Both the position numbers and the translations under genes were made by a program. DNA of 64,000 bases from Selaginella tamariscina (Eukaryota; Streptophyta; Lycopodiopsida; Selaginellales; Selaginellaceae), in contig PUQB01000022.1 in assembly GCA_003024785.1 (NCBI GenBank), forward strand, positions 876,001-940,000, read 5' to 3'. This document shows, one piece after another, positions 1-64,000 of the stretch (position 1 is the first letter of the stretch; each line of letters begins with the position of its first letter). The notes under the pieces are model-generated. The model did no database searches, was not told the DNA's origin, and saw nothing but the letters and a program-made list of their open reading frames with translations.

Positions 1-341
1 ATTGCTTTCGGTTGACATGTCTGTATTCTGCGCAGAGAGTTTGATCCTGTGAGTTGTCAAACTTCGGAGAACACTTGCTCAGTGAGTCGGCGTGAGATTC
101 TAGGTATGTCCGAAAGTCTTATGCTAGTTTAAGCTGATGTGTGTGGGTGTACAACCTGTGCAGGGTGTTTCCAACTTAACATTGGGAATATTCCCTCTGA
201 GTGTTGAAACTAGGGTTCAATACGATGAGCAAAAGAAAGCAACCAGAGCCTGAGGGCTGTCGCAGAGGCTCAAAATGAGGATGGATGAGGCTGATCCAGG
301 TCGACCCCCTAGGTTAGACAACGACCTGGTTGGCGAGAAAT
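1..341 (+). other. Leader between 5' LTR and gag
   Basis: No open frame of note and no gene-like motif. By position it is the untranslated leader of the chromovirus; the gag start is taken as the ATG at 342, which is followed by the gag region in a shifted frame. Confidence 0.6.
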
Positions 342-1372
342 AATGATGGATGCCCTAAACGAACTTCGAGGGGATGTTTGGGTTGAACGACCGAATCGAT
401 AATGTTGCCGTTCGGATTCCGACGAATACTGCAGTGCCAGATGTTCCGCAACCAGACACACGGAAAAAGAAGAAGAAGCATGACTCAGAGTCAGGTTCCT
501 CTGAATCAGATTCTTCGACGGAAGTAGGTGGTGGAGGTCCCAGTAAATTCAAACCGGTAAAGCCTTCGAATTTCATGGGTTCAAAGGATTACAAGGTTTT
601 GGATGACTGGTTGTATGATATGGAAAGCTATTTCGAGGCTGCTTCCGTGAGAAAGACAGAAAAGGTTGCATGTGCCAAGCAGTTTCTTAAAGAAGAAGCT
701 AAGACTTGGTGGCGAATTGTTGAAGGTGAACGTGGATACCGAAACAGCTGGAAGCACATGAAAAAGGAGATCAAAAAGCAGTATATGCCGGATGATCTCG
801 GTTTGCGATTGCGTGCTGACCTGGCACTTTGTCAACAGGGAGTTCGGGGAAGTCCAATGGACCACGTTTATCGATTCGAAAGTGTACGGCGATTGGTGCC
901 AAATATGAGCGATGATGAAGCTCGAAGTTGCTTCATGGCTAGCTTGAATGAGAAACGCGAAGGAAATCTTAAGGTACAAGCCAACAAGCTATCGGGAATG
1001 TCAAGAGGCAGCTCAAAAGGTTGCTTATGGCATGTCGTTAGAAGACTTGTACAAAGGGGAGGAAGCAAAACCTAAATCAAGGAGGTTTCCTCCAAAGTCT
1101 GGGTTCAGAAGGTTTGATAGGCGACCAGATCAACCATCAATTCGAAGTGCAAGTCCCTTTGTTGGCAGTTCCAAGTTTTCGGACACATCAAGACCCACCG
1201 GATTTCGGAAACCATTGGCGTTACCACCTCCTCAGCAGGCCAAAGGATCGGCTCCAAAGTCTGCTCCCCCGCGTTCCGCAGGCGGGGTGTGAAATGTTAT
1301 AATTGTAACAAGCCTGGTCATTTTGCTAAAGAGTGTCGGCACCCTCACAACAATCAGGACATTTCAAGGCGA
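342..1372 (+). pseudogene. Chromovirus gag, frameshifted
   Basis: Encodes the structural protein that packages the element RNA. A Lys run (KKKKKH) and an acidic/Ser stretch precede a retrotransposon gag domain (about 550-960) with the family pattern of WLYDMESYF, AKTWW and a following KKEIKKQY. A CCHC zinc knuckle (CYNC, GH, C) is at 1295-1336. The domain parts fall in different frames: there are breaks near 375, 960-1000 and 1290. A domain search on the three-frame translation would settle the exact break points. Identification as gag is firm; functionality is unlikely as written. Confidence 0.85.
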
Positions 1373-4222
1373 TGGTAGAAGAGGAAGTTGCTGAACCAGA
1401 AACGCTTGAAGATCCGGAAGATGAGTCAGAAGAGGTAATGTTGTGCCAGACACAACCTGCCTTATTCGCTATTCAAGACAAAACTGACCCTTTGCTATAT
1501 TTGACAGGAAGGATACGAGGGGACCGAGTCCGAATGATGATCGATACTGGAGCAACATACAACTTCATATCGACTAGTCTAGCTCGTCGATTGAATTTGG
1601 ATGTAATAAAGATGTGTGAAATAAAGATCAATTTTGGCAAAGGTTCTCAAAATACTAATAATATAGCAAGGGCAGTTCCTGTCCAAATCAAAGATTGGAA
1701 GGCTAAGCTAGACTTAGTTGTCTTGAATATGACGGGGTTTGACTTTTTTGGGTATGGAATGGTTCCATAAACATGTAATCGAAATGAGGGGTTCGGAGAT
1801 AATCGAATCACGCTTGCAGCAGATAAAGAGACATTAGAAAAACACGCTCAATGGAAACGCTAACTGATAAGGATTGGAATCCTATGTTCCTTACCTTAAC
1901 TCAGTTGCGTAAGGCAGTTAGACATCGGGAACGTGTGTTTCTTGCAATGGTTTTGGATACTGGTGAAGTCAAAATAGGAGATGGTCAAGAATCTGTTCCT
2001 GAACCTATTTTGGAAGTCTTGAACATGTTTAAGGATGTGTTGCCAGAAGACTTGCCGCCGAGTTACCTCCACGTCGAGCTGTGGACCACAGATAGAGATT
2101 TTGCCAGGTTCGTCTCCACCGGCAAGAGCCCCATATCGGTTGAATCCTCAAGAGTTAGTAGAATTGAAGAGACAGCTGACAGAATTGATTGGTCGAGGAC
2201 ACATTCGACCTAGTCGATCACCGTATGGTGCACCTATCTTGTTTGTAATGAAAAAGGATGGTACGATGCGAATGTGTGTGGACTATCGAGCGCTGAACGC
2301 GATAACTATCAAAAATAAGTATCCTCTTCCACGAGTGGACGACTTATTTGATAGGCTATCAAAAGCAAAGTATTTTTCAAGAATAGACTTGAGATGGGGT
2401 ACCATCAGATTCGGGTAGCAGAGAATGACATTGAGAAGACCGCTTTTCGAACGCGTTATGGATCATTTGAGTTTCTAGTCTTGCCATTCGGGTTGTGCAA
2501 TGCTCCAGCAACTTTTTGCACAATGATGGATGATGTGTTTAGAGACTATCTAGACGAGTTCGTAGTGGTGTATATTGATGACATTCTGTTTTCAGTTCGA
2601 CAATTGAGGAACATGTGGAACACTTAGAAAAAGTGTTTCAGAGGTTGAGAGAGAACCAGTTGTATGCTAAAGAAAGCAAGTGCGCATTTGGTCAAACCAA
2701 GATAGATTTCTTGGGACACTTGATCTCAGGTGGGGAGGTTGCCATGGACCCAAAGAAAATTCAAGCTATTACGAGTGGATGACTTTAAAAGATGTGCATG
2801 AAGTTAGATCATTTCTTGGTCTGACAGGGTATTACCGAAGATTCATAAAGGGTTACTCGGAAATAGCGGCCCCATTGACAGATCTTACGAAGAACATTCC
2901 ATGGCATTGGACTCCAGAGTGCCAACGTGCATTCGTCAAACTCAAAGAGGCTATCTCTTTTGCAGTTGCCCATCTTTGAAGATCCCTTTGAAGTAGAATG
3001 TGACGCTTCCGACTTTGCAATTGGTGGTGTATTGCAACAGAAAGGACATCCAGTGTCCTTTTTCTCGAAGAAGTTAGATGCCGCGCAAACTCGATGGCCT
3101 ACTCACGAAAAGGAGATGTATGCTATTGTTGCTTCCTTGGAGTATTGGCGTCATTATCTTCCAAGTCATGGCACTGTGGTTTGGACAGATAGTGTAACTC
3201 TAAGGTATTTTGAAACGCAGCCGAAGCTATCGCCAAAGTATGCTAGATGGCAGCAGAAGTTGGCACGATTTCAGCCTGAAATCAGACATAAGGCGGGAAA
3301 GGACAATGTGGTAGCGATGCACTCAGTAGGAAGGGTCATCTTCGTGTTATGTCAGCACCCGTGTCAACTTTGGTGGATGAATTTGTGACGGCGTATCCTC
3401 AGGACAAGTTTGCTAAGGAGGCTTTGAGCCTGGTGGCAAAGAGGAAACAAGTTCATCAATTACGAAGAGATGGTAATATTCCAGCAGGAATAGAAAGTCG
3501 AATGGATGCACTCAAACAGGCCCATTTTGCAGTACGAGATGGAGTTCTTTATTATAAAGAAAAGAGACTCTATGTTCCAGAAGGGACATGGAGGGAGAGG
3601 CTATTAAGAGAGCATCACGACGTTCCTTTGGCAGGCATGGTGGAAGGCACAAGACGTTGGCTTTGTTGAAACAGGGATTCTATTGGCCGGGTATGATAGA
3701 TGATGTTGCCAAGTATGTCAAGACATGCCCCACATGTCAACAAGTAAAGAGTCGATCGCAAAAACGAGCTGGGAAGTTACATGTATACCGATTCCAGAGC
3801 GGCCATTTCAAAGTGTTACTTTGGACTTTATCATGGGATTGCCAAAATCTTGTGGTTTTAATGCTCATGGTGGTCGATCGTTTTCAAAGGTTGCTCATTT
3901 CATTCCAACTGTAGAGACAGTGAATGCAAAACAAGCAGCAAAGTTGTTCTTCCACGAAGTCGTAAGAGTGCGACTACCGGAAACGATGATCTCAGATCGG
4001 GATCCTCGTTTACTGGAAGTTTTGGGGAACGTTGTTAAGCAATTTGGACGATGCTGAGGTTTAGTAGCTTATCATAAAGATGGTCAACGGAGAGGGTAAA
4101 CCGACAAGTCGAGGACTATCTCAGATGCTATGTTCAAGGTGATCAACTTGATTGGGCTGAACACTTAGATATGGCTGAGATATGTTACAATAACTCGACA
4201 CACTGCAATCGGATGTAGCCCG
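1373..4222 (+). pseudogene. Chromovirus pol: protease, reverse transcriptase, RNase H, integrase (frameshifted)
   Basis: Protease active site DTGA is at about 1543. Reverse transcriptase runs from about 2150 to 2750, with the FSRIDL block near 2380 and the catalytic YIDD box at 2571-2582. RNase H starts with DASDFAIGG near 3002. Integrase shows an HHCC zinc finger (HH near 3615, CPTC near 3727) and the DDE core with LDFIMGLPKS and SDRDPR (near 3825 and 3990). The domains lie in at least six separate frame segments, and stops occur between them. This identifies a Ty3/gypsy polyprotein; it is not translated intact from this copy as written. Confidence 0.9.
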
Positions 4223-4869
4223 ATGGAAGTGTTAACTGGGAATAAGGGTGGTATTCCTCAGAGTATGGTGTTACCGAAAGACGATAGCAATCGAGTTCCA
4301 TCTGTAGCAGAGTTCACGGGACAATTGTATCGAACATGGGAAGCTGCTCGTCAAGCGATGGCTGCAGCACAGGAAAGGTATCGTCAGCAGTACGATAAGC
4401 ATCGGCGGGATGTAGAGTATCAGGTTGGGGATATGGTATTGTTGAGTACCAAAAACCTGAAGGTTCCAATGACTCTTTCGAGGAAGTTTCTATCGCACTA
4501 CATAGGTCCATACAAGGTGGTGAAGCAAGTAGGGAAAGTGGCTTATGAGTTGGATCTTCCTCCAGAGTTGGGAACAATACACAATGTGTTTCATGTCAAT
4601 TTGCTCGAGCCATTCCACAAAGATGAGAAACATCCGCAAAGATATGAAAACTTACGTCCCCCCCTGAGCTGGTTCATGAAGGTACGGAGTACGAAGTCGA
4701 ATCCATATTGGGCAAAAGGAAGGTTTATGGACCGCGAAAACGTAAGTTTGAGTATCTCGTCAAATGGAAAGGCTATCCAGCGTGCGAATCGACATGGGAA
4801 CCATTGGAGAATCTACAAAACGCGATGGAGTTGGTGAATGAGTTTGAGGCAAGGTCTCAAACTAATTAA
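4223..4869 (+). pseudogene. Integrase C-terminal region and chromodomain of the chromovirus
   Basis: The integrase C-terminal part carries a GPYKVVKQVGKVAYELDLP block (about 4505-4560) and an HNVFHVNLLEPF block (about 4580), typical of gypsy integrases. After a frameshift near 4655, a chromodomain follows to the TAA at 4867-4869: it includes EYLVKWKGYP and STWEPLENL. Chromodomains at integrase C-termini read histone marks and steer insertion to heterochromatin in the family. The whole domain after the break is open and well conserved, which argues that the copy is fairly young. Confidence 0.88.
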
Positions 4870-5244
4870 GGAATAAAGTTATTTCTTCTTAACCTAGGGG
4901 CCGACAGACAACATTAACTAGAGGCCTCCGATATAAATTCTAGTTAACTAAAAGAAATTAACTAACTTGTTGTCTGTGTCGGGTGACAGACTTTGCAGAC
5001 GTGCAAAAGGTCTCCAAATGACTTCTTGTCGCAGGTGGTACCTCCGGCAGCTGAGTTCTCACTCAGTGAACGACGGTTCTGAAGTATTTGGCTTCGCGTA
5101 ATGCAAGGGGGGTAATAAAACTTGTGAACTTTTTGCTGACTCCGCATAGAGTGATTAGCGTTAGTTTTCAGTTAATTTTTCCTAACCTAGTCTAGTCTTG
5201 GAGTTAGACGTCAACGAGGACGTTGACATTTTCAAAGGGGAGTG
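4870..5244 (+). other. 3' untranslated region and polypurine tract of the chromovirus
   Basis: No coding signal. The purine-rich run AAAGGGGAG at 5234-5242 directly precedes the TG that opens the LTR, which is where a plus-strand primer tract is expected. An imperfect inverted repeat around 4905-4975 (GACAGACAACATTAACTAG against ACTAACTTGTTGTCTGTG) could fold in the RNA. Confidence 0.6.
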
Positions 5245-6184
5245 TGTCATAGTTTTTACTATGACTCGACCCTTTACTTTGGGGTTTGACTGTTGTTACC
5301 TACTGGATTATGTGACGAACCCTAGATGTAGAAGAAACAGGCCCGCATAGTGCACTTGGGTATCTAGTGATGGTCCGGCCGGGTGTCGTTAGGTATTTGC
5401 AAGAAACTCTAGGCGAAGCTAGCACTTCCATTTAGAGAACCCTCCCCCGTTTTGACGTTCCAGGTTAGGGTTCTTTGCAAATTATAGCTTGTCAAAATAA
5501 GGGTTAGGGACACCCCTAGGGTTGACCTAACCCTAGGGTTGCCCTAACCCCACGCCCTAGGGGTTAGGTTAGGACAACCATTTTCTCTAAGGGTTAGCAT
5601 TTCTGTGCCAGCCCACTTACTCACTTAGGTAAACGGGGGGAGGGTCCGTTCACATAAATAAGGTAGAGTATAATGTAGGAGGCTTCCTGGGTTCAAAAGA
5701 GAGCTCGTTAACCTCCTACCGGTGCAAGCTAAGCTTGTGTCGTCAAGGTGCAACCCTCCGTTGTGCCGCAAACTTCCACACACAGGGGTACAACCCACCC
5801 TAGGGTTAGACTATCCTTATCGTTGGCAGGATCTTGCCTTTGAGAAGGGGCACGTCACTTCCAAGGAGTTAGTCAATTCCTTGGTCCGAAAACCTGCGCA
5901 AGCTCAAAGACATTGCCCGAGTTCACGTTCCAAAACTAGTGGTTGAGGCCTTGCTCCGGCCGCCTCAACCACGCCAAGCTAGGAACGACACCTAAAGCTC
6001 GGCTAGTTGTATCCTGATTCACAAGGTGAGTCTCGTTTGTGGACTTAGTCAGTTAGGGGTTTGAGTTCCTAAGGCTTGGGTTCCTAATACGGGTTATTTT
6101 ACCAGATTCCGTGGGGTTTTCAGAGAGGGGATTCTAGATTGGCACCTGGCAAGCCGCCTTTGTGGCACCAGGTAAAAACTCTGA
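5245..6184 (+). repeat. 3' LTR of the chromovirus
   Basis: About 940 bp. It begins TGTCATAGTTTTTAC and ends GTAAAAACTCTGA, so its ends form an imperfect inverted repeat; the final CA is lost here but is present in the copy ending at 63428 (read on the minus strand). The same sequence recurs at 27650-28278 (minus), 61832-62520 (plus) and 63428-64000 (minus). The middle (5470-5580) is rich in CCCTAACCCTAGGG-like palindromic telomere-like words. CACATAAATAAGG near 5650 is a possible TATA region. Confidence 0.85.
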
Positions 6185-6306
6185 GATACTCAAATGCACT
6201 AAGTGGACCCGTTTCCTACTACATTTAGGGTCCATCAACATAGTACAATAAGTAACAACAATCAACGTCCATCATAAAAGGTCGAGTCATAATAAAAATT
6301 ATGACC
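6183..6306 (-). repeat. Inverted fragment of the LTR 5' end
   Basis: Reverse complement of this stretch matches the first roughly 125 bases of the LTR at 5245. It ends in ATTATGAC, the mirror of the LTR start. It directly abuts the 3' LTR, so two LTR pieces lie tail to tail. Likely the chromovirus inserted into, or recombined with, an older LTR in the opposite orientation. Confidence 0.75.
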
Positions 6307-7317
6307 CAAGGTATGACTATTTCTGTTTTCCCTATTTATGAAGTCTTCACACCACCAATCCAGTTGCACCCCACATAGTCCGCTCAAATAATTTTTCTAG
6401 CACACTGCCGCACATCAGTGTTTGCTATACACTGGCTAGGGATTTCCTCTCACGTAACGTGTGTTAAGCACATTATAGCTCTCCAAACTCAACACATACA
6501 AATTTTCACACACAAAAATATAACTGGCTTTCTACAGTTTAATTGCAGCAGCTCAAAGTTGTGTTTTTTATTTGTGTGTGTGTGCATGTGTAAATTTGTA
6601 GATAAGTTTATCCGAGTGGAGAATATAAATAAAAATGAAATATTGTTTACATTTTTTTTGATATTTACAATTGTTAGTTTATGTTTGCCAATTGACAAAG
6701 ACAGGATGAAATAAATTATTAAAGTGTACAAAAGAGATTTGGAAACCACAGTTTAAAAAGATTTTGAAATTTTGAAATTGCATGCCCTAAAATGCATGAA
6801 TAAATAAGATCTATAATAAAATATAATTTAATAATATATTCTATTCAAACCATAATTTTATTTAAAAAATATTTGACCTTTTATGTTTAAATATTACTTA
6901 ATTGGATGACTTAAGTTTTATCTACTGTATGTGTTGTTAAAATTACTTAAATACTCCATCATTAAATTCTTAATATCAATATACATACGTATAACTCTAT
7001 TATATGTATAATGCGTCTAAATAGGTTATTCCATCATTATATATATAATAAAAATAATATTAATAATTATACAATATCAATTATATTAATAACAATTTAT
7101 TTTTGATGATATGAAATTTATATATATAATATAATCATTTAATTGCATACATCCATGATATAGCATCGCATAAGTCTACCACTTATGCATGAAATAACAA
7201 TTGTATATTAATTTTTAGGTTGAAGATTGAACTAATTATGTATGTATTAGATATAATATATATGTGTATGTTATTTTTATGTCTATTACAATGAGGGCCT
7301 TAATATGAATTGCCCAT

Positions 7318-8230
7318 AACTCTCACACACACATTGTAAATCAAATTAGATTAAGTACTTGTTCATAGTTAACACGTCTTTTATTAAGTTTTTTTAGATT
7401 TCATCAGTGTAATTTTATATACTTTTAGATCTATTTGTAATTACTTATATTATTTAATACAGATTATGCACATATAGATTGGACTTCATAATGTTTTGCA
7501 TAAATGGAGTTGTAAACAATCTAATATCTGCATATTCCAGATCATATACAATTATTTACGTAGTTATACAACAAAGATGTGTTCCCATGACCTAATTTGA
7601 ACCACGTGTTTTAATGTTTTTAAAACCTTTGTACGGATTTTAAAAATATACGGTAGAAATCTAAATATCTAGACACAATGACTAACACACACACATTGTA
7701 ATTCAGGTCAGATTACATAGTTAACACGTTACATCAGTGTAATTTTTATATACTTTAGATCTATTTCTAATTACTTACATATTTAATAAAAGCATACAGA
7801 TTATGCACATATGTATTTATAAAATGAGATCGTTAAAGTTTATTTTGAATAGAACCAAGTTTTTTTCTTTCATGCTAATTGGTGCACAAAATTTACATAA
7901 TTATTAAGTTTAGAATGAACATTAAATAATTTCATAATGTTTTACATTAAATTTAATCTCAATGTTGACACATTTATATATTGGATGAGATATTATGTAT
8001 GGGAGTTGTAAACAATATATTGCTTGTCGACCAGATATGTCCTAGGATATACCATGAGCATTCGCATATTCGAAATCATATACAATTATTTACGTACTTT
8101 TCTTGCCACAAAGATGTGTTCCCGTCACCTAACTTTGAAACTTATCACAAATCTGTAATGTTTTCTTTAAGATTTTTCAATCCGTCACGTGTTTTAAAAC
8201 CTTTGTACGGGTTTATTAAAATATACGGTA
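7318..8230 (+). repeat. Internal tandem duplication within copy A
   Basis: The block starting CTCACACACACATTGTAA at about 7320 recurs at about 7685 (ACACACACATTGTAATTCAG) with the same following landmarks: ATCAGTGTAATTTT, ACTTTAGATCTATTT, CAGATTATGCACATAT, GAGTTGTAAACAAT and AAAGATGTGTTCCC. Copy B (around 21240-21590) has the block once. The duplication therefore arose after the two segments separated, or was lost in B. Confidence 0.75.
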
Positions 8231-8275
8231 TCAAATTTTATTTATTTTAGACAGAAGCAAGTGACATTGATAAGA

Positions 8276-9037
8276 TCAAAAGCTCTGGATGGAAGAGTTA
8301 GAGGGACAAGGGCCCTCAAAGTAGACACCAATACCTTTCATATACGCATCAGTACTTGCATACCCCCAGAATCCCAGTACATTCCCTTCACTCGACTCGA
8401 ACGGAGTCCCACTTGTAGAGGCTCCATAAGGACCATAAGTCTCTGTTTTTGCCACTATCCTTCTTCTTTGTATGAATAGAAAGCCGCGTGATAACCCTTT
8501 AGCCATCCAGCACACATTTTGTATCTTGTCCAGTGTATCCAGATATCTTGTAGATGTACTCATTTGGGTAGTCCAATCTATCTGGTTAAACAAAAACAGA
8601 TTTATTAGTCAAAACCTATATAAGTTACTCAACAACTTATATTACCTGATTCTGGTTTGCGTTGGATTTAGTTCCATGAAGTTCCAGCCAGTCATGAGCT
8701 TCCCCATTATCCACCTGGACCTGGACAGCATCTATAATACAACAGCCACTTATAATCCTTCACCTTGACACACCTTGAGATGCACCATCGTCGAAAAGGG
8801 CACCGCCATCTTGTGTACCGTAGAGAGGGGATTTACAAAGGGCGGAGGAGGCGGAGGAGGTGAAGATGGGCACCACGGAGGTACATTGCCGCAGTTTCCC
8901 CATGTGCTGCAGCAAGGGAAGTCTGGCGGGCAGTCTGCATCGGTGGAGCACGAACCAGGTGGTGGCGAGGCGGGGTGCACATAGATGGGGTGGAGAAGTA
9001 AAACGAAAGCAAAGACAGCAGGGAAACTGATGATTAT
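8276..9037 (-). pseudogene. Secreted hevein-like/jacalin-like lectin, copy A (frameshifted, start altered)
   Basis: Two-exon gene, intron 8582-8645 (GTAATA...TTTAACCAG). Exon 1 encodes a hydrophobic signal-like stretch, then a Cys-rich segment (CSTDADCPPDFPCCS, WGNCG) resembling a hevein/chitin-binding fold, then a poly-Pro linker. A jacalin-like domain follows, with GGALFDDGAS in exon 1 and GPYGASTSGTPF, GNVLGFWGY and GIGVYFEGP in exon 2; such domains bind carbohydrate. The linker-to-jacalin join needs a frame change near 8840, and another lies in exon 2. The ATG used in copy B reads AGT-like here, so initiation is doubtful unless an upstream ATG serves. Domain names come from motif recognition and need a profile search. 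Confidence 0.65.
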
Positions 9038-9340
9038 TGATTGATCGGACAATGTAGAAAGCTTGTATGATTGTGTTCTATGTGATCTAGCTTGCTTTAA
9101 GGTACAAGCCCACGTTCTCCACGCTACTGCCCGACATATCTGCAATCTTATCCCCGTACAATGATTTCTTCCACAAAAAAGTTATTAAAATGTAGCATAG
9201 ATGCGAATGACGTGTGAGACTCAAACGTGTCCGAGAAAGACGATATAGATTATTCTGTAGAAAAGTTTCAAAATTATGCAATGGGAACATAAAAAGAATA
9301 TGATTATATTCTTTAAGTTTGAACAAAAATTCAACTTTAT

Positions 9341-11689
9341 TAGCTGGTTGGGGCTCTTGCTTGGTTAACAGCAACCTAATAATGAAAAATAGTTAAACAG
9401 CCCTCTCTACCCTAGCAACCCATATTGGGCTGGCCCTTTTATGAGTTTGGAAAATGAGTTAGTGCACAACTAACGAGTCAGCATGTAAAAGATGATTTGT
9501 TGATCAGAACAAATCCAATTGGATTCCTACCTGGTTGTGTGCATTGATTTACACGAAGTCAACGGCTAGAGACTTGAGTTCGTGGAAAACCTAGTCAATG
9601 TCAATGTTGACTTAGAGGGAGCCACGGTAAGCCATCGTTATTGTCTTATTAGTTGACAACGAACCCAAGAAGGATTCATTTGTGTTGTACACCACCAAAC
9701 GGTACATATTTTAAATATTTATGTGGGATTATAATTTCATTGTTCTTTATTATCTTTTGGGCTTTTTACTTGTGCTTTTCACAATGCTTTTGATTTTGGT
9801 GGATACGAGAGATTGCGCACAAATCTTAGGGACAAGGCTGATTTACATTTTATTGAGTACCTACAACATCTACAATGAAATTTCTGGCGCTTGTACAATG
9901 GGTGTTATTCACCGACTAAGTTTTCATGTACTAGACAACCTTAAAAGAGTTATGGAACATAAAGTACAACAGTGATGGCAAGTTAACAATCCATTCCAAG
10001 ACAGTGTTTTAGACCAAGAGAACTTAAACAAGAAAGAGGTGAAGGGTAGGTGCGTGAAAGTGAAGATCAAGTAGAGAGAGAAAAGATTTAAAAGTGCTTA
10101 GATGATGAATAATCAATGGTTCATTTGGGTACAAATACTCTTTATAGAAATTTTAGACTAGTTGGTTAAAGAATACATGAATGAGTAATAGTAAATGCAT
10201 TTTTTATTCATATAGCCAAGAGTAACCCATCATTAAAGCATTAATTAATGAATGGAATTTATTAATATAATTTAATTAGTACATGTATCTCATCACACAT
10301 TCATTAAGATGCACATTAACAAGAGGAGCTTTTCCATTAACACCCACATTAATTAGAGTTGTATGATTATTAACAATGACATTGAATTACATTAGTCGAG
10401 CTCAGTCAAAGAAGTTATAGAATTTAAAATTTTATTTGCAAGATGTTTGAAGAGATTAATAACGATTAGGATGAGAACACACTAGAGTGGGTTGTCTTAA
10501 ATTACTTACTTTTAAAGGTATGTTGAGAGCATTTAATAAATTTGTAAAGATGGTGAGTTTTTGTTATTAATAAAATTGTAAAAAGGTTGCAATCATCCCA
10601 TAGGATACTGAGGATGTTGAATAAAGAAAATCTTAACACATAAAACATAATTGCAGTCATCATTAATGGCCCGTATTAAGAAACTATCGGAATAAGAAGA
10701 GAAAGTATATAGATCAGATTTTAAAAGGTCGAAAAAGAGTAAGGATGGTAAGGTATGTAGTAGGTAATAATAATGTAGATCCTATTACAGTTTTGAGAAA
10801 CGAATAATATACATTAATAAATGTTGATAAACAAATAATATACATCAAAACTGAAAAATAAGTAAGAGAAGATATATTGAAAGTAAGATAAAACTTATAT
10901 TATGTCCACACACGGCACATAATATAACATACAGTATATTGGATATGCTCTCCTAATCCTAATTTGGTATATTTATACCCTTACTCTTGTTTATGTACTG
11001 GTAATAGTGGTTATCAAACTTCTTCTTAATTTTTATAATGTCAGTTATTGTAATTCTTTATCCTTATCCTAATGTGCCGTACTCCATCTTAAATATCGTA
11101 TTACAATAGTAAGTCCATTGTATTGTATTATGATAATGATCATAATTCCATATTTTCATTTTTTTTTACGATATATATATTTTTGCGTATTTTTCCTATT
11201 ATATGCCAAAAAATAAACATAACTAAAAAACTTCTAAACTACAATCCTAACAATGATATCTAATCATAGCACATATATAACCAATTGACGTGACGTTAAT
11301 GAAAGAATTGTCGGATGGAAAACATAAGTGTACGAGGAAGTGCATTCCGTGGGAAAAAAAAGATCAAATAAGGAGCATGGACTTAAAATTTCTTGGTATA
11401 GGAATGAAAAGGTCAAGAACGGAAATGATATTATGTAAATTTTAATGAGCAATACTTGTTATAATGGATGCATGTTAGCATATATACATCACTATTATTT
11501 GAGAATTTAATTATAATAAGCAAGGGTTGAAATAATTACAATTAGCACAAAATAATATTCTAAAATTGTATCCAACATAGCCTAACAACGTTGTAGAAAT
11601 TACATAGAATTTTAAAATTTTCTTCAATTTTAATATGGCTGAAAGTTCACAAATTCAACAAGACAAATCATCGTCTGGTGCTGATGTCC
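9341..11689. other. AT-rich intergenic DNA
   Basis: No convincing gene. Short open frames (for example 9721-9975, hydrophobic, low complexity) have no recognisable motif. The stretch sits between duplicated segment A and the left end of the large DNA transposon. Confidence 0.6.
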
Positions 11690-11708
11690 AAAGGGGTCTC
11701 GGCGAAAA

Positions 11709-11856
11709 GGAGGCTCCGACTCAGGAGGCTTCATATTATTCTAGTATATTCGCGGATATTCCAGGTTTATTCTAGCATATTCTAGAATATTCTCAAGAAT
11801 ATTCTAGAATATATAAGTTTTTTTTAATATGCCGACTGGCTTAATAAAGCATTATC
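11709..11856 (+). repeat. Left inverted end of the large transposon
   Basis: GGAGGCTCC and CAGGAGGCTT, then several TATTCTAG/CTAGAATA palindromic words (11738-11815), a T run, and ATGCCGACTGG at about 11841. The right end repeats these elements in mirror order. Telomere-like CCTAAACCCTAAACC follows at about 11860. Confidence 0.65.
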
Positions 11857-12152
11857 CTAAACCCTAAACCATTTATCCTTGTAGCACCAGTGGGTCATGA
11901 ACTCTGCTGCAATTCACTAGCAAACGGTGGACCTCCATCTCACTGAGCGATCGCCTTTGTAGAAAATATGTGACGTCTGGGTTCAAGCCAAGCACACGAC
12001 TGTAGACAAAGTACATGTATACATATGGGCTCCAACTTTTGCTCTTCTAAAAGGTAGAACAACTGCATGTAGGATAAGTATTAATAGTCACATTTGCAGA
12101 GTCATTTCCTGCCGACACAACGAAAGCCTCCTTCCGTCCTCTAGCTGTCACT

Positions 12153-15026
12153 TCAACATTTCGCACATGACCTAAAAAACGTCTTGGCCTTGCGGAAATT
12201 CTTCTTGTTCCTTAGACATTTTTGTTGGAGTCCGGACCATACGTCCTTCGAAAGGTGGAATTGTTGTATATCCAGCTCCACATGGTGGCGATGGTGTTTG
12301 TCCCTCTGACCTTCATCTACTCTTCCTGCCGTCCCTTGTAAACCTTCCAGAACAAAGCCTACATCCTGTAGTTCTCTGACCTCCTCACTTGTCAGCTTCG
12401 TTTCCTTGAGCACAAGCCAAACCGTTGATGGTGTTGAAATTCGTGATTGAAGAATTTTTCCGTTTGGCCGCGTGAAACACCCTGAATCTTTGGGCAGAAC
12501 CACATCATCTGTTGTACATACTCCTCATTCCCCAAGGCATCAATGTACATTCATTTTCCATAGAATCCTGGTGCTGGCACTCTGCTTGGATAACCGATTG
12601 GTTTTCCACATAGAGCAGTTCCTTCCTGATTCATCCCCAAACACTTAACTTTACTGGATGCTCCGATTCGTCTGATGGCCCACTCTGTTTGAGCAATTTC
12701 TCTCTCCAAAACCTCTTCGAACCTTAACCTCTTTCTCTTGTTGTTTTGGACCACCCGCTCTGTGTACTCTGCATCATGTCTATGTGAACGTCGAGCATCA
12801 GACTGTTTCTGTTCCTGTGACTGTTCTCTTAATAGTTTGCACTCGAACGTTAGTGGTACTCATGAACTCCGGGCTGGTCAAGTGTTCCTCACCTTCCACC
12901 AGATTGATAATTGTTGATGGAGATACACTTTTCCCCTCAGAGAGTTTGCGTTGCACTCGTTTCAATAGAGTTTCCTTTGAAGCCCTGACCCTGTATACCT
13001 CCCTTCTATTGCCGCTTTCACCTTCGCACTCTGCATAAACTGTATCGGTGAGGTCTAACATTGTCGCCTCCAGCAGTGGTACTCTTTTGGCCAATCTTGC
13101 TCTCTCTTGCTCTCGCATGAATCACTTCAGCATTGTTTGTAGTTGGAACGCTGCGAGTCCTTCTTCTGTCATGTTTCCCAGTTCCGCCATTGAGATGTGG
13201 TCCTTATGCCTGATCCCCAAGACAGCCATGTCGTCAAAGCTCGAATGTTTGACGCTCGTCCTTCCCAAAAAGACTCGAGAATTGCCAGTTGTTCTTTCTT
13301 AGATTGTTCATTCAGTGCTGCAGGCCAGGCACGAGCACGCTTCATGTGTTCTTCGCGATGTTCTTGATCCATTTCTTGTCACCTTGACGCACGGATTGCA
13401 TAAAGTGAAATAGACAGCTTCTTTCCCTCCCTTTCATCTTTGCTCCGTTGTTGAATACTTGGCGCAAGGCTATCCATATCGCTCCAGCCTCATCCGACAT
13501 GAAACCAGCAAAGTTGACATTCTCCAAACCCTGCTTCTTACAAACCTCTAGCATTGTGTTCAAGAACTTCAGCACTGCAACATTATCTTCGCGGCACATA
13601 TCTGCGTAAGCTATAGTCACCATGGATCTGACACTGCAAGAGAGCGTTAGATAACGAAGATTAGAAAGTGTTATGAAGAGTTTTACAACTTACAATGGGT
13701 CATAAAGGTGTATTCCAATTGTCGCCCAGTCTGGTATGCGGTGTGTGTGGTCCAGAACAACCCATTGATCATGAAGGTCTCCTCCACTTTGACACCTTCT
13801 GATGTACTCAACTCCTGAACCCGGTCCCTCAACTGTCATTTTGAAGATCAGAGGCTGCTCCTCAGCACCATGCAGTTCCATCCCTGGAACATGTATGACG
13901 TGAATGAAAGGTATTGGCAACTTTGTCTTCAGCTCCAGAAGACCCTCGTAACCCTCTCTAAAGTGTGTCTCCTTCTGTCTTGATTGTGTAATCCAGTCCC
14001 GAGTCCTAAAGAAAGGTCACGTCAGTGTTAGAGATCTAAAGAAAAATACCTTCGATGGTTTGTTAGAGGTTCAAGTTTTGAGAGTAAACCAGTGTACGAG
14101 ACTTCTCCTTCTTCCTTGAAAAGTTCTTCAAAGATGAGCTCACGCGGCTTGAAACTCAATCACTCGTTGATTGGTTCGCGGACTGCTCTTTACCACGTTG
14201 CTGACACTAGATCTGGCTCGCTGAACGTTTGAAGCTGACACTGAGGGGCTGACTGGATGCTGATGAACACCTCTGTGAATGAACAACCTTGTAAAAGAAA
14301 TGTCGTCTGGCAGAATGTAGTACACATAAGCCGGACAAGTGTGCACCAGCAATGGCTCCTCTCCACAATGCTTACATTTCATGCCTATTACTTTGCCTGT
14401 CTCAGTTGTCTTTGCCTTCTCCACAGCACCCTTGAAGTGACATTCATTTGCTTTCTTCTCAAAAGCCAAGTAGGGGCAGGTAGGATTGATGCATTTGAGA
14501 TGTCCGACACATGAACTTCGACTGACTCGCGCCGGAACATGCCAGTGTGTTGTGCTCGGGTGTGTCCAATGGTAGCAGCCATCCTTGCGATTCATCCCCA
14601 AGTACTTCTCTGTGCTTTCTTTCTTTGGGGGAAGTTCGTAAATGACATTTCCATTGTATATCTGCGTAGTTCAGAGACTCGTTTAACTTCAGACGAACCA
14701 ATGAGATCCTTCCCTATCCTACATTTGTCTGCTCTTAGAAGACACACCAGCATGGATTCCTCACGCTCCTCTGTCCGCAACCTGAACAACGGGCCCTTTG
14801 CCGGGCACAATGTGTAAAAGACAAACTGGTTTGATGCATTGCCTTCTGGTAACAACTCCACATCTTCTCCAGAACTCGCAGAAACTGACATCAATTGAAC
14901 CACATGTATACTGAACCAACAAGGAATGTTGAAAGCAATGTGAAGATCATGTTCAAACACAAAAGCATTTCCATCTTCATCGACTGGGAAATCTTTGTCA
15001 ATGCCTTCATAGGTAACTCTGGCCAT
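12153..15026 (-). pseudogene. MULE-superfamily-like transposase (DDE type), interrupted
   Basis: Read from 15026 downward. The N-terminal part (MARVTYEGIDKDFP) has no motif I know. A Cys/His-rich domain follows (about 14530-14330; CVGHLKCINPTCPY, ECHF, MKCKHCGEEP, HTCP, ending in HRGVHQHP) that should bind zinc and probably the transposon ends. The catalytic core has DHTHRIPDWATIGIHLYDP (first Asp, 13753-13695), FAGFMSDEAGAIW (second Asp, about 13505) and CLFHFMQSV (C..H block, about 13400), which matches the layout of Mutator-like transposases. Later segments (13118-12153) are charged and unassigned. Breaks between segments reflect introns plus at least one frameshift near 14620. Alternative: another zinc-finger DDE superfamily. 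Confidence 0.6.
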
Positions 15027-15515
15027 GACAACGCAAGGAGAAAGCTCGGTGGTTTAGGAAAGCAAAGCAAAAGATTAAACACACTCTTCGCCAAAAAAAA
15101 TTATAATCGTTGATAATAAACGTGAATACACGTTTGTATATAATTAATTCTATCGCTGCCCAGCTCACAGTGTTCTTAATGATGTCCTCTCTAGTATCAC
15201 CGATTTAATTTAATTACTACCTTTTATGATTTGAAATATCTTCACATTTACCAATTATTCACATATTTTAAAATAAACCCTAAATATTAATGTCACATTT
15301 ATTCCGTAGGGTTCACTGTTTTCATTGCGGCTAGGGTTTTTTGGTAGATAGGGTTTACTGTTTCCACTGCGGCTAGGGTTTTTCAATCTCAGATCTGTTT
15401 CCACTGCAGATCCGAGGGTTTTTTCAATCTCAGATCTCAGAGTTACGGTTTCCACTGCGGCGCCATCCATTTCGACTCGATTCGTGCAGCCCCAAGTATA
15501 TCAATGGAGATTTCT
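15027..15515. promoter_or_regulatory. Bidirectional promoter region of the transposon with telo-box repeats
   Basis: Lies between the divergent transposase and ParB-like genes. From 15300 to 15470 it holds an imperfect tandem repeat of TGCGGCTAGGGTTTTT and related TAGGGTTTACTG units, plus two AATCTCAGATCT blocks. TAGGGTTT is the complement of the plant telo-box AAACCCTA common in promoters of housekeeping genes. No protein-coding signal. Promoter function is inferred from position. Confidence 0.5.
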
Positions 15516-16183
15516 GTGCCGATTTAGATTGTCGGCACCATCCTGCTCAGTCGGCGGCCACAAGGTATGTGTAATTTCTGTATTTTATGATTTGCGGCTC
15601 AAAGTATTTCTTTTTTCAGAGATAAGGGTCTTCCCATTTGTGCCGACTGAGAGCGACGGCACCATCCTGGTTCAGTCGGCAACACAAGGTATTCGATTTA
15701 TTTATTTTTTTCTTGCGGCTCAAGTATCGTGTCACAATGTTTTTTTTAGAGTTAATGGTCTTCCATTTGTGCCGACTGAGAGTGACGGCACCATCCTGGT
15801 TCAGTCGGCAAACAAGGTATTTTGATTTTTTATTTTTTTCTTTGGGCTCAAGTATTCGTATCACAATGTTTTTTTTTCAGAGTTAATGTGTCTTTTTGTG
15901 CCGACTGAGAGTGACGGCACCATCCTTTCAGTCGGCAGCCACAAGGTATTTTGAATTTTTTTTATTTTTCTTTGCGGCTCAAGTATTTCTTTTTTCAGAG
16001 TTAATGGGTCTTCCCATTTGTGCCGTCTGAGAGGGACGGCACCATCCTATCTCAGTCGGCACCATTATCTCTTCAGTGCCGTCTGAGAGGGTCACACTAT
16101 CTCAGTCGGCAGGATTTGTTCTTCTACATCTCTCTGCCGACTGAGAGGGTCGGCACCATCTAGCTTGAGTCGGCAGCCACAAG
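15516..16183 (+). repeat. Tandem array of seven exon-like hairpins (GCCGACTGA / TCAGTCGGC)
   Basis: Seven units start at about 15516, 15641, 15769, 15899, 16021, 16076 and 16135. Each has TGCCGACTGAGAG or a variant, a central GACGGCACCATCCT, then TCAGTCGGC, so the outer arms can pair. Units 1-4 are about 125 bp apart and each is bounded by intron-like sequence: TTTTTTCAG before and ACAAG/GTAT after. Units 5-7 are about 55 bp apart, and unit 7 ends ACAAG/GTTAGT. The following TTTCCAG leads into the exon with the ATG at 16261. The array therefore looks like a multi-exon 5' leader of the downstream gene. The same GCCGACTG word occurs near both transposon ends. Confidence 0.8.
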
Positions 16184-16260
16184 GTTAGTCATCTTTGTTT
16201 GTTTTTTTATTTTGTCTCCTAATCAATTGACTTGTGTGTTTGCTTTCCAGAGTTTACAAA

Positions 16261-19200
16261 ATGGTGAGAGCTTCAAAACGTCTACTAGAGACTGCGCCTG
16301 ATGAAGAGCCACGGGAAGAGAAGAGGATATCGAAGCAGAAGCAGGCAAGAGAGGAGAACCATCTAATGTAGCAAAGGAGGATCCTCCAGTGACTCAGTCT
16401 GGAGTAGTACCAGTTGAGCAGGAGCAGCCTCCACCAACATCACAGATTTCCCGGAGAGCTCGTCGCAGTTGCCTCCTTCATCCGCTGAGGTTGCAGTCCT
16501 GAACGAGCAAGTGCAGATGACAGAGGCAGTTGAAGCTAGCGAGGACGACTTGGAGGAGGCAGTCAGCAAAAAGAGAGGCCGCGGGAAAGCTGATCCAAAA
16601 GGCAAGAAGGCGAAGAGCGATAAGGAGCCGAAGGAGTTATACAGCATACCGGCTAGCCTGCATTTGGAGAGCTCAGCGAACCTGCTCGACAAAATTACTG
16701 TCAAGGGACTTGGTGATCCTCCTGATGTGCCCATCTGTAGAATGCATTCGAACGAGGTGGTTCGACGAGTGAACCCAGGGGACTTGGACAGGCTGGTGTC
16801 ATCGTTGAAGAAGGCTGGTTATCTATGCAACACGGCCTTGTTCATTCTGTCCATCGGAGATCGACTCACTGCTGAGGAGCTATCGAGCTGTCGAAGGACA
16901 CGATTCAGTACGAGCAGCACCGGTCTTTCGAGCAAGCTCTTACTCAGCCGGAGTACAAACAGTGGGCTTCAAGGCTCTCAAACCGGAAGTTCAGCTGCTG
17001 GACGGGAACCATAGGCTACAGGCTTTGCAGAAGCTGTACCGGAGGATGCAGAGGACAACCAGCGATGGGCTATTCGTGTTCGATCGAGTTTCATCTCCAC
17101 GGAGAACCTCGACAATCTTCAACTGGTTTCGATGTTCCAATCGATTAACATGTGAGTATTTTCTTTTCTTTTTGTTAAGAGTTTAGACTTACAGTTTCAT
17201 TGAACAGATCTTCAGCAACATCTGTGGAAACAACGCTACCACATATTCTCCTCGCTGTAAAGGCGGTCTGCACTAGTACAGAAGGAACTCAGAAAATCCT
17301 CGAGTCACTCACGGAGGTTGATCGTCTTGAGGTGCGGAAGTGGAAGGAGAGTTCAACAGGAAAGACGGCTTGGCATCCTCTTCCGAACCTGATCTGCGCA
17401 AAGATCCTTTTCAAGGTAACCTCCGATTTATTTATAGGAAAGAAGTTTTTAACTTATTCTATGTGCAGAACGAGATCGACGATGATCTCGACAGAGCAGT
17501 CACCAGTGCTAAGGGCAATCCACAGTTGAGTGAACCTGAAGCAGCTAGTGTACAAGAAGCATGACAAGCGTATGCACAAGTTCCTCTCCATCATAGACCC
17601 AGACTTGGGGGAGGAGTGGTTCCAGAAGGTGACGAACATCTCTCATAAGCAGTGTCGCTGGATGGGCATTGAGAAGCTGTATGCGATGTCAAAGGCAAGA
17701 TTCAAACATGCTGTGACTCCGATACTTGAACAAGCTCACCCGTCTCGAATCCAAGGCAAACAACAGACACTTGGGCTACCAGGCATGCAGGACAAAGAGT
17801 GGATCAAGTGGTTCACCTTGGACTTATATTGGAAGGCTGTGCGCGAGGAAGCCATTCAGATCCTTAAGGGTTGCGAGAGGATGGTGAAGAAGTTGGAACG
17901 GATGTCGACTTCATGAGCTGGTTTGACGAGATGAAACTCGGAGCAAGTGCCTGGTCTTTCAGCCCTTCCATGACTGCATACGGTTCACTTATTCGATGGA
18001 GCCGAATGAGTTTCTGGAGCGTGAGGAGTCTGCGCGTCGGATGATATGGAGGTAAGCTTTCATTCCAGCATTGCTACTGTCTGACTTTGTGTTACAGGTT
18101 CATACTGGCGAAGAAATGGCACCGTCTCAGACGATGAAGCTGTGGACAGATCATACAAGCGAGCCTCACATGTGGTCGAAGAGCAGAGGAGCTCTAACAC
18201 CGTTCGAACGGGAGCATGTTCCATTCTGGCTCGACTGTCCGTCGCAACAGCCACCAGCTTGGGAGAGCTCACTATTCGACGTGCACGGCAATGATCTACC
18301 AGCGATTGTTTGGGAGCCGGAAAAGTAGAGGCTATCAAGAAGAGCAAGATGAAGAAGACGGTGCGGAAGACAACTACACCTGCAAAGGGATCGGGAGCGG
18401 GACCAAGCTCTTCTACAGCACCTCCCGGCAATCGACTTTACAATCAATGAGGTGCAGCCACTTGTAGCTAGTTTGGACATCAAGGACGACCTGATGACCT
18501 TCATCCCGACCCTGGCTGCATCCCGTGGATCCTACGACCTGCTGTGTGCGATATGGAGGAGATGAGCAGGTCTTTCTTCGAGCCGGGTCCCAGACAGGTG
18601 TACACCAAGCTCCGACAACAGGTTGACAGACTACATACGGTGAGTCACAAACGTGTTCCAGGAAGTGGTAGGTGAATACGGCTTCAACCTCATCATCCTC
18701 GACTTGCCCAATGAGCTTGTATATGGAGGTGCTAGCATCAACAAGGACATTGTGCAGCTAGATCCGGTGAAGTTTGAGGAGGCCTTGCAGTTCAGTGGAA
18801 TGCACTTGGCAGCGAGTGGTTTCATGGTCGTCTTCGCGAGTTCTCCTTCTGTTTCGGCAGTGATTCAGGCGGCTGCAGTAATCAACTTGGAGGTTGCAGG
18901 GACTTACAGCGTCTACCGTGCACAGGCTGGGGATACCGTGACAAAATTAAGGTAAGCTAGCTATTCAAGTTCAAGTTTAACTTGGTCTATGTGGCAGGAT
19001 AACTTGTTAGTTCTCTTGGTGCTGCAAAGCTCTGAGAAGAAGTCGAAGAGGCCAAACCCTCTGGCGTTGACGAACACGATCCTCGTCGACACCGCCGACC
19101 GTTTTCAGGAGGCTTGGTAAGGAAGTACTTTGCTTTGTTTATCCTAATGGAAGTTTGTGCAGGATGATGATTCAACCGAAGAGTGTTCGACTCATGCAGC

Positions 19201-19456
19201 TTTTGATCGAGCGTCTCAGTAGACCTGGCGACTAGTCTGGGATATTGGTTCCGGAACCGGGTCATCGTTGTTAGCTGCTGTCGAGCTCGAAAGGAATATT
19301 ATAGGAACCGAGAAGAGTTTCAACTTTCTAGGTTGGCAACAAACAAGCTCGCAGAGAACATTAGACCAGAGAATTACCTACTCAAACACCTCCACGTCCA
19401 AGCGTAGCTGGTGGTTCGAGAACTGCAGCTTTATTAAGATGAAGAAGAAACTTTAA
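16261..19456 (+). pseudogene. ParB-like domain plus DNA methyltransferase-like protein encoded by the transposon
   Basis: Starts MVRASKRLLE at 16261, after the hairpin leader. A basic, Lys-rich segment (KKRGRGK, KGKKAK; possible nuclear localisation) precedes a ParB-like domain: PICRMHSNEVVRRV and the hallmark LLDGNHRLQALQKL (about 16990-17035), which resembles the GxRRxxA box. The middle (17200-18330) is unassigned. The C-terminal part has FNLIILDLPNEL (18683-18718), resembling methyltransferase motif IV, then PGD..VWDIGSGTGSSLLAA (about 19225-19285), resembling the AdoMet-binding motif I. The motif order IV then I is that of beta-class N4-cytosine/N6-adenine DNA methyltransferases, and ParB-methyltransferase fusions are known from phages and bacteria. 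Several introns are visible; at least four frame breaks, one a single base before motif I, leave activity open. Substrate and base specificity cannot be read from the sequence. Confidence 0.6.
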
Positions 19457-19527
19457 CTAATGTATATTGAGTAATAAATTAAGTTAATATAAAAAAAATA
19501 AGATAGAAATACAACAGTTTTAATAGA

Positions 19528-19636
19528 ATTCTTTTTTGCCGACTGGGCCAATACTGCTGACCAGAAAGAATATTCTAAAATATTCTAGAATATTCTAGAT
19601 ATTCAAGCCCAGGCCTCCTGGGCCCCAAGCCTCCAA
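19528..19636 (-). repeat. Right inverted end of the large transposon
   Basis: TTGCCGACTGGGCC at about 19538, then AATATTCTAAAATATTCTAG palindromic words (19570-19601) and a terminal stretch whose complement reads GGAGGCTTGG and CAGGAGGCC, mirroring the left end at 11709. The two ends differ by many substitutions. Confidence 0.65.
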
Positions 19637-19660
19637 AATGGCGGCACTCTGGCCAAAGCA

Positions 19661-20267
19661 TTGGACAAAGAAGTTAACAAGTTCATACATAGTCTTCAAA
19701 CATAAATTAACGAAAGGGAGACACCCATAGTTAATTTCAGATAAATGTTAAAGGAACAAGGAAATAGATTGGAGGAGCATAAACTGATAAAATAACAAAT
19801 TAATAGAAATATAAAAATTCATATTTGAATATAGGAAATTTATAGACGATGGACTAAACAGAAGAGATATAGCATTTTTAAGATATCAAGAATCACAAAC
19901 ACTACACAAACAAGATGGAGTTGCACATTAACACAATGGCTCAGCTGCAAACACTGAGCTTAATGCTATTGAGTAGTTATCTCCGTTGGGTTCATAGGCT
20001 AACCTAATGTCTTTTCTTAATTTAATGTTGGATTAATTTAAATAAATAGTGTAATAAATTGTTGGCAAACCTTTATTTGATTTTGGACCAACCTTGAATC
20101 GTTTCATAAATATAATAATAATAATTATTAATTAAAATTGAAATTCATTAAAATTCTCATCATATTTATTTGAGTGAGCATGGGTCGGTACATTTGAAAG
20201 TTTGAATGTGAATTTAAATCAAAGTTAATTGAAGAAAAAAAGTAAAGGTGGTTATAGGCAAGGTACT
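19661..20267. other. AT-rich spacer between transposon and duplicated segment B
   Basis: No gene-like open frame or motif seen. Confidence 0.6.
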
Positions 20268-22727
20268 GTTTCCCCTATTTATGAAGTCCTCACACCACCA
20301 ATCCGGTTGCACCCCACACAGTCAGCTCAAATAATTTTTCTAGAGTACTGCCGCACGTCAGTGTTCGCTATACATTGGGTAGAGATTTCCTCTCACATAA
20401 CGTGTGTTAAGCACATTACAGCTCTCCAAACTCAACACATACAAATTCTCACGCACAAAAATATAACTGGCTTTCTACAGTTTAATTGCAACAGCTCAAA
20501 GAGTTGTGTTTTTGATTTGTGTGTGTGTGTGTGTGTGCATGTGTAAATTTGTAAATAATTTATCCGAGTGAAGAATATAAATTAAAAATGAAATATTGTT
20601 TACATTTTTTTTTGAAATTTACAATTGTTAGTTTATGTTTTGTCAATTGACAAAGACAGGTTAAAATAAATTATATAAAGTGTACAAAAGAGATTTGGAA
20701 ACCACAGTTTAAAAGGATTTTCTCTCTTTATAATTTTGAAATTTGCATGAATCAAATAAGATCTATAATAAAATATAATTTAACAATATATTCTATTCAA
20801 ACCAAAAATTTGTTTAAAAACTATTTAACCTCTTAATGGATGACTTTACTGTATGTGTTGTTGGCATACATGTGTTAAAATTACTTAAATACTCCATCAT
20901 TTAAATTCTTAATATCAATATACATACGTATAATTCATTATATGTATAATGCGTCTAAACTAGGTTATATTCCATCATTATATATATAATAAAAATAATA
21001 TTGATAATTATACAATATCAAATATATAATAAAATTTATTTTGATGATATGAAATTTTATATATGTAAATATAATCATTTAATTGCATACATCCCATGAT
21101 ATGAAATAACAATTGTATATTTATTTTTTTAGGTTGAAGATTGAACTAATTATGTATGTATTAGTATAAATATATGTGTATGTTATTTTTATGTCTATTA
21201 CAATGAGGGCCTTAATATGATTGCCCGATAACTCTCACACACACATTGTAAATCAAATTAGATTAAGTACTTGTTCATAGTTAACAAGTCTTTTATAAGT
21301 TTTTTAGATTTCATCAGTGTAATTTATAATACTTTAGATCTATTTGTAATTACTTATATTATTTAATACAGATTATGCACATATAGATTGGACTTCATAC
21401 TCATACATGGAGTTGTAAACAATCGAATATCCTGCATATTCCAGAGTCAATTCTATACCAACAAAGATGTGTTTCCCATGACCTAACTTTGAAACTTATT
21501 CACAAACGTGTTAAGTTGTCTCAATCCCACACGTGTTTAATGTTTTTAAAACTTTTGTACGGATTTTTAAAAATACGGTAGAAATTTTATATCAAACTTT
21601 ATTAGAAGCAGGTGACATTGACAAAGATCAAAAGCTCTGGATGGAAGAGTTAGAGGGGACAAGGGCCTCAAAGTAGACACCAATACCTTTCATATACGCA
21701 CTAGTACTTGCATACCCCCAGAATCCCAGTACATTCCCTTCACTCGACTCGAACGGAGTCCCACTTGTAGAGGCTCCATAAGGACCATAAGTCGCTGTTT
21801 CGCCACTATCCTTCTTTTTGTATGAATAGAAAGCCGCGTGATAACCGCTTTAGCCCATCCAGCACCACATTTGTATCTTGTCCAGTGTATCCAGATATCT
21901 TTGTAGATGTACTCATTTGGGTAGTCCAAATCTATCTGGTTAAACAAAAACAGATTTATTAGTCAAAACCTATATAAAGTTACTCAACAAACTTATATTA
22001 CCTGATTCTGGTTTGCGTTGGATTTAGTTCCATGAAGTTCCAGCCAGTCATGAGCTTCCCATTATCCACTTGGACTGGATAGCATCTATAACACAGCCAC
22101 TTATTATCTTCACCTTGACGACACCTTGAGATGCACCATCGTCGAAAAGGGCACCGCCATCTTCTGTACCATAGAGAGGGATTTACAAGGCGGAGGAGGC
22201 GGAGGAGGTGAAGATGGGCACCACGGAGGAACATTGCCGCAGTTTCCCATGCACTGCAGCAAGGGAAATCTGCTGGGCAGTCTGCATCGGTGGAGCACGA
22301 ACCGGGTGGTGGCGAAGCGGGGTGCACAGAGATGGGGTGGATAAGTAAAACTAAAGCAAAGATAGCAGGAAACATGGTGATTAATTGATTAATCGGACAA
22401 TGTAGAAAGCTTGTATGTTTGTGTTCTATGTGATTGCTATTTAAACCTGCAAGCCCACGTTCTTCACGCTACTGCAATCTCATCCCCGTACATGCTGCAA
22501 TATTATCCCCGTACAATTGATTTTCTTCGACAAATTAAGTTTATAGAAATTTAACATGTATTGTATTGAGGATACATGTGGATGCGGAGAGACAGAAGAA
22601 ACGATATAGATATGTAGAAAAGTTTCAAACTTACGCAATGGGAACACATGTCGGATGTGACTAAAAAAATATGATTTAAATTAAGATATTTAAAGTAAAT
22701 TATTAAGTTTGAACAAAATTCAACTTG
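20268..22727. repeat. Segmental duplication, copy B (contains lectin gene copy B)
   Basis: Direct-orientation partner of 6315-9340. The left border is shared at CCCTATTTATGAAGTC and the right border at AAGTTTGAACAAA.TTCAACTT. It lacks the internal 0.4-0.5 kb duplication of copy A. A (TG)n run near 20519-20537 is longer than in A. Confidence 0.9.
21628..22375 (-). pseudogene. Secreted hevein-like/jacalin-like lectin, copy B (frameshifted)
   Basis: ATG at 22375 opens a clear signal peptide (MFPAIFALVLLIHPISVHPA), so this copy decides the start. The Cys-rich hevein-like segment follows (CSTDADCPADFPCCSAW). A frame change after CCSAW leads into the NCGNVPPWCP and poly-Pro linker, and another into the jacalin-like part; then comes a segment with NKWLCYRCYPVQVDNGKLM. 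The intron is 21936-22001. Exon 2 carries DYPNEYIYK and the same C-terminus as copy A, ending SNSSIQSF. At least three single-base breaks relative to a continuous frame remain. Because both copies keep the same domains in the same order, the ancestral gene was functional; whether B is dead or mis-assembled is open. Confidence 0.65.
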
Positions 22728-23419
22728 ATATGCACTATATCGATTGTTTACGACTCCACACAGATATGCACAGCAGCATATCATCCGTATACATATGTGG
22801 CACGAATACAAAAACCACGTTCTATTAAAATAAAATATATAAAGTAGATGGAATATATATATATTATATATATATAATAATCATACAATTTTATAATTAA
22901 TTTGTAATTTGTGGTATTTAACTTGAAAACACAATCAATTCATTATTATTTTGCAATATAATATAGTTATTTTAAAAAAGATTATGACATTTTCCTATTT
23001 GATTTATTTCACTTTAATTTATTATAAATTAAATATATGTATATTATTTTTTTCATTATAATGCTCTACAGAATCAAGTAAATATTTTTTAATTAATACA
23101 ACTCTATTACATTTGAATTTCCAACATAAATATGTAAAATAATAACATGAACATATTCATTAAGTTTTAAATAAAGTGACTTAGGATTTCTTCAAGTAAA
23201 TTTATGTTTAAAGTTCTTAAATAAATGTATTTTACTTTTAATTATTTATTTCTAAATTTTGTTTTTAGTTAAAATCTTACATGTTAATGCTAAAATTAAA
23301 GTTATTTATGATGTTCTTTAAAGGTAAAAATGTAATTTTAAAAACTTCATGAATATATATATAAACTCGTACACATGCCCACCGTTGGTGGACTTAATTA
23401 TTTTATAATAATTTATTAA
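22728..23419. other. AT-rich intergenic DNA
   Basis: Very AT-rich, with a (TA)n palindrome at about 22855-22880. No gene seen. Confidence 0.6.
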
Positions 23420-23965
23420 TTAATAAACTTTTAATCAATTGTTATTTTTAACTTGGTGAGTTTAATATTTTTAAATTGGACCTTTAAACCAATTCTTATC
23501 ATTAACATTATCAATCTTTTAACTTAGTTATTATTTTTAACATGATGAGTTTATCATGCTTATTTATTTAATGACTCTTAATCTAGTTTATTCTTTATTT
23601 TTAACCTAGACCTTTAACTAGTTGTTATATTTAACCTAATGAATTTATTTTTAAGTATTTTTTTTAATTTAGTTATTATCCTTAATTTGGTGAGTTTATC
23701 CCTAATCACTCATACTTGATTTAAGATTTGGTGAACTTAACTATTTAATTATTTAACTTAGTGAGTTTATTCCTTAGTTAAACCCTTAACATAATACATT
23801 TATCTTAAGTTAGATACTTAACCTAATTGTTTATCCTTAATGAGTTTATCCTTAAGCATGGTGATTTTATTCCACCCTTGACTTAATTATTATCCTTAAT
23901 TTGATGAGTTTATTTTTAAAGTGGACCCTTAACCCACTTTAACCTTGTGAGTTTAGAATAATTGT
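23420..23965. repeat. Degenerate tandem repeat with GTGAGTTTAT words
   Basis: A diverged repeat in which ATTTGGTGAGTTTATCCTTAA-like units (TTAAyyTrrTGAGTTTAT) recur about ten times at irregular 30-70 bp spacing, mixed with GACCCTTAACC words. No coding potential. Likely an old minisatellite or a decayed repeat-rich element part. Confidence 0.55.
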
Positions 23966-24199
23966 TAGATTAAGTTTAAGATAATTGTTAAATAAAATTT
24001 AAGATAGAATTAAAATGGCCATTGATGGGGTGTTAATGATAAACAAATAGACACACTAAATAAATTTATTATATAAGATATGAAAATTTTCAAAATTATA
24101 TATGTAATTTTCCCACACACTAATTACACTAATGAATCTCATAATGCCTATATAATTAGTCTAGCTTTATTTACATATTGTAGTTGTTTGTGTGTTCAT

Positions 24200-27066
24200 T
24201 TAGATCCACTTGAAAGAGAAGAAAACATATAAATTGAATGAGGTATTGTATAGGGAGAAACCTTGATTACATATTGAGTCTCCCCACATGTGACACATGA
24301 CAACACATGGAAGACAAGGTCTCTCATTATGCATGTGTGTATATTGCATACAATATATATATACATGCATATTGTATGTTACTTTACACTGTTCTCTTCT
24401 ATCTGGATTGGTGTGTTTAAATGTTTTTAACAGATTTTTAACTATGAATTGCTTTATTTAAACCACGTGAACAATTTTATTTCATGAAAGCCCACTAGTT
24501 GTACTTGGTATACTTAAGTACCAACCCTTTGAAGCACTCGGTAGTGTTGAAAGCGATGGCTAAATTAAGTTGGATTAACTTTGGAAAACATATTAGTGCT
24601 AAATTACCATATGTATATTCTGGTGGGGCTTGATGTTGTGTATTATATGAATACTATTGACAGACTTGAACCTGACCAAGATGTTTGTGGCAAACTCTGC
24701 ATGCAAAAGATATAGAACAATATATATGTGTTGAGCCCACGTCCTAACATTTTCAGCACATGGTAAACTCGATGATAACCCTAACTCATTAGGCAATTTC
24801 AAATCAAATCCTTTGAATGCCAATTACATAGGCAAACCTCAAACACTACATATACCAATTTCAATTTGTATACATAAAGTTCATATATTTGGAGAATGAG
24901 TGTTTAATACATAATCAAGTATATAACACCCTTAATACCTTTGTGATGAAAGCTAGACCATTGTCTCGAAATATTCGCTCTTAAAAGTGTTGCAAGATGA
25001 CATGATCAAATAAAAACAATATCACTAACATAGAAATTGCATTCAAAAGTGCACAACCTTTACCCAAGGAGTCAAGTAAGAATGTGAAAAAGGTCCTATA
25101 AAAATCAATCGCAACCAATTTAGAAGGGTGAGAGATATTGATAGACTTTAACACCATTGTTGATCATGTTGTGTTGGAATTCTGAGTTTCACAAGTCGAA
25201 TAACTCTGAATGTACCTAACCACATTGGCACATAGACTTGAACAGTAAAATAAATGCCAAAGTTTCTTCAATACACATTGATGATTGAGATGACCCCCCA
25301 TTAGAGAAGAATTGTGATATGCCTACAAAAAATGTGAAACATAAATAAATTGTATAACCAATTGCAACTAATCTTCTAAACTAGTCCTCACAAAGTATAA
25401 CAAACTATAGTGGAGCTAGAATTGAGCATGATACTGCTTCAACTAAGGTTCTAAGCTAGAAAAAAGACTTCAAAACCCATCCCGTAAACACCTTATTCAT
25501 GGCTTAAGTTCTTGTGTAGCCAAAGATGATAAATTAAGTCAACATCAAACACTTGAGGTTCTTGTACCAAACCAAAATAAGTAGCAAAAGTATTATTATG
25601 CAACATGGAATCAATAAAAGATGTTTGTGAAAAAGCATTAGCATTCACTGTTGTTTGTCCAGGCCGATGCACGCCCTACCAAGTTCTTATGTTTTAATAA
25701 AGAAGTTATTACAGCATGATCACACTTCAATAATGTCTCACTCCCACATAAATAAGCATGAAGGTGCTCCAAATCCCAAACAACAACAAGACATTCTTAT
25801 TTTATGGTTGATTAGTTCTGTTTTGCTAGTTGAAGTGCTTAATTGATATAGTCATTGGATGTTGAATAGGGATTAAGTACATTTGTTTCTATCAATACAC
25901 CTTCAATGTTAATATTTGATACATTGACTCGTAAAATAAATGGTCAAATGAAATTTGAATATTGAAGCACATAAGGAGTTATTAATAGCTCTATTAACAT
26001 ATCAAACATTTAGTGACACTTTTGTGTCCATAAAAAAGGTCATGGGACAAACCACCTCTTAAAGAAGAGTAGTTGGATCTAACAAGTGATGAATGAATTA
26101 CTCTAAACATTGCACTTTGCTAAGGAAATGTTGACCATTTTGAATTACGTAAGGACAAGTAAACTTTTGTATTACACGTAGCTTTGTTAAATCCATCTAC
26201 ATACTCTCACGAGAAATGAAATAATTCTAAATAAGTGGTGTTTGCTAAATTGAATATACACTTTTTAAGTTTTAATCACAAACTAACTTCTTGAGGCTGA
26301 CCTTTCATAATCTAGTTCCATGAATTAAAACATCATTAATAAAGTCAACAGTGATGTTTGACATATCATCAAAAAGTTCATTCATCATGCATTTGAAAGG
26401 TGACTAAGGCCAAATTCAACTCAAATTTTGAAGCACATGACAACATCATTAGAATGTTATCAAATTATATGTAACTATTGAAAAACATCATCCAAATCTT
26501 CAACTTTACCAAATGTCCCATTGAAATAATTTGTTAGATGTGTAATGTTCTGGCGAATCTCTAAACGCTAGTTTGTTATACCACTTGAGAGCTGCCCTTT
26601 CCAAACATGTGGGGGACCAACTATGGATAACAAACAATCACATAGAAATGATATAACTAGTGGTAAACATATCTTTTAGATCACATTTTTTAGAATGAAC
26701 TCTTAGATTTGTGAAGTCGACATAAGACATGGATGCAAAGAAGATGACCCACCATCGACAAGTCACTCTAAAAGCTTGGTTTGTGTGACAACAATTGATA
26801 GAATACAAAAAGTTGAGAAAAAAAATGAAATGAAAAGAGAGAAAAAAAATATCAAAATATGAACTTTTACACTAATGGAAAAAAAGAAAATGTATAAATT
26901 GAATGATGTTTTTTTATAGGGAGAAACCTTAATTATATAGTGAGTCTCTATTGCCACCTGGCACATGTGCGACACATAGGACCACCCATGTATCATTATG
27001 CATGTGTATATATTGCATGTAGTATATACACACGCATGCATACTATATGCTACTTTACACACTAGA
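24200..27066 (-). mobile_element. Relic Ty3/gypsy element with flanking LTR-like repeats
   Basis: Two direct repeats flank the region: 24200-24400 and 26885-27066 share ATATAAATTGAATGA, TAGGGAGAAACCTT, CATTATGCATGTGT and TGCTACTTTACAC-like blocks. Between them, minus-strand translation gives scattered gypsy pol fragments: an RNase H piece (GLEHLHAYLCGSE, about 25790-25740) and an integrase-like piece (MGGHLNHQCVLKKL then LVAIDFYRTFF, about 25310-25100). All frames are full of stops. The element is much older than the chromovirus at the window start. Identification rests on short motif matches, so subfamily is not assignable. Confidence 0.55.
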
Positions 27067-27485
27067 GATGTGAAAGTTGTTAAATATAGAGCATGAGATT
27101 GAATTTGAAATTTTGTTATTTAAAATATACATAAATTATAGGGAAAATGACTTATATACTTTTTAAATATGCTTACATATATATTTTAGAAGTTTTAAAT
27201 TTAAATATATATCGATATATACCCTTAAAATTAATTTAAAATTCCATTGTATTTAGTATTCTAAATCTTAATAAATAATTATGTGTGTGTGTGTGTGTGT
27301 TTGGCTATTAATGTATTACAACCATTAAAAATTTATGTTTTAAAATTAAATGTGTGCTCACGTGTGTACGTATTTAAGTATAGAGTATTTGCTATTTAAT
27401 TTGTGCGCCCTGGATTGCTATGTGACGCTGTACACCCTAGAAAGAATATTTCACGAGTATATTTGGTCGACAATATTCTGAACAA

Positions 27486-27562
27486 TGTTTCATGTTACAA
27501 ACATGGGCCGTGATCCCGACCGTGGTCACCAGGATCATGGCCCGTGTTCGTAACATGAAACA
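27486..27562. repeat. 31-bp-arm hairpin
   Basis: Left arm 27486-27516 (TGTTTCATGTTACAAACA...) pairs with right arm 27532-27562 across a 15-base loop with three mismatches in 31, all transitions. Related words (CATGGCCGTGTTCATGAAAC, GGGATCCCGATCGTG) follow to about 27645. GC-rich in AT-rich surroundings. Confidence 0.75.
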
Positions 27563-27649
27563 CTATTCACGAACACAGTCGTGAGAACACGACCCATGGC
27601 CGTGTTCATGAAACATGGTGAACACAGCCGGGATCCCGATCGTGTTAAT

Positions 27650-28278
27650 AACTATGGGTTTTTGACTCAAGGAATTTGACTAACTCCTTAGAAGTAACGT
27701 ACCCTTGTCACAAAGACGAGTTCCTGTCAATGATAAGGATAATTTAATTTAAAGGTGGGACGTACCCCTGTCATGTGGAAGTTTGGGTGGCACAATAGAA
27801 GGTTGCGCCTTGACGACACAAGCTTAGCTTGCACTGGTAAAAGGTTAATGAGCTCTCTTTTGAACCCAAGAAGCTTCATTACACATACTTTACCTTATTT
27901 ATGTGACGGAGCCCCCCGCCCCTGTTTTCCTAAGTGAGTAAGTGGCTGGCACGGAAATGCCAACCCTTATGAGATATGCCTAACCCTAACCCTAAACCTA
28001 ACCCCTAGGGGGGTAGGGCAACCCTAGGGGTGTCTTTAACCCTTTTTTTAACAAGTTATACTAGAAAAACCTAACGTCAAACCAAGAGAGAGTTTTCTAG
28101 AAGGTAAGTTATAAGTTTCTTATAAATACCTAATGACACCCGGCCAAACCATCACTATATACCTAAGTGCATTAAGCGGGACTATTTCCTACTACATCTA
28201 GGGTTCGTCACACAACTTAGTAAGTAACAACAGTCAAACCCCAAAATAAAGGATCGAGTCATAGTAAAAACTATAACA
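27650..28278 (-). repeat. Truncated chromovirus LTR, inverted
   Basis: Reverse complement matches the first about 650 bases of the LTR at 5245, including the terminal TGTTATAGTTTTTACTATG and the telomere-like CCTAACCCTAAC block. It stops at the position equivalent to about 5900, beside the hairpin region. Confidence 0.85.
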
Positions 28279-29651
28279 GATTATTTAAGTTTTTGTTATT
28301 TAGATTGTGTAACATTATAATAACTTTTTATATAATGATAAACAATGTGTTCTTGAGTGAATTATAATGATGTATATTGATGGTTTCAATACAACTAAAA
28401 AATAAGTAAATATGCATAAATCTATAAATTAAAATAAATCAACAAAAATGAAAGTTAAACCTACTTTATGTGAAATTCTACAAAGTAGGAGTTAGAGTTA
28501 ACCTTATGACCTCAATAAAATGCAATAAAATGAAAGATAGAAGTTATAGTTAATCTCACAACTTCAACAAAAATGAAATTTAAAAATTTATGCTTAACAC
28601 TTAGCTCTATTTTGTGTAAAATTTTATAATTGAAAAAATATGTAAAGGAACAATATAATTAATATGCAAGCGTGTATCCCAATGGTGTCTTAGAGTGATG
28701 TTAAATAACATCTTTTAACTCTTTTACTTCAAGATGCTTCCCTTGATTGAATTTCCAAAAACATTAGTAATTAAGGCCTTTATTATCATTGTTTTAATTA
28801 CATCAAGTTAGGGATGAACACTTAATGCTACAATTTCTATATGGTAAGAATTATTCATATAAGAGTTACTCATGTCACCCAATTAAGTAATATAGCCCAT
28901 TGACCATTTGTTTTCTGATTAAAAGAAGAAGGATATACTTACAGTTACCAATCACATTCCTTAAAGGTTGGGATTAGTGTTACAATGAACTATAATATGA
29001 TATACATGTGTATGCTTTAAATATGTTATATGTATATGAATTAATAATAAGGTACGATATATACACACAACATAATTTAAATTAAGCAGACTATTTTTAT
29101 AATTACATTTCTTAAATAAAATTTAAATTTTAAATATAATTTTTAATATATACTTGGCATCCATTTAATATACTCGGGGCCCCCTCTTACATTTAATATA
29201 AGATAATATTATTTTAATTTTCTTACAATTAACATTTTTAAATAGTTAAAGAGTACGCATCGATTAAAGTATACCTTAAACATAGAAATTACTAGCATAT
29301 TTTCATTTTTATAATAATAATTATTTTTTTTAAAATTTAAAACTGAAATAAAAAGTAACCCATCCAATTAAAGAAACTTATATATATGCATTTATAAATA
29401 TACAAAAATAATTAATAATTATAAATTGTAATAAGATTTTAACTTATATACATATATGCCTTAATATTTTAGTATATGAAAGTATACAATAATATATAAA
29501 TATATTTTAAAGTTTGTATTGATGAATCATTAAGAATTTTTTTAAAGAAAATTAAACTAGCATATCCATGTAACTACAAAATAACAAATAAAATTTATTG
29601 CCAACTTAATAAAAGAAAGTAAATAAACAACTTAAATGAAGGGCATATTGT
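28279..29651. other. AT-rich intergenic DNA downstream of the glutaredoxin gene
   Basis: No gene or clear repeat seen; long A/T runs and scattered TATATA words. Confidence 0.6.
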
Positions 29652-30584
29652 CTATTTAAGTACCCCTGCCTCCCTGAGCAACGGCATTAACTGACCGCTG
29701 TTGTGCTTCTTCGTAGTATCTGTATAAAATAATTAAATTGATTATTATTTTATTTTTGCAAGTTTACTAATGAATTGTTGATAGTTTATGTATGCATGTG
29801 CGCCTGTGTGTCTGCGTGTGTGTATATAATGAGAGCGTTAACAAGTTTTATACGTTTAGCACTAATCAATTAATAATTAAACTTAAATTTATCTATTCAA
29901 ACTAACCGTCACAGCCACCAATGTGCTTCCCACCCACGAACACACTGGGCACAGTCCTCTGCCCAGTCCATTCAGCTAATGCAGCTTGTAAATCCGCTCC
30001 ATCGGCTAAACAAAAAGTAAAACAAATATGTATGTGTGTATATCAAAATAGAACTATATAAACATACGTATGTATATATCAATACAGGTACAATATAAAT
30101 ATTACAATATATAATATAAATGTGTTGTTCTATATATTATCTGTTTATGCACGTATATATCTCTGGCTTGATAAAAAAATTCTCATACACAACAAACACA
30201 CGCACACGCACACACCTTCAGTGTCAAGCTCCACGACTTTGGGCTTTGCACCAATGCTTGTGAAAAGCTCCTTAACCTTGATGCAAAACGGACAGTACGT
30301 TTTGCTGCAAAACCAAATATCAGATTACAAATGGAGAGTATGTACCAACACACACAAGCAACACTCACACACACCCAGACTACGCATTGTTGCAAACCAT
30401 ATAGCCATCTAAAACACACACACACAGAGGACATTTTGTTACAAAGCCAAAGAAAAAACAGATACATGTTCTGCTATAAAAAATCCACACACACACACGC
30501 ACGCGCACACGCACACGGACATATCCACCTGAAGACAACGAGAGGATTATGCGCCACGATCTCCTTCGCCTTGCTCAGCGCCAT
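29652..30584 (-). CDS. Glutaredoxin, class I CPFC type (GrxC2-like)
   Basis: Four exons: 30584-30529, 30304-30216, 30005-29907, 29719-29652; all junctions are GT/AG and the frame stays open. The product is 103 residues, the normal size for a class I glutaredoxin. It starts [10 protein letters not shown]; the active site is YCPFC (residues about 22-26), followed by KVKELF. The cis-Pro region is TVPSVFVGG, and the glutathione-binding GGCDDT motif precedes a C-terminal [12 protein letters not shown]. The enzyme reduces glutathione-mixed disulfides in the cytosol or nucleus; no targeting peptide is visible. CPFC places it near plant GrxC2. It is head-to-head with the sulfurtransferase gene, 94 bp between ATGs. 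Confidence 0.95.
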
Positions 30585-30678
30585 TGGAAGCAACCCTAAC
30601 TTTTTTACCCTAATCCTGATAAATATTTTAGGGTTTTACAATTAGGTTAACTACTCTGTTTTAGGGTTCTTCCCGACG
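30585..30678. promoter_or_regulatory. Bidirectional promoter, glutaredoxin / mercaptopyruvate sulfurtransferase
   Basis: Only 94 bp separate the two start codons. The interval holds AACCCTAAC, TTAGGGTTTT and TTAGGGTTC, i.e. telo-box elements in both orientations, and no obvious TATA box. It must contain both transcription starts, or these lie within coding sequence. Confidence 0.65.
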
Positions 30679-32538
30679 ATGAGCACGACGTCTGTACTTC
30701 GCGCCTGCACGCAATTAGTGTTCCTTCGCAAGGCATATATTCGCTGCGGATTCAATTCATCAAAGGTAATCCACATTTTTTCTCCGTTTTATTCAATTTT
30801 TTTCCTGCATTTTCTTCAATGTATAATACATTTTTATGTCTGACTATAGTATTTACTGCATATTTATGACTCATTCCATACATATGTATACACATTCATA
30901 CACACACGCATTGCAATCTATTATTTTACATAATCTGTGTTGGTGGTGGTAGATTATCATATTTTATATATATCTTATTTAAGTGCCTTCTGTATAATTA
31001 AACTTGACCAAGTGTGTCTGACGATGTCACGTTGTTATATAAAAAACTAGTTTTATTTAGTGTGCGCGCGCGCATGCGTGCGTGGAGAGTTTATTGCTTC
31101 AAAATACACTTTGTGAATATATCATGCACACGCATACACACAAATATAACACATACATTTTCTGCATAGATTGTGATGGTGTTGATAGATTTTCATATCT
31201 ATACATGCGTAGCGGACATTTTAATCAGCTAAAATTGAACATAAGAAATTTATGTGTATTATAGTATTAACTTTGTGTATACTTCATAGATAGAGCGTTT
31301 ACTGTGTTTTTTCTAAGTACATGTGTATGCACATTCATACACACAAGCAAACACATAACACATCAGAATCTATCATTTTTCTGCATAACTGTGAATTCTA
31401 AGAATACATACTATTTCTATAGCCACTAGGTTTTATACAAATTCATAACTTAACAAATATTGAGTAAATACTTGTTAACATATACACAGCAGAGTTTTTT
31501 GTCTCCACATTCTGCTTATTTTGTGACCTCTCTCTCTCTCTCTCTATGTTCTTAGTAAGGATTGTATATAGTTTATAATTCACGACATTGAAGTTTATAT
31601 TATATATTTTATAATCTTAGTGTTAACTTTTTATATTTATGTTTAGGTGTCATTTACAGCTCCATCTAGCAGCAGAGGTTTAACTACAAAAATGTCTAGC
31701 TTTCCTCCTCAAATGCACGTAGGATATTCCTCAGAGACTGAAGTATATCCTGTTGAGAAACCATCAATACAAAGGGTGCAGTAGTTTCTGTTGAGTGGCT
31801 TCATGAACACCTTAATCAACCTGACATCAAGGTATATGTATGTAGGTGTGTGTATCTGTTAGTGTATGTATACTTACACACATACACACACACATGCATG
31901 CATGCTTTATAAATATACACTCGAGACGAGTCCAGGCACCTTATTGTGTGTGTGTGTGTACATGCACTTATATGTTAAGGCTACTGCTGCTTCATAGGTC
32001 CTAGATGCCTCTTGGTATATGCCGGCTGAACAACGGAACCCATTGCAGGAGTTCATTGTAAGACTGAACTCTTTACATAACTAACATATATTGATGTCTT
32101 AATGATAATTAACTTACTAATACATTAACTGGAATATTCATGTCATGATGTTCACAGAATTCCCATATTCCTGGTGCTCTCTTCTTTGATATCGATGGAA
32201 TTGTGGACTTTTCAGTGGATGTAAGTAAGTGTGGAGAACTAGGACTCTCTTACTATTATCAATTATTATATACCATTATAACTTTAATTATATTAAGTAT
32301 ATGTCTATATAGTAAAAGTATGTATATAAAATAAAATATGTATTGCAAAAGGTACTTATATTTGTCTGCCAGCTGCCCCATATGCTTCCTTCAGAGACAG
32401 CATTTGCCGCCTCAATGACATCTTTGGGCTTGCAGAATACCGATAAAGTTGTTGTATACGATGCCAAAGGCATCTTCAGTGCTGCTCGTGCTTGGTGGTA
32501 CTTATCTTCTCATACATACATACACATATACATACATA

Positions 32539-32632
<94 letters not shown>

Positions 32633-33925
32633 GAGAGAGGTACACACTTATACACACATGGTTATACATAGGATGTTTAGAGTGTTCGGACAAAAGAAGT
32701 TTACGTACTAAACGGAGGTTTACCACGTGGCGTAGTTTATCTCTACCAATAGAGTCTGATGCATCGGAGGATACTTTATCAAAAATTCGTGCTTCTACTG
32801 AAGCTGCTAAAAAGGGTACTCAGGTACTTCAAACATAATTATATTATACTGTACTTCATACTTTATTATAGGATGTTGAATACTATAGTTTCTATGGTTA
32901 TACGGTTTAATAATAGCGTTTGTTCTTTTAGTTGGACGTGGGGAATTTTGATGCGAAACTACAGAAGAGCTTGGTGCGGTCTCTAGAAGAGGTATACTTT
33001 TTAAAAAAGTATTTTGTAATATTTAAATATTAACCACTTAAACAGGTTAAAAGAAATGTGGAGGATAAAAAATTTCAACTTGTTGATGCACGCAGTAAAG
33101 CAAGGTAATGAAATTATATTGGTTAACTTGATTGCTTTCATTAATATATAATATGTAGTTTGTTTTATGGTTCTAACTATACTATGTTAGAGAACTATAA
33201 ACACGCACATACACACACGGAAACACACACGCATGTGTGTGTCTGTGCGGGTGCGTGTGTGCACCATTATATACTAACTGCGTAAGCAGGTTTGATGGCA
33301 GTGTCCCGGAGCCGAGAAAGGGTGTACGTGCAGGCCATGTACCTGGAAGTAAATGTGTACCCTTTACTGAGGTCTCTCTCTCTCTCTCTACACACACACA
33401 CATACACACACACACGGTTTATACAGGTTCTTGATAAAGATGGACTGCTTTTACCGCCGGATGTCCTTCATACAAAGTTCAAGGAAGCCGGTACGTGTGC
33501 ATGCGTGCGTGTGTAATTTCGGTCATAAGTTTAAATTTGAATTAGTCGCATGGACACTGTTACATACGCATGGGCTACAAGGCCGTACCCTCATGAAACT
33601 CATGGCTGATTAAATTATATTATTATTAATTCATCTCATTGGTGTAATGACACACAGCTGGTGTTAGTTAGTGTTATATATTTGTATATATATAACATTT
33701 ACACGACAGGAGTATCTCTGGATGCTCCAATCGTCGCATCATGTGGAACCGGTGTCACTGCTTGCATCCTTGCTTTGTAAGAGATATATATCATTATTAA
33801 TATAATTAACCGTAATAATGTGTAATTAGGCACTGTATGAGATTGGTATACCGTATGTACCCGTATACGATGGCTCGTGGACAGAATGGGGTGGCCGTAT
33901 AGACACAACTGTATCAACTGCCTAG
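30679..33925 (+). CDS. 3-mercaptopyruvate/thiosulfate sulfurtransferase (two rhodanese domains)
   Basis: About 12 exons: 30679-30765, 31647-31831, 31998-32057, 32158-32220, 32373-32497, 32672-32823, 32932-32991, 33046-33104, 33290-33371, 33427-33490, 33710-33776, 33830-33925. The Arg-rich, acid-free N-terminus (MSTTSVLRACTQLVFLRKAY) suggests a mitochondrial presequence. Rhodanese domain 1 has VLDASWYMP, HIPGALFFDID and KVVVYDAKG; domain 2 has LVDARSKARFDG, GHVPGSKCVPF and the catalytic loop CGTGVTAC (about 33750), whose Cys carries the persulfide. Length is about 367 residues, as expected. Four places need one extra base (near 31782, 32695, 32724 and the 33776/33830 junction), each in or beside a short homopolymer. 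I read these as probable sequence errors, not decay, since all else is conserved. Confidence 0.9.
32544..32639. repeat. Compound microsatellite (AC)n(TA)n(GA)n in a sulfurtransferase intron
   Basis: ACACAC run at 32543-32580, then ATATAT to about 32610, then GAGAGA to 32638. It lies between exons 5 and 6. Confidence 0.95.
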
Positions 33926-34894
33926 TATGGCTCCCAATATCGTCCTTTTGTGGAAGGTCTCCAGGTAAGTGCATTTCCTCATTAAAGTCAATATTTTAAC
34001 CGAATGCGACGTGGTTATTTTTATTTAATTAGCATACATATTATACTTATTAGATTATTGTACGCGCCGTGTATCAACTTTTCTTGGATTTATATATGTA
34101 AACCATGATAAAACTAGTTATGAATGTCTTTTTTTATAAATTATTATTATTATTTGCGTAAGAAACTTTAAAAGTTCAAATATCTGAACCATTTAGATTC
34201 TGTATTGGTTGATCTGTCCATTTTGAAACAGTATCGTAGTTGTCTCATTTATTTATTCACTTAGATTCCAAGTCACAGTTTCATAATGTTTATTACTGTG
34301 TGAAGTTTCTCATACACATGCATATACATACATTGTGTGCATACACACATATACTTGTTTACGTACGGGTGAACTTATTTTGCTCGAGTTTTTTTTCTGT
34401 CTTCTGGTATACCGACAGGGTAGTATGTGCTTTTCTGCCTACATAAACTTTGTCACATCCAGAAATTTCTGATTGTTAACAATCTTTACCACATCCAAAT
34501 ATATGAACAGTAGTTTTGTTAACACACGCACACGCACACACACACACACAGTCTTTACAGGTGGCACTTGTGATAAACTGGGCTTTTGGGTATCTATTGT
34601 GGAACATGGTATCAAATAATTGACTTTTATGCAGTTCCCACTAAACTTGTACAGTGTATGGTAATATAGATCGTCATAACTATTTTATATAATACATATA
34701 GGTGTTAACGTTTCTTAATTAAGTGATAAAGGGAAGGGAAGGTGGCTTGGAAACTTCGAAAACCGGTGCATAAATCCTAGTGGAACAATGTACAGGAACA
34801 TACTCGATTTAGAGCAACTTGACATTGGGCCTCTTTGTCAAACGGTAAAAAAAAAGAAAACAAATAAAAAACCATTGAAGACTTTATAGCAAAG
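33926..34894. other. Intergenic region before the P450 gene
   Basis: No gene seen. Contains a CA repeat (34524-34550) and AT-rich stretches. The P450 promoter should lie in the distal part; no convincing TATA box was identified. Confidence 0.5.
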
Positions 34895-36494
34895 ATGGAT
34901 TTGCTTGTTCTGGTAAGCTGTCTCTCCATATTCCTGTTGTGTGTTGCTGCTGCAGTGAGGTCGTCGGTGATGAGGAACCGGAGGCTCCCACCAGGTCCGT
35001 GGGGAGTACCGGTGTTCGGTTCCCTCTTCTGCGTGGAGAAGCCGCTGCACCGGTACTTTGCAAGGCTGTCGACGACGTATGGTCCCATTGTGTACCTGAA
35101 CATGGGGAGTCGTCCGACTGCAGTTGTGAGCAGTCCGGAGCTGGCGGAGCTGGTGCTACGGGAATGTGATATTGAATTCGCTAACCGGCCCATGTATTCG
35201 ACTGTTTTCAGGCACCTCAGTTACAGCTACACTGACCTGGTGTTCTCCCCGCACGGAGTCCGCTGGAGGTACCTGAGGAAGATATGCAGTACCGAGCTCT
35301 TCACGAGCTCCAAAGTCAGTATGTTCTCAAGAGTCCGGAGGGTCGAGATGCAGTCGTTCGCCACGGACATCGAAATGTATTCCAAGGAGGGGAGAGACAT
35401 CAACTTGAGCGTCATGTTTCAGGAGCTTCTCACAAACCTGATGACCACGGTGCTGTTCGGTAAGAAGTTTTACGGCCAGCCGGACTCCTGTGTGATGCCC
35501 GAGGCTGAGGCGTACCGTGCCACATGGGGGATGCTGGTGAAGGAGAGTGGGAAGCTCTACGTCGGTGACTACGTCCCTGCTCTCCGCTGGCTCGACTGCC
35601 TCCGCGGTAAAGACAGGAAGGTGAGGACTACCATAATACCAGCTCTCCAAGCACTCCTCCACGCGGTTGTCACCGAGAGACAGGCACAGCGTGCGGCCTC
35701 CAAACAGGGTGTTGCGATGGACTTCCTGGACGTAATGCTGGACTTGGACCGGCAAGAAGGCCTGTCTACTCATGGCATAATGGCAATCATTCAGGTAACT
35801 TGCCTGCCTCAGATGGTGATATCCGTACCCCGTATATATAGTTCTTACATCATTATTTCGATATAACAGGAGCGTATGTGTGTAGGATATGTTACTGGCA
35901 GGGACCGGTACGACGAGAGCAACACTGGAGTGGGGATTCTCGGAGATTATCCGGCATCCAGAAGTCCAACGGAAGGCACAGGAAGAGCTGGACCGAGTGG
36001 TGGGGAGGGAAAGGGACGTGGAGGAGTCTGACTTGAAGAGTCTCGTTTACACACAGGCGGTCGTGAAAGAGATAATGAGGCTGCATCCGGCTGCTCCTCT
36101 GGGACTTCCACACTCGAACACCAAGCCCGTGAACATCTCCGGGTACACACTCCCCACTGACTCCACCATACATGTGAACATATGGGCTATATGTCGGGAT
36201 CCGAGGTACTGGGAACATCCGGACGAGTTCAAACCCGAGAGGTTCATTGGTAAAGATTACAACTTGTTCGGCAGGCATTTCGAGTTCATACCCTTCTCGG
36301 CGGGTAGACGGAGGTGTGCAGGGATCCCACTGGCAGCCGTCCATATAACTCTCACGCTTGCTTATCTTCTCCATAGATTTCACTGGAGGCCTCCTGTTGG
36401 AAAGCAGGCATCCGATGTAGATATGCTGGAAACTACCGGACTGGCATGTGTTCGCACTAACCACTTATGTGTTAGTGCAACGCCACGCATGTAA
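34895..36494 (+). CDS. Cytochrome P450, CYP71-clan type
   Basis: Two exons, 34895-35794 and 35886-36494, joined in phase (GT at 35795, AG at 35885), give 502 residues without a break. An N-terminal membrane anchor (LLVLVSCLSIFLLCVAAAV) is followed by the Pro-rich hinge RLPPGPWGVPVFG, so it should sit on the endoplasmic reticulum. The C-helix motif is WRYLRK; the I-helix reads DMLLAGTGTTRA; ExxR is KEIMR; PERF is PERF; the heme loop is PFSAGRRRCAG with the Cys ligand. In the I-helix the usual acidic residue of AG.D/E-T-T is Gly, which is unusual because that residue helps deliver protons for oxygen activation. Substrate cannot be inferred. The intron place before DMLLAG is common in the A-type group. 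Confidence 0.92.
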
Positions 36495-39213
36495 CGTACA
36501 CACACGTTGGTGTGTATATATAATACACATACGTATGCACATACATACGTACACAGAGTATTGTTTTCTTTATATGGAATGGAGACACAGCATGGCCCAT
36601 ACTGAAAAGTGGCATCTCTGTCTTCTAATAAGAAGTTATTTAAATATTTTATTAGTCCTTGTATTATTCTCGTACACATGTTGATGTTTGTAAAGGACTT
36701 GCCATAACGAAAGATTCTGAGCATCCAAATGTGTTTGTTTCTGTATGAAAGAAAGACAAGTACTCCATTATTCCATAAACAAGACATGTTTTATACATGT
36801 TTTTTAATGTACATATAAAGGACCCACATAATGCACCTTTTTGTACTGAGATTCTTGCTATATATTAAAAAATTTATTGTATGTGTATTTAAATTTTAAA
36901 ATTCACTAATATACTTCTGTATGCATTTCAAATCTAGAAATTAAAATAATAAAATTCTATATGTAATTTTATGAAATTTAACTCTAAAACATAATTAATT
37001 AAATATGTATAAAGTATTTTATAAAATATCCAAAAAGCATTTCATAAATAATATGCTTTATATGTTATTTAAAGCCACATATTTTATTTGATTATGTTCT
37101 AATGGGACCACATCAATATCTTTTATAATTGAAATTCTTGATATATATTATAAAAATAGAGTTTTGAAAAGATTTAAATTTAAAAAAGAAATTGAAACAG
37201 TTGAAGATGTCGGTTGTGATTTTAGTGATTATTATAGTAAATTAATTAATAACAAATACACACTTTAATTGACTTTATAATTTTTTTAAAGTATAAGTAT
37301 TTAAAATGATTTTATATAAAACGATGATGAAAGTTTATACACATGTCAACATGATTAAGATTTATTTAATAATATATATATAAATATATAAATCCAAGTA
37401 TATACAGTAGTCTTCAAATATCTTTATAGAAGTCTTTTGATAAGATTTTAATAGTAATAAATATACGTTTTACTTTATAATTTTTTAAATATAAATATTT
37501 GAAATGTATATACATGTCATACTCATGATAAACATTTAAAAATGTTTATATTTTATTTAAAATCTATTTAATAACTTGACAAAAATATGTATTTAATATA
37601 CAATAGTTTTGTAAGTATCCTTGTACAGGACTATTTAAATATGATTTTGAATTTTTATTTTTAAATATATCACGTGACATTCATGTCTTTTAATTTTTCT
37701 TTTTATATAATATACTCTTGTGTGTATATGTGTATGTGAGTGTGGGTGTTTTTAAAATATAATGTTGTTTATAATAGAATAAATCATTAAATTCTTTTTT
37801 TAATAGAATGGGGTGAATAAAAATATATTACTCAAATACAATGTTTTATAATGTATAAACCACTTAGTAAATTTTAATAAACTTATGCATATGTGGAACA
37901 TGATAATATATGTTATTTGTTTCTCCTTTTTTAAGTCAATCACGTTGATAAAATATATTTAAATATTTTTTCTTTTAATATAATTATGTATTTTTTTATG
38001 GAGATTTATATGACTTACATTATTTATTTATTATTTAATTCAAAACCTTTTCTTTACTAAAAAAAAATTTATTAAGAGTAATTAAGTATTTATCTATGTA
38101 AGCATATTTTAATTATTCAATTATTATTTAATATTGAACATTTTTATTTTATTATTTCTTTCACATGTTAAAGTTGCAGTAAATAAAAGTATTAATTTTT
38201 TTTTTCATGATAAAATATTATTAATTTAAATGAATTTATTAATAGGTTTCAATTATATATAAGATTTCATGTTTTATTTTCATTAAAACATTTTGAAAAT
38301 TATAACTTATTATATACATTTTAAACTTTAGTTTAAAACTTTATGCATTTCAAAATTACATATTTATTAAAAACTTGTAATTTATGAAATTGATTTAGAA
38401 CATAATTAATTAAATATATATAAAGTATAAGTACACTATTTTATAAAATATGTATAATGTATAAGTATTGTAACATAATGTAATTTATAAAATTATGACA
38501 TTTATCAACATTTGTATATTTAATTTTAATTAAATGACACTTCCATGCAGCCTAATTTTATTTTTTTAAATGATATTTTAATTATATATAATTATAATTT
38601 CTTTTATTTTCATTTATAATTTAGATTGTTGTTTTAATCCTTATTTTCATGAAATTATTCCATTTTATTTGTTTTAAAATAATTATTTAAAAATTTATCA
38701 CTTAATTAAATATATAAAATTTGTATTTTAAATTTTGGAGTCTAAGTTTTCAAATTAAATTTAATTAAAAATGAAATGAAATATCATAATTAATAAAAAT
38801 CTGAAGTTTATTATTTGTAATGGCATATAAATGTATATAATATGTAAATATATAAATTCTATATTCTATATATTTATATAAATTTAAAATTATAATTATA
38901 ATTTGTGTATTATTCTTTTAAATTTTATAATTTAACATATGATTAAAACAATGAAAAAATCATTTTATTTTATTCTAATTTGTTACAAATTAAATATATA
39001 CATAATTAGTAATTTAATTTATGATTAATTTTTAATTCGTGGATATAAATATTACAATATAACAAAAAATTATGGTCTTGCTTATATATAATATTTATTT
39101 CATAAACACCATTTAAACTTGTTATATTTAATTGATTGTTATATTACTGTAATTTTAGCAATTAAAATACAATAAAGTTAAATTCGAGGGTATACATGTA
39201 AATTTCGGTATAA

Positions 39214-39244
<31 letters not shown>

Positions 39245-39539
39245 TTATATATATATATAATATATATATAACAAATCAATCAAAGTTGGTGAGGTAGGTT
39301 ACCAACTGCCCGGACGTGCATAACGTGTGTATATACATATATGTCATCAATTTTTATTCATAAGGATATATATAATATTTATTAGTATATTCGTGCTAAG
39401 CTTGTTAGATTACTGAAATAAAATAAAATGGAATCCATAATAGTTTATTTATAAATATAACTTATATAAATTGGTCATAGTTTAAAGTATGCAGCGTGTC
39501 AAAAATACTATTAAATGATTCGCATATTCCTGCAGCATC
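36495..39539. other. AT-rich intergenic DNA
   Basis: About 3 kb, strongly AT-rich, without credible coding sequence. A (TA)n palindrome lies at 39215-39270. Transcript end signals for the P450 gene (AATAAG-like near 36630) are plausible but not distinctive. Confidence 0.6.
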
Positions 39540-39826
39540 CGTGATAAGTACGTGGATAAGTCAAATGTGATAAGATATGGATAGAATCTGCCACGTAAGC
39601 AATCCACGTCGGTGGCCGCCGTATTAAGCCATACCACGATGCACCAGCGGCACCCTATTTATACACATTTAGGGCACCTCTATTTCCTATCCATTGTGTT
39701 TCTTTCTTCTATTCAGGTATGTGTATGCGTGTGTATATGTGTGTGCGCGTATGTATATCCTATGTGTATGTATATTTATTTAGATTTTGTGTAAATATTT
39801 TCTTGATTTTTCAGTATTTTGTGGAA
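39540..39826 (+). promoter_or_regulatory. Promoter and 5' leader with intron, DUF3700 gene
   Basis: A cluster of ACGT-core words (TACGTGG 39550, CCACGTAAG 39591, CCACGTCGG 39603) and two GATAAG words upstream of CTATTTATAC (39655-39664), a good TATA box. The leader then reaches ATTCAG/GTATGT, and an intron at 39717-39814 ends TTTTTCAG just before the ATG at 39827. ACGT cores are bZIP sites (ABRE/G-box type), so stress or sugar/ABA control is plausible; this is inference. Confidence 0.6.
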
Positions 39827-40279
39827 ATGTTGGGTATATTCCACAAATCAATCGCGTGTGGGCCTGCGGAGCTATCTGTTTCTGAGAATGATTCCAGGAA
39901 GACAGGGGCCCAGATTCTGGAATCTTTTGTGTCCACGATTCCGGAATCTGCTTATGTGAAGCTTGATGCGTTTAGCTCCATGGCCTATTCCCATGAGCTC
40001 CAGTCGCTTCTTAAGCCCAGGTGCGTATTTTTCTAAACCCTAATCTAAGATTATTAATTAATACTGGTTTGTGTTAGATTAATTTAATTCGATTTTGTTA
40101 ATATCGTAACACCTTAATCTTGTTACTAGTTAAATATCGACCTTGTGTACTGGTATTAGAGCTATACTTTTCTATTTACTAGTTACATATCTTTTCTTAT
40201 GGAAACATACTAATTCACTTGTTATTCTCCCTATATATGTAGTATTTATACTTTAGTATATATATTTACTGACTATATA

Positions 40280-40315
<36 letters not shown>

Positions 40316-41311
40316 TTGTGTTTATTAGCTTGTACATATTGTGGATAACTTATAATATCTACACACACTTGAATACATATTGTATATATATAACTTGTGG
40401 TTTAATAAAAGTGTGTGTATATATGACTGGAACATATTGTGGTGTTTTAATATAGATGTGTCTACGTCACACCACACACACACACAACGTCCTGATTAAC
40501 TATAAACTTTTGGGAACAGGGCGTTTGGAGTGGTAGACGACATATTCTGCATATTCGTTGGCGCGGTAGAGAATCTACCGGCTCTAAGGCAGCAGTATGG
40601 GCTCTCCAAGAACGTATGTGAGGTTACACTGCTCATTGAGATGTACAAGGCACTAAGGGACCGTGCCCTTATCCAGCTGACCAAGTTGTTAAGGACCTCT
40701 GTGGACAGTTTGCCTTTGTCCTCTTTGATAACCTCACCAAGACACTCCTGGTCGCTAATGTAAGTGTGTGTTTGTGTGTGTGTGTGTGTGAGTGAGAGAG
40801 AGAGATTTATATGATATATGTGCAGGATAATCAAGGTAAAGTGCCATTTTTCTGGGGGATAGCGGCAGATGGAGCTCTTGCATTCTCGGATAATGCTGCA
40901 TTACTTAAGGAGGGTTGTGGTAAATCTTTTGCACCATTTCCTGCTGGTAAGTCGAACATTAGCATTATAGAAACATACAATTATGTATACTAAATCGAAA
41001 AACTTGTTATTACGTATTTAAACAGGCATTATATACTAAAACCTTCATACAAGCACATTTATATATGTGCGTGCGTGCTTGTGTGTGTGTGTTAAAATGA
41101 CGTGTGTGTAGGTTGTTTCTTCACGAGCGGAGGAGGTTTACGTAGTTTTGAGCATCCATTCAACCCGATTAAACCGGTGCCACGTGTTGATAGCCAGGGG
41201 TGTATGTGTGGTGCAAATTTCAAGGTGGACGAATCACGAAAGGACCCGCCAAAGCGCCTGCCACGTGTCAGTAGTGATGCAGCTTGGGGGTGCTGCTTTC
41301 TAACAGGCTGA
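39827..41311 (+). CDS. DUF3700 / aluminium-induced-like protein with YGL and LRDR motifs
   Basis: Four exons: 39827-40020, 40520-40759, 40826-40946, 41112-41311. The product starts MLGIFHKSIA and has the two name-giving motifs, QQYGLSKN and ALRDR. It also has GQFAFVLFD (class-II glutamine-amidotransferase-like fold), VPFFWGIAADG and CGKSFAPFPAGCFFTSGGGLRSFEHP, ending in a Cys-rich tail. The family (about 250 residues) is stress- and dark-induced in plants; no enzymatic activity is established. Right after LRDR one base is missing (near 40662, GTGCCCT), putting the YPADQVVKDLCG segment in another frame; a homopolymer lies there. Otherwise complete. Confidence 0.88.
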
Positions 41312-42114
41312 TTCCTTTCTGTATAGAAATGACCAAAATTTGTTTTGGATATATATACATAATGTGCAATATTTAAGCCTCCTCAAATTAAACATAAATA
41401 TATAGTTTATTTTTTTATTAAAATATTTATGATATAAACTATCCATTTTTTACCCTTAAGCATAGAAGAATATTTTAATTTTTATTATTTTTTACTATTA
41501 ATATGTTTAAAATAAAATTTAAATCATATTCTTAACCCTCTCCCAAAACTAAACTATTTAGTTAACTCATCGACAAATATAGATGTCAATAAAATAAACA
41601 CAATATATATATGTATTGGCTAAAAAGTGTGTATGTATACACATAAAAACTATATAATACTTACATTAAAACTTTAAATATATATAAAGAACTATATATG
41701 TTTATCAATACATAAAATAATTAATAAATTATATTATAACAGCTATATAAATATTTAAAAAACCTTGTAATGATTACATCTATATACACATTTATATTTA
41801 TAAATTTACATGCATGAACATCTATAAAGGAATTTAAGTTATATATATATATATATAACAATAATCATATTTATACATACATATATAATTTATGTTTACA
41901 TAAATAATATTCTAATATTATAATATAACTTATTAATTCATATAATAATTTCTATAAATGAAATTTATATAAAGCACAAAACATAAAAATGCAGCCACTT
42001 CATTTGTGTACCACTACAAATGTTTTTATTAAAAGATATTATCATATATAGAAAATACATAAATAAAAAGAAAGGCTTAATTAGCACAAGCTGTGCATTA
42101 ACAAACCTTAAACT
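41312..42114. other. Intergenic region between convergent DUF3700 and IQD genes
   Basis: Very AT-rich; holds both 3' ends. No gene seen. Confidence 0.6.
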
Positions 42115-43769
42115 TCACCTGAAAGCCTTCCTAAGCTGTTCACACCCCGCCTCCATTCTCGACACAGGGGGCAGCATTTTCTTCCTAGTCTGCCCCTTCC
42201 CATTCTCCACCAATCCAAAACCCCACTCTTTTCCATTCTCTACATACCCCAGAATCCCATTCCCATCTCTCCCATTCCCCAGAATCCCATTCTCCAGCTT
42301 GGACATCCCATACCTCGGCGGAGTTGGCATAGTAAACCTGCTCTTCCGCTCCTCACCAGCATGCTCTGAACCAGGTCTCTGTCTCGGAGTGCTCACGGAC
42401 CTCGTCTTTGCCTTAGCGCTTACCGTCTGTGACATGTAACCCGGTGTATATGGAGAGCTCTGGTTCTGACCAGCCTTAGTTGAGAGTGCACGCTGCGTGT
42501 GTAATATTGAGCGTGGCGTTGCAGTACTTGTACCTCTTGAACATGACGGTGGGGTTCCTATTAACGCTCTGTTAACACACGTACATTTACATATACACAC
42601 ATATTTAAAATAAATCGTAAAACATATCAAGCTATATTCACACACACACACACCATATACATAAATACACGTATTTATAAAAAAAAATAGTAAAAAATAT
42701 AAGATAATATCATACATATACAGATCTTATCTATAAAATCGTAAAACATATGAGAGCTCTATACATAATGAATTTATAAGTATCACACACACACACACAC
42801 ACACACACACACCATACACATATATACACGTATTTATAAAAATAGTAAGAAAATATAAGATAGTATATATAAACACATACAAACAAAATGTTTAATATAC
42901 AGATCTTAAAGCTATATATACATCACACACACACGCATGTGCGCGTATAATACCTCTTGAGCGTGGACTACCACCTTCAGAGTGCCTATCCGAGTATACA
43001 GACGAGAACTTGAAGCTGTCCTGAGAAGGATAGGCTCTATGGTGCATGCTTGGCTTATGAGTGGTTGACCGGGGTGGACCAGAGTTTACCGGGGTTGACC
43101 GATGCTGACTATCTCCAGAGCTTTTGACCGAGAGTGCATCGTTGTTGAACTGGTGATCGGAGACCGTCCGATTCTCCCATGGTTTTGCGGCCATCCAACG
43201 CTCCAGCCAACTCCAGCCCCAGTGGTTCTTCTCTGGTTCTGGGCTTATGTACATTCCTGAACTTGATTGAGGCCTCCACTGTAACATAATCTCTTGATAT
43301 TTGCTTTTATACACAACATAAATATATTACGTACACACACTCACACACACACATGTACATATATGCATGTATACCTTATAAGAGTTTTAACTATTTAAGT
43401 CTGTTTCACACGCTAATAACGGAGGCAGAATTTAATTATCAGAGATATGTAACAAGATTGACATAGGTAGATATTTAAAGGTATATAGATAACACACAAA
43501 ATACATACTTTCTAATATATAAAGGTCGAATAAATACGTCTACATCATTCACGCTTATACACATCATGCATGCATAGACATGCACACAAACACACACACA
43601 GCATACACACCTGATGGGAGAATGCATACGCCATTGCCCGCTCCCGTTTTATGGCGGCTTCTTGTTTCTGCTGGAACTTAGCCTCAATCTCTTCTTTAGT
43701 CCCATGACAGCCGCACCATCCAAGCTACCAATAAACAACATTACAATTTACATATGCATAACATACATA

Positions 43770-43801
<32 letters not shown>

Positions 43802-45370
43802 ACCTCAGCTTGGTGACGTTGGGCTTCAAGGCGTCTACGTTGTTCAATTCGGCGTTGGACCTGCTGGCCTTGCTCGGACATGCGGACTTGCCGAGCTCGG
43901 ACTCGGGCTTGAACTCTGACAAGAGCTTGCATGCACCGGAGTGTTAAGGCTGCCTGTTTCCGTACAAGATGACCTCGGACAAGTGCTTGAAGCCGTACTA
44001 GACCCTTCAATGCGCGTAATGCCCTCCTCGACTATGTAGCATTGTCACCAGTTAGCTGTGTGTGTGTGTGAGAGAGAGAGAAAGAGAGAGAGAGAGAGCA
44101 CAGCTTAATAGAATGTAACTTAAGTTGGTAAGCTCCAATATAGAGAATTGACACTATTGGCATTGTATCATATCAACACTGACAACACCAACATAAACAA
44201 GTTCCAAGTATTGTAAATATTCACACACACACACACACACACGTATACACACGTATACACACGTATCTACAATGTCAACTTTAGTAAATGAGATTTAATG
44301 ATGTACTGCCATGCATACCGACATCATTTTCCGTATGTGCTGTCTGTTATATGTCGTATACAACCTCATAATTATGCTTATAAATGCATATATGTATACT
44401 GTTTGTGCTTATATGTCTGTTTGATACATACTTCTGTAGAGAAGAATTCACGAGCACGGGTGTATAAAACTGCATAACTAATATTAACATACGTATAATC
44501 TATGCTACATACACACGCGAATAAACACAATAACAATACACGCACGCACACAGGCTTACCAGAAAGCTGCGAAATGCCGATTGTACGCGGATAGCAGCCC
44601 ATTCCTCCTTCACTGTCCAGTAGTTGTGATTTCTGACAGATGCTCCGGTTAGACGGGCAACCTCTGCAGCCGCATTTGCAGCAGCCACGGCCGCCTCTGC
44701 TGCCACTGCCGCCACGGCCAACGCCTGCTGCTTTGTATCCCCCTCATTTACAGCCTCAAGTTTACTCGTAGTCATCTCTGTAACCAAAAACATCGAGTTA
44801 AAAACGTATATACGGCACATATACACATATACATATACGTATATTAAGGTATATGGTACTGTAGTAACAATAATAACTGAGTATACAGAACAGTATGCAT
44901 TCCATATAGCTTTGCAGCTAAAAGCAATAAATATGTATATATAATTACATATACAGCACACATCTGTATCAGTGTAAAATATTTAACCATAACATGGCAT
45001 TAAATGCTTTCTGTTTCACTATGTATTCTATAGACATTATACGTGGTGTCATATTCGATCTATTACTTTCTTTTCAGTGTAGTTACTTAGCATTATATAA
45101 CTACAATAAAATGACAAGTATAAGCATAAAAACTGTGTAATATGCATATATACATATACCTATATCCACAAATCTTATATTACTCTGTACATTAGATGTG
45201 TCTCAAATGTATACGGCATTGCAAATCACATATATTACATACAACTGAAAGAAAATGACATTTAGAAACTTTTCAACTTTACGCAACATCAGATATATAT
45301 CCACATCAAATTTGTTATATGATGCAAGCAAGATATACGCTGTTCACTCTATATATATAAATACTCTATA

Positions 45371-45414
<44 letters not shown>

Positions 45415-45852
45415 GAAACACCAGATATATCTCGCATTCTGCAATAAATCACTTACATCATCACACGTGCAAGTTCAAATACATATATGAGTGTGACATT
45501 TTCCACACATTGTGTGATAAATATTACATATAAAAACATTGCATATATAAATATGAGTACCTGTAGAAGCATAGTATTCCGAATGGTTGTACCGCGTGTC
45601 TTTTATAACCCGATTAATCACTTCATCGTGCAGAACCTCATTGACTTTACAAGATTTCTCATCATGTTGTTTCCAAATACCCCATCGCTTCGACGGCTTT
45701 TCTGTCCCCTTCTTCTACAAAACAGTGTATATAAACATACACACACATATGCATACACTTACATGATCATCGATCAAGGAATTGCTGCTACTGCTTCTGC
45801 TCGTCTTCTTCACCCCGATTAAGTTCCTAAACCACTTTCCGGATGCACCCAT
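42115..45852 (-). CDS. IQ67-domain (IQD) calmodulin-binding protein
   Basis: Seven exons: 45852-45763, 45714-45561, 44777-44560, 44031-43804, 43724-43611, 43278-42954, 42566-42115; the joined frame is fully open, 526 residues. The N-terminus [16 protein letters not shown] is family-typical. The IQ67 domain spans exons 3-4: IQ motifs [34 protein letters not shown] and [19 protein letters not shown], with the conserved intron inside the first IQ motif. [12 protein letters not shown] and a C-terminal DUF4005-like block ([20 protein letters not shown]) follow. IQD proteins bind calmodulin and microtubules at the cell cortex and act in growth and signalling. Near the end a [16 protein letters not shown] stretch is a short internal repeat. 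The last acceptor uses ACAGAG/CG. Confidence 0.95.
45372..45412. repeat. (AC)n microsatellite in IQD intron 2
   Basis: About 40 bases of uninterrupted AC/CA repeats. Confidence 0.95.
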
Positions 45853-46500
45853 CTGAACTTCAAGCTACTTGGTCTATCTCACTGATTAATACACAGAAGA
45901 AAGCTCATAAACAACTGTTGAACATCAGATAAAACCCAGAAAGAAATAGTTCTCTCTCTGTATATATATTGCGAAACCCATCTAAACCCACATCGATTCT
46001 TCTGAAACCCAGTAAGAAGAACACATATTTACCTTAGTACCGAGAGAAATCACTTGTTTAGCTCATACTATGAAACGCGAGAGAGAGAGAGAGAGAGGGA
46101 GAGAGAGATCTTAAATGCAAACTGTGTTTCAAACGTGTGAGTAATAATCTAAACCACGGATGAACGCATAAACAAGTGCGAAAGCGTGGGAACAGCGTTT
46201 GAATATCAAACAATGCACAGTGCGTGGCTGCTTCGGTACACAATTCTATTCAAGACTAGAACCAATGAGCGTTAGCCACGTGGAAGCTCCGAGGGAATGT
46301 GCAGACAAAATCAATTCTTTACTAGACGTGTCGAATTGTGAGTGGAGGAGCGATTCCCGCTGTCGAGCGCCAACGGAGAATGCAAAAGCGGGGAAAGCGG
46401 GCTGTGTTCGAAATTTTAATAATTGTTTTGTTAAACATGTCTTTGTTAGTTAAATGGACAGATAATTAATGTAATAATATTTAATTTATAAGGACATTAA
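45853..46500 (-). promoter_or_regulatory. 5' leader and promoter region of the IQD gene
   Basis: Upstream of the IQD ATG on the minus strand. A GAGAGA tract lies at 46078-46109, and there is a GCCACGTGG box at 46275-46283 (perfect palindromic CCACGTGG). GAGA/CT tracts are common in plant 5' leaders. The transcription start was not fixed. Confidence 0.45.
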
Positions 46501-46626
46501 CATTTTATTAAATAAACAATATGAAAACAAAGTATATAAATATAATGTTTATCTTTGTTTTCTTCAGTAAAAAAGCATTATTTAAAATGCTCCAAAATTT
46601 TAAAAAAAGGGTGTCCGTTGGATCGT

Positions 46627-48696
46627 CTACATACGGAATTCTCCCATGTGTGCACCTCCAGATCGGTAATAGAAGAGATAATCCGTTGCAATGCCTCCCA
46701 GTGCTCTTGGCCGGATTCCCAAATCCGAAAAATTTAAAGCTGAAATTCAAATAATATATTAATTATAATATAATTAATAATTAATACACATATATATGTT
46801 TAGTAATGTGTGTGTGTGTGTGTGTGTCCAAAAGTAAACTATTCATAATTATTTGAATTATATATACATTAGCGCAATATACATAACTGAGCTAATTTGA
46901 AATGCAATAAGTTTAGTACGCGCGCGCACGCACGCACACACACACGCACCTTCGGGAGATACAATTTGATCAGCTTTGAGCGTGTCCAAGTAATGCTTAT
47001 AGAATGGCCAAAACTTGGGGATTGGAGCAGGAATTCTCTTAAAGAAAAACTCTCGTATTTCAGCAAAGCCCTGTTAATAGTAACAATAATTAAGGAGTTA
47101 AATTATTATATACGGGATGTAGCGCACACGTACCTCTGCAAGCGGCATTGGTACGTTGATTATACGTGGTTTCTCACGGAGAACTTCGAACATCCAAAGA
47201 AGCTAAGACAGAATAAACAGAATTAATAGAATATTAACACATTGTTATATGTAAATCTAAACAGTTTAAATACATTACAAGTTTACCAGCTCATGAATGG
47301 TATACACTTCGGGTCCACCGAGTTCATACACTTTGCCAACGTGGATACCTTCCTTCTCTTTCACAGCTGCAATAACTGCATTTGCCACATCCAAGTAGCA
47401 ACCGGTTGAAACCGGTTGTCACAAATTAAGTACATAACCTACTAAAATAGTCATAACTAGTTCAGTAAATTAGGTGTGTATGCACGCACACGTACGTGAT
47501 TACACCATTACATAGTTAATAATTACTTCAGAGATTATGGACATGTGTGTATATACAAATCGTTCAACTAAAAAACTGAATATACTGGACAAAAATCAAT
47601 ATATATATATATATATAGTACTTGGTTTTGCCTCCCATGAAATGGGAACATTGGGCCAGAATTTAGCTTTTGTGGCAAATTTGTTAAGAAAGCGGTCGTG
47701 ATATCCAAACATTGGTCCAGGCCTCATAATTGTAGCCTACAAATTTAAAATTTATGTGTGTACCCACGTATCATATGTGTATAGAGTTTAAATACACATA
47801 CAGAGTTTTAAATAATAACTAACCCAGGAAATGCACGTAAAACTGCTTCTTCACCGAGAGCTTTAGTTCTAAATTGTTTTGAAGGAGAGTTTACATCAGC
47901 ACCAAGGCATGAAGCATGAACATACCGCACAATCCCACCGTGCTCGGCAGATATCTAGAGACACACAATATGTTACAAACAGGTGTGTGTGTGAGTGAGT
48001 GAGAGAGAGAGATTACCCGAGCTATACGTTCGGCAATTTCAATGTTTACTTCATCAAAACTGTAGTTACGCGTCTCATAGTCTCTACCTGTGTAACGCTA
48101 TATTATAAGAAAACCGAAACAGGAAAACTAAAACTTCAAATGCAAGTTAAAGTAATCATATATTAATCGTCTTGTATATTTAGCATAAATTATTTTCACA
48201 CATATAAACATATTAACTCTAACCAATGAAGTTGATGACGATGTTGGACTTAGAAATAGCAGTGCGTATGGCATCATCGTCCCGTAGATTGCAAAGGAAG
48301 GGTACGATCTGACCTTCAAATAAAACTGGTAAGTTTAAAATGCTAGCCAAATTAGTTAACTGTTCTCTCCCTACTTACACGCTGCATACCAATCTACATA
48401 CGTTACCTATATCATATAAGTTATATGCATATATAACGTTACGAAGTACCTGGCCAAGGTCTCCCATCAATTTTAGATGCCTGGGCTTGTCATCTATACC
48501 TCTGTAAGGTATCATACATTGCGCCCCAATCTTTCCTACAAAAAAAGTAGAAAGCAATTTAGTATATTTGTATTTCCCATTATCAAATGTATAGTATTTT
48601 CTGTCATCAATAATTTTTCATTACCAAATGTCTCGTTAACATTGTTACTCTCTCTCACAATAAATAAATATATATATATATATATATATAGAGAGA

Positions 48697-48727
<31 letters not shown>

Positions 48728-49267
48728 AGATCCATCAATGAGTGATGAAGGGAAGATGAAAATTACCAAGCTGATTAACCACTGCACGTCCAAGCTGGCC
48801 TGTTGATCCAAAGATGGTTACTACAAGCCCACTGCATCAAAATCCATAACTTTGAACGTACTTAACACATATCCTTTTGGTTGCTTGTTATATATATTTC
48901 TCACACACACACGCACGCACGCACGCACGCACTTACGTAGCAGCTGAAAACCCTCCAGTGCTCTTCACAACCAAAGGCGCACCTCTATGTGCCAAGTTGT
49001 AAGCATGACGCACCCCAATCTCCGATTCTACACGATATAATTACCCATTTTGGACATGAAATCGATCAATATTGGGGGGAGGTAAGAAGATTATCTAGCA
49101 AAAGCACCTACATTTTCATGATCCAAGCTAGAAATTCACTCACCCAACGAATCATAGATCGAATCAAGCACGCCTCTAGAAGCAGGAAGAGAAGCTTTCA
49201 ATCCGATGTCCAGCGGCCCTCCTAGAGATCTGCCGCGGCGCAACCCTGCCCTCAGCGCAGACGCCAT
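46627..49267 (-). CDS. Mitochondrial complex I 39-kDa subunit, NDUFA9-type (atypical SDR)
   Basis: About 12 exons: 49267-49144, 49027-48937, 48831-48767, 48535-48450, 48308-48224, 48087-48017, 47954-47824, 47736-47622, about 47408-47287, 47202-47134, 47070-46950, 46739-46627. An Arg-rich presequence (MASALRAGLRRGRSLGG) is followed by the Rossmann motif VTIFGSTGQLGRAVV, which binds NADPH in this family. RVEYETRNYSF-like, YVHASCLGADV and RPGPMFGYHDRF blocks, YLDVANAVIAAV and a C-terminal YLFYYRSGGAHMGEF complete it; about 397 residues. It is an accessory subunit at the junction of complex I arms. One base is missing before YLDVANA (near 47395), and the acceptor of that exon is not clear; a second may be missing at the 47824/47736 junction. 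Head-to-head with the PPR gene. Confidence 0.9.
48669..48731. repeat. (TA)n(GA)n microsatellite in NDUFA9-type gene intron
   Basis: ATATAT to 48690 then GAGAGA to 48731, with single interruptions. Confidence 0.9.
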
Positions 49268-49387
49268 AGCCAGATGAAGAGCCCTAAAAACAGAGCACCC
49301 TGAGTAACACGAAGAACCCTAAATGTAACAGAGCATGAACCCTAAGAGAAGATGAAGAACCCTAGGAACAGAGGACGCACCAAATGA
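49268..49387. promoter_or_regulatory. Bidirectional promoter, NDUFA9-type gene / PPR gene
   Basis: 120 bp between start codons. Contains GAACCCTAAATG, GAACCCTAAGAG and GAACCCTAGGAA: three telo-box-like words in one orientation, each preceded by GAAG/CATG. GAAGAACCCTA occurs twice, making a short imperfect repeat. No TATA box. Confidence 0.6.
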
Positions 49388-51343
49388 ATGTGGAGACGCA
49401 CTGTTGGTGCAGCAGTGGTGCAAGAGGAGCTATCTGCGAATGAATTGGGTGAAAAGATCAAGTCGTGCTGCAGCTTGAGAGAAGGAAGAAGGCTACATTC
49501 GCATATTACAAGCAGTAACAAGCATGGGCACAGCCACAGCACATACTTGCTCAACTTACTGGTACATATGTACAGCCGGTGCGGGAGCATCGAGGAGGCC
49601 AGAATGGTATTCGATACCATCGAGAATCCAAACGTTTTCTCGTGGAATATCATGATGGCTGGATACACAGCTTATGGGCAAACCCAGATTGCGAAGGAGC
49701 TCTTCGACAGGACACCGAACAGGAATGTGGTCTCCTGGACGACGATAACACAGGCGTACGTAGCGAAATCTCGACTCTCGGATGCCATCTCTGTGTTTAC
49801 TAGAATGCCCCAGCACAACTCCGTCAGCTGGACTTCAGTTGTTGCAGCATATGCCCTGAATGGGCATTTGTCCTCTGCAAAACACACTTTCGATATCATG
49901 CTGGACCGTCATGTTATCTCCTGGAACGCCCTTCTCACTGGATACGCCCAGGTGTGTACGCCTGTGTTCTCTCGTGTGTGTATACATATGTGTGTGCTTT
50001 TGCAGCAACGTATGCTGAATGATGCAAGGGAGACGTATGATCGGATGCCCTTGCATGATATCGTCTCGTTGAATTGTATTCTTCAGGCGTATGCCCATTC
50101 TGGGTATCCCGAGAAAGCCAAGGTTACGTTCGACAAGATGCCTGTTCGAGACGTGGTGTCATGGACGTCCGTCATCTCTGCTTACGCTCCGGTGCGTGTG
50201 CGTGTGCGTGTGTGTGTATATAGAGACTAAAACGTATGCATGTAAAAGACGGACCAGGATGCTGCAAGCAGTATATTTGAGAGAATGCCACAACGGAACA
50301 TTGTATCATGGAACGTAATGTTTCACTGCTATGGGTTAGGGGAGACAGGCATGCTACAAGCGAGACTACACAGCGGGCAGCTCCAAGGAGTGAAGGCACT
50401 CTTTGACAGAATGCCGGAGCGCGACTCTATATCGTGGAACAGCGTTCTTCTGGCAAATGCCCACAAGGGGCATTTGCAGGAAGCTAGTCTTGTGTTTTAC
50501 CGGATGCCACGATGGGACTTGCAGTCGAGCACTGCCATGTTGGTTGCGTACTCGGACAAGGGATGCCTTGAGGAGGCGAGGAAGCTCTTTGAACAGATGC
50601 CTGAGCATGACTTTGTAGCCGAGACGGCTCTGTTCTCGGCGTATGCCCGGCATGGGCATTTGCACGAGGCGAGGGAGATGTTCGACTGCATGACAGGGAG
50701 AGACGTTGTCTCATGGAACACGCTTATTGCAGCATATGCAGAGAATGGGGAAAGCCTCGAGGCGAATCGAATACTTGGTGTAATGCCACACCGGGATCTC
50801 GTCTCTTGGAATGCAACGATAGCAGCAAATGCCCGAACTGGGCATCTGGACAAAGGCAGGGAGGTTTTTGAGGACATGCCTGACCGTAACCTCTTGTCGT
50901 GGAACGCGCTCCTTGCCGGATACGGGTACAACGGACATGCCAGGTGTGCACTGGAGACGTTCCTAGGTATGCAGCTTGATGGGTTTGTGCCGGACGAGGT
51001 TGCGTTTCTAAGTGTCTTAAACGGATGCAGCCACGACGGGTTAGTGGCCGACGGACTGAGGTACATCTCCTCCATGGTGTCCGACTATGGCGTGCGGCCC
51101 TCGCAGGAACATTACAGCTGTATGACGGACATGCTCGGACGGGCCGGTGAGCTCGGGCTGGCCGAGGATCTTATCGAGGTCATGCCGTGTTCACCGGACT
51201 CGGTTGCATGGAGGACTCTGCTCGGTGCCTGTACCTTGCATTCTGATGCCGAGCGCGGGGCGAGGATGGCAGAGTGTGATATGCAGACTGCGGAGGACAG
51301 TGCTACTCATGTTCTTCTTTCTAATATATGGATGGGGATGTAG
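49388..51343 (+). CDS. Pentatricopeptide repeat (PPR) protein, PLS-like with partial E domain
   Basis: Three exons if two tiny introns are removed: 49388-49951, 50006-50191, 50249-51343. The product has about 16 PPR units, mostly of the 31-residue S-like form (FDRMPERDSISWNSVLLANA, ARKLFEQMPEHD, FVAETALFSAYARHGHLHEA). The N-terminal SLREGRRLHSHI and LVHMYSRCGSIEEAR are typical of PLS proteins. The end matches the start of an E domain (HYSCMTDMLGRAGELGLAEDLI, CSPDSVAWRTLLGAC) but stops at LLSNIWMGM, without E+ or DYW. Such proteins bind organelle RNA for editing or processing and often need a DYW partner in trans. An insertion after HCYG (50335-50375) disturbs one repeat. Targeting is probably mitochondrial or plastid, not certain. 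Confidence 0.92.
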
Positions 51344-51798
51344 TTGTAACTTAATACATTTTTTACTAATCTCTTACAATTGGTTTTACTAATAAAGCAG
51401 TTTAAAATTAATTAATATTCATTCTTTGAATTTCAGAATATTGAAAACATAGTTTTAAAGTACAATGGAATTAACTTAAAAAAGTATATATAACTGTGTA
51501 CATATATATAAATAAAATACACCGGAGATTTATTATTTATATATATCACTTATATAAAATAGCCAGAAAAAAAATAATTTATTAATTTAATCTAAAAAGT
51601 GATCCAATATACATATATGTAATGCAGAAAAAATTATGGTTTTTTATAGCTTGCATTTGAATTTAATAAAATAAAATTTCTTATAAACCTTTGTAGCATT
51701 TTATAAAAAATTTGTAAAGAACTTTTAATTATAAAATGATTTTATTTATTCATTTTTAGTACGAACCCTAAAACAGGGGAGCCCTAAAAACAGGGAGA
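51344..51798. other. Intergenic region with promoter of the TH1 gene
   Basis: AT-rich until 51760, then ACGAACCCTAAAACAGGGGAGCCCTAAAAACAGGGAG directly before the ATG at 51799; this holds two telo-box-like words (AACCCTAA, GCCCTAAA) in a short imperfect repeat. No TATA box was fixed. Confidence 0.55.
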
Positions 51799-53569
51799 AT
51801 GGCGAGGAGGGTACGAATGCAGGAGGATGAAGCGGCAGGAAGTGGCGACGATATCCAACCGCGAACGCGCCCCAGTCCGACGCTCACAACGGAGGCGCAG
51901 GAGCCGTTCATGGGCGTCAAGATCCGGCGCCGTTCTTCCATGTATCGCCAGTTCTTGGGGGATTATATCAATGTCGCTGAGAATCCATACGTCCTCAAAC
52001 TCCTCACTAAACAAGGTACTTAATCCATCAAATAAACATATATCTATACGTATATATGTCTGTAGTTACATATATACATGTGTATTTCCAGGTTTATCTA
52101 TAGTGTGAATGTGGTGTATGATGTACAGCTTCTTAGATAGTCGAGTCTAGGTGATAATTTAAAATGTTTATGTTTTATTGAAACACATACACACACAAAA
52201 TGACATTTGGATGTAGACTGTGAATATGATGAATACACACAGAGATGTATATACATACATAATATATGAATTTATTGATCATGTATATATATGCTCATAT
52301 GGGTGTTTATGATAGATTGCAAGTTGCTTATCTCTCTCTCTATCTGTGCGCGCGCGCGTGTGCATGTGTGTGCATGCTGTCTGAACAGAGAGAATAACAT
52401 GTATGTGTGAATGCACATACATATTCAACACGTAGATAATGTTGCATGTAGAATATGATAAACACACAAATGCACATGTGTGTATACAAAGTACTTGTAT
52501 ATCATAAGTTGTTGATGTTCTATATGCAGTTCTCTTTCTTTCTATGGATAGTATGTATACATACATATTACATATACTACGGAATATATATAATATATGT
52601 GTATGTCTGTATCCCGCATGCAGTTAATTTTATTGATTACAAAATATAAGTTATACTATACATTGTTTTGTATATATACATACATATATAGACATATAAA
52701 ACATATAGCTAGCCTCATAGAATATAGTTCTGAGTATAATGTATATGTTTGATAACACACGCACGCACACAATGCAGGTGATAGGCAAGTTTTATTTGCC
52801 GACAACGTAATAAAGATCAACAGGCGTGCGAAGGTCCGAAAGAGAGTCCTACTCATCACTGACGTGGCACTATACAGCCTCGATCCAGACTGGTTCAATC
52901 TCAGGCGCCGGATCTCACTGTCTGCGATTGACAAGGTCATGTTAAGCGAGCTTAGTGATAATTTCTTTGCCATTTCAGTATCTACGGAGTATGATTGCCT
53001 CTTTGCTAGTACACACAAGACTGAGATTGTTACTATTCTTCAAGAGGCCACTAGGAAGCTCGATGCTCCCCTTGAAGTCTGCTTTGCAAACCGGTGAGTT
53101 GTGTGTGTGTGTGTGTGTGTGTTCAATGTGCTGGAGGGCAAGTTGAGCTATCCGCTTATAGTGTTACGTTTAGTTTATCATGTCATTAACAGTGATTAAA
53201 CATATTATGAATACTAACGTTATCAATAGGTTTGAGTACTACATGGATTCTGAAAATAGTCGTGAGGTTGTATTTGAAGAAGCAGAAGGTGAGCATATTA
53301 CATGGAACACACACGCGCACAGATTTTGATAATGGTTTACACTATGCAGGTGGGGTGAAGACTACGTTCATTAACAAGGTTTAGTACATTCTATACGTTT
53401 AAACAATAAGAGGATGGGAAATTGTTTAACAAAGTAAGCTTCCTCTATATTTATTTTAAAACATATGTTTCAGAGTTAATACTCACAAGTAACTTTGTTA
53501 TTTTGTGGTGTGCAGATAAGCCCTGGAGTAAAATACAAATTCATTCGGATTGGAAGCGTTTATTACTGA
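51799..53569 (+). CDS. Stand-alone myosin-I tail homology (TH1) domain protein
   Basis: Five exons, 51799-52015, 52778-53093, 53230-53288, 53350-53378, 53516-53569, give an unbroken 224-residue protein. After a short disordered N-terminus, SMYRQFLGDYINVAENP begins a TH1 domain: VLFADNVIKINRRAKVRKRV, LLITDVALYSLDP, RRRISLSAIDKVMLSELSD, DCLFASTHKTEIV and VVFEEAEGGVKTTFINK. TH1 domains bind acidic membrane lipids and form the tail of class I myosins. There is no motor, IQ or SH3 region here, and the upstream 450 bp cannot hold one. Land plants are known to have only class VIII and XI myosins, so this is a motor-free membrane-binding protein whose role is unknown. Confidence 0.85.
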
Positions 53570-53786
53570 GGAATGCATTGGTTATAATCGGAATTTAAAG
53601 CTTAACTCAGCCATGCATTTTTGTTTCAATTATGTGTGTTTTATACTAACTGTTTTCTTAATTCAATTTTAAATCTATTAATTATTTTTTCCTAAGGTCT
53701 TCCCACTCTAATTGCATTGATTTAATTTATGGGTTTGGAAGTGTTACATCAAATTAATGTCAACGTCAGGTAAGAGGGAGATCTAA
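53570..53786. other. 3' region of the TH1 gene up to the transposon
   Basis: Probable 3' untranslated region; the PIF/Harbinger element inserted about 215 bp after the stop codon. Confidence 0.6.
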
Positions 53787-53800
53787 AGGTCGTTTTGCAC
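53787..53800 (+). repeat. Left terminal inverted repeat of the Harbinger element
   Basis: 14 bp, AGGTCGTTTTGCAC, preceded by the TAA target duplication. Confidence 0.93.
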
Positions 53801-54531
53801 TCATCAACCCTTAATTTTTTTACTTAAATTAAGGAATTGTGTTAAGGGCAATGGATTGCATAGATATTTACAATAAAAATATTAAGGGCTATGAATTCGA
53901 ATATTGCTTTAATATAATATATTTTTATATTTACATTTAAGTTAAGATTATTAACTTAATTATTTTTAATGAACTTAACATATCTACATTTAATTTAACA
54001 TTATTATGTCAAGTTATAATAAATATTTTTAAATAATTTTTAATTTGTAATAAAAATTTATTTTCAATTTGTAATAAATATTTTTAACCACTTTAAAATA
54101 TATTTATAATATTTATGATTTAAATAATATGTGCATCCTTAATTTTTATTAACATTTAAAGTAATTTTACTTATTATAAAAAATAAAAAATATGATGAGA
54201 TGAAATTATATACTTATATATAATATTGTATATGGGTACATTCTATAGATAATTAAATTTTATATATTTTGGATATGTTTAAACAAGTAAAAACTTCATG
54301 AAAAATATTATATATACATATGCATGTGGCTAAATATATTATATTTCTAGTATACATCCTTTTTCATATTTCACGTTTATCTTTAACACGTGATATTTAT
54401 TGTGGTAAAACAAAAAATAATAATAAAGAAAACATAAATTAACAATTTCCAAATTAATGCCTAACAAATGGCGTCCCAAAAATAAGATGAGCTTCAAGAA
54501 CTGATTAATAGTGCGAGCATGTGTAATTACC

Positions 54532-55919
54532 TCACAAGTTCTGAGGATCTTGTGAAGGATCATCATACTCCACCCAATCTCCTCTTTCTTGACGTGTCGA
54601 ATTCTTTGCTCCCTTGCTCGTAAGTTGCCTCATAATTGACCTCGCCCTCATCAATGAGGATGTTATGAGAATAACACAAGCACTCACAGTATTCGGAATG
54701 TGTGGAAGGTGGACTCTCAACTTATAATCAAGGCAACGAAATTTTTGCTTTAAAAGGCCAAATGCTTGCTCAACCAATCGTGCTTTAGTAAGCTCCTTGT
54801 TAAAGGTCTCCTGACCAAGATTAAGATGGACACCTATAAAAACTCAAGTTAAATATGTTATAAATATATTAACTTTACATGCCTGTGTATGGGACCATTA
54901 AAAATGGTTGTAATTGGTATCCTTTATCACCCACAATATAAGGCTTCACGAAATCAACATGAGTAGCCTCCAAAGGTCCATGAAGATAAACCCCATCGAT
55001 GATCTTTTGATGAAGTGAGCAATTTTCCAAACTCGCATATCATGCACGCTACCTGCAAATACCAAAACATTACACAAACATAATCAAAATGAATGTAACT
55101 TGCTCACTGGCCATCCAGCATTCACATTTATAAACCTCTTACGTGCATCAACAACCCCTTGCACAATGATGCTATTCGTTGCTTCCTGTCAAAGTAGTCC
55201 GTCCGGTCATTTGTAGAAGGCTGAAGTATCTCCACATGTGTGCAATCTATGGCCCCCACAACATTTGGTAAATGAGTGTGTGTCACATCTTGGAACTCAT
55301 GTGCCATCTCACGAACCTCATTTTCCGTCGATGGAAATGCCACCTTATACCAGAAACGTCGACAAATAGCTGCTGTCGTCTTACAAACACAGCCATAACA
55401 ATCGAAGTTCCAATAGCAAACCTCTCACCAATGTCCATGTAGTCACTGTTTCTCACCATCTTCCAAAGTGTAGCTCCAACTCTAATATCCACTCGTACAC
55501 TTCTCTATAGTGGGTATCCCGCCTTGAGATGTCATCCTTAATACATTACAAATCATAACAAAGGTTCTCCGTGACATTCGAAGAAGTTTTATCCACCTCT
55601 CATCATCGTAGTGTGACATCATAAAAGTGTCCCACCATGCCTCACTCCGTAGTCGAACCACTGTGAAGGAGAAGACTATCAATTGCAGCTTTATTGACCT
55701 CCGCATGTACTGAACTACTGCATCATCATCATTTGAATTGTCACGTTCTTCATCTTCAGTATCCGAATCAGAATCCGAGTCGTTCATGATGAATTGAATA
55801 AAAAAATCTCTAGCCATGGTCGAGGCTAATCCTATTAAACGGTCTTGAAAAAATAATATAATCGATATTATAAATAACAAACAAAAATGCATTAACATAA
55901 TCCAAATAAAAGCTTGCAA
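54532..55919 (-). pseudogene. Harbinger transposase (DDE_Tnp_4 type), frameshifted
   Basis: Starts most likely at the ATG at 55816 (MARDFFIQF) or upstream at 55919. An acidic N-terminus with an SDSDSDTEDEE run is followed by RRTFVMICNVLR and, after a break near 55490, IGERFAIGTSIVMAVF. The catalytic triad is visible: VGAIDCTHVEI (first Asp), IVGDKGYQLQPF (second Asp) and LVEQAFGLLKQKFRCLD (Glu), as in PIF/Harbinger enzymes. Segments are separated by breaks near 55160 and 55000 and by an apparent intron or indel near 54850. The C-terminus ends at 54532. Confidence 0.88.
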
Positions 55920-56068
55920 ATGATAAATATATGCAACCTATATGCACCCATGCTAATATAGTCTTTGTTGCCATGTCCACAAATGTGATCAACAATTCGT
56001 GTCATAGCCAATGCGAACTTCTCAATAGAAGCGTTCTTTTCCCTCCTCAACTCTAATGTCCTTTCAAA

Positions 56069-56733
56069 TTAGTGGCTCTTCATCTCAACCTGGGCTCGAA
56101 GTACATTTGTACCTTCATTAACCACTTCAACCAAACTAGACTTTTCCTTCTTTGCTTGTCTTCTCGTCGCAGTGACACCATCTCCATCATCATATGAGTG
56201 ATCAGCAGTCAAAGGTGCACTTGTGGAAGTTGTTTGTGAAACTAGAGTCATGGGTGGATCATTTTCAGAGTCGTTTACATGTTGGGGCGTCATGCAGCTT
56301 TGGTCACCTTGAAATGAATCCAATAAATCAAACAGGTCCAAGTCCATGTCTGGCAATCCAAGGCGTCGTTTCTCTAGATTCGACAAGTTCGAATATGCAG
56401 CAGCTCCCGACTTCCTGTTGTGGTTGTGAATAACTTTATAATCGTTGATCAAATTCTCCCACTTCTTATGACATTGTTCTCCATCACGATCGTCGAAACC
56501 TTGTGCTTGCATTTCTTTGCAATCTGTCTCCAACATGCATTTGTTGTTACACTGACAAGTTGCCTAGTTGACATCTGTAACCTAGCCATGAACTCTTGTC
56601 GTTTCAACTCCACAAGCATCTTTGTCTCATCCATTGTCCAATTCCGAGACCGAGGTCGTTTGCTTCTTGCTTGCCCCTCAATCTCATGTGAAGTTTCTCC
56701 AAAACCTTGGCCCTCACCCTCATTTAATGTCAA
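56069..56733 (-). pseudogene. Harbinger ORF1: Myb/SANT-like (trihelix) DNA-binding protein, one frameshift
   Basis: From 56733: MTLNEGEGQGFGE, then NWTMDETKMLVELKRQEF and, after a one-base break near 56515, EQCHKKWENLINDYKVI. This is the W..E/W..K pattern of a Myb/SANT-like domain. The rest is acidic and ends at 56069. In Harbinger elements this partner protein binds the transposon ends and imports the transposase into the nucleus. The order ORF1 then transposase on one strand suits the superfamily. Confidence 0.85.
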
Positions 56734-56814
56734 TTGTTTCGCCTACCACCCTTGAAGATTGTTGTTGTTTCCTTGACCGGACATACCTAGCTGACCTAGC
56801 TCAAGTTCTTTCAC

Positions 56815-57700
56815 TTGCTGCTGGGCTTCATGGGTGGGGCCGGAGGTAGAAAGCCTGGCAGCAGTTGCTGTTGGGCTTTGGGCCGCCCCATGAGCTCGGC
56901 CAGCCCAGCCAGGGGTGGCAGAAAGCCCGGCAGTAGTTGTCGGGCTTTCTACTGCCCCATGAGCTTGGCCAATGCTGGCTGAACTCAAGCCAGTCCAACC
57001 AGGGCGGCAGAAAGCCCGACAACAGTAGCTGCCAGGCTTTGGGCCGCCCCATGAGCTCGGCAATGCTAGTCGAGCTCAAGCCAGGCCAATGCTAGCCAAG
57101 CTCAAGCCAGGCCAATGCTAGCCGAGCTCAAGCCAGGCCAATGCTAGTCGAGCTCAAGCCAACCCAGCCAGGGGCGGTAGAAAGCCCAGTAGCAGTTGCT
57201 GTCGGGCTTTCTGTTGCCCCATGAGCTCGGCCAATGCTGGCCGAGCTCAAGCCATCCCAACCAGGGGCTGCAGAAAGCCCAGCACAGTTGTTGCCGGGCT
57301 TTCTACTGCCCATGAGCTTGGCCAGCATTGGCTGAGCTCAAGCCAACCCAGCCATAATTGGCAGAAAGCAGGCAGCAGTTGCTGCCGGGCTTTCGACCAT
57401 CCCATGAGCTCGGCCAACCCAAGCTCAAGCCAGCCCAGCCATATCGGCCGAAAGCCTGGCAGCAGTTGCTGCCGCGCTTTCGGCCGGCCCTGAGCTCGGC
57501 CAATGCTGGCTGAGCTCAAGCCAGCCCAACTAGAATTGGCAGAAAGCCCGGCAACAGTTGCTGCCAGGTTTTCGGCCGGCCCATGAGCTCGGCCACTGGC
57601 CGAGCTCGTGGCATCCCAACCAGGGGTGGCTAAAGCACGATAGCAGTTGCAATCGGGCTTTGGGCGCCCCTTGAGCTCGAATAGAGCTGGTGAACCTAGT
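56815..57700. repeat. GC-rich tandem hairpin array inside the Harbinger element
   Basis: About nine units of roughly 90-100 bp, with centres near 56870, 56940, 57020, 57195, 57285, 57375, 57465, 57555 and 57640. Each holds two palindromes: AAAGCCCGGCAGCAGTTGCT with its mirror GCCGGGCTTTC, and GAGCTCGGCCAATGCTGGCC with GAGCTC. One 30-bp piece (CAAGCCAGGCCAATGCTAGC) is repeated three more times at 57080-57145. The array lies upstream of ORF1. Confidence 0.9.
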
Positions 57701-58019
57701 AGTTTCTATGGCCACCTCCTGATGCAAATGAATGCAAGAAGAGAAGAAGAAAGGAAAGAAGACTACCTGATGTGCTTGCTCTTCTGCCTTCTCTCCTGAT
57801 TTCTCCTGAATTCTTCTTTCCCAATGCGCAGAAACTTACAAATTAGGGTAAAAGGAGAATATACTTAGAATATACTAGGAAGATACTAAGAATAATGAGA
57901 AATTCATATTATTATTTTTTTTAATTTTAATTATATATGTTAAAATAAAATATAAAATATAAATATATATTTTACATATAAAAATGCACATTACGCATGT
58001 AAAATTTTATTTTTTATTT

Positions 58020-58262
58020 TATTCCCTTAAATTAAGTTAAGGGAAGGGAAGGTTGCGAAAGCACTGCCCTTAGTGGTCAAGCCCTTAAATAATCTTAAGT
58101 AAGTGGCTTCTTAAGTTAAGGGCAGGTGTGAATTCAATGCCCTTAGTGGTCAAACCCTTAAAAAAGTTAAGTAAATGGTTACTCAACTTAAGGGCGAGTA
58201 CGAATCCATTTTCCCTTACTTAAGCTCACTTAAGTTAAGTTAAGTGTGGTGCAAAACGACCC
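58020..58262 (-). repeat. Right subterminal CCCTTAA repeats and terminal inverted repeat
   Basis: CCCTTA(A) or its complement TTAAGGG occurs about ten times, including two GCCCTTAGTGGTCAA units 70 bp apart, then CACTTAAGTTAAGTTAAGTG and the terminal GTGCAAAACGACCC. The left end has similar words (CAACCCTTAATT, GTGTTAAGGGCAATG). These are likely transposase or ORF1 binding sites. Confidence 0.75.
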
Positions 58263-58265
58263 TAA

Positions 58266-60639
58266 CTCTTTAAGTTTTTTCAATAATTGAGATCTGGATG
58301 TAAATTTTCTTCCATATATAAAGATGTAATTGCCATATGACATAGCCAAAATTATCATGACAATTTTAAAGAAATATGTCAACTATAATGCAATCTGTAA
58401 ATTTATATATTAATTTGACATGTGTATATGGTGATATGACACTTATATGTGCCAAATTTTTTATTATGTACTTTATGAAAATTTGGAGGGTCTAGGACCA
58501 ACTCTTATTGTCCATTAGCTTAATTTAAAGTTGTTAATTATGAAATTTTATGGAATAAAATTGCTCCCACCACATACTTAACATATGAGATGCCCACTTA
58601 ACAAAATTTATACCCAACAACTTTAAGTATTGCATATCCCATTTACATATTAGCTTTGTTAGTTTTATGTGATTTTTAGCAGCATTTGTATTTTTTAAGT
58701 GACATGTCCCATAACTATGAGTGTTTGCTCATTCAAGGCAGGCAAAGCAAAGGTGGGAACTTTAGTAGGGCTTGCGCATTGTTGTTAGGTACACATTGGA
58801 GTGGAGTGCAAGGCATAGCTTGGGTGCACAAAGTTTTTGCATATTGGAGTGTTAAGGCTTGAGAAGGGTATGGCTAGAGCTTTTGGATATTGGAGCGTAA
58901 CTAGGGCTTGAGAAGAAGAAATTGGAGTGATCTAAGGCACAACTAGGGCATAAGGAGTGATCTGAGGTGCAGCTAGGGCTTAATGAGGGTGCAACCAAAG
59001 CTTTTGGAGATTGGAGTAAGAAAGATTCAAGATGTCATGGCTCAAGTAAGCATGCATATTCCAAATAAGTTTAAATTCATGTAACCAATAAACGCTACTT
59101 CAAGTTTTAACAAGCAAGGCTCTTCTTTCTTTGATCTTCCTCTAACAAGTTTGTAAGGCATGAGTAGCTTAAGTGGCCCTTCTATGGGTGGTTTTTGGGG
59201 CAGCTACCTTCCAACCAACCAAGCTATGAAGCAAACTATTTTTTAGTCAAGCATTGGCCTCGGCCACAAGATCTTGAAGAGCTTAAAGAAGTAATGGATG
59301 ATATTCAAACTATTAGAGTTATATTATTATCACATTTAATCTTTAGATCTACTTTGTAAACACTTGAATTTATGTTGACTAATTTGAATTAAAGTTTGAA
59401 TTTAAATTTAAATTTAAATTTAAAATTTAAAAATATTCACACATGATACTAATGGGAGCATAATAACATTAAATGACATCAGCAAATAGAAGTACACTTC
59501 CCATAAAATGACACATAATCACTAAGTTAAGAATTTATTAAACTTTCATTACAACCACTTAATGTGATAAATATCAGTGATGGGAGTGTTCTTGAATTTT
59601 TAGTTTAACTTAGCTTAAAATTGCTAAGCTAAGTTAATGGATAAAAAACCACATAAAATTTTATAAATTAATAAATAATGGAAATTAATATTCTAGAATT
59701 ATACTATAAATAATTAATATTGACAATCTTAATTCACTCTTATGGTTTAAAGAGGAGTTTTCATATTAGAATTGTGAAAATTAATTTTACAATATTACAC
59801 AAAACTCTTCCCCCCACATTTATGTAAAATTAAATAATTTATTAAATTCACATTATAAAATTTATTTTCATAGCTTTGAAAAAAATACAAGAAATTAAGT
59901 TTTCATGAAACAATTTAAAAATTATTTTTGACTTGAACATGAATGTTCATGTTGGTGATAAGAAGGATCTTACATTTTAGATTCGGTTATGTTCTATATT
60001 AACCTTTATTAAAGATTTTCAATTGGGACTCACCACAAATAAGAACCATGGTGATTAAAGGTTCATAGAAAATGCAAAGAAATATGAATGGCCGTATAAA
60101 CGTGACAATACTGTTAAGAATCTTAAGAAACAAAAAGTTGAAAAAAGCTTCATCCTTAAAGAAAAAGCAAACTCAAATTATTGATGTTCACCTAATTATT
60201 GTTATTGAAAACATTAATGGGGAAGTGACTCGTCTATAAATGGGGCTAAACATTTTCTTTAATGCAAAAATGATATATCTTATCACTTGTAACTGTGTGT
60301 TTTGTTTTCTTATTAATTTTGTTTATAGAGTTGAGCTTGATAACAAGTTTGAAAGTATGAAAGTAAACTAGAGTCGTGGATACATATATAAAAGAAAATG
60401 ATTGCAATTGAGCATCCTCTTTGAGATTAAAAATCCTTAAAAAGTAAGTTCAAAAGACTAACAACACAGTACAATGTTGAGATTAAGGAGAAGAAGAAAC
60501 AATCTTGATTTGGAATGGTGAGAGCTTAGATGTTGATGAAAAATTAGCATTTGATAAAGAAGTGTTTAATGTGTATCATTATTATTTTCATCATTGTCCA
60601 AAAAGCACACCTCACATGCATATTCAAAGTGGTAGAGGG
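58266..60639. other. AT-rich intergenic DNA
   Basis: No recognisable gene. 58735-59040 is a less AT-rich stretch with repeated GGGCTTGAGAAG and TTGGAG words. 59390-59430 is an ATTTAAATTTAAA repeat. The open frame at 60505-60825 has no known motif and runs into the repeat arm that starts at about 60640. Confidence 0.5.
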
Positions 60640-61260
60640 TTAAGAGTGACACTTTGTCACGAGAATATGGTAGGTTTTAAATCAATTACCCTCAAAACCC
60701 TAGAGGATAACCCAAGCAGACTTAGTATCCGCTCCTTATTATATCCCATGATAGAGCTAAGGCATCATCCTAGCACCTCGAGGAATCGCTTTTACTTGAG
60801 AATACAACCCCTTAGGCAAACATGAGTGTTTTGCTAAACAAATCCCTAAGGTTAAGTTTACACAATACTAAGCACGCGACCATGTGAGGCTTCATATAAG
60901 GGTCTCTACTAATGAGTTTAAATTGTTTAACCTCCAAACACGTTCACACACCCCATGATGAACACCCTTAGCTAAGTGTGTTGGCAAGCACACATGCTTA
61001 CAAGACTTAACCTTTATTAAACAGATGTTTAAGGCTTAACACCATGATATGAGCACAAACAAGTTTGTTTGCCAAAATCTCTAACCCTTCGACATTAAAC
61101 CTGTGACACAACCATGCCTTGGGTGTTGTATCGTGCACTATCCATTCTAGTGTTATATGTACATGTGACACTGTTTTTTGAGCTATAAGCTATCACCATA
61201 GCCCCTCAAAGATAAGAGTTACACTTGAAGCCATGAACACACTTTGCAAATGCCAACCTT
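60640..61260 (+). repeat. Left arm of a large inverted repeat
   Basis: Reverse complement matches 62570-63260: landmarks CATGATAGAGCTAAGGCATC (60748), GAGTGTTTTGCTAAACAAA (60824) and GTATCGTGCAC (61130) have mirrored partners. Identity is moderate by eye. Confidence 0.75.
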
Positions 61261-61699
61261 AAACTTCCTCATTATGAATTTAAAGAATCTGACTATCATG
61301 AATCCACAATCATAGTTGGACAAAGGCATGAACAATGTTTACATTGTGAGTTAAGATGCGTTCCATGCTTAGCTATGAATGTCATTCCAGCTTTCTCTTT
61401 GTTCCAGTTTTTGTGTATTGGTTCTTCGTTGTTTGATTCTACCCATACTTTTTTAGCTCGAATGTAAGCTTTTTTATTTATACACAAATGTAGCATGCCA
61501 CACATGCACACACAACCACATGCACTAACATACATGTGCTGTATAATGATGAGCTTGGCATGGAGGAGGCCAGAGCAAGGTGTCAACCTCTAGACTAATA
61601 AAACATGTACTTGAACAAGACCCTTCAAATGTACTAAAACGAAAAAAATTAAATTACCCCATGGATGCAACATACTCAATCACATTAGTTAGATTTGCC

Positions 61700-61812
61700 A
61701 ATGTTAAGGATAGGGTTATTATTAAGGTGTGATGTACCTCGACAGGCTAGAAGTTAGTAAAAATAAAAGTTGTGTCTTGACGACACAAGCTAGGCTTATA
61801 TTGATAGGGGAG
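61700..61812 (-). repeat. Short inverted LTR fragment
   Basis: AAGGATAGGG..., TGTGTCTTGACGACACAAGC and TTGATAGGGG match the reverse complement of LTR positions about 5715-5825. It adjoins the forward LTR copy. Confidence 0.65.
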
Positions 61813-61831
61813 GAAGGAACCAGATATCTTT

Positions 61832-62520
61832 GGTATCATAGTTTTTACTATGACTCCCTTTACTTTGGACATTGACTATTGTTACCTACTATACTATGTT
61901 AATGGACCTTAGATGTAGTAAGAAACATGTCCGTTCAATGTACTTGGGTATCTGGTGATGATTCACAGGTGTCATTAACTATTTATAAGAAACTTAAGCA
62001 AAGCTAAAACTTACCTTCTAGACGTTCCAGTTAAGTTGATTGGTTAATGCAGATGTTCAACGTGTTAAGTAGGGTTAGGAACACCCCTAGGGTTGCCTAA
62101 CCCATGCCCTAAAACCCCCACCCCCTTGGGTAGGGTTTAGGGGTAGGAGTAAGGGTAAGTTATATGTTCATCCTATTAATTTATCTAAGGGGCTGAAATT
62201 TGTGTGTTAGCCCACTTACACATGTAGGAAAAGAGGGAGGGGGGCTCCGTCACATAAATAAGGTAGAGTATGTAGGAGTGAGGGTTCATGGGTTCATGAC
62301 TGAGTCCGTTATCTTCTCTCGATGCAAGCTCTAGCTTATGTCATCAAGGCATAATCCTCTTTTGTGCCGCCCTAACTTCTAGATGATAAGGGTACGTCCC
62401 ACCTTTGGGGTAGCTCACCCTTGAAGGTCTTGTCAGAATGCACGTTCCAAGAGACAGAGGTTGAGGCTTGTCTCTAGCCTCCTCCTCCACATCAAGCTAG
62501 GTGTAGCATTCATGGCCAAG
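61832..62520 (+). repeat. Truncated chromovirus LTR, forward
   Basis: Starts TATCATAGTTTTTACTATGA and follows the LTR at 5245 to its position about 5980 (ATCAAGCTAGG), with many substitutions. It includes the telomere-like CCTAACCC/GGGTAGGGTTTAGGGG block (62075-62160). Beyond 62520 the sequence is unrelated to the LTR. Confidence 0.85.
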
Positions 62521-63427
62521 CAGGGCATGTTTGTGTCCTTGTCCAACTATGGGCGTGGGATCTTGTTTGACATGTTCACATTACCCAGTTCCTGAGGTGG
62601 AAGGCAGTGTCACATGGAGATGTGACACTGGGCTAGACGTCACACGATACAATGCCCGAGGCACACCCTTTAGGGTTGTGTCATGGGTTTGTCACCAAGG
62701 GGTTGGATACTTTAGTAAACATGCATGCTTGTGCTTGCACTAGGGTACTTAACCTTGGGCATCCGCTCAAGGGAGGTTAGGTCTCGTAACTAAGTGTGCT
62801 TTGGCACACTTGGCTAGGGAATATTCTCCTTAGAATTCAAGGGTTGAACAACTTAAGCTTGTTAACATAAGCCCTTTCGTAAGGTCATGTACTTAGGATT
62901 ATCCAAACTTAGCCCTAGGGAGTTTGCTTAACAGAACACTCGTGTCTGTCTACGGTGCACACTAGTGTCCTCATTAAGTACTAGCCCTAGGTCTAGGGTA
63001 TAACTTGACCACTCAAACTCTCAAGGGTTAGTCGTGGTTCATGGTATCGCTTGTTGCCCTAAAAAGTTGTACGCCCAGATGAGGGTGATTCCTCAAGGGG
63101 TAAGTGACGATGCCTTAGCTCTATCATGAGGGTATGTATGAGACACATCTCCTTTGTGGGGTTAGGGCATGAGCCTGTCTAGGTCTACTGGGATAGGATC
63201 CTAAAGTCAACTTGGGATATCCTCTAGGGTTTGGGGGATGGTCATTTTAGGGGACTTAGAGTAAGACTCTAAGTCTTCTGTTTAACTAGGCATCTGAGTC
63301 AGGACTCTTAGGGTCATTAGCGTTGCTCACACATGGTGATGACACCGGATGGCCACTAGGCAGCCACGTGTTGGCCTTTTGGGTTGAAACTTGACATTTG
63401 GCATGCTCACCTCCACACCTACCATCA
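62521..63427 (-). repeat. Right arm of the large inverted repeat
   Basis: Mirror of 60640-61260 over 62570-63260. No coding signal: the short open frame at 62531-62743 has no motif. Confidence 0.7.
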
Positions 63428-64000
63428 ATGTCAGAGTTTTTACCTGGTGCCACAAAGACGGCTTGCCAAGTGCCAACCCTAGAATCCCCTCTTTGGAAAC
63501 CCCGCGAAATCTGGTATAATAACCCGTATTAGAAACCCAACCCTTAGGAACTTAAGCCCTTAGCTGACCAAATTTACGAACAAGGCTCACCTTGTGAATC
63601 AAGATACACGGACTAGCCAAGCTATAGGTGTCATTCCTAGCTTGGCGTGGTTGAAGCAGTCGAAGCAAGGCCTCAACCACTAGTTCTGTAGAACGTGAAC
63701 TCGAGCAATGCCTTTAAGCTTGCGAGCAGGTTTTTGGCCCAAGGATTTGACTAACTCCTTGGAAGTAACGTACCCCTGTCACAAAGGCGAGATCCTGCCA
63801 ATGATAAGGATAGTCTAACCCAAAGGTGGGATGTACCCCTATCGTGTGGAAATTTGGGTTGCACAACAGAGGGTTGTGCCTTGACAACACAAGCTTAACT
63901 TGCACTGATAGAAGGTTAACAAGCTCTCTTTTGAACCTAGGAAGCCTCACTACACATACTTTACCTTATTTATGTGGTTTAGGGACCAAATAAGCTAACA
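63428..64000 (-). repeat. Chromovirus LTR, inverted, runs off the window
   Basis: Opens TGTCAGAGTTTTTACC at about 63430, the mirror of the LTR 3' end, and continues as the reverse complement of 6180-5640. It preserves the terminal CA of the LTR that is missing at 6184, so it defines the true LTR end. Confidence 0.88.

Follow-up and report, generated by a model that had tools for sequence, protein, structure and literature searches.

Transposons that encode a ParB-like protein joined to an amino-methyltransferase have been described in algae. In the brown alga Ectocarpus, the Sola-1 element Sola1-1_Ec32 (21.5 kb) carries, on the strand opposite its transposase, a gene for a 1104-aa protein with ParB-like and N4/N6 methyltransferase parts, and similar proteins from green and red algal transposons are cited in the accessible part of the same source (PMC12477816). 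Bce_0392 joins a ParB domain to an adenine methylase, and nonspecific nicking has been shown for it, according to the available text of PMC5512222. Accessory transposon genes also include VANC of the Arabidopsis VANDAL elements, which are Mutator-like, and the VANC proteins are anti-silencing factors. VANC21 binds a 9-bp motif that occurs in dense arrays, expanded by tandem repetition in noncoding DNA of the element that encodes the protein, and these motifs lie in a single orientation (PMC5735166, accessible part).

The element described here was found in Selaginella tamariscina (assembly GCA_003024785.1, 300.7 Mb in 1,391 contigs), within a window of 64,000 nt from contig PUQB01000022.1 (positions 876,001-940,000, forward strand). 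Like Sola1-1_Ec32 and its algal kin, with which it was compared by description, it is a DNA transposon that carries, opposite the transposase, a gene with an amino-methyltransferase part and a putative ParB-like part; unlike Sola1-1_Ec32, as portrayed in the available part of PMC12477816, it is 8 kb long and Mutator-like by its target duplication, and it has at least 32 full-length copies, a D-L-P-N motif and arrays in its leader. The sequence-only reading of this DNA knew of no described plant transposon of this type, a view overtaken by the brown, green and red algal cases in the accessible text of PMC12477816. In the open-licence literature, no report of a land-plant or Mutator-like ParB-methyltransferase transposon was found, and ParB is absent from the accessible part of PMC12636532. 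The kind is known from algae; here it apparently occurs in another superfamily and in a plant host, has a changed active site and comes with arrays that are candidate targets. The host genes of the window also point to a plant: they encode a cytochrome P450, a jacalin-like lectin and long PPR proteins, the P450 and PPR genes showing two long reading frames each.

The element was delimited by aligning the window copy with 20 other full-length copies fetched from the genome (21 aligned sequences, family A), and its outer features are as follows.
11694..19649, no strand: whole DNA transposon, 7,956 bp in the window copy, from alignment to the 20 fetched copies
11685..11693, no strand: left target-site duplication, 9 bp, 8/9 bases equal to the right one
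19650..19658, no strand: right target-site duplication
11694..11715, plus strand: left terminal inverted repeat, about 22 bp, imperfect
19628..19649, minus strand: right terminal inverted repeat, imperfect
11737..11812, no strand: left subterminal array of about 10-bp TATTCTAGAA / GAATATTC units
19567..19604, no strand: right subterminal array of AGAATATTCT units
11873..15026, minus strand: transposase gene with introns, its motifs identified by eye

The right end at 19649 is exact in 14 of the 20 fetched copies and no more than one base off in four more. The left end is reached by 14 copies, seven of them exactly at 11694 and the remainder within 16 bases, and lies beyond the fetched stretch in the other six. 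Both ends were located in 14 family A copies, of which six are flanked by perfect in-register 9-bp duplications, and a boundary shift of one base yields a perfect 9-bp duplication in two more; in the remaining six the duplication is imperfect, ambiguous, unresolved or absent. The outer stretch of the terminal repeats has a score that was equalled by 38 of 1,000 shuffles.

Mutator-like elements (MULEs) generate target duplications of 8-11 bp, mostly 9 bp, and their transposases combine a D-D-E triad with C-x2-H and a SWIM finger. In the transposase of this element, a zinc-finger-like N-terminus, a D-D block (VVLDHTHR and GFMSDE) and a C-x2-H (CLFH) were recognized by eye, and the C-terminus is SWIM-like (CxC...CxH), the SWIM profile reaching E 0.011 and 15.7 bits, below its cut-off of 19.6. 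The Pfam transposase models gave zero matches, and no homologue of the read-through transposase was found at E <= 0.001 among 5.8 billion proteins. The element, whose transposase is divergent, is apparently Mutator-like, which is the best label for it mainly because of the 9-bp target duplication. Of the 8-kb element with a DDE transposase that had been proposed, the element and a transposase-like gene stand, while the transposase is without a Pfam match.

The second gene lies on the plus strand, opposite the transposase, and extends from a start ATG at 16261 to a last coding exon that ends near 19453, which bears out the span of 16261..19456 initially assigned to it.
16261..17149, plus strand: coding exon 1, with a charged N-terminus, the ParB-like region and DGNHRLQALQKL at 17001-17036
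17209..17415, plus strand: coding exon 2
17469..18049, plus strand: coding exon 3, its end taken from the reading of copy L037
18099..18951, plus strand: coding exon 4, with methyltransferase motif IV, D-L-P-N, at 18701-18712
18998..19117, plus strand: coding exon 5
19164..19453, plus strand: coding exon 6, with AdoMet motif I VWDIGSGTG at 19235-19261 and the motif II region IIGTEKS at 19298-19318

The motifs originally noticed are present in the order claimed, from the ParB box DGNHRLQALQKL through FNLIILDLPNEL, which contains DLPN, to LIERLSRPGD and then VWDIGSGTGSSLLAA (19235-19279) with motif I. Reading through the gene in the window copy takes many changes of frame, the ParB-like region being interrupted as well, and the motifs are spread over more than one frame; other copies read through them within the exons. 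The leading LL of LLDGNHR, as the box was first given, is a product of a shifted frame, since 19 of the 21 aligned copies read WDGNHRLQALQ; DGNHR is found in 20 copies (one with an unreadable preceding codon) and DENHR in one, and DLPN and motif I occur in all 21. In a six-frame scan of the 64 kb, two ParB-box patterns matched once each, at the DGNHR box, two motif I patterns matched once each, at motif I, and an extended methyltransferase pattern had no match. In 100 simulated sequences of equal dinucleotide make-up there were 0.0-0.01 matches per sequence per pattern, all five patterns having been written post hoc with the motifs already seen.

A box of the D-G-x-H-R type is a hallmark of the ParB / sulfiredoxin superfamily. 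Profile searches of the ParB half gave no significant match in Pfam, PHROGs or NCBIfam, and PF02195 had 0 matches across the whole genome and matches in 10 of 14 control genomes. The ddrB-ParB profile reached E 0.17 on a 25-residue fragment of the window copy that includes shifted-frame residues, and E 0.22 with one of three aligned members only; comparison of P1 DdrB with the ParB-like region gave no match. Searches of the ParB half against phages, plasmids and the PDB returned nothing better than E 0.33, and one of these matches, when inspected, ran antisense to annotated genes and was rejected. The box, its position before the methyltransferase and its conservation in two families suggest that the N-terminal region is ParB-like. 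Of the proposed ParB-methyltransferase fusion, the methyltransferase half is supported by profile (PF01555), and the ParB half is suggested by the box and its position, with no significant profile match.

The protein resembles bacterial and phage ParB-methylase fusions such as Bce_0392, as described in the available part of PMC5512222, in uniting a putative ParB-type part with an amino-methyltransferase; it differs from them in being encoded by a eukaryotic gene with introns and in having a long middle region with no assigned fold, a profile-silent ParB part and Asn in motif IV. The nicking reported for Bce_0392 (PMC5512222, accessible part) offers an analogy for a ParB-like domain that might act as a nickase or NTPase in excision or replication, while the methyltransferase would protect the DNA of the element. 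We regard such a role as quite improbable, as membership of the ParB superfamily lacks profile support and the arrays in the leader speak for sequence-specific binding.

The assignment of the C-terminus to the N6/N4 DNA methyltransferases (PF01555, beta class) is supported by profile, as a search with the joined exons of another copy gave E 4.4e-9 and 37.1 bits against a cut-off of 26.7, so the methyltransferase identity proposed at the outset has passed its profile check. Motif IV (18701-18712) precedes motif I (DIGSGTG, 19241-19261), as the beta class of PF01555 requires. Alignment by hhalign to five phage methyltransferases reached E 3.5e-14 across 65 columns, with motif IV matched in register but weakly (P 0.016, probability 2.9). 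The C-terminal motif I block also aligns with the beta-class enzymes MboIIA, DpnA and CcrM, from which the protein differs in its diverged N-terminal half and its catalytic motif D-L-P-N. No homologue of the read-through gene was found among 5.8 billion proteins at E <= 0.001 (7,989 candidates richest in common words scored), nor any of a composite of better-preserved copies at E <= 0.01 (7,993 candidates scored). A scan of viral_contigs yielded no homologue, and in a tblastn search of plasmids with the methyltransferase tail, which matched at least 5,000 records, no ParB fusion appeared among the 60 names listed.

The active site departs from that of the comparators. Among 241 matching records, six phage relatives were taken for comparison, and motif IV reads DVPY, DPPY, DLPY, DLPY and SPPY in five of them; in the annotated gene of the sixth (L006) it was not found. 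The protein of the element deviates from the catalytic pattern [DNS]-x-P-[YFW] by Asn at the aromatic position. DLPN is a family trait rather than decay, because all 21 family A copies and family B have it and the AdoMet site is kept. Folding of the isolated motif IV fragment was uninformative (pLDDT 33.8). Because Asn occupies the position of the aromatic residue that stacks on the base, the usual methylation of adenine at N6 or of cytosine at N4 cannot be taken for granted. An active enzyme that would nevertheless, as first suggested, place N6-methyladenine or N4-methylcytosine on its own element is compatible with the retention of AdoMet motif I and the motif IV context across two old families, with the first D and the P that remain in motif IV, and with the DLPY of two of the six phage comparators; set against these is the Asn of 21/21 copies and family B versus Tyr in all five comparators with the motif, and we consider such activity unlikely, at perhaps one chance among several.

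The second gene belongs to a family that is young and high in copy number. At least 45 gene matches were obtained in the genome (40 of 890 candidates scored), together with 41 transposase matches. The search for full-length copies that had been recommended yielded at least 32, the window copy included, which are 96-100% identical. In a sample chosen by transposase, the 16 best-ranked matches not already known to carry the gene, 901 bases were read at the expected place, and the 3' part of the gene was present within this stretch in 15 of 16; L053 had no gene match there. The possibility raised beforehand that all other copies might lack the gene is thereby dismissed.

Relative to the column majority of the 21 copies, deletions in the window gene number 24 (19 of a single base), alongside 53 substitutions and no insertions; the totals over all 21 copies are 185 deletions, 14 insertions and 407 substitutions, at a median pairwise substitution divergence of 0.76%. 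Natural decay produces far fewer indels per substitution, with a weaker bias. Because this excess of indels and bias to deletion are unlike natural decay, the frameshifts of the window copy are possibly long-read assembly errors in a repeat, which would be their likeliest cause. The homopolymer sign of such errors is missing, since nine of the 19 single-base deletions in the window copy adjoin an identical base, approximately the chance level.

Changes common to several copies reveal purifying selection on the second gene. Across 953 codons projected on L027 (the end of exon 3, where L027 breaks, being left out), changes present in at least two of the 21 copies comprised 24 nonsynonymous and 24 synonymous ones against an expected 2.27:1 (omega about 0.44, p=0.0047), with no stop codons among them; the p values are approximate, as the copies are related, their polymorphisms are non-independent and the mutation spectrum was drawn from the same data. 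Changes confined to a single copy comprised 24 nonsynonymous, 16 synonymous and 2 stops (omega 0.66, p 0.23). For the transposase, measured on three of its four long exons in 12 of the 21 sequences (nine with an incomplete match were dropped), shared changes stood at 14 to 12 (omega 0.51, p 0.09, 2 shared stops) and private ones at 79 to 38 (omega 0.91, 8 stops). The constraint on the second gene looks similar to that on the transposase. The view of the gene as a decayed relic was set aside in light of the selection on shared changes and an indel pattern unlike natural decay.

A second, diverged family (B) is found in the same genome. PF01555 had at least 150 matches genome-wide, all above the cut-off (150 of 739 candidates scored), and the control search matched in 11 of 14 genomes; of eight loci that were classified, six belong to family A and two to family B (L043, L044). 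The family B elements L046 and L047 share the layout of family A and have 9-bp duplications (9/9 bases in L047; 8 of the 8 bases shown in L046), and GAATATTC units lie near both of their ends too. Between the families, the ParB-like region is 58% identical, the surroundings of motifs IV and I are 53% and 71% identical respectively, and the transposase core is 79% identical, while silent sites are saturated (pS 0.80-0.86). WDGNHRL, DLPN and WDIGSGTGSS are identical between families A and B, DGNHR being present in both family B elements. The motifs of the second gene, and with them the TGCCGACTG half-site of the leader, have been conserved between two old families, as this comparison of sequences shows.

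The leader of the second gene contains arrays of this half-site, which are distributed in the window copy as follows.
15517..16175, no strand: leader array of seven TGCCGACTGA ... TCAGTCGGCA half-site modules (the left half of the first diverged), partly in 129-bp tandem units
11830..11839, plus strand: lone half-site (TGCCGACTGG) inside the left end
19537..19546, plus strand: lone half-site inside the right end; one also lies near the right end of family B
15565..16250, plus strand: candidate leader introns 15565-15619, 15689-15749, 15817-15880, 15946-15998 and 16184-16250, predicted from GT...AG borders alone

The window has 16 sites with no more than one mismatch from TGCCGACTGA. Of these, 15 belong to the element: the leader holds 13 (15547-16175), and the other two lie inside its left and right ends. 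The 129-bp tandem repeats amount to 3.6 units, and at least one exact half-site pair is present in 20 of the 21 copies. In family B, the leader carries perfect CAGTCGGCATGCCGACTG palindromes, seven in L047 and eight in L046, at a spacing of about 40 bp. Among the 9-mers that the two leaders share, TGCCGACTG/CAGTCGGCA is the commonest, with 9 and 16 occurrences (copies within tandem arrays being non-independent), and the runners-up occur at most twice in the leader where they are scarcer. The half-site is kept while most other leader sequence turns over between the families, and its arrangement is convergent in family A and back-to-back in family B. Elsewhere the two leaders align weakly at a few places (best E 0.001), and the gene-proximal units align at E 0.004, so that part of the array may possibly be of common descent in A and B. 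TGCCGACTG is probably a binding site for an element protein, and since the half-site is conserved but its arrangement is not, recognition of half-sites by a protein is favoured over a hairpin in RNA.

An array that works as RNA, with hairpins in a spliced 5' leader regulating translation or feeding small-RNA production, would be in keeping with the several family A units that resemble small exons between GT...AG introns. When six leader units were folded, three outscored almost every one of their 200 shuffled versions (z -3.4 to -4.7) and the other three were unremarkable (z -0.8 to -1.7). The back-to-back half-sites of family B form perfect palindromes that leave no space for a loop, which means that the half-site is preserved and the hairpin is not, and a function as RNA seems very improbable. 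Transposases often bind subterminal repeats, and the lone half-sites inside both ends of family A and near the right end of family B could mean that the arrays serve the transposase or some host factor, with the methyltransferase-like gene acting elsewhere. The dense arrays are, however, situated upstream of the second gene and away from the ends, and the ends have GAATATTC repeats of their own in both families, which makes such ownership improbable, if less so than a function as RNA.

The organization of these arrays recalls that of VANC and its targets, an accessory transposon gene with dense, tandem-expanded arrays of a short motif; the likeness is one of array logic alone, and the second gene is of methyltransferase type, a description not given to VANC in the accessible text of PMC5735166. 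Self-addressed regulation or anti-silencing is the likeliest function of the second protein, and DNA modification is possible. In the role that we propose, and to which we give an even chance, the second protein would be a self-addressed anti-silencing or autoregulatory factor, encoded by a Mutator-like cut-and-paste transposon and acting via TGCCGACTG half-sites. The element would encode, besides the transposase, a protein that it appears to need itself, whose ParB-like region and AdoMet-binding beta-class methyltransferase body would recognize the TGCCGACTG half-sites of its own leader. Concentrated at the half-site clusters, this protein may act in cis on the chromatin or DNA of the element, so that the leader would stay open and both genes expressible; conservation of the AdoMet site suggests a methyl mark, or the sensing of AdoMet, as part of the role. 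Counting against it, the arrays may be bound by the transposase or a host factor instead, the ParB assignment comes from the box, with PF02195 unmatched in the genome, motif IV is without its aromatic residue, and the single-copy changes, at omega 0.66 with 2 stops, are not significant.

More broadly, and only tentatively, a self-addressing lineage of Mutator-like elements in plants can be envisaged, in which a ParB-like, AdoMet-binding protein with a non-canonical D-L-P-N active site would read TGCCGACTG arrays that travel with the element and write or guard a DNA mark, a horizontally derived bacterial module thus being turned against plant silencing; we think this rather doubtful. The presence of N6-methyladenine in plants is disputed, and to our knowledge no bacterial-type DNA amino-methyltransferase has been established in plants. 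The observation is stronger than first noted, as it now encompasses a family that is young and high in copy number, constraint on the gene, a second family, a conserved odd active site and a co-conserved candidate target word. With this constrained, high-copy gene there is a defined candidate for the enzyme and another for its target word, along with a large number of copies over which modified bases can be called from long reads. Its product may also join VANC as a second plant transposon protein that recognizes its own family via amplified motif arrays.

Repeats of GAATATTC / TTCTAGAA lie at both element ends, directly inward, alike in family A (the Mutator-like transposon of the window and its high-copy relatives) and in family B, a second, diverged family with the same layout:

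11737-11812 and 19567-19604, window copy (family A)
347-386 and 8254-8294, fetched element L046 (family B, reversed)
689-727 and 8497-8526, fetched element L047 (family B)

The spacing of these subterminal repeats, GAAnnTTCnnGAA, matches that of heat-shock elements, so the repeats may serve either heat-responsive expression or as a transposase site.

Among the 20 fetched family A copies, three (L019, L022 and L026) have no match to window 14690-15515 and carry additional sequence between the gene and the repeats of the leader upstream of the methyltransferase-like gene; by sequence comparison, these copies form a structural subfamily.

The transposon sits within the spacer that separates the two copies (6323-9289 and 20266-22646) of a duplication with 84-86% identity; the duplicated sequence includes a gene of the secreted cysteine-rich plus jacalin-like lectin type. 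A retrotransposon at 359-4834, assigned to the Ty3/Gypsy type from its ORFs, carries gag and RNase H domains, and its frames are broken. A Myb/SANT-like DNA-binding domain (PF13837) is encoded at 56072-56563, adjoined by an unassigned ORF (55485-55937) and by an array of diverged tandem repeats, several hundred bases long (56842-57679); the two ORFs possibly represent another DNA transposon.

Two host genes each comprise two long ORFs, providing a useful contrast with the broken frames of the transposon:

34868-36491, cytochrome P450 gene
49388-51340, PPR gene
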